Assembly (NCBI GenBank): GCA_002796835.1
Contig: LUGL01000028.1
Location: forward strand, 165-37,951
Direction of reading: 5' to 3'
DNA length: 37,787 nt
DNA from: Elainella saxicola E1
Lineage (GTDB): Bacteria; Cyanobacteriota; Cyanobacteriia; Elainellales; Elainellaceae
The notes beneath the pieces are model-generated. The model was given only the letters and a program-made list of their open reading frames with translations, did not search any database and was not told where the DNA came from. Position numbers and translations under genes: made by a program. Shown one piece after another: positions 1 to 37,787 of this stretch. The stretch's first letter is position 1. Every line of letters starts with the position of its first letter.

Positions 1-229
1 TTTCAAACCCTTTGTAGGCTGCATTCAGTGAGGGATACATGCCACACACCACTAGACTCATCAATCCCACGACACTGGAAAAAAGGAGTTCTCGCTGATA
101 TTGCTGTTCTGCGGTTTCCTCAAACAACTGATCCAACAACTTGGGGGCAAATATCCGCTCCATGATGGCTCGCACCATGACAGTCATTGGTGTATTTTCC
201 ACAAATCGCTCAAAGATGGCACTAATCAT
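1..229 (-). CDS. IS4-family transposase, N-terminal part (cut by window edge)
   Basis: The reverse strand opens with ATG at 229-227 behind a strong ribosome-binding site (GAGAGGGAG), then stays open to the window edge, giving 76 codons. The encoded start (MISAIFERFVENTPMTVMVR, later FAPKLLDQLFEE and LLFSSVVGLMSLVVCGMYPS) is the N-terminal region I know from cyanobacterial IS4-like DDE transposases. The catalytic residues lie beyond the edge, so I cannot say whether the element is intact. I did not identify a terminal inverted repeat between 230 and 320. The family call rests on remembered similarity of the N-terminus, not on the catalytic core. Confidence 0.75.
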   Translation of the reverse strand, partial: MISAIFERFVENTPMTVMVRAIMERIFAPKLLDQLFEETAEQQYQRELLFSSVVGLMSLVVCGMYPSLNAAYKGFE

Positions 230-319
230 AGCTCCCTCTCCCTGATTGGGTGCTCACTTCAGTGCCTTGATCCTATCGAAAATCCTAAAATACTCAATCA
301 ACCATAACAGTACAAACGC

Positions 320-698
320 TCACCTTAACAGGGGTAGCTCTGGACACCAGTAGATGTAGTCTTCAAAGGCGATCGGTACTGGATCTAGGGCGATCGGAAA
401 CTTCAGCAGTGCTTTACTCCAATCTACGCCTTCACCTATTTTGGGGATGCAATGCAGGAATATCAGCAGCATCGAAATGGGTCATCACTGGAGCATCAAA
501 TGTGTGGGATAACGCCTGCCACCATAACGATTCTGGCGCAAGGGCAACGATCGCCTCTACCCCCCATCCTTGCAGAATTTGCCGCAGCAATCGGCGGCTG
601 TGAATCAGGCTATCTCCGATCACCAATTTGCCATGGACTAGCTCAATTTTGGAACCGGGTGACCAGGCATGATACTCATCCAGTAAGGTTGCAGACAT
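320..698 (-). pseudogene. Uma2-like (DUF820-type) gene broken by a frameshift
   Basis: Reading the minus strand from ATG at 698 (MSATLLDEYHAW, then IELVHGKLVIGD and a helical stretch to LWWQALSHTF), the frame hits a stop at 432-434. The protein pattern continues without a break in a neighbouring frame (IPKIGEGVDWSKALLKFP, then IAFEDYIYWCPELPLLR) to a stop at 320-322. The crossing point lies near 432-450. Joined, the product is about 125 residues. Its start resembles the 'ELIDGE' region of the Uma2 family of restriction-endonuclease-like proteins common in cyanobacteria; this family call is tentative. A longer start at 713 exists, but GGAG at a good distance favours 698. A sequencing error could mimic the frameshift. 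Confidence 0.5.
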
Positions 699-769
699 CG
701 GGGCTGTCTCCAATGGGGTTTAATCTTGCGGTAACGAATACTGTCATTGTGACAACGATCGCTATAACT

Positions 770-1153
770 GTGACAGCTTATGTTTTTGAAAAAGCGGAAC
801 TGCGGGCTGCTGCGATTAAGGCGATCGAGCCACCTCTCAATTTGGGTAATGTGTTTACGGTGGATGATTCCACCACGACGATCGGACGACTGCGGGCCAA
901 ACTGGTAGATTACAATAGCGCTCTGGCGACGATCAGCGCTTCTCAATCTGAGATTGCTGAGCTGGAGAAAACCTTGAGCGACATGACAGAACGCATGTTG
1001 ACGGGTGTGGCTTTCCAGTTTGGGAAAGATAGCCGCGAGTATGAAATGGCAGGTGGAGTTCGCAAGAGTGAGCGGGTTCGCAAGGGTGCGAATAGCCGCA
1101 TTAAAGCGACAGCCAGCAGTCAGCTCAGTGGACAAACGAATCCTGTAGACTGA
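770..1153 (+). CDS. conserved-looking hypothetical protein with coiled-coil
   Basis: The frame is open from well upstream, but only the part after about 770 looks like protein. It has an Ala/Glu-rich helix (EKAELRAAAIKAIEPP), a segment LGNVFTVDDSTTTIGRLRAK, a long helix with Glu/Leu spacing (ASQSEIAELEKTLSDMTERM), and a basic tail around EMAGGVRKSERVRKG. I associate the KDSREYEMAGG(V)RKSER pattern with small cyanobacterial hypothetical proteins of unknown function. No domain with a known role is visible. GTG at 770 is the start I prefer; ATG at 713 would add a Thr/Val-rich stretch that looks non-coding, and GTG at 851 is also possible. An antisense frame over 638-1135 is a shadow. The upstream gene is broken and divergent, so no operon is evident. 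Confidence 0.5.
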   Translation: MTAYVFEKAELRAAAIKAIEPPLNLGNVFTVDDSTTTIGRLRAKLVDYNSALATISASQSEIAELEKTLSDMTERMLTGVAFQFGKDSREYEMAGGVRKSERVRKGANSRIKATASSQLSGQTNPVD

Positions 1154-1276
1154 ACTTAGACTGATTAATTGATAGAACGTTCACTTATCTACAATTGATG
1201 TCTTAACTATAGGCTGACTGCTGTCACCCAAAAGAACCCTTCTACTATCTCTGTCGCCCAATTGGGACAAATCTCT

Positions 1277-1342
1277 GTAAGGGCAGGTTTAGCAAATTCT
1301 CGATTGGCTTGCAGTCAGCATTTCGGCAAAACCTGCCCCTAC
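1277..1342. repeat. small interspersed inverted repeat (GGGCAGGTTT type)
   Basis: A 14-base left arm at 1277-1290 (GTAAGGGCAGGTTT) pairs with the right arm at 1329-1342 (AAACCTGCCCCTAC), 13 of 14 positions matching, around a 38-base middle. A related element with the same arm core lies at 7213-7278. Short elements with (GTAGGGG)CGGGTTT-like arms are dispersed in intergenic DNA of many cyanobacteria. Here it sits between two small genes, outside any coding frame. Confidence 0.6.
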
Positions 1343-1359
1343 GGTGGAATGCGCCTGCT

Positions 1360-1560
1360 CTATCGCTCCAGTACCGCCATAAATTTACCAGACGCAAACC
1401 AGGCCGGAATTAGCGGCGAGAACTTGGCTCGATCGGTCGCAATGCGTTTGACGCAGAACTCGTTCATGGCATGGATGACCTGATCGCGATCGCCAATGAT
1501 CCAGATTTGCAGTTTGTCGCCATGAGAAAGTGACAGCAGTTCGTTGAACTCTGTAGTCAT
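1360..1560 (-). CDS. small conserved-looking hypothetical protein (66 aa)
   Basis: I start this at ATG 1560 (MTTEFNELLSLSHGD), with GCGAGG about ten bases upstream; the longer frame from 1605 needs a TTG start and adds an unconvincing leader. The product has a short helix and then a compact alpha/beta-looking core (KLQIWIIGDRDQVIHAMNEF) followed by a basic region and a hydrophobic Pro/Phe tail ending KFMAVLER. I recognise the general look (DKLQIWxIGDRDQVIH) from small cyanobacterial hypothetical proteins but know no function. It stands alone on the minus strand, convergent with the gene ending at 1153, with an inverted repeat between them. Confidence 0.55.
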   Translation of the reverse strand: MTTEFNELLSLSHGDKLQIWIIGDRDQVIHAMNEFCVKRIATDRAKFSPLIPAWFASGKFMAVLER

Positions 1561-3060
1561 TTGAATTAGCCTCGCTAATGCTTGTAGAGATGGGTTGAAG
1601 GACAAACTCGATGGGTGGTTACCTAGCCACTGAAGCGATCAGCGAAGCCGTCAATTGCTACAATCGACAAAGCCGTGCGTTCTGCCTTGATCAGAATGCT
1701 AGGTGAGCTGATTGGAAGTGTTGCGATCACTTTCAGTCAGCGCCTCGCTTCGAGTTTGCCCACTGGTCTATTTGCCTGTCGGCATGGACCGGTAATTAGA
1801 TACTATACGCTGAAACTTTGGCCTGAGCAAGCGTATGTTGAGGGGAGATTGGCGATCGAAATTTTCTGCTAGGCTACACCAATCCTGGTATCCTCACGAG
1901 TATAAGGGGTCTGGAAACCTAGAATGATAGCTTCTCTGGGAATTTCTATTGCAGCTGATTTGTGGGCAATTCGCATTTCTGTTGCGTTACACTGAATCCA
2001 AATTTTGTCTTATTCGATGTCTAGATGTAAGATGTACCCATGCACTCGATGGTAAGCATGCCAACCTATATCTACCACTTGGCAATGATCTCGCTCCGTA
2101 TCAAAAACAAGTTGTGATTCGATCTCATCATTAGCGATCGGAGTTTTAACATGCTCGGTTAGTAGCGTTTAGATGAGCTATCAATATTTTTACTAGTTTA
2201 TCCATTGTATAATCTCCTCTTTTACAAAGTCATAAAGAATTTGATAGATTTAATATTGTTCAACTGAGATCTGCAAAAACTCTCATTGGAAGAAGGCTTC
2301 GTGCACTGCAATTGGCATTGCTAAGCAAAGCTTGCGATCCGATTTACTCAGTTTCAGTGCAAGCCGATAATTCAAGTCAATCAGCGTAAGATAAAGTTCC
2401 AATAAATACAAGTGGACTCGATCGTTTTCAACAGATGTTGATTAGAACTTACGCAAAGATCTAGACTTTTATGGCAGGGCCGTACAAAGCTGAGATTTTA
2501 TCAGGAGTATGGCATCAGCAGAGATGCTCAAGCGATCACGTCGAGTTGCAACTGAATTATCGATCACAACTAATTCAGATAGTTTGTCTAGAAAGTAGGT
2601 TAAGTATGCTATTGCATAATATAAATCATGGCTAAGTAATAGCCATGATGTTATTTAGCTATTCAAAAACGTCAATCTTTTTATGGTGGTTTATTAAGAA
2701 TCACCGTCTCTAGAATCAAAACTTTACAGTTGACTTGCCCAAGCATGAACTTCAAGTGAACTATGGGTAAATTCCCTAGCCTATCTCAGGAGAGAACAGG
2801 TACAATTATGATGAGCAGAGCTGTTGATCGTGTTGAATCGCGCTCTGAACGCCGTCTATGGGCAGTCCAGCATCTATCTATAAGACCTTGCTACCCATGA
2901 AATTTAAATAATTGGCATGACAATGTATTGTTTGAAGCGTGAAGCCCACACAATACAAGTTCTCAAACTCTGTCCTCTTTTTCATTGCCAAGGTAATAAC
3001 TGAAAGAAAGCAGGTATTGCTCATCTGCCAGAATACATTCACCTTAACAAGGAGCAACAA
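1561..3060. other. gene-poor stretch, probably decayed intergenic DNA
   Basis: I see no convincing gene here. A 32-codon frame at 1611-1709 (MGGYLATEAISEAVNCYN...) has an AAGGAC-like site in front and protein-like composition, so it may be the remnant of an N-terminus, but it ends without a domain. Frames at 1675-1872 and 1949-2134 look random. A short frame from 2810 (MMSRAVDRVESRSERR) follows a CAGGAGAG sequence and ends after about 31 codons. A perfect 10-bp hairpin lies at 2625-2649. Base composition drifts AT-rich after 2150, unlike the coding parts of the window. Confidence 0.5.
2625..2649. repeat. perfect inverted repeat (hairpin), unassigned
   Basis: ATCATGGCTA (2625-2634) pairs perfectly with TAGCCATGAT (2640-2649) around a 5-base loop. 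No T-run follows on either strand, so it is a poor intrinsic terminator. It lies in gene-poor DNA 410 bases upstream of the PTPA-CTERM gene. Confidence 0.5.
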
Positions 3061-3756
3061 ATGAGGTTTTTAGCAGGAAAGAAGTGGCTGTTTGGAGTAG
3101 TAGCCTTATCTGTATTAGGAGCCTGTGATGCTGCTTATGCAATTACGCTTCACACTACTGACTTTATCTCCAACACAACTCGAACTAACTTCAACGGTTT
3201 CGAAGGATTGCCTGATTCTGTTAATTATGGATCAATCTATATCGAAGATGGTATCAAAGTCGAACAAGTTAACGGCGAACCAGATGACATTTGGACCACC
3301 TTTACATCTTGGGGAGCAGAAGGACAGAAAGCTTGGTATCCTAATGGGGGGGATTCTGGATTCACCAAAATCACTCGCTCAGATAACAGCGATTTTATAG
3401 ATTTTGGACTACTGCGTGGTAGCGGATATATATCCGATGCTCCAATCACTTATGTATACGCACTCTTGCAAAATGGAGTCATCGTCTTCTCTGGAAACCT
3501 CTTTAGCTTAACCTCTGGCTATCTTGGTTTCGCTGGTGGTGGATTCAATGAGGTTCGATTGGGAGCCTACTACGGAAACAATCCAAATCAGACTCTTAGT
3601 GGATTTCAGGCTTTAGCCATTGACAGTATTGAACTATCTGGTAGCCCTGCACAACCAGTTCCTACTCCAGTTCTTCTGCCTGGTCTGATCGGCCTTGGTA
3701 TAGGTGTATTACGTAAGCGTAAGGGTGAAGCAGTGGAGGCAGAGGCAGACGTATAG
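3061..3756 (+). CDS. exported PTPA/PEP-CTERM sorting-domain protein
   Basis: A 231-residue secreted protein. The first 27 residues are a classical signal peptide: basic start (MRFLAGKKW), hydrophobic core (LFGVVALSVLG) and an AYA cleavage site before ITL. The middle is a Gly/Ser/Asn-rich beta-type sequence without cysteines or a recognisable enzyme motif. The C-terminus has the cyanobacterial sorting signal: PVPTPVLLPG, a hydrophobic helix (LIGLGIGVL) and a basic RKRK stop. This is a PTPV variant of the PTPA form. Family knowledge links such tails to processing by an exosortase and to envelope or extracellular-matrix surface proteins; no exosortase is in the window. The start has a strong site (AAGGAG, 7 bases before ATG). 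An 11-residue acidic tail follows the RKRK, which is unusual because the basic cluster normally ends the protein. It is monocistronic with its own terminator. Confidence 0.85.
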   Translation: MRFLAGKKWLFGVVALSVLGACDAAYAITLHTTDFISNTTRTNFNGFEGLPDSVNYGSIYIEDGIKVEQVNGEPDDIWTTFTSWGAEGQKAWYPNGGDSGFTKITRSDNSDFIDFGLLRGSGYISDAPITYVYALLQNGVIVFSGNLFSLTSGYLGFAGGGFNEVRLGAYYGNNPNQTLSGFQALAIDSIELSGSPAQPVPTPVLLPGLIGLGIGVLRKRKGEAVEAEADV

Positions 3757-3772
3757 ATCAACTAAAACTGTC

Positions 3773-3802
3773 AGCCATGTTCCTTCAAGGGCATGGCTTT
3801 TT
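3773..3802 (+). terminator. intrinsic terminator of the PTPA-CTERM gene
   Basis: AGCCATG (3773-3779) pairs with CATGGCT (3792-3798) and runs directly into TTTTT (3798-3802), 17 bases past the stop codon. Confidence 0.7.
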
Positions 3803-4254
3803 AGGCATGGATCTAAACACAATTATTGCATCATGTTTGTGAATCCTTTGCGCCTGGACAAGAATGACAATCTTTGATTCCATCACTGATCTAAATCAAA
3901 TAAATCAGAACAGGTTTGTAGCAGCCTTCGGCGCTGTGTTTGAAGTGAACCATGCAATTGCAGCCCAAGTTTGAGACCAACCGTTTTAAGGTGTCGATCA
4001 TCTATATGAGGGCGTTCAATATTCTCCTGTGTCGATCAGGTTTAAGGCGCTGCAAATTCCCCAGGTTTCGAAATTTGTGTAGGGTGGGATTTGAGATACC
4101 TGCCAGGGAGAAGTGGATTCGATGAAATCAGACTGCATTTTGCTGGGAGAAACTTCCAGAATCAAAGCTGCTCAGACGCTACTAGAGTCTCATCCTATAA
4201 ATTAATCAAAGAATTCGCTATTGATTCTTCAATCAATTCATTTCTGTGAATCCA
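3803..4254. other. intergenic stretch without a visible gene
   Basis: I find no frame with protein-like composition on either strand here. It separates the plus-strand PTPA-CTERM gene from the 3' end of the minus-strand SWIM-associated block. Confidence 0.5.
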
Positions 4255-5376
4255 TTACGTTTTGATACTCTTAAACCTGGTCATTAAAGCAGGACGGCTT
4301 TGGTACTTTGACTTCAGCTGCTCAAAGCGCTCGACAAATTCCGGTAATCGGTCCTGATGTTCCGCTAAGTCACGCAGGTCTTTGAGGAGAGCAGTCGCTT
4401 CATCGTAAGGTTTAGCCTGCTTCAACTCAATCAGTTCCCCCACTTGTTTCCAGGCTTGGGCTTCTTTCGGGGCCAGGGCTTCCAGTTCCTTGATCCGCTT
4501 TTTTCTAGCCGCATTCTTTTCTTGCTGGTCACGTTTCTTGCCAATCGTCTCAGCCATTTCTTCCAGCTCAGAAAACCGACGATGTCCTGAGTTCGATCGC
4601 GGCACCGATTGCGTCACGCCTGCCAATTCTTTTAAGCGCTGAATCAGCTGCAAATCAACATTGGGTTCTCGTCGCACCAGTTTTAGCAAAAATTCTTGCG
4701 TCTCATCTGGCGATAGCTCAGACAACCAGTTCTCAAGCGATGGCTCTTTGCTGGGCTTGTGGCGATCGCTAGCCTGGGCCGCTGCCGCAACTAAATCGGG
4801 ATCCAGTTCGACAAGATCAACAAACGCTTGAAGCGGCTTAGAAAGCTTGTCCAAATTCGGCGGAATCGGTGGTTCAACCGGATCATCCTCCAGATCGTCA
4901 TAATTCGCTAGATAAGGGGCTGTGCGTAGCCAAACCAGATACAGCAGCCGCAAATCGCCACCCATTAGCTCCTCTCGAAGCGGCAGCAAACGTGGCATCC
5001 ATTCTTCGCCCTCAATCCAACCTGACACACCTTCTTCTTCATTAATTTCGATATCCAGAATCACGTACTTGGCGGTTGTTGAAACAGTGACTGTGTCAGA
5101 AAGTTCGTAGGGCTTGAACCAGTCTGGATGAACGATCGCCTTTGGAAACCGAAACATAAGCTGCCAGGTGCCCCAGTTGGCGATGTAGAACATCATGTCA
5201 AAGTACTGGGTAAGGACGTTTTCTGGCTTGCCCCGAAAGTCGCCAAAGTTGTAAAGAAAAATCGCCTGACGGGATGTGAGTTGAACTCGACTGGAGAGCT
5301 TCCGGATTTCCTCCTGCTCCTTCTGAGTCAAAGGCCGATCGATCGCCTGAAATTCGTAATATTGATATTCGCTCAT
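4255..5376 (-). CDS. hypothetical protein of the SWIM/SNF2 block (373 aa)
   Basis: No name can be given. Residues 1-110 form a Tyr/Trp-rich domain (YQYYEFQAIDRPLT, then LYNFGDFRGKPENVLTQYFD and YIANWGTWQLMFRFP), which I recall from uncharacterised bacterial proteins encoded next to SWIM zinc-finger genes. Residues 100-165 look beta-rich with acidic clusters. Residues 275-320 are a strongly charged coiled coil (KKRDQQEKNAARKKR). The last 54 residues (QAKPYDEATALLKDL... to the end) resemble the last 55 residues of the SWIM protein, with the shared pattern QAxxYDxAxxxL and a basic, Leu-rich end. The start ATG lies one base after the stop of the upstream 597-residue gene (TGAgATG), so the two are translationally coupled. 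Together with the SWIM and SNF2 neighbours this suggests a partner in a nucleic-acid-linked complex; that is inference. Confidence 0.75.
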   Translation of the reverse strand: MSEYQYYEFQAIDRPLTQKEQEEIRKLSSRVQLTSRQAIFLYNFGDFRGKPENVLTQYFDMMFYIANWGTWQLMFRFPKAIVHPDWFKPYELSDTVTVSTTAKYVILDIEINEEEGVSGWIEGEEWMPRLLPLREELMGGDLRLLYLVWLRTAPYLANYDDLEDDPVEPPIPPNLDKLSKPLQAFVDLVELDPDLVAAAAQASDRHKPSKEPSLENWLSELSPDETQEFLLKLVRREPNVDLQLIQRLKELAGVTQSVPRSNSGHRRFSELEEMAETIGKKRDQQEKNAARKKRIKELEALAPKEAQAWKQVGELIELKQAKPYDEATALLKDLRDLAEHQDRLPEFVERFEQLKSKYQSRPALMTRFKSIKT

Positions 5377-5377
5377 C

Positions 5378-7171
5378 TCAACTGAGCCCCCTTTGTTTCA
5401 TCGCTTTCCATAAATTGCTGCGTCGCTGGTGATCACGACGCCACTGGGCTAAAAGTATTTCATAATTTTTGGGAGATAGTTCCTTGAGTGCAACCATCCA
5501 TTTCGCATGATTTGTATAGTCAGACTTAGAAGCAGACTCTGGTTTCGGCACAAAATTGTGCAGATGTTTTTCCCAATAGTCCATGACCTGCTTAAATAAA
5601 TCAGCAGGAGCATATTGTTTGAGATAGTCTTGTCGTGATCGATCGTTCTCTGTTATGTAACCTTTGGGATTGATCACAACTTGATAAAATTGCGGATATT
5701 CAGGGTTTCCTTTGTTCTGAATATTGGTCACATCTTTTGTCAACAGCCGCAGGAAATCGTAGTTCTCCCCTAACTGATGTTGATCTCCAGGAAGTTGAGT
5801 CAGCCATTGACTGATTTGCTGCTGAAACCAGGATGCTCCTTTTTGTGGATCAGCAACGCTATCAATCAACCAGGGAACCCACCAGCTATCTACAGATTCA
5901 GTTCGACCATATCCTCCCCCAGAGTGTGGCTTGGTTCGACGAGCAACTAAATTACGCCAGGAGGTGAACAAAGCCTGATGAGTGGGTTTAGCCAGGGGGA
6001 TATCAGCAAATGCGTTGAACATGGCAGACCAGTCGAACCAGTGCTCGATCGCAATCTGCTGAATTTGTAATGCATTCGCCCGATCGGTTTGATTTAAGCC
6101 CTGTGCAGTTTGTTGATAGTTGTGCAGTAATCGACCTGCGCTGGTTTGCTGACCTTCGTAATAGAAGCCTGATGTTGCAATCAGGAGCGCTGCTTCGGGA
6201 GTCCAGTTTCCTTGTCCTCTTGTAGATTCCAATAGGGAATGGATTGTTTCCTGAATCACAGTCAAACTCTCCGCATAGTTCTGCTCCACCAACAAGGCTG
6301 CAATGATCGGCAAACCGTTCTCCCACTGTTGCGGAATGGTCTTGCGCAAATTGTCCAGATAGCGATCGGGGGCATATTGCTCAAGCAGATGGAGATAAAG
6401 CTGATGCCAGTGAGAAGTTGTGTCACCCAGCGTTTGCTGCCAGAAAGAACTTTCTCGATCGGTTGTCAAGCCAGTCAGAATACACCGCTGGTCGGCCTCA
6501 GACAACTGAGTGAAAAAGTCAAACAGCGCATCGCTATCCAGTTCTATTTCCTCAAATTGCAGCTCACAGGTGCGAATATGGCGGGCAAATTGAAAAGCAT
6601 TTTGTTCTTGTTCCTGAGCAACAAACCATTCCCATTGCAATAAACAATACGTTATGTGGTTCGCCAAGTACAGGCCATCTGTCACTTCCATCCAGTCTTC
6701 TAAACCTTCTGAAATCGCTGATTCGACTTCCAGAAGAGGTTCGATAAAGCCATCGTTAGGCGTCAATTCATGCTCGAATGCAGTTTGAAGTAACGATCGC
6801 ATCTGGGCCGCTACTCCCTCTAAATCTTCGCTAAAGGTGGTTGCATCAAAATAGGGCTGCTCCCAATCGGCCTCCTGAATGATGTATTTTCCATCTTCCT
6901 CTGAAGCTTCTGAGACAATATCATCCCATGCTTGCCAGAGTTCAGACCAGGTCTGCGCCTGTTTTGCCAGAGAAACAGGTGGTGCAGATGCCTCAGTTGA
7001 TGCAGCGCTGGACGATGCAACCAGAATTTGCCTGACGGTTTGCTGGGTGTTTTCGTCAAGTTGAGCGATGGCTTGTTCCTGCAATTCCGGCGATAGAACC
7101 GTGAATAGCGCATCCAGCAATTGAACCAATTCCTGTTGCGTTAATGCATTCAGCAGATGATCGGATTTCAT
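5378..7171 (-). CDS. large helical hypothetical protein of the SWIM/SNF2 block (597 aa)
   Basis: An acidic, almost entirely alpha-helical protein with no signal peptide or membrane segment. Residues 1-60 are a Leu/Gln-rich helical pair (LLNALTQQELVQLLDALF). A low-complexity linker rich in Ser, Ala and Pro follows (about 52-68). The rest is a long array of helices, possibly TPR- or HEAT-like, but no repeat consensus is clear to me. The last 28 residues (NYEILLAQWRRDHQRRSNLW...) have the same basic, Leu-rich tail pattern as the SWIM protein and, more loosely, the 373-residue neighbour. It is the upstream member of a two-gene unit with that neighbour. No ribosome-binding site is obvious before ATG 7171. 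A scaffold or adaptor role is plausible but unproven. Confidence 0.75.
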   Translation of the reverse strand: MKSDHLLNALTQQELVQLLDALFTVLSPELQEQAIAQLDENTQQTVRQILVASSSAASTEASAPPVSLAKQAQTWSELWQAWDDIVSEASEEDGKYIIQEADWEQPYFDATTFSEDLEGVAAQMRSLLQTAFEHELTPNDGFIEPLLEVESAISEGLEDWMEVTDGLYLANHITYCLLQWEWFVAQEQEQNAFQFARHIRTCELQFEEIELDSDALFDFFTQLSEADQRCILTGLTTDRESSFWQQTLGDTTSHWHQLYLHLLEQYAPDRYLDNLRKTIPQQWENGLPIIAALLVEQNYAESLTVIQETIHSLLESTRGQGNWTPEAALLIATSGFYYEGQQTSAGRLLHNYQQTAQGLNQTDRANALQIQQIAIEHWFDWSAMFNAFADIPLAKPTHQALFTSWRNLVARRTKPHSGGGYGRTESVDSWWVPWLIDSVADPQKGASWFQQQISQWLTQLPGDQHQLGENYDFLRLLTKDVTNIQNKGNPEYPQFYQVVINPKGYITENDRSRQDYLKQYAPADLFKQVMDYWEKHLHNFVPKPESASKSDYTNHAKWMVALKELSPKNYEILLAQWRRDHQRRSNLWKAMKQRGLS

Positions 7172-7212
7172 ATTTGTTGTTTAGGATCGTGAATTGAATA
7201 AATCCGCGAATT

Positions 7213-7278
7213 GTACGGGCGGGTTGAGCAGATCAATCTGCATCTTGTAATGGATTTGATAGCAAAACCCGCCCCTAT
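7213..7278. repeat. small interspersed inverted repeat (GGGCGGGTT type)
   Basis: GTACGGGCGGGTT (7213-7225) pairs with AACCCGCCCCTAT (7266-7278), 11 of 13 positions, around a 40-base middle. Arm core and size match the element at 1277-1342. It occupies most of the gap between the 597-residue gene and ccbP, so these may be separate transcripts or the hairpin may shape a shared mRNA. Confidence 0.6.
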
Positions 7279-7309
7279 CCAATATCGAACTTAATTTAAT
7301 TCTCATTCC

Positions 7310-7687
7310 TTACCCAAATTCATATCCTTGTTCCATCCAATAGTGCCAATCTCCGATCGCTTCTTCAGTTTCCTCATCCACATCAATTCCTTCGATCTGA
7401 ACCAGAGGCACTGCCAGCTCTCGATCCATCCAGCGGATAACGACAAACATCTCTCGCTCACTCTCATCTTCAGGAGCCATTGAAATGACTTCCACCACTT
7501 CCTTGAGCTTCAAGGGAGAGACTTTGCGTTCTAGAATGCACTTGCCTTGAAAGGGGAAGCTGATCTTATCGTCGAGGTAGTAGTACCATCCCATTGCCTG
7601 CTCTTCTGGACCATAGGCATCAACGACTGCTTCCATCGTGATCCGGTTTTCCCGATCTTCATCTCTTTGAGCTTTTTTCTTCGGCAT
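7310..7687 (-). CDS. ccbP: CcbP-family calcium-binding protein
   Basis: A 125-residue acidic protein matching the Calci_bind_CcbP family: RDEDRENRITMEAVVDAYGP, then the signature MGWYYYLDDKISFPFQGKC, a basic linker (RKVSPLKLKE), and a beta segment with MAPEDESEREMFVVIRW and LAVPLVQIEG. The family is known from Anabaena, where CcbP buffers calcium and is degraded during heterocyst formation. After the domain there is an extra acidic tail (IDVDEETEEAIGDW) that may add calcium sites. The start ATG 7687 has AGAGG seven bases upstream. Its place between the helical proteins and the SWIM gene, all on the same strand, is noteworthy; whether calcium has a role in that set cannot be told from sequence. 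Confidence 0.85.
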   Translation of the reverse strand: MPKKKAQRDEDRENRITMEAVVDAYGPEEQAMGWYYYLDDKISFPFQGKCILERKVSPLKLKEVVEVISMAPEDESEREMFVVIRWMDRELAVPLVQIEGIDVDEETEEAIGDWHYWMEQGYEFG

Positions 7688-7789
7688 AATACAACCTCTG
7701 ACTGAAGTTACCGCGAATTATAAAAGTTATCGGATGGATTGTGATTCGATCGATCGAGAGAATTAATGATGCTGACGAACTACCGCACC

Positions 7790-9553
7790 TCAAGTCAAGT
7801 CTGGCTGTTGCAGCAGTGCAACTAATTTGCGTTGCCGGTCATGGGTTTGCAGCAGTGCAGTGTGATACCGTTTCCATTCCTGTTTCTGCCCTAGCTGAAG
7901 ATAGGCAGTCCGGACTCGACGCAGCCAGTCGATCGCATGATCGTAATACTGCGCCTGTCCTGCATCGATAATCGCTTCAGCTCGGTCACGGGCATTTTCA
8001 ATCACCCACTCTGGACGGTGCGCCATCGCGGCATCCACCACCGGATAAATGATGTAGGACTCGGAGGATCTGAGCGGAGTGACCGTGGCGATCGCATCAT
8101 CGATCAAGCCTGCCTCTAGAAAAATCGCCGTTTTTGCCTTTGCATTCAGGCTGCTGGGGTCTTGCCGCAATTGGGTGATCAGTTCCGGTTGCAGAGAAGC
8201 CCAACGATGATCTGCCAACTCCTTCAGCTTCAGGTAATCCGACAAGGAGGGCTGGAGTTGAAAGGCTTTTAATCTTGTCTGGAGAGCAGTCTCCTGATCC
8301 ATGCCTTCTGCCAGTTCGCTGGCCCAAATGGCAAGTCGGTAATGATCATACCCATCCAGCGATAGCCCTTTCACGGCAATTTGGAGGGCCTGCTCCAGTT
8401 CTCCCTGTTCCCGCAGCGTTTGCGCTAGCGCCCAGGCTTCGTTAACCGTCCTCATTTCCTGTTCTGCCAGGGCAATCGCTTCTTGCGATCGTCCCAGCTT
8501 TGCCAGCATTTGCAGATAGCGATCGGTCTGCCCTTCTGCCTCAGCTAAGTACAGGTATTCCTGATATCGCTCCTGCCGCTCCAAAATTTTGAGACGGATT
8601 CGAGCCAGATCGTCCGCAAAGCTTGGGGCTTCCCCTTCCCAAGCCCCCCATTCGCCGATCTCTCCCTGTAGGACCTCCTGAAGCGGCGGATAGTCCCATC
8701 CCTGCTCCAGGGCAGTTAGGCTCATCTCAAATCCTTCAACGCCATAACCATCCACCTCTTCTTGCCAATTTTGCAGCTCCTCCTGCCATTGCTCAATCTC
8801 CTGATCGGATAATTCCGCACTCAAAATGGCCTCAGTGAAGGCATCGCCTAATTCTTCAAAAAATGCGCCGCTCTCACCGCTGGAACCATCCAGGTTCATC
8901 CAGACCTCGACATAGGCGCGAATCACGGCCCCCAGAATGATCAGTGCATTATGACCATCTCCCTGCTCCAAGAAAGCATCTGCCTTCTGGATCATGTCGC
9001 GAATTTCATCCAGCGCAGGTTCGTCGTTCCAATCTTCAGAATATCGATCGATAATACGTCGCACCTGGCGCTCGATCGGCTTGGGATCAACGCTCGTCCG
9101 GCGAGGAGCCTTTTGGGAGGGCGTGACTTGGGGTTCGGTCAGCAAAGCGATTTGCAACTCAACGGCATCCATCCACTCTGGCTGCTCGTCAGCAAGATTT
9201 TGGACGATCGTTTGGAGCTGTTCACGACTGAGGGGAGCCAGAACTTCAGCAAAATCACGCCGTTGCTCAATTTGCTCAGGCTGATGCAGATAGGTCAGCA
9301 GGGTTGCAACGATGTGTTTACACCATCCCTCATAGTCGTAGGGACAAGTACAGGTCACATCGGTAATGCCGCCTTGATCAAACCCAATATCAACCCGGTA
9401 ATCGTTGGCTTCACTGCCTTCCACCCTAGCCCGGAGGCGATCGCCGCGTTGAACCAGCGAATGAACAGATCCAGCCCGGTAATAGCTCTGGCCTCGTTCA
9501 AAAGATTGAGGGATCGTATGTTGACGAATGGTTGCCTCGCTCAATTTTGGCAT
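7790..9553 (-). CDS. SWIM zinc-finger protein with helical repeat region (587 aa)
   Basis: The N-terminus carries a SWIM domain: an alpha-helical lead (QSFERGQSYYRAGSV), a beta segment (YRVDIGFDQGGITDVTC) and the zinc ligands C68-x-C70-x7-C78-x-H80 in TCTCPYDYEGWCKHIVATLL. SWIM domains are known in bacteria next to or fused with SWI2/SNF2 ATPases and are thought to bind DNA or protein. Residues about 95-320 are acidic and helical. About 330-560 resembles TPR-type helical pairs (EAEGQTDRYLQMLAKLGRSQ, LREQGELEQALQIAVKGL). The last 55 residues match the tail of the 373-residue protein at 4255. I start at ATG 9553 with AGGGGA in front; an adjacent GTG at 9556 would add one residue. The gene diverges from the SNF2 ATPase across a 277-base intergenic region, consistent with coordinated expression. 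Confidence 0.9.
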   Translation of the reverse strand: MPKLSEATIRQHTIPQSFERGQSYYRAGSVHSLVQRGDRLRARVEGSEANDYRVDIGFDQGGITDVTCTCPYDYEGWCKHIVATLLTYLHQPEQIEQRRDFAEVLAPLSREQLQTIVQNLADEQPEWMDAVELQIALLTEPQVTPSQKAPRRTSVDPKPIERQVRRIIDRYSEDWNDEPALDEIRDMIQKADAFLEQGDGHNALIILGAVIRAYVEVWMNLDGSSGESGAFFEELGDAFTEAILSAELSDQEIEQWQEELQNWQEEVDGYGVEGFEMSLTALEQGWDYPPLQEVLQGEIGEWGAWEGEAPSFADDLARIRLKILERQERYQEYLYLAEAEGQTDRYLQMLAKLGRSQEAIALAEQEMRTVNEAWALAQTLREQGELEQALQIAVKGLSLDGYDHYRLAIWASELAEGMDQETALQTRLKAFQLQPSLSDYLKLKELADHRWASLQPELITQLRQDPSSLNAKAKTAIFLEAGLIDDAIATVTPLRSSESYIIYPVVDAAMAHRPEWVIENARDRAEAIIDAGQAQYYDHAIDWLRRVRTAYLQLGQKQEWKRYHTALLQTHDRQRKLVALLQQPDLT

Positions 9554-9830
9554 CACCGATTCCCCTGAAAGTTTTAAGCTACCGTAGTTCCAGTCTTAGG
9601 CAAAATCTTACCTGCTCTAGAGCAGAGAGTAATACTTAGGATCATAGATTAAATAATGTGTAATACTTCCATTTACCTTCCTGGACGCGAGATAGCAATC
9701 AACGCCACGAGGCCGGACAACTCTTCAAACCCAGAACTTGATGTTGCGCGATCGTTCAGAATGGTCAATTGGGCGCTAACATTCAAATATCTGCCCCGCT
9801 TATGAGTAGCGATCCCGCTCTTTTTACGGT

Positions 9831-12800
9831 ATGGTTTCCTCGGTTCTTGAGACTGAACAAGTTCGCAATCAATTGATCAAGGTGTATCGCAAGCTACCAT
9901 CGCTCGAACAGGTGATGGTGCAGTTGTTGTCGGTGATTTATGAGCCAGTTAGCCGATCGCTTTTGCTCAACTGCTGGAACAACTTGCCAGAAAAGCTGCG
10001 AGAAGGCAAGCATTTCACCAGTCCCAGCATGAAACCCTATCTCGATCGGTTGATCGAAGCACAGCTCTTGATTCAACAGAGTGGATATGGGCCACAGTGC
10101 AATCCCCTGCTGGTGGAAGTGGCAACCAGGGATGCTGTGAAAGCTAACCGGTTTGAGCCATTGGTGCAGGCAGTGCAAAAAGGCTTTCCAATGCCGAGAC
10201 GCTGGAAAGATGGACCAGTGTCCTTTGGGAACGATCGCCAGTTAATCCGAGAGATTCGGGTTGGGTTATATCGTCGCGACATGCACTTTGTTAACAAGCA
10301 GCTAGAAGACTATTACAAATATAGTTATCAGAAAGATAAAATCTCGCTGGGCGATATCTATCTCCTGATTTTTAATAATCCGTTTGACGCAGAATGGTTT
10401 CAGACGTTACCGCCAGAATTATTTGAATCCGGGCTTTTTAGTATTCTAAGTCACTCCTCATCGGTTCTAGAACCTGCTGATCAAGCGTTCAAGTTGTTGC
10501 ATGAAGTGGTTGCGAAGCCAGGAGAACATAGCGTTTTACAGCGGGTTATCTTGATTGAACAGATGTTGTTGCGAGGAGAGTTTTCAAAAGTTGAGCAGCT
10601 CTTAAAACAGGATGCCAATCAATTTGGTTCTCTGCAAGGCACGTTGTCTTTTCTGCAAGGAGATAACGCGACAGCGATCGCCCAGTTTACCGAAGCGCTG
10701 CAAACCTTGAAAAAAGGAACGGGTAAACGCAAGGTCTACTTTCAGTCGATGGTGGGTTTATTTTTCATTTTGGCCTTGCTGAAAGATGGATCTGCCGATC
10801 GCTTAAAAGAAGCGGCTGAATATGTCAGTATTGGCCGTCAGGCAAAGCATTGGCTGAGTTCAACTTACACCGCTCTCGAGCAGGTGATTAAGATTCAGCA
10901 GGGGGATCTGGCCCGCAAAGAATGGTTGCTGAATTTACCGATCGCCTCTCATCAAGCTGGGAATAGTCTGGAAACCCTAACTTGCTCACTGTGCGTCTAT
11001 TGGATCGATGCAGAACAGGCGAAAAAGCGGTTGCCGAAAATTCTGGAACTCTTTTATCGAGCGGCTGAAGCATCGGGCTATTTCGCTTTGGCCAAAATTA
11101 GCGCCGATCTGCTGGCAAAACTCAAGCCGCGTAGCCCCTATAGCAAGCAAGCTGCTGCCCTATTGCCCGATGTCAATTTGCAATCTTTGGCAGACCTGAT
11201 CCAGCCGCAAGAACCCTGGGAACTTTGTTTGAATGCCCTGACGAATCTGCGCAAGGATCAGCCCCAAACCACCGCGACGAAAAACGAAGCAACGTTGCGG
11301 CTGGCCTGGTTTGTTACTTTCTATCCAAAACATGGCTGTACCTTACAACCACGTGAGCAGTCACTGAGTGCTAAAGGAGAATGGAGTAAAGGTCGCCCAG
11401 TTGCCTTGAAACGACTCAAAAATAATACGAATGAATTTAGCTATCTCATCCCTCAAGATTTACGAGTATGTGCTCACATTAAGACCTACAGCTACGGTTG
11501 GAGTAATAAAACAGAGTATACCTTTGCAGAAAAGGCGATCGCGGCTCTCGTAGGTCATCCCTATGTTTTTTGGGAAGATGCTCCGACCACGCGCTTAGAG
11601 ATTGCCAAAGGAGAACCTGAACTCTTAGTGAAAGAGGAGAAAGGAAACCGATTGGCGCTGCAGTTTTCGCCTGAGCTTAAGGATGACAAAGAAGTTTTAA
11701 CGGTGAAGGAAAGCCCAACGCGACTGAAAGTGATTGAGGTGACGCCAGAACATCGCCGGATTGCTGAAATTTTAGGTCAGAAAAATCGCTTAGAAGTGCC
11801 GGTCGCAGCTAAGGAAAAGGTGTTGTCGGCGATCAATGCCGTGTCGAGTATCGTGACCGTTCACTCTGACATTGGGGGGGGTGTTGCCACTGAAGAAGTC
11901 TCCTCGGATCCAAAGCCTCATATTCATTTGCTCCCTGCGAATTTGGGACTGAAAGTGGCAGTATTGACTCGCCCCTTTGCCCAAGGCGGACCTTACTATC
12001 GGCCTGGAGCAGGGGGTGAAACGGTGATTGCTGAAATCGAGGGCAAACGCCTGCAAACCAAGCGCAATTTGAAGGAAGAAAAGAAACTAGCTAATGCGGC
12101 GATCGCAGCCTGTCCCACGTTTGCGCAGCAGGAACAAGAGGATAATGAATGGTTGGTGGAAGAGCCAGAAGACTGTTTAGAGCTATTGCTGGAATTACAG
12201 GCATTAGGAGAATCGGTAATTTTAGAGTGGCCCGAAGGTGAAAAGCTACGAGTATCTCATCAAGCAGGTTTGAAAGACTTTCGTATGGCAATCAAACGTC
12301 AGAATGATTGGTTTGCTACGGAAGGCGAATTGAAGGTGGGGAACCAGCAAATCTTAGATATGCAGCAGTTGATGCAGCTTCTAGGCCAAACCCCCAGCCG
12401 CTTTATTCCCCTGGGCGACGGACAATTTTTAGCGCTGACGCAAGAATTCCGTAAACGCCTGGATGAACTGCGGGCCTATGCTGATCAATCCAGTAAAGGT
12501 CTGCGGCTCCATCCTCTGGCAGCTTTAGCGGTCGAGGATTGGATGGAAGAAGTGGGCGATCTGAAAACCGATAAACATTGGAAAGCTCATATTCAACGCC
12601 TCAAGGAAGTTCAAACCTTTGAGCCGCAGCTCCCTTCTACGTTGCAGGCTGATCTACGCGATTATCAGCTCGATGGTTTCCGCTGGTTGGCGCGATTGGC
12701 CCATTGGGGAGTGGGAGCCTGTCTGGCAGATGATATGGGATTGGGCAAAACCTTGCAAGCTCTGGCGGTGATTTTAACGCGGGCACCGGCAGGTCCAACG

Positions 12801-14030
12801 TTAGTGGTTGCGCCTACATCGGTTTGCATGAACTGGATTAGCGAAGCCCAGCGGTTTGCGCCCACTTTGAATGTGATGCAGTTGGGAAGCGGCGATCGCC
12901 AAAAAGTTCTGGACCAGGTGAAGCCGTTTGATTTGCTGGTGTGTAGCTATGGTTTGTTGCAGCAGGAAGAAGTGGCGGAAATGCTGGCGAAGGTGGAATG
13001 GCAGACGATCGTGCTGGATGAAGCCCAGTCAATTAAGAACTTTGCTACGAAACGATCGCAGGCGGCCATGAATCTACAAGGCGGCTTCAAGTTGCTGACA
13101 ACGGGAACGCCAATTGAAAATCATTTAGGCGAGCTGTGGAATTTATTTCGCTTCATTAATCCGGGTTTACTGGGTTCGATGGAAGCCTTTAATCAGCGAT
13201 TTGCCAATCCAATTGAACGATATGGCGATCGGCAAGCACGGCAGCGGTTGAAGAAGCTGATCCAGCCTTTCCTGCTGCGCCGCACCAAAAATCAGGTGTT
13301 AGAGGAATTACCTTCCCGCACGGAAATCTTGCTGCAAGTCGATTTGAGTCAGGAAGAAATGGCCTTTTATGAAGCGTTGCGGCGAGAGGCGATCGCCAAA
13401 CTCTCGGAAAGTGATGCTCCCGCAGGCGCGAAACATCTGCAAGTGCTGGCTGAGATCATGCGGTTGCGTCGAGCTTGCTGCAACTCTCGTCTGGTGAAAC
13501 CTGAGATTACATTACCCAGTTCGAAGCTGCAACTGTTTGGTGAAGTGTTGACAGAACTGTTGGAGAATAAACATAAGGCTCTTGTATTCAGTCAATTTGT
13601 CGATCATTTGCATATTATTCGGGATTACCTGGAGACGCAAAAGATTTCCTATCAATATCTAGATGGCAGCACTCCAGCGAACGAGCGGAAGAAGCGGGTG
13701 AATGCTTTTCAGTCAGGAGAAGGGGATGTCTTTTTAATTAGCCTGAAAGCCGGAGGTACGGGTCTGAATTTGACTGCCGCAGATTATGTGATTCACATGG
13801 ATCCCTGGTGGAACCCAGCGGTGGAAGATCAGGCGAGCGATCGGGCACATCGGATCGGCCAGCAGCGTCCGGTAACAATTTATCGCTTAGTGGCGAAAGA
13901 TACGATCGAAGAAAAAATTGTGGATTTGCATCAGCATAAGCGGGACTTGGCCGATAGTCTGCTGGAAGGCACTGAAATGAGTGGCAAGATATCAACCGAT
14001 GAACTGCTGCGATTAATTGCTGAAGGTTAA
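9831..14030 (+). CDS. SNF2/Rad54-family DNA translocase/helicase (1399 aa)
   Basis: The C-terminal 460 residues hold a complete SNF2 ATPase: Q-motif region RDYQLDGFRWL (about 943-953), Walker A DDMGLGKT (967-974), motif II DEAQ (1063-1066), motif III TTGTPIENH (1090-1098), IV KALVFSQF (1248-1255), V SLKAGGTGLNL (1304-1314) followed by DPWWNP, and VI SDRAHRIGQ (1336-1344). Such proteins translocate on duplex DNA and remodel protein-DNA complexes using ATP. The first 930 residues are unusually long. Residues 1-460 are helical and TPR-like; about 490-900 is mixed and contains a Gly-rich, Arg/Lys-rich segment (ARP/SNF2-associated type possible, not established). I see no CxC...CxH SWIM motif inside it; that domain is supplied by the divergent gene ending at 9553. 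The start ATG 9831 has only a weak ACGG site. Confidence 0.93.
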   Translation: MVSSVLETEQVRNQLIKVYRKLPSLEQVMVQLLSVIYEPVSRSLLLNCWNNLPEKLREGKHFTSPSMKPYLDRLIEAQLLIQQSGYGPQCNPLLVEVATRDAVKANRFEPLVQAVQKGFPMPRRWKDGPVSFGNDRQLIREIRVGLYRRDMHFVNKQLEDYYKYSYQKDKISLGDIYLLIFNNPFDAEWFQTLPPELFESGLFSILSHSSSVLEPADQAFKLLHEVVAKPGEHSVLQRVILIEQMLLRGEFSKVEQLLKQDANQFGSLQGTLSFLQGDNATAIAQFTEALQTLKKGTGKRKVYFQSMVGLFFILALLKDGSADRLKEAAEYVSIGRQAKHWLSSTYTALEQVIKIQQGDLARKEWLLNLPIASHQAGNSLETLTCSLCVYWIDAEQAKKRLPKILELFYRAAEASGYFALAKISADLLAKLKPRSPYSKQAAALLPDVNLQSLADLIQPQEPWELCLNALTNLRKDQPQTTATKNEATLRLAWFVTFYPKHGCTLQPREQSLSAKGEWSKGRPVALKRLKNNTNEFSYLIPQDLRVCAHIKTYSYGWSNKTEYTFAEKAIAALVGHPYVFWEDAPTTRLEIAKGEPELLVKEEKGNRLALQFSPELKDDKEVLTVKESPTRLKVIEVTPEHRRIAEILGQKNRLEVPVAAKEKVLSAINAVSSIVTVHSDIGGGVATEEVSSDPKPHIHLLPANLGLKVAVLTRPFAQGGPYYRPGAGGETVIAEIEGKRLQTKRNLKEEKKLANAAIAACPTFAQQEQEDNEWLVEEPEDCLELLLELQALGESVILEWPEGEKLRVSHQAGLKDFRMAIKRQNDWFATEGELKVGNQQILDMQQLMQLLGQTPSRFIPLGDGQFLALTQEFRKRLDELRAYADQSSKGLRLHPLAALAVEDWMEEVGDLKTDKHWKAHIQRLKEVQTFEPQLPSTLQADLRDYQLDGFRWLARLAHWGVGACLADDMGLGKTLQALAVILTRAPAGPTLVVAPTSVCMNWISEAQRFAPTLNVMQLGSGDRQKVLDQVKPFDLLVCSYGLLQQEEVAEMLAKVEWQTIVLDEAQSIKNFATKRSQAAMNLQGGFKLLTTGTPIENHLGELWNLFRFINPGLLGSMEAFNQRFANPIERYGDRQARQRLKKLIQPFLLRRTKNQVLEELPSRTEILLQVDLSQEEMAFYEALRREAIAKLSESDAPAGAKHLQVLAEIMRLRRACCNSRLVKPEITLPSSKLQLFGEVLTELLENKHKALVFSQFVDHLHIIRDYLETQKISYQYLDGSTPANERKKRVNAFQSGEGDVFLISLKAGGTGLNLTAADYVIHMDPWWNPAVEDQASDRAHRIGQQRPVTIYRLVAKDTIEEKIVDLHQHKRDLADSLLEGTEMSGKISTDELLRLIAEG

Positions 14031-14157
14031 TCAGGTGAATGACGCGGTAATGAGCTGAAATTAAAATCTAAAACCTATGGCTGAGCTTTCAGACATCACC
14101 ATCAGTGAGCTGAAAATTTCCTACAATACGTTTATTCAAAATATGTGATTGATTTCT

Positions 14158-14946
14158 ATGAAATTCTTGTTTGATCGATCGATCCGCTATTCTGGGCTGC
14201 GCATTGGGTTGGTGGCTTGTTTAGCGATGGTTCTCGTTTGGTTTGGCCCGCTGCCTGCCTGGGCGGCGACGGTGAGTCCTAAGCTAGAAGAACAGGTATT
14301 GCAAATATTGCGCCAACATCCAGAAGTAATTCTCGAATCGGTACAGGCCTATCAGCAACGGCAACAGGCGGTGGTACAGCAAGCAAGACAAACTTTTTTG
14401 ACTCAAATCCAGTCCGATCCACAGGCTTTGATTGGACAGTCACCGCATACAGCCCTGACGACAACAACGGGCGATCGTAAAATTCTGCTGATTGAGTTTG
14501 CCGATTTCCAATGCAGCTTCTGCGCGAAAGCCCATCCTGCGGTGAAGCAGTTCATCAACAAGCACCAAAACCAGGTGGCGCTGGTTTATAAAAACTTCCC
14601 GATTACGTCGATTCATCCAGAGGCAATGACGGCTGCTAAGGCGGCTTGGGCGGCAAACCAGCAGGGCAAATTCTGGGAGTATTATGACGCGCTTTACAGC
14701 CAACAGGACCAGTTGGGGGAATCCCTTTACGTCAGTGCGGCGAGGAAGCTGGGCCTGGACATGGCGCAATTTGAGCAGGATCGCAACAGTGATGCTGCTA
14801 GCCGATCGATTGCCGCAGATGTTGAACTGGCTGAAATGCTGCAAATTGAAGGAACCCCCTTCTTTGCGCTGCAAGACAAAACGTTTGCCGGAGCTGTTCA
14901 ACTCACCGATCTAGAGCAGGCATTAGCTGCGGTTCAGGCATCATAA
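14158..14946 (+). CDS. DsbA-like thioredoxin-fold thiol oxidoreductase, exported
   Basis: Residues 1-36 form a signal peptide or anchor (basic start, hydrophobic LVACLAMVLVWFG, AWA site before ATV). A helical, Gln-rich region (40-85) follows, then a DsbA-type thioredoxin fold: IEFADFQCSFCAKAHPAV with active-site C119-x-x-C122, and the cis-proline loop EGTPFF near 232-236. The CSFC dipeptide is unlike the CPHC of E. coli DsbA but close to the CxFC motifs of DSBA/BdbD-type and cyanobacterial homologues. It probably forms or isomerises disulfides in exported proteins in the periplasm or thylakoid lumen. I use ATG 14158 rather than a TTG at 14149 because the signal peptide begins there. The upstream SNF2 gene ends 127 bases before; I see no reason to link them functionally. 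Confidence 0.88.
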   Translation: MKFLFDRSIRYSGLRIGLVACLAMVLVWFGPLPAWAATVSPKLEEQVLQILRQHPEVILESVQAYQQRQQAVVQQARQTFLTQIQSDPQALIGQSPHTALTTTTGDRKILLIEFADFQCSFCAKAHPAVKQFINKHQNQVALVYKNFPITSIHPEAMTAAKAAWAANQQGKFWEYYDALYSQQDQLGESLYVSAARKLGLDMAQFEQDRNSDAASRSIAADVELAEMLQIEGTPFFALQDKTFAGAVQLTDLEQALAAVQAS

Positions 14947-15137
14947 GTTTTGAGCGGCTCGATCCTCCGGCATGTCGGTAGGAGTGCGTGGGCATACGCT
15001 TCTTGTGAGATGGGTATCTTGTTCGTTCGGATAGGCAAGGAGACCCACTTGCCATTTATTGAATCCAGCATTCTCGGTGAATCCTGTAAAGAGCTGGATG
15101 GGTACAATGCAGAATGAAAATTATGGGGAAACTGGCA

Positions 15138-16079
15138 ATGACAATGATGAAAGCAGTCAGAATTCACGCCTATGGGGGTCCGGAAGTGCTCTCTTACGAG
15201 GATGCTCCGATGCCTGCGATCGCAGAAGATGATGTGCTGATTCGGGTCCATGCCGCTGCCGTTAATCCAGTCGATTGGAAAATTCGCGAGGGGCATCTGC
15301 AAAAATTTCTCCCTTACCCGTTGCCGCTGATTCTGGGCTGGGATGTCTCTGGGGTGATCGAAGCAGTCGGAGCCAATGTCACAACCTTTCAACCCGGAGA
15401 TGAAGTCTACGCTCGGCCCAGTTTGGAACGCAATGGAGCCTACGCTGAATATATTGCTGTAAAAGCGAGTGAAGTAGCCTTCAAACCTAAAACGATCGAT
15501 CACGGTCAGGCAGCAGCAGTTCCTCTGGCAGCCATTACGGCTTGGCATTCCCTGTTTGAGGCAGGACAGTTAACTGCAGGACAGCGCGTGTTAATCCATG
15601 CAGCAGCAGGTGGGGTTGGCAGCTATGCGGTCCAGTTTGCCCGTTGGAAAGGAGCTTATGTAATTGGAACCGCTTCAGGTCGAAATCGAGATTTTCTGCT
15701 GGAACTGGGGGCCAACCAAGTGATTGACTACAATGCTGAAGCTTTCGAAGACGTGGTGGAACCTGTAGATGTGGTGTTCGATACGATCGGCGGAGAGGTA
15801 CAGCAACGCTCCTGGCAAATTGTCAAACCGGGCGGCATTTTGGTTTCAGTGATTTCTCCACCGTCGGAGGAACAGGCTATTGCCCACCAGTGCCGCAGTG
15901 CCTATGTCTTCATTCAACCTAGAGCAGATTGGTTAACGGAAATTGCTCAGCTAATTGATGTAGGCCAGGTGAAACCGATCGTTGAGGCTGTGCTGCCCCT
16001 GAGTCAAGCCGCAGAAGCCCATCAAATGAGTCAAACTGGTCGCACACGCGGCAAGATTGTGTTTCAAGTCAGGGACTAA
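15138..16079 (+). CDS. NADP-dependent MDR-family oxidoreductase (quinone-reductase-like)
   Basis: A medium-chain dehydrogenase/reductase of about 313 residues without the structural or catalytic zinc cysteines. The GroES-like N-domain reads MKAVRIHAYGGPEVLSYEDA, VHAAAVNPVDWKIREG and LGWDVSGVIEAVG. The Rossmann part has the dinucleotide motif HAAAGGVGSYAVQFAR (about 154-169) and later DVVFDTIGG. Enzymes of this type reduce quinones or activated alkenes with NADPH; the exact substrate is not readable. Four in-frame ATGs compete at the start (15114, 15123, 15138, 15144/15147). I favour 15138, which has GGGGAA seven bases upstream. It stands alone on the plus strand, 191 bases after the DsbA-like gene. 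Confidence 0.87.
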   Translation: MTMMKAVRIHAYGGPEVLSYEDAPMPAIAEDDVLIRVHAAAVNPVDWKIREGHLQKFLPYPLPLILGWDVSGVIEAVGANVTTFQPGDEVYARPSLERNGAYAEYIAVKASEVAFKPKTIDHGQAAAVPLAAITAWHSLFEAGQLTAGQRVLIHAAAGGVGSYAVQFARWKGAYVIGTASGRNRDFLLELGANQVIDYNAEAFEDVVEPVDVVFDTIGGEVQQRSWQIVKPGGILVSVISPPSEEQAIAHQCRSAYVFIQPRADWLTEIAQLIDVGQVKPIVEAVLPLSQAAEAHQMSQTGRTRGKIVFQVRD

Positions 16080-16770
16080 AGTAATGTCCAGAACTTGGCA
16101 GGCTCAGGTTTGATCGATCCAACGCTCAAAGGGCGCAGTCTGGTCGGGATAATGGTGATTAATCCGCTACAGAATAGTGTGGTGATGATTCACTACAGAA
16201 TAGGGACAGACTCGCTCAAGCGACCCTCAGGCTCCTGCCAGGTCTCCTTGGATACAACAGGTCAATGCATTTAATGCATCATTGAGAAGCGAGTTGAGCA
16301 ATTTCTTGGCTGACTTGGCTTGACAGGAAGCAATAGACAAGCTGAAGAAACTGCTCGATCGCAAGCTCAATCAGGGTTTTAATCTTCCGACGAAATCTAT
16401 TTTCAATCATTGTTTATAAATAAAAATTTTTAATACTTTATCTCCTCAACTGTGTTAGCCAAACGATTTCCAATCCCTCTTGGCTCTTTCGTTGCTAATG
16501 GTTTAAGAGATTTAGATAAAAGAGTTCTCAGTTTGAGCTCTTCCCTATGGAAGATTATGGTCACTGTTAAGACATATCACTCCTTCTAAAAGCCTAAGGA
16601 TGAAAGTTTAAAAGGTTAATCATAACTCAGTAGTAATGTAAATTCCTTAGTTCCTGGCCAGTGTTACACTAGGAAATATAACCGTCTTGGAATGTGGTCG
16701 TATTAGAGGACATTTACTAATCTGCCCATCGTCTGACACGATATGAGGGTTTTTATAACCTAGTAGAGGA
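16080..16770. other. intergenic stretch, one possible gene fragment
   Basis: No complete gene is visible. On the minus strand about 20 codons around 16109-16168 (INHHYPDQTAPFERWIDQT) end in a stop and look like the C-terminus of a lost protein, but a stop lies just upstream in the same frame. An 11-base direct repeat (CTACAGAATAG) occurs near 16167 and 16193. AAGAGTTC (16520-16527) and GAGCTCTT (16535-16542) can form a hairpin. 16400-16445 is very AT-rich. The last 100 bases must carry the promoter of the HTH gene; I could not place its boxes. Confidence 0.4.
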
Positions 16771-17136
16771 ATGGGAAGGGCAAGTCACGCACTTAAACAA
16801 GTTTTGGAGAAATTCGGTATCAGCCAGAACAGATTGGCAGTTACTCTGGGCATTGATCGTTCTGCCGTTTTTAAATGGTTTCACGAGCAGCGAGAGCCTA
16901 CCTCCGAAACAATTGTGGAAATCACGATCGCTTTGAAACAGCTCAACTCCGAGGCAGCCCAAAGATTTGTGCATCTCTATTTGGGCGAGCTTTTGGAAAC
17001 TGAAGCAGGGTCAGAAGGAGAAACTGGAGAAGCGAGTTCAGAAAGTAAAATCGCTTCTTCAGATGAAGTGAATCCAGAAGGTGAAGTGAATCCAGAAGGT
17101 GAGAATCTAGAAGGTGAGAATCTAGAGGAAGCATAG
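16771..17136 (+). CDS. XRE-type helix-turn-helix protein with repetitive acidic tail
   Basis: Residues 1-75 are a helix-turn-helix domain of the Cro/CI-like class: ALKQVLEKFGISQNRLAVTL, then GIDRSAVFKWFHEQREPTSE as turn and recognition helix, and IVEITIALKQLN. Short proteins of this design (GRASxALKxVLExxGISQxRLAVxLG...) are widespread in cyanobacteria with unknown targets. Residues 75-121 are a Glu/Gly/Ser-rich acidic tail ending in EVNPEG twice and ENLEG/ENLEE; the DNA below it is a set of tandem units at 17065-17130. The start has AGAGGA six bases or less upstream, which is close but acceptable. The gene converges on the HAD hydrolase gene with an 18-base gap. DNA binding is well supported; the role is unknown. 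Confidence 0.85.
   Translation: MGRASHALKQVLEKFGISQNRLAVTLGIDRSAVFKWFHEQREPTSETIVEITIALKQLNSEAAQRFVHLYLGELLETEAGSEGETGEASSESKIASSDEVNPEGEVNPEGENLEGENLEEA
17065..17130 (+). repeat. in-frame tandem repeats, 2 x 18 bp plus 2 x 15 bp
   Basis: GAAGTGAATCCAGAAGGT occurs at 17065-17082 and identically at 17083-17100. It is followed by GAGAATCTAGAAGGT (17101-17115) and a near copy at 17116-17130 differing in its last bases. All units are multiples of three, so copy-number change keeps the frame and only alters the length of the acidic tail of the HTH protein. Confidence 0.9.
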
Positions 17137-17154
17137 ATGGGAGGGTTGAGTAAA

Positions 17155-17811
17155 TTATCGTTCCAACCAAATTGCCCGAATGCCAACACTTTGGGCTCCC
17201 TCATAATCTTCCTTGAAACTATCGCCAATGTGCCATGCCCGATCGGGTGAACAGCTGTGTTTTGCCAAAGCAGCCTGAAAGATGGCTGGATCGGGTTTGG
17301 CAGCCCCTACTTCAGTCGAAATCGTTGTAGAGGTAAAGTATTCCGATAGATGAAGTGCTTGCAGCACAGCATGAATCCGGGTATCAAAATTGGAAAGGAC
17401 TCCTAGTTCAATCTTTTGACTACGCCAATAGTTCAAAAAAGGCAGCGTATCTTGATAGACAAACCAGGGTGCTGGACTGGCAAAGTAGTCGTAAAGGTGG
17501 GAAAAGAAGGCCGCAAAGTCAGGAAACTGATCGTAAACCCCAGCCCGCTGGAACGTATCTTGGGCGATTGCTTCCCACCATTCATATTCTTTGCGAGGGA
17601 CTTCTGCCACTGGCACCCCTGGAAAGGCCATCGGAAACGGCATCCCTTTGAAGCTGGCATAGAAAGCCCGATCGAGCGTGACGGGATCGACTTCAACACC
17701 AAAGCGGCGCGTCACGTTCAAATACATTTCACCCACACTCCCGCGTACCCCAAACAAAGTGCCAACGGCATCTAAAAAGATAACTTGGGGACGCTCCGCA
17801 ATTTCCGTCAT
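17155..17811 (-). CDS. HAD-superfamily hydrolase, REG-2/HAD-IA-like, with altered motif I
   Basis: A 218-residue HAD fold with motif I FLDAVGTLF (nucleophile D14), motif II VLSNF (S140), motif III lysine K172 in GAAKPDPAIF, and motif IV IGDSFKEDYEG (D197, D202). The cap lies between about 25 and 115 (KGMPFPMAFPG...). The second aspartate of the usual DxD pair is V16, as in plant and cyanobacterial REG-2-like relatives I remember; it normally acts as general acid/base, so phosphatase activity may be weak or differ. The substrate is unknown. The ATG at 17811 overlaps the stop of ndbB by four bases (ATGA), so the two are translated from one message. Confidence 0.88.
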   Translation of the reverse strand: MTEIAERPQVIFLDAVGTLFGVRGSVGEMYLNVTRRFGVEVDPVTLDRAFYASFKGMPFPMAFPGVPVAEVPRKEYEWWEAIAQDTFQRAGVYDQFPDFAAFFSHLYDYFASPAPWFVYQDTLPFLNYWRSQKIELGVLSNFDTRIHAVLQALHLSEYFTSTTISTEVGAAKPDPAIFQAALAKHSCSPDRAWHIGDSFKEDYEGAQSVGIRAIWLER

Positions 17812-18998
17812 GAAGAAAGCAATTCTCGAATAGGCTGCGCAATCCAGTTTAGCCCGACTTTGATCTGGTGATCGAGTGTGGGCATGCGGTACAGGTAGAT
17901 CAGCCGTCGAGCCACATGGGCCAGCGGACCTTCTAGCTTGACTCCCATGCCTGCCAGGGTAGCGTGATCGGTGCCCAAGGTCATCATTTCACCCAGGGCT
18001 TGGTAGCGGAATGGCAACAACGGTCGTTGGATAATCGCAGACCAGAGATTCCAACCGGCATAGTCTGCCTGCTGAAAAGCAACCTGTGCTGTGGCTGGAA
18101 CTCGCTGCCCCTCAGCATCCTGACATTCTGCCAAATCTCCTAGCGCAAAGATTTCTGGATGTTCAGGAATTTGTAGCATGGAATTAACGATGACCTGACC
18201 GCGTGAATTATGAGGCAATGGTAAGTCCTGTACAACCTGAGCGACTTTCGTCCCCACGGTCCACATCACCAGCTCTACAGGAATGACATCGACCTGGCCT
18301 CGGTACTCTAGCGCGATCGAATCTGCGGTCACTTCCCGCACCTGGGTTTCCAGATCGATCCAAACTTTGCGATCGCTCAAGGCTTTGTCGGCAGTCTCTC
18401 GGTTGAACTCAGGCGAGCTGCGTAGGATCTGCTCTGCGGCTTCAACAATGCGTACCCGACCCCGATCGCCCAATCTTTCGGCTAATTTGCAGGCTAACTC
18501 AATGCCGCTATAGCCGCCGCCCACAATGGCCACCCGAATCTTATCCAGGTTTGAAGCTTCCAGCAGGCGCAGTTTCTCCTCTAATCGATAGGCATCGGCA
18601 ATTGAGCGAAACGGAATGGCATGCTCGGCCACACCGGGCGCTAAGTCCAGGGGCGTTTCACCCCCCATCGCCAGCACCAGATAGTCATAGGCCAGCTCCG
18701 GGGCATCTTTTAATTGAACCGTTTTGGTGTTGAGATCAATCCCGGCCACCTCTGCCTGACAGAATCGAATCGGTGTATTGGCCAGCAGTTCTGTGTAGGG
18801 CGGTGCGATTTCCCAGGTTTCTAACTCACCCGTTACCAGCTCATACAGCAGCGGCAAAAACAGGAAGCGATCGCGCTGATCCACCAGCGTAATTTCGGGT
18901 CTTTCCGACTTATTCCAGGGGAACTGCAACAGTTTCAGTGCGGTATAGAGGCCACCAAAGCCTCCTCCCAGGATGCAGATGCGCGGAGATTGAGTCAT
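17808..18998 (-). CDS. ndbB: type 2 NAD(P)H dehydrogenase, NdbB/NDC1-like
   Basis: A 396-residue FAD-dependent pyridine-nucleotide:quinone oxidoreductase. The FAD site is ICILGGGFGGLYTAL (GGGFGG at 11-16), the NAD(P)H site VAIVGGGYSGIELA (160-165), and the second FAD contact ALGDLAEC (287-288 Gly-Asp). The stretches DRFLFLPLLYELVTGELETW and GGETPLDLAPG fit the NdbB/NDC1 branch, which in Synechocystis and plants reduces demethylphylloquinone before its methylation to phylloquinone. The C-terminus (ARRLIYLYRMPTLDHQIKVG) is amphipathic and suits membrane attachment. It is the first gene of a two-gene unit with the HAD hydrolase. The subfamily call is from remembered sequence features; another Ndb paralogue is possible. 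Confidence 0.85.
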   Translation of the reverse strand: MTQSPRICILGGGFGGLYTALKLLQFPWNKSERPEITLVDQRDRFLFLPLLYELVTGELETWEIAPPYTELLANTPIRFCQAEVAGIDLNTKTVQLKDAPELAYDYLVLAMGGETPLDLAPGVAEHAIPFRSIADAYRLEEKLRLLEASNLDKIRVAIVGGGYSGIELACKLAERLGDRGRVRIVEAAEQILRSSPEFNRETADKALSDRKVWIDLETQVREVTADSIALEYRGQVDVIPVELVMWTVGTKVAQVVQDLPLPHNSRGQVIVNSMLQIPEHPEIFALGDLAECQDAEGQRVPATAQVAFQQADYAGWNLWSAIIQRPLLPFRYQALGEMMTLGTDHATLAGMGVKLEGPLAHVARRLIYLYRMPTLDHQIKVGLNWIAQPIRELLSS

Positions 18999-19106
18999 AA
19001 CACCAACTCTTGAAATTAATCGGGCAGAGATACCTTTTCAGAATAGCAAGCCCGATCGCGGTTTGCGGGGAGCAGATGCTTCACACCGCTTGACTCATTA
19101 GCAGGT

Positions 19107-20120
19107 TTACAGGTGGCATAAGGCCGATCGAACATCTAATTTAAGGAATCGATCGAGTGCTAAATACATCCAGCTAATGGAAAGCTGCGGATCTTTGCTC
19201 GTTTTTTGAAAGCCTAATGCGTGTGCCAAGCCTTCATAGCTGGGATGAATCAGCAGCGTGTATAGATCGCACAGATTCGGAAAGTCTTGCTGCATTTGCA
19301 TCAGGGTTTTCTGCGCATCTTCGACGAACGCAGCCCGATAGGCCGATAAATGAATTTCGTCAATCATCCAACTGCGAATGAATACCGCCAGACAATCCTG
19401 ATCTCCCGGCATGGCGAGCGTAAAGGGATCCACGGCTCCTAATGTACTCAGGTGCAGGCTGGTGCTTGGCGGTTTGAAAAAATTTGCTTCTGAAGTGCTG
19501 GTGATTGGGAAAAGTAAATAAAAGCCAACTGGATGCAAATTATCACAGCGACGGAGAACCCGCATGCCGACCGGATATTGTCTGGCCCATTCTCGCAGTA
19601 AACGCGCAATCCGGTGGGGGACAGCCTCAGTGCTGCGATTCATCCAGTTATAGTTATTGGCCAGCAGATTGGCAATCAGAATTGCGTCACAACGAGGATC
19701 AAAAGCATCGATTTCCAGTTCAACCGGCTGAGAAGGCGGAATTTCTTGCGCTTCTGCCACTGCCTGAATTTCGATGTAGGTCATGTTGCCGTCAAACGAT
19801 TTCTTGATCAGCCCTAAAGCGGCTAATTTATCCAGCATCATTCCAGCCGCCCGATCGCTTCCCCGCTCCCGATCGCCATAAAACAAGGCAGCCGCTTCCC
19901 GATGGGTGCAGCTCATAGCCACGGTCAACGGCTCTAATTCACCCAGCGGCGGTTTGAGCTGAGGCATGTGGGTTTGATAATGCTTTACCAGCAAATAGGT
20001 CCATAATCGAACGAAACATTGGGCGCGAGTGCGGGTGACTCCGACTCGATTAACCAAGCGCGAAACCATGGCGTTTTGTTGCTCGATCGGCCACCAATCA
20101 TTCAATTCTTCAGGCGTCAT
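19107..20120 (-). CDS. hypothetical protein (337 aa), cyanobacterial type
   Basis: I do not recognise a named family. The first 70 residues are helical and basic (RLVNRVGVTRTRAQCFVRLW). Residues 75-130 look like a winged-helix-type segment (THREAAALFYGDRERGSDRA, then MLDKLAALGLIKKSFDGN). The remaining two thirds contains a Trp/Arg-rich helix (RIARLLREWARQYPVGMRVL), beta-like stretches (HPVGFYLLFPIT) and a helical C-terminus. There is no signal peptide or membrane helix. The fold order faintly suggests a DNA-binding N-terminus plus an acyltransferase-like part, but no catalytic signature is present. It is encoded alone on the minus strand upstream of ndbB, separated by 108 bases; co-transcription is possible. 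Confidence 0.75.
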   Translation of the reverse strand: MTPEELNDWWPIEQQNAMVSRLVNRVGVTRTRAQCFVRLWTYLLVKHYQTHMPQLKPPLGELEPLTVAMSCTHREAAALFYGDRERGSDRAAGMMLDKLAALGLIKKSFDGNMTYIEIQAVAEAQEIPPSQPVELEIDAFDPRCDAILIANLLANNYNWMNRSTEAVPHRIARLLREWARQYPVGMRVLRRCDNLHPVGFYLLFPITSTSEANFFKPPSTSLHLSTLGAVDPFTLAMPGDQDCLAVFIRSWMIDEIHLSAYRAAFVEDAQKTLMQMQQDFPNLCDLYTLLIHPSYEGLAHALGFQKTSKDPQLSISWMYLALDRFLKLDVRSALCHL

Positions 20121-20299
20121 GTCGCTTGCTCAAGTCCAATTCAATGAAATACTTCACTGTAAAACTTCACCCTGTTTCAGAGAGCTGCACCCCACTTCAG
20201 CTCAGAGTACCCCGGTTGTGGGGACTGATTGCTATTCATCGCAGGTTCACAACCTCCATCTGCAGAATAGGAACATCCCTTGAAGGTTGAGGTGATTCA

Positions 20300-21256
20300 A
20301 TGTTTGACCCTTCTATTGGTTGTGATGCTGTTGGTTTTGCTGGTACTGTCACTCACTCCCCTAATTATTTTCAAAGTCGCACCCGGATTAATCGCTTGAT
20401 CGATCGCTATTTGTCGATCGATTGTCTGAGTGATTGTCTATCAGACTTGCCGAGCCAATTCATCCAGCCGCATCAGCGTCACTGGAATCCAATTCACTGG
20501 CAGGCGATCGATCGCAACCAAATTATCGGCATTGATCCAGAAATCTTCCTTTCGGTAGTTGCCAGTGCTGTAGAAATTGAAGCACCGATTCGGGCTTATG
20601 CGAAGGAGAGTTGGGACTATTTGCAAGCTGTCCATCCCCAGATGGCGTCTTTTATGGGAGGCACCTTTACAGAACAGGGTCAGACCCGCACAGTTGGCAT
20701 TTGGGAAAAAGAAGAACGCCAACATGCCCCAGCCTTCGGCAAAATCTATCAGCAATTAACAGGTGAAAAATTGCAGCCCAAACCCAATACTGTGCAAGGC
20801 TGCCAATCAATGGACGATCCCTGGAGCGACCTCAATTATCATGTACTCAGTCGCATTGCCACCGAATGGAGTGCCACCTCGGTTTATTTATGGCTGATGG
20901 CCCACTCTACCGGAGAATTGCAGCAGGCGATCGCCCAACCCTTAATCGATGAAGTGAATCACTTAGCTAAGTTCTGGGGATTTAGTCGCTGGCTTTTTGA
21001 TACATCCTATCAACAGCAGCTTCAAGGTTCTGCCCAGCATCTTGTGTCACTTTTACAGCATCATCAAGACGAGCGTAGTCATGCAAACTCATTGCTCAGG
21101 TTAAATCGGGACACTTTAATTTATAGCCTGGAATTAACATTTACGTTCACACGCGTTATGGTGCGACTACACCGCTGGAATCAGGAATTATCCTATAGCT
21201 ATCTCAGACATTTACTAGGCTCAGAGCCTGTTCCTGTAACTCAATGTGTTGCTTAG
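20300..21256 (+). CDS. ferritin-like di-iron protein, acyl-ACP-desaturase-like fold
   Basis: The helical part contains the two-fold di-iron ligand set: Glu near 92-94 (VEIEAPIRAY), E139-x-x-H142 in WEKEERQHAPAF, Glu189 in TEWSATSVYLW, and E218-x-x-H221 in IDEVNHLAKFW. This Glu, ExxH, Glu, ExxH order is the hallmark of ferritin-like oxidases, including acyl-ACP desaturases, whose WxxEExRH motif it resembles. A 75-residue N-terminal extension (DRYLSIDCLSDCLSDL) and a Trp/Arg-rich C-terminus are present; total 318 residues. Cyanobacteria normally desaturate lipids with membrane enzymes, so a soluble di-iron enzyme of this type is of interest. The start ATG has GAGG seven bases upstream. The substrate is unknown. 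Confidence 0.75.
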   Translation: MFDPSIGCDAVGFAGTVTHSPNYFQSRTRINRLIDRYLSIDCLSDCLSDLPSQFIQPHQRHWNPIHWQAIDRNQIIGIDPEIFLSVVASAVEIEAPIRAYAKESWDYLQAVHPQMASFMGGTFTEQGQTRTVGIWEKEERQHAPAFGKIYQQLTGEKLQPKPNTVQGCQSMDDPWSDLNYHVLSRIATEWSATSVYLWLMAHSTGELQQAIAQPLIDEVNHLAKFWGFSRWLFDTSYQQQLQGSAQHLVSLLQHHQDERSHANSLLRLNRDTLIYSLELTFTFTRVMVRLHRWNQELSYSYLRHLLGSEPVPVTQCVA

Positions 21257-21280
21257 AATTTTGGGTTGCTTGACTTGTCT

Positions 21281-21308
21281 GGGCGGACAAGATGTCCACC
21301 CCACAAGA
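21281..21308. repeat. dispersed cyanobacterial GGGCGG...CCACCCC-type repeat
   Basis: GGGCGGACAAGATGTCC followed by ACCCCACAAGA contains GGACaagatGTCC and overlaps CTTGTC...GACAAG (21274-21279 with 21285-21290). I know near-identical GGGCGGGCAAGATGCCCACCCC units as intergenic repeats in other cyanobacteria. It lies between the ferritin-like and YiaAB genes and may also act as an mRNA hairpin. Confidence 0.45.
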
Positions 21309-21372
21309 AATTCTGTTTTGTTTAATTTTTCCGTTCCTTAATTTCAATCATGAAGATCTGGAGAATATTGAG

Positions 21373-21660
21373 ATGAAAAACACCAACCAATTCCCCAATT
21401 CCCATACAAACGCCTGGATTCTGCAAACCTGGCTCTCGTTTCTTCTATCTGTGTCTGCGATGTCAGTCGGCATTTTTTATCTGCCGGTAGACGCCTGGAT
21501 TAAAGGCTATCTAGCCATGGGCATGCTGTTTTCGATCGGTTCAACGATCAGTTTGGCAAAAACAACCAGAGATATCGAAGAATCAAAGCGTTTCCTTTCC
21601 AGAATTGATGAAGCGAAACTGGAAAAGTTCCTGGCAGAGTACGATCCATTTAAGCCATAG
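21373..21660 (+). CDS. YiaA/YiaB-family two-helix membrane protein
   Basis: A 95-residue protein starting at ATG 21373, with GGAG nine bases upstream; the longer frame from 21292 runs back through the dispersed repeat and is unlikely. Two membrane helices are visible (LQTWLSFLLSVSAMSVGIFY and GYLAMGMLFSIGSTISL) joined by LPVDAWIK. The C-terminal cytoplasmic part (KTTRDIEESKRFLSRIDEAK, then EKFLAEYDPF) is the strongly conserved tail of the YiaAB two-helix family (PF05360). Function is unknown; homologues are inner-membrane proteins. It is convergent with the kinase gene that ends at 21748. Confidence 0.9.
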   Translation: MKNTNQFPNSHTNAWILQTWLSFLLSVSAMSVGIFYLPVDAWIKGYLAMGMLFSIGSTISLAKTTRDIEESKRFLSRIDEAKLEKFLAEYDPFKP

Positions 21661-21747
21661 CAATTTAAGCCACCACAAATCAACCATCACAAACAAACCA
21701 TCGCAACAAGCATGCAATCGGCCTGGTTGATCAAACTGCCTGCTGGC

Positions 21748-23349
21748 TTACACTACTTCACTCGGCGATCGAGTTTCCTGCCATATATGCATGCGTATCG
21801 GTAACTGGACTGTGAAGACTGACCCCTGCCCCAATCCGGGGCTAGTAGCCTGTATTGTGCCGCCATGTAATTCAATCAGATGTCGCGTGGTCGCTAAACC
21901 CAGTCCTAACCCGCCTTGGGTCCGGGTGATTGAACCGTCGGCTTGTCGAAAATACTCAAATACATGGGGTAAGAAATCTGGTGCAATGCCAATGCCAGAG
22001 TCAGCCACCTGAATTTGGAGAGAGCCCCCATTGGATTGACAGCGAATCATAACCCATCCCAAGGGTTTGGTGAACTTGATGGCATTCGACAGTAAATTCC
22101 ATAACACCTGTTGCAGTCGATCGGGATCGGCCAGAATGTAATCGATGAGTGGGTCTAAAGCCAGATCAATCAGAATCGATTTTGCTTCGGCTGCCGGACG
22201 CAGGGCCTCAACCGTTGCCTGGATTAAGGCAGTTACGTCCACTGGTCGGATATGGAGTCTCACCTGCCCTCGAATCATTCGAGAAATATCCAGCAGGTCT
22301 TCGATCAATTGAGTTTGAAGCTTGGCGTTACGCTCGATCGTATCCAAAGCTCGTTGCAGGATTGGACCGTTGAGATTGCCCTTCTGGATCAGTTTGCTCC
22401 AGCCGACGATCGCGTTTAAGGGAGTGCGTAGCTCATGGGAAAGCACGGCTAAAAACTCATCTTTAATGCGATTTGCCGCTTCTGCACTGACCCGAGCCGC
22501 TTTTTCCTGTTCTAATAAAGCTAAGCGTTGGGCTTCAATCTGTTTATGTACCCGGTTGTCAACGCTGGTCATCACCACTCCGTAGACATTGTCTTCTGCA
22601 TCATGTAACGGAGCCAATGACAAACTGATATCAATCAGACTGCCGTCTCGCCTCACATGCTGGAACTCCTGGTTAGAAATGCGGTAGCCCTGCAAAGCCT
22701 GAGTCAGGCAGTGATTAAAATATTCCTGCTGCGTTTCTGGAATTAGCGACAAAGGGCTATCCACGACAGCATTGGCTGGCCAACCATAGAGCTGTTCGGC
22801 AGTTGTATTCCAGGTCATCACCCGTTGCTCGCGGCTGAGCGTAATGATCCCCACAGGTGAGGCATCGACGATCGCCCGCAGCAAGTTATCGGTTTGTTGC
22901 AGCGCCCTGGTGATCTGCTGACGTTCTTGACGCTCATGGCTTTCTCGCAGTGCTCGTTGAACGGCGGGTGCTAATCGATCTAATCGCTGTTTTAAAACAT
23001 AATCCGTTGCACCCTGCTTCAGGGCGTCGATCGCCTGCTCTTCCCCTAACACGCCCGATACTAGAATAAACGGCACTTGAGGACAAATCGTTTTCGCCAG
23101 TTCCAAGGCTGCAATGCCATCGAATCTCGGCAAAACATAGTCTGCCAGAATCAGATCGGGAGGCATCGTCTCTAGGCATTTCAAAAAATCCTGACGATCG
23201 GCAGCCCAGACAAATTGACCTTCGATTCCGCTATTTCTCAGGGCTGCTTCAATCAGTTCACAGTCTACTGGATCATCCTCTAATAATAAGATGTGCAGCG
23301 TTGAGGTAGATGAGTAAACTGGAGCTGTAGCATTGATGAAGAAACGCAT
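21748..23349 (-). CDS. REC-PAS-histidine kinase hybrid (533 aa)
   Basis: Domains in order: a receiver (about 17-140) with LLLEDDPVD, phospho-acceptor D70 in LILADYVLP and K120; a PAS domain (about 150-268) with NTTAEQLYGW; a coiled linker; the dimerisation/phosphotransfer domain with H305 in VLSHELRTP; and a HATPase_c domain with N422 (N box), DSGIGIAP and GGLGLGLATT. All catalytic residues are present. It is a soluble kinase with an N-terminal receiver, so it probably receives phosphate or a signal from another kinase and relays it. The receiver closely matches that of the kinase at 35640 (LKQGATDYVLKQRL and VQRALRE in both). It is the last gene of the minus-strand signalling run, 201 bases after the previous gene. 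The start ATG has no good ribosome-binding site. Confidence 0.93.
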   Translation of the reverse strand: MRFFINATAPVYSSTSTLHILLLEDDPVDCELIEAALRNSGIEGQFVWAADRQDFLKCLETMPPDLILADYVLPRFDGIAALELAKTICPQVPFILVSGVLGEEQAIDALKQGATDYVLKQRLDRLAPAVQRALRESHERQERQQITRALQQTDNLLRAIVDASPVGIITLSREQRVMTWNTTAEQLYGWPANAVVDSPLSLIPETQQEYFNHCLTQALQGYRISNQEFQHVRRDGSLIDISLSLAPLHDAEDNVYGVVMTSVDNRVHKQIEAQRLALLEQEKAARVSAEAANRIKDEFLAVLSHELRTPLNAIVGWSKLIQKGNLNGPILQRALDTIERNAKLQTQLIEDLLDISRMIRGQVRLHIRPVDVTALIQATVEALRPAAEAKSILIDLALDPLIDYILADPDRLQQVLWNLLSNAIKFTKPLGWVMIRCQSNGGSLQIQVADSGIGIAPDFLPHVFEYFRQADGSITRTQGGLGLGLATTRHLIELHGGTIQATSPGLGQGSVFTVQLPIRMHIWQETRSPSEVV

Positions 23350-23364
23350 CCGATCGCACCAATT

Positions 23365-23377
23365 AACAATTATTGTT
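23365..23377. promoter_or_regulatory. palindrome upstream of the REC-PAS-kinase at 23349
   Basis: AACAAT-T-ATTGTT is a perfect 13-base dyad centred about 22 bases upstream of the start codon. It is AT-rich and may overlap a promoter or an operator; no regulator can be named. Confidence 0.25.
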
Positions 23378-23550
23378 TATTAATTTATCGATATAGCTGA
23401 CAAACCCGAAAGCCGGGGTTAACAAACCCAATATTAAGAAAATTATCGTGCTTCTTCCTCTACCGTAAGATGGAGATATCGAGATCTTCAGGCTGCTATT
23501 GACTCAACCTGGGTGAGTTTTTGGGTCTACAGCTCCCATTTCCCTATCAC

Positions 23551-25080
23551 TCAGTATTTTTGAACTCCTGGGTCAGAATTGGTGAAGGGCAAGGCAAAGT
23601 AGAAAGTTGCCCCTGCACCCAACTTCCCTTCTGCCCAGAGGCGACCACCATGTCGATGGATTACTCTCTGAACATTGGCGAGCCCAATCCCAGTTCCATC
23701 AAATTCTTGAGCATTGGGAAGCCGCTGGAAGACGCCAAACAAACGCTGGGCATCATTCGGATCAAACCCAATGCCGTTGTCGCACACAAAGAAAATAATT
23801 TCGTCTTCGGTTGACCAACTGCCAATGACAATTTCTGTCTGTTCCTGTAACTGAGAATATTTCACCGCATTCTCAATTAAGTTTTGCCAAACTTGCCGCA
23901 GCAAATTTCGATCGCCCCTGACGGAAGGCAACGATTCGATCTGCCATTGTACAGTTCGACCGACTAGCTGAGGCTCAACCTGTCGTCTAGCTTCTTGAAC
24001 CAGCCGCTCCATATTGACAGTCGTATACTGCATTTCAGCCCGTCCCGTTCGGGAGAATTGCAGGAGATCATCAATCATGCGACCAGCCCGATCGGTAAGG
24101 GTATTAATTTGCTGCAGATAATGGAGCGCTGATGGATTGAGTGCAGTAGGTTGAAGTTGCTGCCTGAGCAGAGAGACAAAACCATCAATCTGACGAATCG
24201 GAGTTCGCAGGTCATGGGAGACTGAGAAAGCAAACATTTCCAGCTCTCGATTCAGCATGGCTAACCGATCGGTGCGTTCTGCAACCCGTTGTTCCAGCGT
24301 TTGGTTGAGCGATCGAAGTTCAGCCGCTGCCTGCTTCTGTTCAGTAATGTCAATCACTAAGCCATCCACTGCGAGGCGACCATTAAGTGAGACAACCGTT
24401 TCGCTAATTTGAAACCAGTGCCATTTTCCAGATTGGTTTAAACGGAGCTCTCGCTGCCATTGCGTTTGTTCTAATTGTTCCTGATCCGACTGTTCCTGAA
24501 TCGCAGTTTGAACCAGATGCGCTTGAAAAAATGCCTGCGCTTCGGAGAAAGACGGGAGGTTAAATAGTTGCAGCAACCCATCACTCACTTCCAGGAGTTG
24601 CCCATCCAAGGTGGCGCGAAACACCCCCACTTGCAGCTCATTCAGCAAAAACTGTAATCGCAATTCCAGCTCTGAGGCTTTGCGTCGAATTTGAGTATTC
24701 TGCCAAACTGAGCGCACTGCTTGACTGAGGCGAACAAAATGTCTGGGTGATTTTATGACATAGTCATCCAGGCCCGCTTTCATCGCTTCTACTGCAATTT
24801 CTTGCGTCCCAGAATTCGTAAACATAATAATTGGGCAATCAGGATTATGAGCTTTGACGGCGTATAAAACATCTAATCCAGTGGTCCAGTTCAACTCATA
24901 ATCTGTGATAACGAAATCAAAGGCATTACTCGCAAACGCCCGCTCAAGCTCACTCCAATCTAGGGCTTCCTGAATTTGAATGTGAGGAAACGCCCGCTTG
25001 AGCTCTCGTACAATGAGTAGCCGATCGTCTGGATTATCTTCGATTAATAGAATGCATTCTAGCGATTGCTCTAACGCCAT
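23551..25080 (-). CDS. REC-PAS-histidine kinase hybrid, phytochrome-type kinase core (509 aa)
   Basis: Domains from the preferred ATG 25080: receiver (about 8-130) with ILLIEDNPDDR and D60 in VITDYELNW; a PAS-like domain (about 140-250) ending DITEQKQ; a coiled coil with the repeat LNQTLEQRVAERTDRL; DHp with H289 in FSVSHDLRTPIRQIDGF; HATPase_c with N404 in WQNLIENAVKYS, CDNGIGFD and GTGIGLANVQ. The kinase core is of the type found in bacteriophytochrome-linked kinases, which often pair with Rcp1-like response regulators. Such a regulator is encoded directly upstream on the same strand (25156-25611, 75-base gap), a good candidate partner. The longer frame to 25092 needs TTG. Confidence 0.92.
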   Translation of the reverse strand: MALEQSLECILLIEDNPDDRLLIVRELKRAFPHIQIQEALDWSELERAFASNAFDFVITDYELNWTTGLDVLYAVKAHNPDCPIIMFTNSGTQEIAVEAMKAGLDDYVIKSPRHFVRLSQAVRSVWQNTQIRRKASELELRLQFLLNELQVGVFRATLDGQLLEVSDGLLQLFNLPSFSEAQAFFQAHLVQTAIQEQSDQEQLEQTQWQRELRLNQSGKWHWFQISETVVSLNGRLAVDGLVIDITEQKQAAAELRSLNQTLEQRVAERTDRLAMLNRELEMFAFSVSHDLRTPIRQIDGFVSLLRQQLQPTALNPSALHYLQQINTLTDRAGRMIDDLLQFSRTGRAEMQYTTVNMERLVQEARRQVEPQLVGRTVQWQIESLPSVRGDRNLLRQVWQNLIENAVKYSQLQEQTEIVIGSWSTEDEIIFFVCDNGIGFDPNDAQRLFGVFQRLPNAQEFDGTGIGLANVQRVIHRHGGRLWAEGKLGAGATFYFALPFTNSDPGVQKY

Positions 25081-25155
25081 GAAATTATGCAAAAGCCCAC
25101 ACTAAAAGCCCTATATTCACTTTTTACGCAGTCATTGTTTATTTTTGCATGCAAT

Positions 25156-25611
25156 CTAACCCATTGATATGAAAGGATACTCATTGAGCTGCAGCCAATA
25201 GCTATCCAGTGCTGCCAGCATTTGAGTCAGCGCATCAAACCTAACAGGTTTTACCAGATAAGAATTCACCCCTAAGTCGTAAGAAAGATCAATATCTAAC
25301 CTCTCGCGTGAGGATGTTAATACGACAACCGGAATTCGCTTCACGATGGGCTGCTGTCTGCGCCATTCCAAAATCTCAATGCCAGAACGGCGAGGTAGCT
25401 TCAAATCCAGCAGAATTAAACCGGGCAAGGGGTAGCGATCGCGATCGGCATATTCCCCCAGGCCAGAAAGATAATTGACGGCAGCATCCCCATCTTTGAC
25501 AATATAAATGGGGTTAATGACATTGACTTGGCGAAACGCCCGCTGCACAAACAAAACATCATTGGAGTTATCTTCAACGAGCAAGATACTACATCCGTTC
25601 TTGTCCATCAT
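25156..25611 (-). CDS. CheY-like single-domain response regulator, Rcp1-type
   Basis: A 151-residue stand-alone receiver: SILLVEDNSND (acidic pair), phospho-acceptor D69 in LILLDLKLPRRSGIEILEW, switch Thr/Ser in VVVLTSSRER and K121 in YLVKPVRFD. The LDLKLPRRSGIEILEWRR stretch is typical of Rcp1-like regulators that work with phytochrome-type kinases. There is no output domain, so it must signal by protein contact. Its ATG pair (25611, 25608) overlaps the stop of a doubtful 90-codon frame. The kinase downstream on the same message (25080) is the likely partner. A GTA-N8-TAC palindrome lies about 215 bases upstream. Confidence 0.92.
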   Translation of the reverse strand: MMDKNGCSILLVEDNSNDVLFVQRAFRQVNVINPIYIVKDGDAAVNYLSGLGEYADRDRYPLPGLILLDLKLPRRSGIEILEWRRQQPIVKRIPVVVLTSSRERLDIDLSYDLGVNSYLVKPVRFDALTQMLAALDSYWLQLNEYPFISMG

Positions 25612-25880
25612 TGACTCAGAAGCCCCATTGTCTTCAAAATTTCTAATCTGAAACTTGCTAACTGATCACTCGCAAGTCGGCCTTGCTGTTCCGTCAACTT
25701 GAATAAAGTCATCTGTCTGATGTGCAGCCACCCACCGCTTAGAGAACCGCTTGTGCCAGAGAAACTCTTGTGGAAGTGGTCATGAACTTCATCATTCACT
25801 ATGCCATAGCTTACCAGAACACTGGGTACGCTAGCGTACTGATGGAATGTTTTTGATATCGTCAGTTGGTATATCCTCAA
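25608..25880 (-). CDS. doubtful 90-codon frame between Crp2 and the response regulator
   Basis: This frame exactly fills the gap: its TTG start overlaps the Crp2 stop (TTGA) and its stop overlaps the regulator's start (ATGA). The C-terminal third (MTLFKLTEQQGRLASDQ...) looks protein-like, the rest does not, and I recognise no family. The gap also contains the palindrome at 25826-25839, which argues that it is a promoter region instead. I list it because the double overlap is striking, and would not rely on it. Confidence 0.2.
   Translation of the reverse strand: MRIYQLTISKTFHQYASVPSVLVSYGIVNDEVHDHFHKSFSGTSGSLSGGWLHIRQMTLFKLTEQQGRLASDQLASFRLEILKTMGLLSQ
25826..25839. promoter_or_regulatory. 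14-bp palindrome of GTA-N8-TAC type (candidate Crp-family/NtcA operator)
   Basis: GTACGCTAGCGTAC is a perfect dyad and fits the NtcA consensus GTAN8TAC. It lies 38 bases past the Crp2 stop and 215 bases before the response-regulator start. A TAN3T sequence (TAAGCT) occurs 12 bases downstream on the minus strand, closer than the usual 22 or so, so a classical NtcA-activated promoter is not clear. Confidence 0.45.
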
Positions 25881-26614
25881 TCGGTTTGAATGCTAAGCAG
25901 GCGATCGTACTCCGATCGCACAATGCTGTAGCACTTGCAAGCAGCTAATTCCAGCGCCTGACGATGCAAGATTTGAATACATCCCCGGTTGTAGTGGATC
26001 AGTCCGGCCTGTTGTAAAGCTCCGGCAGCTACAGTAATGCTGGCTCGTCGGGTGCCCAACATGGTGGCGAGAAAGTCTTGGGTGAGTCGCAAAGTGGCCG
26101 ATCGAGCAAAATCCTGCGATTGCAACAGCCAGCGGGCTAACCGTTCTTCAATCGAATGAAATCGATTACAGGCCGCAGTCTGACTGACTTGAGCAAGGAG
26201 GGCTTGGGTATAGCGCAATAATAGCTGTTGTAAAACCCCACCGCGATTAAATTCCACCTTTAGAATATTCGCATCTAAGGCAATGGCAGTGCCGCCAATT
26301 TGCACAATCGCACGACTGATTGTCGATTCTCCCGTGAGATAAGCAGCATAGCCAACGATGCCGTCATTTCCGATAATCCCTGCCTCGATCGTTGAACCGT
26401 CTTCCATGATTTGCACCAGCGAAATCATCGATTGATTGGGAAAATAAACAGTCGTGATCGGCTCCCCTGGCTCATAGAGAATCTGTCCCAACGTCAAATG
26501 ACTTTCTCGTAAATGGGGGGCTAAGCGCAGATAATCAACTTTTGGTAAGGTCGCCAGCAAATGATTGAGCGGTTGGAATGAGTTGAGTGAATGTTTGGGC
26601 TGAGGCTGATTCAT
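25877..26614 (-). CDS. Crp/Fnr-family transcription regulator (second of tandem pair)
   Basis: A 245-residue regulator. The N-terminal cyclic-nucleotide-type beta-barrel (about 20-130) reads LATLPKVDYLRLAPHL, LGQILYEPGEPITTVYFP and GIIGNDGIVGYAAYL. A long dimer helix follows, then a winged HTH (LTQDFLATMLGTRRASITVA). The end has the Cys pair ACKCY common to this subgroup. The pocket lacks an obvious RxSA-type cAMP-binding stretch, so the ligand is unclear. It overlaps the upstream paralogue by four bases (ATGA), so they are co-translated. Similar length and the same motif order show an old tandem duplication with clear divergence. Confidence 0.92.
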   Translation of the reverse strand: MNQPQPKHSLNSFQPLNHLLATLPKVDYLRLAPHLRESHLTLGQILYEPGEPITTVYFPNQSMISLVQIMEDGSTIEAGIIGNDGIVGYAAYLTGESTISRAIVQIGGTAIALDANILKVEFNRGGVLQQLLLRYTQALLAQVSQTAACNRFHSIEERLARWLLQSQDFARSATLRLTQDFLATMLGTRRASITVAAGALQQAGLIHYNRGCIQILHRQALELAACKCYSIVRSEYDRLLSIQTD

Positions 26615-27354
26615 GGTGATTGGCGATTAACATTTAACGAAATAGTCTGGCTAATATTCTGGATGCGCGCTTGCTCACGACGCAGCAACTCATAGCAACT
26701 GCAGGCGGCTTGTTCTAAAGCAGGACGATCGAGAATTGTAATTTCCCCCCGTTTATAGCGAATCATTCCCTGTTGCTGGAGATGTCCGGCAGCTTCTGTA
26801 ATGGTGGCGCGACGAGTTCCTAGCAGGGTTGCCATGTAGCGGTGAGTTAGAAGTAAACTATCTTGCTGTAGCCAATCTTGAATGGCTAAGAGCCAACGGG
26901 CTAAACGCGGCTTAGCGAGGTGGTTTGCTTGGCATGCGGTATTCTGAACGGTTTGAGTCAAAAATAGCTGAAGATAAAGCAATATCTGTTTTTGTAAAAT
27001 TTCCCCCCGCTCAAATTCTGCTTTCAACACCTGAGCATTGATTTTCATGGCTCCATCTGCCACCTGGACGATCGCCCGATGAATGGTCGTCTCTCCACCC
27101 AATAGTGCTGGAAGTCCGACGAGGCCTTCATTTCCAATTAATCCAAACTCTGTGGGCGAGTGATTGACCGAACTCGCTAACGCAACTAGCGCATTCAGGG
27201 GAAAGTACACATACTCGATCGGTTCTCCCGCCTTGTAAAGCTCTTGCCCTAAAGGGAGAGAAACTGGCTCCAGGTGAAGACACAGACGCTCGAATTCTGC
27301 GGTCGGCAGCGAGGCCAGAAGCCGATTTTGTAAAGCTAGATCAGGATTTGACAT
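26611..27354 (-). CDS. Crp/Fnr-family transcription regulator (first of tandem pair)
   Basis: About 247 residues from ATG 27354 (MSNPDLALQNRLLASLPTAE). A GTG at 27402 would add 16 residues; neither start has a strong ribosome-binding site. The sensor barrel contains LGQELYKAGEPIEYVYFPLN and GLIGNEGLVGLPALLGG, the dimer helix follows, and the HTH is LTHRYMATLLGTRRATITEA, with a C-terminal ACSCY. Only this gene and its overlapping partner have DNA-binding output in the whole signalling island, so they are the likeliest transcriptional end-points of it, though no direct link is shown. A near-perfect GTA-N8-TAC palindrome 150 bases upstream suggests autoregulation or NtcA control. Confidence 0.92.
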   Translation of the reverse strand: MSNPDLALQNRLLASLPTAEFERLCLHLEPVSLPLGQELYKAGEPIEYVYFPLNALVALASSVNHSPTEFGLIGNEGLVGLPALLGGETTIHRAIVQVADGAMKINAQVLKAEFERGEILQKQILLYLQLFLTQTVQNTACQANHLAKPRLARWLLAIQDWLQQDSLLLTHRYMATLLGTRRATITEAAGHLQQQGMIRYKRGEITILDRPALEQAACSCYELLRREQARIQNISQTISLNVNRQSP

Positions 27355-27504
27355 GGATGAAACGCCATGAACGCTATAAAAATTTTCGAGAGGAACAAAC
27401 ACTGGATTTAGTGCTGATCGACGAGATTTTTATGGTGATCAATTTCTATGGAGCTTAGGTTAAAGGATTTTGCTGACAATGGAATCCCGCTTAAGATAGA
27501 CTTG

Positions 27505-27518
27505 GTACGATAGCGTAC
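27505..27518. promoter_or_regulatory. 14-bp near-palindrome of GTA-N8-TAC type upstream of the Crp pair
   Basis: GTACGATAGCGTAC differs from the perfect palindrome at 25826-25839 by one base and also fits GTAN8TAC. It lies in the 181-base gap between the PAS-PAS kinase stop and the first Crp gene, about 150 bases before its ATG. TATCTT starts six bases downstream on the minus strand. Confidence 0.45.
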
Positions 27519-27535
27519 AGGCGAACATTGGCTAC

Positions 27536-29455
27536 TTAACCAGGCGGTAGCTCGATCCAGAACCGGCTGCCCTGATCAGGCGTAGATTCCACCCCCACTT
27601 GGCCACCGAGTCGCTCAACCCCTCGCTTCACGATCGCCAATCCTATCCCTGTTCCCGGATAAGCTTCTACACCATGCAACCGCTCGAATGTTCGGAAAAT
27701 TCGCTGTTGATGATGATTGGCAATACCAATGCCGTTATCTTCAACCCAAATCCGCGTTCGTTCCAAATTTACACCTAAACGCTCGCCTGGGTGTATTTTT
27801 CGTTCTGCCCAAATCTGAATCTGAGGCTGTCTATCAACTGCCACAAATTTCAGGGCATTGTCAATCAAGTTGCTCAATACCTGTTTCAGAACGCTTCGTT
27901 GCGCATAGACGATCGGCAGATCTGACGCAATTTGTATATCTGCCTGTTTGGCTCGCAATGCTGGTTCTAGATCAGTGAGAATACTTTCCACTACAGCAGC
28001 GACATCAACGGGTTGCAAGTGCAGCTCAGCTCGTCCCAGACTACTATAAGTGAGCAAGTCCTGAATCAAAATATCCAGATGTTCAGCAGACATGGACATG
28101 CGGTGAATATATTCTTTGCCTAAATCATCTAGGGCATGACCGTAATCTTCAACCAACACTTGAGCAAATCCCTGAATCGCCCGTAGCGGTGCCCGTAAAT
28201 CATGAGCCACCGAATAGGAAAAGGCTTCCAATTCTTGATTGGCCTCTTCCAGGGCCTGCGTGCGATCGCGAACTCGTTGCTCCAAAGTCAGGTTGAGCTG
28301 TTGCAGCGCTTGCTGGGCCTGCTGTCGGTCTTGAATTTCTCGGGTGAGTTTTTCATTGGTGATCAGAAGTTCCTTGGTGCGATCGGCCACGCGCAATTCC
28401 AGCGTTTCGTTCAGCTGCTGTAAATCTGCCTGGGCTTGCTGACGTGCGGCTTCCTGGCGCTTCCGTTCACTAATATCAGTACAGGTGCCATACCAGCGAA
28501 TAATTTGCCCTTGGGAATTCTGGACGGGTTCTGCCTTGCTCAAATGCCAAACATACTCTCCATCTGCCCGCCGCAGTCGGTATTCAGCCTCATAGCTAGT
28601 TCCCGTTGAAACAGCCTTTTGCCAATGCTGTAGCGCTGTTGCCACATCATCTGGATGCATCACAGATAACCAATAGTTGCCCATCACGGTTGCTGGCGTT
28701 TGCCCCGTGTAGTCAAACCAGCGTTGGTTATAGTCAATCTTGGTTACTCCATCAGCCTCTGCCACCCAAACGAGTTGCGGAATCGTTTCAATCAAAGTAC
28801 GGTAGCGCTGCTCACTTTCTCGTAATGCGATCTCGATCTCTTTTAATCGAGTAATATCTCGTCCGACCGATTGACATTCTACGATTCGTCCCTGTTCATC
28901 ATAAAAGCAGCGATTATGCCACTGGGTCCATCGCACTTGTCCATTGATAACCACTCGATTCTCGATCGTCACCTGAGGATTATGACAATTCATCGAGTTG
29001 ACCAAACGGGTCACTTCAGGGCGATCGGCTTCATAAATGATCGGGGCATAACTTTTGCCAATTAGGTTCTGTTTACTCAACCCGAAATACCGACAGTAAG
29101 CTTCATTGACATAAAGAATGGTCGTATCTTGCGAATAGCGGCAGATCAGTTCGGTTTGGTCTTCCAGGATAGCCCGATAGCGCCATTGCTCTTGATCAAC
29201 TTGCGCCTCGATATTGACCTGATTCGCTTCAGAAGCTTCAGAGGCTGGTTGGCCAGGGGATGGGTGATAGGACTGGTTGTGGTTATGGCAGGACAGCGAT
29301 GTCTCTGACAGTCGTGCCTGAAGCGAATGAGATGGGGCAGCCTCGATCGCCTGGATAACCCGCTTTACCCCTGTGACAAACCAAAATTGCAACAGCCGAG
29401 ATGATGCGAACGCGATATCGTTAGCGCTTTGAAGCGATACAAGCTGGGCTGTCAT
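27536..29455 (-). CDS. PAS-PAS histidine kinase, phytochrome-type core (639 aa)
   Basis: From ATG 29455, which has GGAGG five bases upstream: a 90-residue poorly structured lead, PAS 1 (about 90-205, ILEDQTELICRYSQDTTILY), PAS 2 with PAC (about 215-335, IPQLVWVAEADGVTKIDYNQ and HPDDVATALQHW), a long coiled coil with two copies of a 'LExRVxDRTxxL' pattern (about 345-410), DHp with H418 in YSVAHDLRAPLRAIQGFAQV, and HATPase_c with N533, EDNGIGIA and GTGIGLAIVKRG. No membrane segment, so it senses an internal signal. Its kinase core resembles that of the kinase at 23551. It follows the giant hybrid kinase by 63 bases on the same strand and is probably co-transcribed with it. Confidence 0.93.
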   Translation of the reverse strand: MTAQLVSLQSANDIAFASSRLLQFWFVTGVKRVIQAIEAAPSHSLQARLSETSLSCHNHNQSYHPSPGQPASEASEANQVNIEAQVDQEQWRYRAILEDQTELICRYSQDTTILYVNEAYCRYFGLSKQNLIGKSYAPIIYEADRPEVTRLVNSMNCHNPQVTIENRVVINGQVRWTQWHNRCFYDEQGRIVECQSVGRDITRLKEIEIALRESEQRYRTLIETIPQLVWVAEADGVTKIDYNQRWFDYTGQTPATVMGNYWLSVMHPDDVATALQHWQKAVSTGTSYEAEYRLRRADGEYVWHLSKAEPVQNSQGQIIRWYGTCTDISERKRQEAARQQAQADLQQLNETLELRVADRTKELLITNEKLTREIQDRQQAQQALQQLNLTLEQRVRDRTQALEEANQELEAFSYSVAHDLRAPLRAIQGFAQVLVEDYGHALDDLGKEYIHRMSMSAEHLDILIQDLLTYSSLGRAELHLQPVDVAAVVESILTDLEPALRAKQADIQIASDLPIVYAQRSVLKQVLSNLIDNALKFVAVDRQPQIQIWAERKIHPGERLGVNLERTRIWVEDNGIGIANHHQQRIFRTFERLHGVEAYPGTGIGLAIVKRGVERLGGQVGVESTPDQGSRFWIELPPG

Positions 29456-29518
29456 AGTCTCCTCCATTGAGGCAAGCGGCTGAAAGATGAAATCGAATGA
29501 ATGGATGGCTGATTGACG

Positions 29519-32500
29519 TTACGATCGCCCAGGAACAAGTGAGATTAATGCCTGGACGAGTTGTTCTGGCTCAAGCGGTTTTGTCACTTGTCGCTGAAAA
29601 CCACTGGTGATTGCTCGCTTCTGATCTTCTTCTCTGGCATAGGCCGTCAATGCGATCGCTGGAATTTTTCCGCCCCGTTCCGGGGACAACAGCCGGATTT
29701 GTTGAATCAAGCTATAGCCATCAATTTCAGGCATGCCAATGTCGCTGACCAAGGCATCAGGTTGAAAAGACTCCAGCGCTGCTAGCACTTCTGTCGCCGA
29801 GGTCACCGTCAAAACTTCAGCTCCATATTGGGTCAGTAAGACGGTTAATAACTCCCGCGCATCAAGTTCATCATCGACTGCCAGAATTCGCATCCCTGCC
29901 AAATCCAGGTCCGATCGAGAGAAATGATTAGGCTGCTGCACTTCGATCTCAGTATGCAGCAAGGGCAGGCGGACAATAAAGGTTGACCCTAATCCTTCCC
30001 CCAGACTCTCTGCCACAACGGTGCCTCCATGAGCCTCAACCAACGAACGAACGATCGCCAATCCCAGCCCCAACCCACCATATTTACGCGTGGTGGAAGC
30101 ATCTTCCTGCTGAAACGATTCAAACAGATGCGGTAGGAAATCTGGGTTAATCCCTTTACCAGTATCGCTGACGGTAATTTGGGCTTCATTCCCGACTCGA
30201 TCCAACCGAATATCGACTCGCCCCTGATGAGGAGTGAACTTAATGGCGTTAGAGAGCAAGTTCCACACCACCTGTTGAAGCCGAGCCGCGTCACCAGCTA
30301 CTTGGCCGATCGAGGTTAACTGGGGATGCAGCAGGATAGACTTTGCAACAGCAGCAGCCCTTACCGTGTCAATTGCCGACTCAATCACAAATACCAGATC
30401 GACCGGAGCCGTTGCAATCATCAGTTTGCCGCGTAGCATCTTGGCGACATCCAGCAAATCATCGATCAGTTGGGTTTGCAGTTTGGCGTTACGTTCGATC
30501 GTGGCTAGGGCCTCAGCCGTTTTGGCGGCATCAAACTTGCGGGTTTGCAAGAGCTTGGTCCAGCCCAGAATTGGGTTAAGCGGCGATCGCAATTCATGGG
30601 AGAGGATAGCCAGAAACTCATCCTTGATGCGGTTGGCTCGTTCGGCCTCGGCTCTTGCCATTTGCTCCTGGGCTAACAGTCGATCTCGCTCCAGTTCCGC
30701 CTGTTTGTTGGCGGTAATATCTCGTGAGATGGCAACGAGCTGGATGACTTCTCCAGCAGCATTCCGCAAAGGCGTAATAATGGTATCCCACCATTTGGGT
30801 GTGCCCTTGATTGTGGCACGATAGCCCTGAAACTGTCCTACATGCCCCTGTGTCGCAGCAGCAATGGCGGCTTTGGCCTTCTCATAGTCTTCTCCTTGCC
30901 AATAGTCAATCCAGGTTGTATGCAAAATAGCGTCTAGATCATCAATTTCCAAAAGACGCAATCCGCCAGTGCTAATGTAGAGAATCTCGCTATTCAATCC
31001 CAAAACCTTAATACTATCTTGCGAACATTCCAAGATACCTTCCTTTAATCCTTCACTTTGGCGTAGCGCTTCTTCCATCTGCATCCGATCGTCAATGTCG
31101 GTATTTGTGCCAAACCAACAGGCAATCTGGCCATCCTGGTCTCTAATGGGAATGGCTCGCGACAGAAACCAACGATATTGCCCATCTTTGCCGAGTAGCG
31201 GAAATGTATCTTCCCAGGGTTGGCCCGTTTCGAAGCAATGGCGCAGGTGTTGCGTCACTCGATCGACATGATCGGGATGGTGAACTTTTTGCCATCCCCA
31301 TCCCTGCATTTCTGCTGAGTTTGTGCCCGTATAGTCAAACCAACGCTGGTTATACCAGAAGATCCAACCCGTTGCGTCAGCCATCCAGGCAAATTGCGAC
31401 ATATTATCTGCCAGCGTGCGAAACCGCTCTTCGCTTTCTCGCAGGGCTTCTTCAGTCTGTCGCCGCGCTGTGATATCGCGTGAGGTGACCAGAATCTGGA
31501 CAACCTCTCCTGCTGTATTCATGATTGGAGTAATCACAACATCCCACCATTTTGGAGTACCCTTGGCCGTGCAGCAGAAACCCTGAAATTGACAGGATTT
31601 GCCTGTTCCTGCGGTTGCAACAGCCGCCTCCGCCGCTTCCCGATCGCTTCCTTGCCAAAAGCTGGCCCATTCTCCATTCAGGTAGGGACTAATATCATCA
31701 ATTTCCAAGAGGCACAGGCCGCCGGTGTTGATATAGAGCAGCCGGCCCTCCGTATCTAATACCTTGATACAGTCTGGGCTACTTTCCAACAGACGGTTTT
31801 TAAATGCTTCGCTTTGGCGTAGGGTTTCTTCTGTTTGTTTGCGATCGGTAATATCCAAGTTAATGCCGCTGAGGCGAATCGGCTCACCCTGTTCATTTAG
31901 AGTAAATCGGCCCAGCCCTAAAAGCCAGCGGACACCACGTTGCGAGTGAACAATCCGAAATTCAATTTCAAACTCAATCTCGCGTCGCTGAATTGCATGC
32001 AAGAGCTCGCGGCGGACTTGTTCCCGATCGTCTGGGTGGATGGTGTTATACCAAATCCGGAACCAGTTAGCAGCATTAGCAGTGCCCACGCCATACAAGT
32101 CGTAGTTCTCAGGGGACCAAGTGACCTCATTCGTTTGAATGTTCCAATCCCATGTGCCAGCTTTTGCCCCTGCCAGTGCCAACCTTAATTGCTGTTCGTT
32201 ATTGTGCAATGCCTCATTCGTTTGTTTACGCTCAGTAATATCTTCAGAAATACCAGCTAGACGATATATTTTGCCTGTTTCATCGAACAAGGGAAAACAG
32301 CGGCTACGCACCCAGCGAACCGTCTCATCTGCGACAATAATCCGATATTCTTGGTCAAATTGACCCGTCATCGCATGTTGCTGGAAGGATTGGACCACAG
32401 ATTCGCGATCGTCTGGATGGACGTAACTGAGCCAGACCTCAGGATTGTCCAGGACTGCTGCTGTCTGCAATCCCCATAGGCGTCCAAAGGCAGGACTGAT

Positions 32501-34354
32501 ATAGCTAAAGCGATTTTCGGTCACCTCTTTCAACCAGAACACCGCATCAATATTTTCAGCTAGTTGACGGAAACGTTCTTCGCTTTCTCGCAGGGCTTTT
32601 TCCGCTTTTTTCCGCTTGGTAATATCCATCGAGAATCCGATCATGCCGATCGGCTGATGCTGGGCATCCTGCAATAAAGAGAGTGACAGCAGGACATCAA
32701 CCTGATTGCCAGATTTATGCTGAGCGGTCACTTCTACTTCATGTTCTCCCTTTTGCTTGAGGGGAGTAATCACCTCCTGACTTAAAAAAGCATGCATTTC
32801 AGGAGAGTAGAGCATTGCCACAGATTGCCCTAAAACTTCCTCAGCCCTATAGCCGAATAGCCGCTCTGCCCCTTGATTCCACGTCGTAATGCAGCCAGTC
32901 AGATCGGTTGTGATCACCGAGTCGTGGGTCTGGGCCAGAACCTGGGCTTGCAATCGCAGGATTTCTTCGCGCTGCTTTCGATCGGTAATATCCGTGATGG
33001 TTCCGATATAGCCAATCACACGACCTTCAATGTCTCGTTCTGCGATCGCCTGTCCAACCACCCAAGAAGCTATCCCCGCAGGCGTCTGCAGTCGATATTC
33101 AGATGAAAAAGGAAGATTGAGTGCTACTGCCTGATACCATTCTGTGACAACACGATCGCGATCGTCTGGATGGATTGCATTCACCCAACCCTTACCCTTC
33201 GATTCTTCAAGAGATAAGCCTGCCAGTTCACACCAACGTGTATTTGCATATAGATTATCGCCCGATAGGCTGGTGCGAAAAATACCAACCGGAGCAATTT
33301 GAGCTAGTGTGGCATAACGTTCTTCACTTTCTCGCAGTTCAGCTTCGGCTTGCTGACGTTCAGCCAGTTCGCGCTGTGCCTGTTGATAAAGCTCTGCCTG
33401 CCGCAGGGCAATACTCACAGATGGGGCTAGCTCTTGGAGTAATTCGGTCTCTAAAGGTTGCCAGGATCTCGGTGCAGCACAATGGTGGGCAATCAATAAG
33501 CCCCAACACTGGTCGTCGCGCAGAATGGGGACAACCAAATTTGCTTTAACCTGAAACTGTTCCAGCAGCTCAACATGACAGGGTTTAATGCTGCCATTGT
33601 AAATATCTGAGATTGCTGTAACCCAACTCTGCCGATCGCCCGGTTGAGAATTGCCAGCACAATTGGAATCGGGATTGAAAGGCTCTGGACGGTAGTCAAG
33701 TGTGGTCGCGGCGAGACAGGGATCATAGATTGCAACAGAAAGCAACGATCGCCAGTCTGTCCCGACTGATTCTGCGATCACTTCACCATTGCCATCGGGA
33801 TTCAACCGAAAAAAGAGAACGCGATCGGTTTGGAGGAACTGCCGCACTTCCTCTACAGTCGTTTGCAGAATTTCCTTCAGGTCTAAGGTCTGCTGAATCT
33901 TCCGAATAATCTGGGCAACTAACCGTTCCCGTTCAATCCGCTGATGCAGTTGGGTGTGAAGTTGCACCGCTTCAACAGCCCCATTGACGGCCAAGCGTAA
34001 TTCTTGAGCAGTGAGATGGCCTTTGATTAGGTAATCCTGCGCGCCTGCTTTAATGGCCTGTACTGCGATCGCCTCGTTACTTTGCCCGGTCATCATGACG
34101 ATCGGCAAACAGAACTTTTGGACGGCAGGGTTGAGGTGATGTAAAAACTCTAGTCCATCCATATCGGGTAGGTGATGATCAAGCAAGACCGCATCGGGTT
34201 GATGTTGCTGCCAGAGCTCAAGCCCTTGTTGTCCCCAGTTGGCTTCTAGAATGGTATAAGAGTACTCAGGATCGCGTAGTAAATAGCGTCGATAAACTTC
34301 TCGGTCTTCAGGGGAGTCATCGACGATGAGGAGGGTGCGCGATAGGCGAGTCAT
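29519..34354 (-). CDS. giant hybrid histidine kinase: REC-GAF-7xPAS-HisKA-HATPase-REC (1611 aa)
   Basis: Start ATG 34354 (AAGG six bases upstream; the TTG at 34360 adds two residues). Numbering from the ATG: receiver 1 (about 8-122; D59, T89, K111); GAF (161-323) of cyanobacteriochrome type with C213 in YDPCL and C259-H260 in KPCHVELLEQFQV; seven PAS/PAC units at about 339-459, 463-586, 588-711, 716-839, 844-967, 971-1090 and 1096-1218, each ending in a DIT-like linker; DHp with H1253 in ILSHELRSPLNPILGW; HATPase_c (N1369, DTGKGIN, GGLGLGLAIV); receiver 2 (1488-1607; D1538 in VSDIGMPEIDG, K1592). It is soluble and can pass phosphate within itself. PAS 5 and PAS 7 are clear duplicates. It heads the minus-strand signalling run and diverges from the DUF1003 gene. 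Confidence 0.94.
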   Translation of the reverse strand: MTRLSRTLLIVDDSPEDREVYRRYLLRDPEYSYTILEANWGQQGLELWQQHQPDAVLLDHHLPDMDGLEFLHHLNPAVQKFCLPIVMMTGQSNEAIAVQAIKAGAQDYLIKGHLTAQELRLAVNGAVEAVQLHTQLHQRIERERLVAQIIRKIQQTLDLKEILQTTVEEVRQFLQTDRVLFFRLNPDGNGEVIAESVGTDWRSLLSVAIYDPCLAATTLDYRPEPFNPDSNCAGNSQPGDRQSWVTAISDIYNGSIKPCHVELLEQFQVKANLVVPILRDDQCWGLLIAHHCAAPRSWQPLETELLQELAPSVSIALRQAELYQQAQRELAERQQAEAELRESEERYATLAQIAPVGIFRTSLSGDNLYANTRWCELAGLSLEESKGKGWVNAIHPDDRDRVVTEWYQAVALNLPFSSEYRLQTPAGIASWVVGQAIAERDIEGRVIGYIGTITDITDRKQREEILRLQAQVLAQTHDSVITTDLTGCITTWNQGAERLFGYRAEEVLGQSVAMLYSPEMHAFLSQEVITPLKQKGEHEVEVTAQHKSGNQVDVLLSLSLLQDAQHQPIGMIGFSMDITKRKKAEKALRESEERFRQLAENIDAVFWLKEVTENRFSYISPAFGRLWGLQTAAVLDNPEVWLSYVHPDDRESVVQSFQQHAMTGQFDQEYRIIVADETVRWVRSRCFPLFDETGKIYRLAGISEDITERKQTNEALHNNEQQLRLALAGAKAGTWDWNIQTNEVTWSPENYDLYGVGTANAANWFRIWYNTIHPDDREQVRRELLHAIQRREIEFEIEFRIVHSQRGVRWLLGLGRFTLNEQGEPIRLSGINLDITDRKQTEETLRQSEAFKNRLLESSPDCIKVLDTEGRLLYINTGGLCLLEIDDISPYLNGEWASFWQGSDREAAEAAVATAGTGKSCQFQGFCCTAKGTPKWWDVVITPIMNTAGEVVQILVTSRDITARRQTEEALRESEERFRTLADNMSQFAWMADATGWIFWYNQRWFDYTGTNSAEMQGWGWQKVHHPDHVDRVTQHLRHCFETGQPWEDTFPLLGKDGQYRWFLSRAIPIRDQDGQIACWFGTNTDIDDRMQMEEALRQSEGLKEGILECSQDSIKVLGLNSEILYISTGGLRLLEIDDLDAILHTTWIDYWQGEDYEKAKAAIAAATQGHVGQFQGYRATIKGTPKWWDTIITPLRNAAGEVIQLVAISRDITANKQAELERDRLLAQEQMARAEAERANRIKDEFLAILSHELRSPLNPILGWTKLLQTRKFDAAKTAEALATIERNAKLQTQLIDDLLDVAKMLRGKLMIATAPVDLVFVIESAIDTVRAAAVAKSILLHPQLTSIGQVAGDAARLQQVVWNLLSNAIKFTPHQGRVDIRLDRVGNEAQITVSDTGKGINPDFLPHLFESFQQEDASTTRKYGGLGLGLAIVRSLVEAHGGTVVAESLGEGLGSTFIVRLPLLHTEIEVQQPNHFSRSDLDLAGMRILAVDDELDARELLTVLLTQYGAEVLTVTSATEVLAALESFQPDALVSDIGMPEIDGYSLIQQIRLLSPERGGKIPAIALTAYAREEDQKRAITSGFQRQVTKPLEPEQLVQALISLVPGRS
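33386..33874 (-). other. cyanobacteriochrome-type GAF domain (part of the giant kinase)
   Basis: The domain reads TDRVLFFRLNPDGNGEVIAE, SVGTDWRSLLSVAIYDPCL, ISDIYNGSIKPCHVELLEQF, VKANLVVPILRDDQCWGLLI and AHHCAAPRSWQPLE, the run of motifs that marks bilin-binding cyanobacteriochrome GAFs. The canonical chromophore cysteine is encoded at 33578-33580 (followed by His), the candidate second cysteine (Asp-Pro-Cys-Leu instead of DxCF) at 33716-33718. A roughly 10-residue Asn/Gly/Ser-rich insert separates the two. Confidence 0.75.
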
Positions 34355-34360
34355 GGTCAA

Positions 34361-34727
34361 CCTTATGGATGATCAGGAAGAGTGAACACTGTCAATCAGC
34401 AATCTAACGAAATTTTGAGCTTTTGTGCTGAATGAAATATTGCTTTCGAATGTCAGCATCATTCGCAGACTCATATCCAATTTTGGCTGACCTTAATGTC
34501 CACAAGCTGCATTCTCTCAATGGCTAGAAATTGGGCAAAAACTTTTAGAACTCTCAATTTTAGTACGGATACTTTGAGATGGGAATCACTGTTTTGCAAA
34601 AAAGCTCCTAAAGACGTAATTTTTTTTAAAAAAACTTACAATCGGAGGCTACCACGAAACAGCGCATTTCGACTATTCCGTTGGCAGATCAGCAATAATC
34701 GGGGCAGCCAGATTGAAGAGTTGTACC
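34361..34727. other. divergent intergenic region between giant kinase and DUF1003 gene
   Basis: It must contain promoters for both directions. I see an A/T block at 34618-34634 (T8 then A7), no coding frame of protein-like quality (a frame at 34496-34738 looks random), and no GTA-N8-TAC palindrome. Confidence 0.5.
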
Positions 34728-35366
34728 ATGATGTCTAGTTTAGATAACAGCGCCAAACCTCCCTCTGACTCAGGGACTCATACCCGTAACTTGAATACGC
34801 CTCGCAATCCAGTGGTCACGGCTCCCTTGCCAGACCCGATCGCTAAAAATATTGAAGCAATTACTGCCCTGCACACCCAGGAAGTTCGAGATATTCCTAC
34901 CCATCAGCGTCTGCTGGAGAACATGGCCCTGTTCTTTGGGCGATCGGCTTTTCTCTATAGTTTGTTGATCGTTCTGGCACTCTGGATTCTGGGCAGTTCG
35001 CTTGAATCCTTTTTGCCGTTTAAGCTCCCCCCGTTTAGCTGGTCAGGCCAAGGTTTAGATGCAGCCGCATTGGTGATTTCGACGGGTGTTTTAGTGCGAC
35101 AGACGCGCCAGGAAAACTTTGCCGAACAGCGAGCACAGCTGATGCTACAGCTCAACTTACTGTCTGAACAAAAGATTGCCAAGATGATTGCGCTTTTAGA
35201 GGAACTGCGGGCCGATCTGCCGGATGTGGCCGATCGACATGATCCAGAAGCTGAAGTCATGCAAGCAGCCGCTGACCCGATCGCCGTTTTGGAAGCGCTT
35301 CAAGAAAATCTCGCTCAAGAACTGGCATCGAAAGAAGAAACCATAGAAGCTGACCAGCATTTGTAA
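34728..35366 (+). CDS. DUF1003 membrane protein
   Basis: Start ATG 34728 with GAAGAG seven bases upstream (the frame reaches back to a TTG at 34713); 212 residues. An unstructured Pro/Asn/Thr-rich lead (1-40) precedes a helical segment (PIAKNIEAITALHTQEVRDI, PTHQRLLENMALFFGRS), two membrane helices (FLYSLLIVLALWILGSSLE and about LDAAALVISTGVLVRQ) and a long helical cytoplasmic domain with the family's QxxxxxxAExRAxLxLQLNLLSEQKIA pattern. This is the DUF1003 layout, whose function is unknown. The C-terminus is acidic. It is divergent from the giant kinase and 273 bases upstream of another kinase, so it may share their regulation. Confidence 0.85.
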   Translation: MMSSLDNSAKPPSDSGTHTRNLNTPRNPVVTAPLPDPIAKNIEAITALHTQEVRDIPTHQRLLENMALFFGRSAFLYSLLIVLALWILGSSLESFLPFKLPPFSWSGQGLDAAALVISTGVLVRQTRQENFAEQRAQLMLQLNLLSEQKIAKMIALLEELRADLPDVADRHDPEAEVMQAAADPIAVLEALQENLAQELASKEETIEADQHL

Positions 35367-35639
35367 GGAGCAGGAATTAGACAAATTGACGAATTGTAAT
35401 TTCTATAAGATAAGTATCAACATCACAATAAATCAGAACTGTTAGATCTACCTGTAGGTCAATGTTAGAAACCGCTGCCCAGTTTAAGATAGGGAGGCTT
35501 AATTAATGCGTATCAGTCGGTGATACGTCAAAACCAGCGAAGCTAAGTTCCGTCACTTTGCAAACTCGCAAAATACTTGCATAGAAGCATGGTATTTGAA
35601 CCTGTTGGTCATGTTCCATAGTTGATTTAGAGTGTGAGC

Positions 35640-37787
35640 ATGTGGCGATTTTTGCTACTAGAAGATGATGCGATCGACGCCCAACTCATCCAGCAGTTGT
35701 TGACAGCCAGCGATCTAAAATACGAGATCATTTGGGCAAGAACGCGTGCTGAATTTTTGGTAACCTTAAACTCCTCGATCGACTTAATTTTAGCCGACTA
35801 CCGTCTTCCTGAATTTACTGGGATTGAAGCCCTCAAGCTTGCGTCGCAACACTATCCTGAGATTCCCTTCATTATTGTGTCTGCCAGTTTGGGGGAAGAA
35901 TTGGCGATCGAAATGCTGAAGCAAGGAGCCACCGATTATGTCTTGAAGCAGCGCTTAGGACGATTGGTCCCCTCAGTCCAACGAGCATTGCGAGAGGTTC
36001 AGGAACGACGTGAACGCCAACAGGCTGAACAAGAACGGGAGCGGTTTCTCGCCATTAGTTCAGATTTACAAATCATCATTGGCTTTGATCATCAGGTGAA
36101 ATGGGTCAGTCCGTCATTTGAGCAAATCCTTGGCTGGACGGCCACCGAAATGATTGGGCAGCCCTGGTTCAATTTTGCCCACCCTAATGACGTTGACGGT
36201 CTGCATCAATCGGGTAGCCAAGTTCTGAGTGATGACAAGCCCTTTGCGTTTGAAAACCGCTATCTTCACAAAGATGGTTCCTATCGCTGGTTCCTCTGGA
36301 ATGTCCAGAAATATTCAGCGGAACGTCTCATTTATGGGGCTGCGGTTGATATCACCGGTCGCAGACAGGTAGAGGAAGCATTACTAGCCAGTGAAGATCG
36401 TTTTCGACTAATGGTTGAAAGTGCAAAAGAATATGCAATTTTCACCCTGGATCTGCATGGTACAATCACCAGTTGGAATTCAGGTGCTGAGCGCTTGTTG
36501 GGGTATCAAGAGGCCGAAATTGTTGGCCGTAACGGTCGGATTATTTTCGCACCAGAAGACAACGAACGAGGGGAAGCGGAACGAGAAAGGCACGTTACCT
36601 TAATGCAGGGACGAGCAGAGAATGAACGCTGGCATGTGCGGAAAGAGGGTAGCCGCTTTTGGGCCAGTGGTCTGATGATGCCGTTGCAGAATGAAGCAGG
36701 CACAACCCAGGGGTTTGTCAAAATCTTGCAAGACAAGACTGCTCAGCAGCAGGCCAATTGGCGACTACATTTGTTGTATGAGACAACCCGCGATCTGCTG
36801 GCAACTGAACAACCAATTCAGTTAATGAATAATCTATTCAATAAGCTATCCAGCCAGCTAGATTTGCAGGTTTACTACAACTATATGGTGGAGGTGATCG
36901 ATCATCGATCGGTGTTGCATTTGAGGAACTATGGGGGCTTTTCTGAGGAAGTGGCTCAATCCATTGCATCGATTGAAATGGGGCAATATCTCTGTGGCAT
37001 GGTGGCTCAAGAGCGTCGTCCCCTCATCCTCGATCGATCGCAAATTAGCACCCATCCCAACGCCCAGTTGATCTATTCAATGGGATTGACCGCCTATGCC
37101 GGGTATCCGTTAATGGCGCAAGGGCAGTTACTGGGAACGCTCTGTTTCGCGAGTTTTACCCGTACCCACTTCACTCCCGGAGAAACTGATCTGCTGCAAT
37201 CTACTTGCGAACAAATGGCCATTGCCCTTGAACGGGCTAACCTGATCACGTCAATCCAACAACAGGCCGAGCGATTGCAAGAAGCGAACCGAATTAAAGA
37301 TGAGTTCCTCGCCGTGTTGTCTCATGAACTCCGATCGCCCCTCAACCCGATTCTGGGCTGGACTCGCTTGCTGCAAAGCGGCAAATTAGATGCAAGCCGT
37401 CAAGCCGAAGCTCTGGCAACCATTGAGCGCAATGCCAAATTACAAACTCAGCTGATTGAAGACCTGTTAGACATCTCCCGGATTATGCAGGGCAAGCTGA
37501 CCTTAACCGCAACTCCTGTTAGTTTAACGTTTGTCATCTCTGCAGCAGCAGAAACAGTGCGTTTGGCAGCCGAAGCCAAGTCGATCGATCTGCAATTTAC
37601 AATTTTAGAATCTGGAGACGAAGATCAGCAGCACGGCTCAGAATCGACTTCAGTCGAACCACTTAGCCCCCTAAAATCCAAAATTCAAAATCCAAAACTC
37701 ACGGTTTTAGGTGACGCGGCCCGCTTACAGCAAGTCCTCTGGAACCTGCTCACCAATGCGGTCAAGTTCACTCCCCAAGGTGGACAA
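35640..37787 (+). CDS. REC-PAS-PAS-GAF-histidine kinase, cut by right window edge
   Basis: Open from ATG 35640 to the edge, 716 codons. Receiver 3-115 (LLLEDDAID, D53 in LILADYRLP, K103), PAS 1 about 135-240, PAS 2 about 252-370 (DITGRRQVEE linker between), GAF about 380-535 (VYYNYMVEVI, LIYSMGLTAYAGYPL), DHp with H562 in VLSHELRSPLNPILGWTRLL, and HATPase_c with N706 in WNLLTNAVKFTPQ just before the edge. The GAF lacks the CH and DxC marks of bilin binding. About 28 extra residues (from 657) sit between the DHp and the N box and include a run of heptamer repeats at the DNA level. The DHp is nearly identical to that of the giant kinase. No good ribosome-binding site is visible. A further HATPase part and perhaps a receiver lie beyond the window. 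Confidence 0.93.
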   Translation, partial: MWRFLLLEDDAIDAQLIQQLLTASDLKYEIIWARTRAEFLVTLNSSIDLILADYRLPEFTGIEALKLASQHYPEIPFIIVSASLGEELAIEMLKQGATDYVLKQRLGRLVPSVQRALREVQERRERQQAEQERERFLAISSDLQIIIGFDHQVKWVSPSFEQILGWTATEMIGQPWFNFAHPNDVDGLHQSGSQVLSDDKPFAFENRYLHKDGSYRWFLWNVQKYSAERLIYGAAVDITGRRQVEEALLASEDRFRLMVESAKEYAIFTLDLHGTITSWNSGAERLLGYQEAEIVGRNGRIIFAPEDNERGEAERERHVTLMQGRAENERWHVRKEGSRFWASGLMMPLQNEAGTTQGFVKILQDKTAQQQANWRLHLLYETTRDLLATEQPIQLMNNLFNKLSSQLDLQVYYNYMVEVIDHRSVLHLRNYGGFSEEVAQSIASIEMGQYLCGMVAQERRPLILDRSQISTHPNAQLIYSMGLTAYAGYPLMAQGQLLGTLCFASFTRTHFTPGETDLLQSTCEQMAIALERANLITSIQQQAERLQEANRIKDEFLAVLSHELRSPLNPILGWTRLLQSGKLDASRQAEALATIERNAKLQTQLIEDLLDISRIMQGKLTLTATPVSLTFVISAAAETVRLAAEAKSIDLQFTILESGDEDQQHGSESTSVEPLSPLKSKIQNPKLTVLGDAARLQQVLWNLLTNAVKFTPQGGQ
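37673..37700 (+). repeat. heptamer tandem repeat inside the kinase gene
   Basis: AAAATCC, AAAATTC, AAAATCC and AAAACTC follow one another without a gap. Short tandem heptamers of this A4-rich kind are typical of intergenic DNA in filamentous cyanobacteria. Here the run encodes part of an in-frame linker (LKSKIQNPKLT). Confidence 0.85.

Follow-up and report, generated by a model that had tools for sequence, protein, structure and literature searches.

A large kinase gene in a stretch of Elainella saxicola E1 DNA encodes a GAF domain with two cysteines, one in the sequence Asp-Pro-Cys-Leu and one followed by His, and a sequence-only reading had named this domain a candidate dual-cysteine cyanobacteriochrome photosensor whose DPCL motif and short insert between the cysteines were both unusual, so that its photocycle might be atypical. 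The locus raises two questions: whether the domain is a bilin photosensor, and what the second cysteine and the insert mean for its photocycle. By "the window" we mean the whole stretch of 37,787 nucleotides that was analyzed, and by "the window GAF" the GAF domain of this kinase. Residues are numbered from the TTG at 34360, which gives a protein of 1613 amino acids; the ATG at 34354, used in the earlier reading, gives 1611 amino acids and numbers that are 2 lower (C213 and C259 for our C215 and C261). The stretch singled out earlier, 33386–33874 (−), corresponds to residues 163–325 from the TTG or 161–323 from the ATG, and both motifs can be read in the translation as described, as D213-P-C215-L and C261-H262. 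Between them lies a third cysteine, C234, which is absent from the earlier reading.

The kinase carries a bilin-type GAF domain directly after a receiver

Pfam placed in the kinase two receiver stretches, one GAF, six PAS stretches (the PAS and PAS_4 models, six each), HisKA, and HATPase, laid out as REC-GAF-PAS(x6)-HisKA-HATPase-REC (Table 1); PHY was not among the 16 Pfam families that matched. NCBIfam gave the kinase no name, and among the 25 best matches listed, only a general PAS model was not far below its cut-off. A receiver directly before a bilin-type GAF in a histidine kinase is the arrangement of PPHK-like REC-GAF kinases, as seen both in Pfam and in the alignment with 6oap, to which the receiver and GAF were collinear over residues 2–327 (394.5 bits), apart from a gap where the insert lies.

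The earlier assignment of the domain to the cyanobacteriochrome type held up in the comparison with characterized relatives. The Pfam GAF match had an E value of 4.6e-22 for the whole protein. In the PDB, the best sequence match of the GAF was 6oap (3.2e-50), and the top chains were cyanobacteriochromes, phytochromes, or fluorescent proteins derived from these. A profile search (60 aligned rows, window GAF included) matched 6oap (3.3e-79), 3vv4 (8e-46), and 3w2z (2.3e-43); 3vv4, like 4fof, is TePixJ by the titles of the structure matches, and 3w2z is identified as AnPixJg2 in a passage of PMC11480761. When the structure model of the window GAF (mean pLDDT 81.8, pTM 0.80) was searched with Foldseek, bilin-binding proteins made up all 50 matches listed, of 398 at E <= 0.001, and its alignment with 6xhh_B gave a VIA Z of 21.6 and an rmsd of 1.8 over 163 residues. 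By sequence, fold, and Cys-His motif, the window GAF looks like a cyanobacteriochrome-type bilin domain with a candidate second cysteine. A bilin is probably at hand, because the same genome has genes matching Fe_bilin_red (four) and heme oxygenase (two) above the cut-off. Three of the four bilin-reductase matches lie within 6 kb on a single contig (C17).

Table 1. Positions in the window of the kinase gene and of the parts of its GAF domain
Feature	Position	Strand	Basis
Hybrid histidine kinase	29519..34360	-	ORF and Pfam
N-terminal receiver, residues 11-124	33989..34330	-	Pfam PF00072; collinear with 6oap
Bilin-type GAF, residues 160-319	33404..33883	-	Pfam PF01590, PDB matches, model and fold matches
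Duplicated second-Cys module, copy 1 (DPCLAATTLDYRPEPFNP), residues 213-230	33671..33724	-	Offset comparison; helix predicted over its start
Candidate second Cys C215 (in DPCL)	33716..33718	-	Cys in 34/35 clade members
Module copy 2, strongly diverged in the window GAF (DSNCAGNSQPGDRQSWVTA), residues 231-249	33614..33670	-	Alignment, model
Extra Cys C234 in copy 2, at the Phe column of DPAF	33659..33661	-	Same column Cys in L124
Canonical bilin-binding Cys C261, then His262	33578..33580	-	Cys-His in 35/35 clade members

The long cysteine spacing reflects a tandem duplication

We kept 80 of 99 confirmed relatives in genome contigs; alignment A1 holds 59 of these 80 loci, partial or distant matches being left out, and A2 is a 48-row subset. 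Across 86 aligned relatives, window GAF included, the spacing from the motif cysteine to the canonical cysteine was 28 in 52 and 47 in 26, with 27, 30, 42, 46, or 51 in the remaining 8; the spacing of 46 belongs to the window GAF and to L045. The insert was thus rightly called unusual against the commonest spacing of 28. The DPCL motif was not, since Leu follows the motif-Cys column in all 30 insert-bearing rows and in 21 of 56 others. Measured against the DXCF type, the window GAF has Asp-x-Cys, has Leu instead of Phe as the fourth motif residue, and has its cysteines 46 rather than 28 apart.

The commonest difference in spacing is 19 residues (47 versus 28). In the 23 insert-bearing rows of A1 (window GAF left out), we took the 11 residues that begin one position ahead of the motif Asp and compared them with the sequence at offsets of 8–39; the offset at which the copies matched was exactly 19 (mean BLOSUM62 24.9; best of the other 31 offsets, 1.5). 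Copies of the full 19 residues scored 19.3, a value reached by none of 20000 column shuffles (null mean −17.8, maximum 14.7); because the rows are related, these statistics test one event on many copies. The consensus is DPCLAENYLAWNRPETVSY for copy 1 and DPAFVENYIERYRQGQVTA for copy 2, and that of the single module is DPCLNENYIEPFRQGLVTV (32 rows without the insert and with DxC[FL]), to which copy 1 had a mean likeness of 26.3 and copy 2 one of 40.4. After the duplication the cysteine was kept by copy 1, and copy 2 usually reads DPAF, which has no cysteine, with YRQG kept. Tandem duplication of the second-Cys module thus accounts for the long cysteine spacing, and it looks as though a small helix with the color-tuning cysteine was duplicated long ago in this lineage.

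Domains with the duplicated module form one group

The insert was present in 23 of the 80 relatives, from Nostoc and other Nostocales, Desmonostoc, Microcoleus, Tychonema, Scytolyngbya, and one uncultured form, and a profile scan of the collected loci (reading frames >150 residues; broken or partial matches could escape) found no further carrier at 320 bits or more. A survey of 388 genomes of the class gave matches at E 1e-78 in 13, and 10 of these 13 had between them at least 13 domains scoring 347 bits or more (next score 270), a lower bound because eight candidates per genome were scored; four further genomes from the window's genus were part of this sample and showed none. With all loci merged there were 38 rows, which represent 35 distinct domains, window GAF included, and identical domains were merged in this way before residues were counted in the clade. 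Cys-His is present in all 35, and the copy-1 cysteine in 34; the exception, L041, has Phe (DPFL instead of DPCL) with Cys-His kept, and offers a natural control for loss of the copy-1 cysteine. At the level of sequence, this conservation suggests constraint on both cysteines. Ahead of the GAF, 35 of the 38 rows have a receiver motif; the exceptions are L056, L120, and L005.

In a tree from all columns, 30 carriers formed one group (100/93), L002 and L038 being the same domain. With the module columns removed, all 30 again fell together (FastTree support 0.77), as did all 35 in a later tree, there with a bootstrap of only 36. The window GAF had no firm place in one of the trees that included the module and stood beside L005 (86/60) in another; removal of the module columns placed it beside L002 (bootstrap 97).

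Two other relatives came to light during this survey. L075, which has no insert, reads DPYL and has DD in place of Cys-His, so that both cysteines are gone. L077, whose contig is labeled Chloroflexaceae (MAG), is a closely related GAF of the bilin type, there either by transfer or by misbinning.

The second copy is remodeled in the window GAF

For identities and near-invariant columns we used 29 rows, L002 being left out as a duplicate of L038. For the window GAF, mean identity to the clade members is 40% within the module and 73% in the rest of the domain, compared with 63% and 79% among the others. It departs at 2 of 10 near-invariant columns inside the module, as does L005. The window module has neither the near-invariant Tyr nor the Gly of RQG. 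Of the 81 near-invariant columns beyond the module, the window GAF differs at 6, one of them the Asp two positions ahead of the canonical cysteine, where it has Lys; among the 29 rows this is the second highest count, exceeded only in the split paralog L111 (7/79). Its end branch was 0.14 with the module columns removed, where L002, L111, L005, and L120 had 0.13–0.20 and the clade median was 0.05, and 0.33–0.35 with them in. From the identity drop and the branch lengths, we infer that the module changed faster than the rest of the domain. A frameshift was rejected as the cause of the odd copy 2: the window GAF and L111 align in the same codon frame through copy 2, and neither of the window's remaining frames yields a standard module.

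Such departures are what one might see if light sensing had been lost and a degenerating GAF were kept for folding, dimerization, or signal relay, and the same genome does have another member of the clade, the paralog L111, whose module is standard although its gene is split. We consider this loss rather improbable, as the Cys-His and the motif Asp are retained along with most of the domain, identity outside the module is still 73% against 79%, the module-free end branch, though above the median, is within the range of the four members just named, and the frame is open and unshifted.

Structure models bear on the fate of the two helices. In the model of a standard member, L031, both copies are helical (model residues 73–81 and 92–103; pLDDT <50 at 77–95). 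In that of the window GAF the first helix stays (74–81), and the second is reduced to a three-residue turn, with no helix of at least 4 residues; the block mean pLDDT is 66 at 71–80, which includes C215 (model residue 75), then 35 and 43, with values <50 at 80–92 and 96–104. Judging from the models, the window copy looks to have lost much of the second helix since the duplication. Together with the spacing of 46, this remodeling would fit displacement of C215 from C10, brought about by the duplication and by decay of copy 2; the domain would then still be a bilin photosensor, but with a single-cysteine photocycle (e.g., orange or red to green), and the closest solved relative, 6oap, has Tyr-Phe at the place of Cys-Leu. 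We nevertheless think such a displacement unlikely: a copy-1 cysteine kept in all but one of the members, across several genera, is hard to explain without a role, and the DPCL helix comes directly after a strand in both models. In ordinary DxCF domains, the helix with the second cysteine likewise comes directly after a strand.

The third cysteine belongs to copy 2, where it occupies the column next after that of the lost cysteine, and L124 has a cysteine at the same column. Conceivably, the second linkage is formed by C234 rather than by C215, or by both in alternation, which would be a further relocation of the second cysteine. We give this very little weight, since only 2 of the 35 members have a cysteine at that column, Phe to Cys takes a single base change, model confidence is low around C234, and the conserved cysteine is C215. 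Descent of C234 from an ancestor shared with L124 was not supported; L124 groups with L118 (98/94 with the module in, 98 with it removed) and not with the window GAF, and this cysteine therefore probably arose twice.

Proposed photocycle and signaling

The sequence comparisons and our analysis of them make it somewhat probable that the window GAF is a dual-cysteine photosensor (violet/blue to green-orange) that uses C215 and C261, from a lineage with a duplicated 19-residue second-Cys helix. Phycocyanobilin would be attached through C261, as the Cys-His motif implies. By analogy with characterized dual-cysteine relatives, as treated in portions of PMC5240096 and PMC11284453, the Asp of DPCL would contact the pyrroles, and a reversible bond between C215 and C10 would make the dark state violet/blue-absorbing; light would isomerize the 15,16 bond, and the adduct would break to yield a green-to-orange form. 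The signal may then pass through the long C-terminal GAF helix (model residues 162–199) into the PAS chain and the kinase, and the REC-GAF relative 6oap leads us to expect that it would be integrated with phosphorylation of the N-terminal receiver. The 6oap structure study reportedly describes a phosphorylation-or-light logic for its kinase.

Use of C215 and C261 in such a photocycle is favored by the bilin-binding best matches, the conservation of Cys-His and of the copy-1 cysteine, the exact offset of 19, the single group of carriers, the bilin-reductase and heme-oxygenase genes, and the end-to-end match of REC-GAF with 6oap. Against it count the Leu in place of Phe, the spacing of 46 rather than 28, the module identity of 40% versus 63%, the lost Tyr and Gly, the departures outside the module including Asp to Lys, the low model confidence, the existence of L041 without the copy-1 cysteine, and the weak support for the clade in one of the two module-free trees. 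The literature that we searched, which most subscription-journal papers lay outside so that absence from it is weak evidence, yielded no description of a duplicated second-Cys module, though insert-Cys domains and other relocated second cysteines are described there; nor did it yield DPYL, DPCL, DXCL, or DPCF alongside cyanobacteriochrome, or measured photochemistry for any member of the clade.

Genomic setting

In line with the signaling island of the earlier reading, the kinase heads a run of signaling genes: it is the first of seven in a row on the same strand (21748–34360), followed by a second kinase (51 bases downstream), two Crp-type regulators, a response regulator, and two receiver-kinase proteins. 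Strand and spacing suggest that the seven may form one operon. The frames of the Crp-type regulators (25877–26614 and 26611–27402) overlap by 4 bases.

Elsewhere in the window, 35634–37787 (+) encodes a second sensor kinase, with receiver, PAS, and GAF, that is cut by the window end. We rejected its GAF as a further photosensor, because the GAF region, as read in the sequence, has no Cys-His. The region 4255–14030 contains a SWIM zinc-finger protein (7790–9556) beside an SNF2 helicase (9831–14030), and two large frames (4255–5376 and 5378–7171) without a Pfam match. Given that the genome has 94 GAF-family matches, not all of bilin type, the wider setting is otherwise ordinary.

Comparison with known systems

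Where the second cysteine sits is among the main determinants of color in dual-cysteine cyanobacteriochromes, and the domains compared here form a natural series, from no duplication, through duplication with one cysteine, to a remodeled copy 2 with a further cysteine, which would let the gain, shift, or loss of a second-cysteine photocycle be tested; the clade may also offer new parts for optogenetics. Within the same genome, the paralog L111 (contig C174) resembles the window kinase in its REC-GAF-PAS start, its DPCL, and its 19-residue duplication, and differs in having a standard copy 2 (HDIAFAEEYVQRYRQG). Its gene (2234–6500) is split: the first frame ends after 658 amino acids (REC-GAF-PAS), and the second, of at least 773 amino acids from 4182, lies in another frame and holds PAS, HisKA, and HATPase, so that either the split is true or it stems from the assembly.

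The best-scoring solved relative is PPHK, a dual-sensor histidine kinase of Leptolyngbya sp. JSC-1 (6oap, 6oaq, and 6ob8), which likewise has a receiver and then a bilin GAF. PPHK has neither the second cysteine nor the insert, and the window kinase has in addition six PAS domains and a receiver at its C terminus. With the DXCF cyanobacteriochromes (TePixJ; 3vv4 and 4fof) the window GAF has in common the GAF fold, the canonical Cys-His, and Asp-x-Cys; unlike them it has Leu for Phe, a duplicated module, cysteines 46 apart, and a diverged copy 2.

A further comparison is with the insert-Cys cyanobacteriochromes NpF2164g3, NpR1597g2, Mbr3854g4, and Mbl3738g2, which, in the passages of PMC5240096 that describe them, have a cysteine upstream of a Cys-less DxYL and are assigned to the extended red/green lineage. 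As far as those passages go, they and our clade alike have a candidate cysteine, then additional residues, and downstream of these a DxCF-like segment that lacks a cysteine and reads DPAF in the clade and DTYL in Mbr3854g4; the insert-Cys cysteine is in a poorly conserved CXXR/K loop, whereas in the clade it is the DxCF helix that was duplicated, and the cysteine is in one of its copies. None of the 30 insert-bearing rows has Trp two positions ahead of the motif Asp, so the clade does not have the appearance of the extended red/green lineage. In the window GAF the segment downstream of C215 is DSNC, not DxYL, in a part where the models have low confidence, and an insert-Cys-like geometry is possible. 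We can put forward only tentatively that a clade of the DXCF lineage made its own insert-Cys architecture by duplicating the second-Cys helix, with copy 2 (DPAF...YRQG) at the DxCF place and copy 1 lending its cysteine from the added helix; the renewed remodeling of copy 2 in the window GAF would then have produced a sensor with three cysteines, in which the second linkage might move from one helix to another. If copy 2 lies over the bilin, the clade parallels the insert-Cys subfamily; if copy 1 does, its members are DXCF-like domains with an extra helix.
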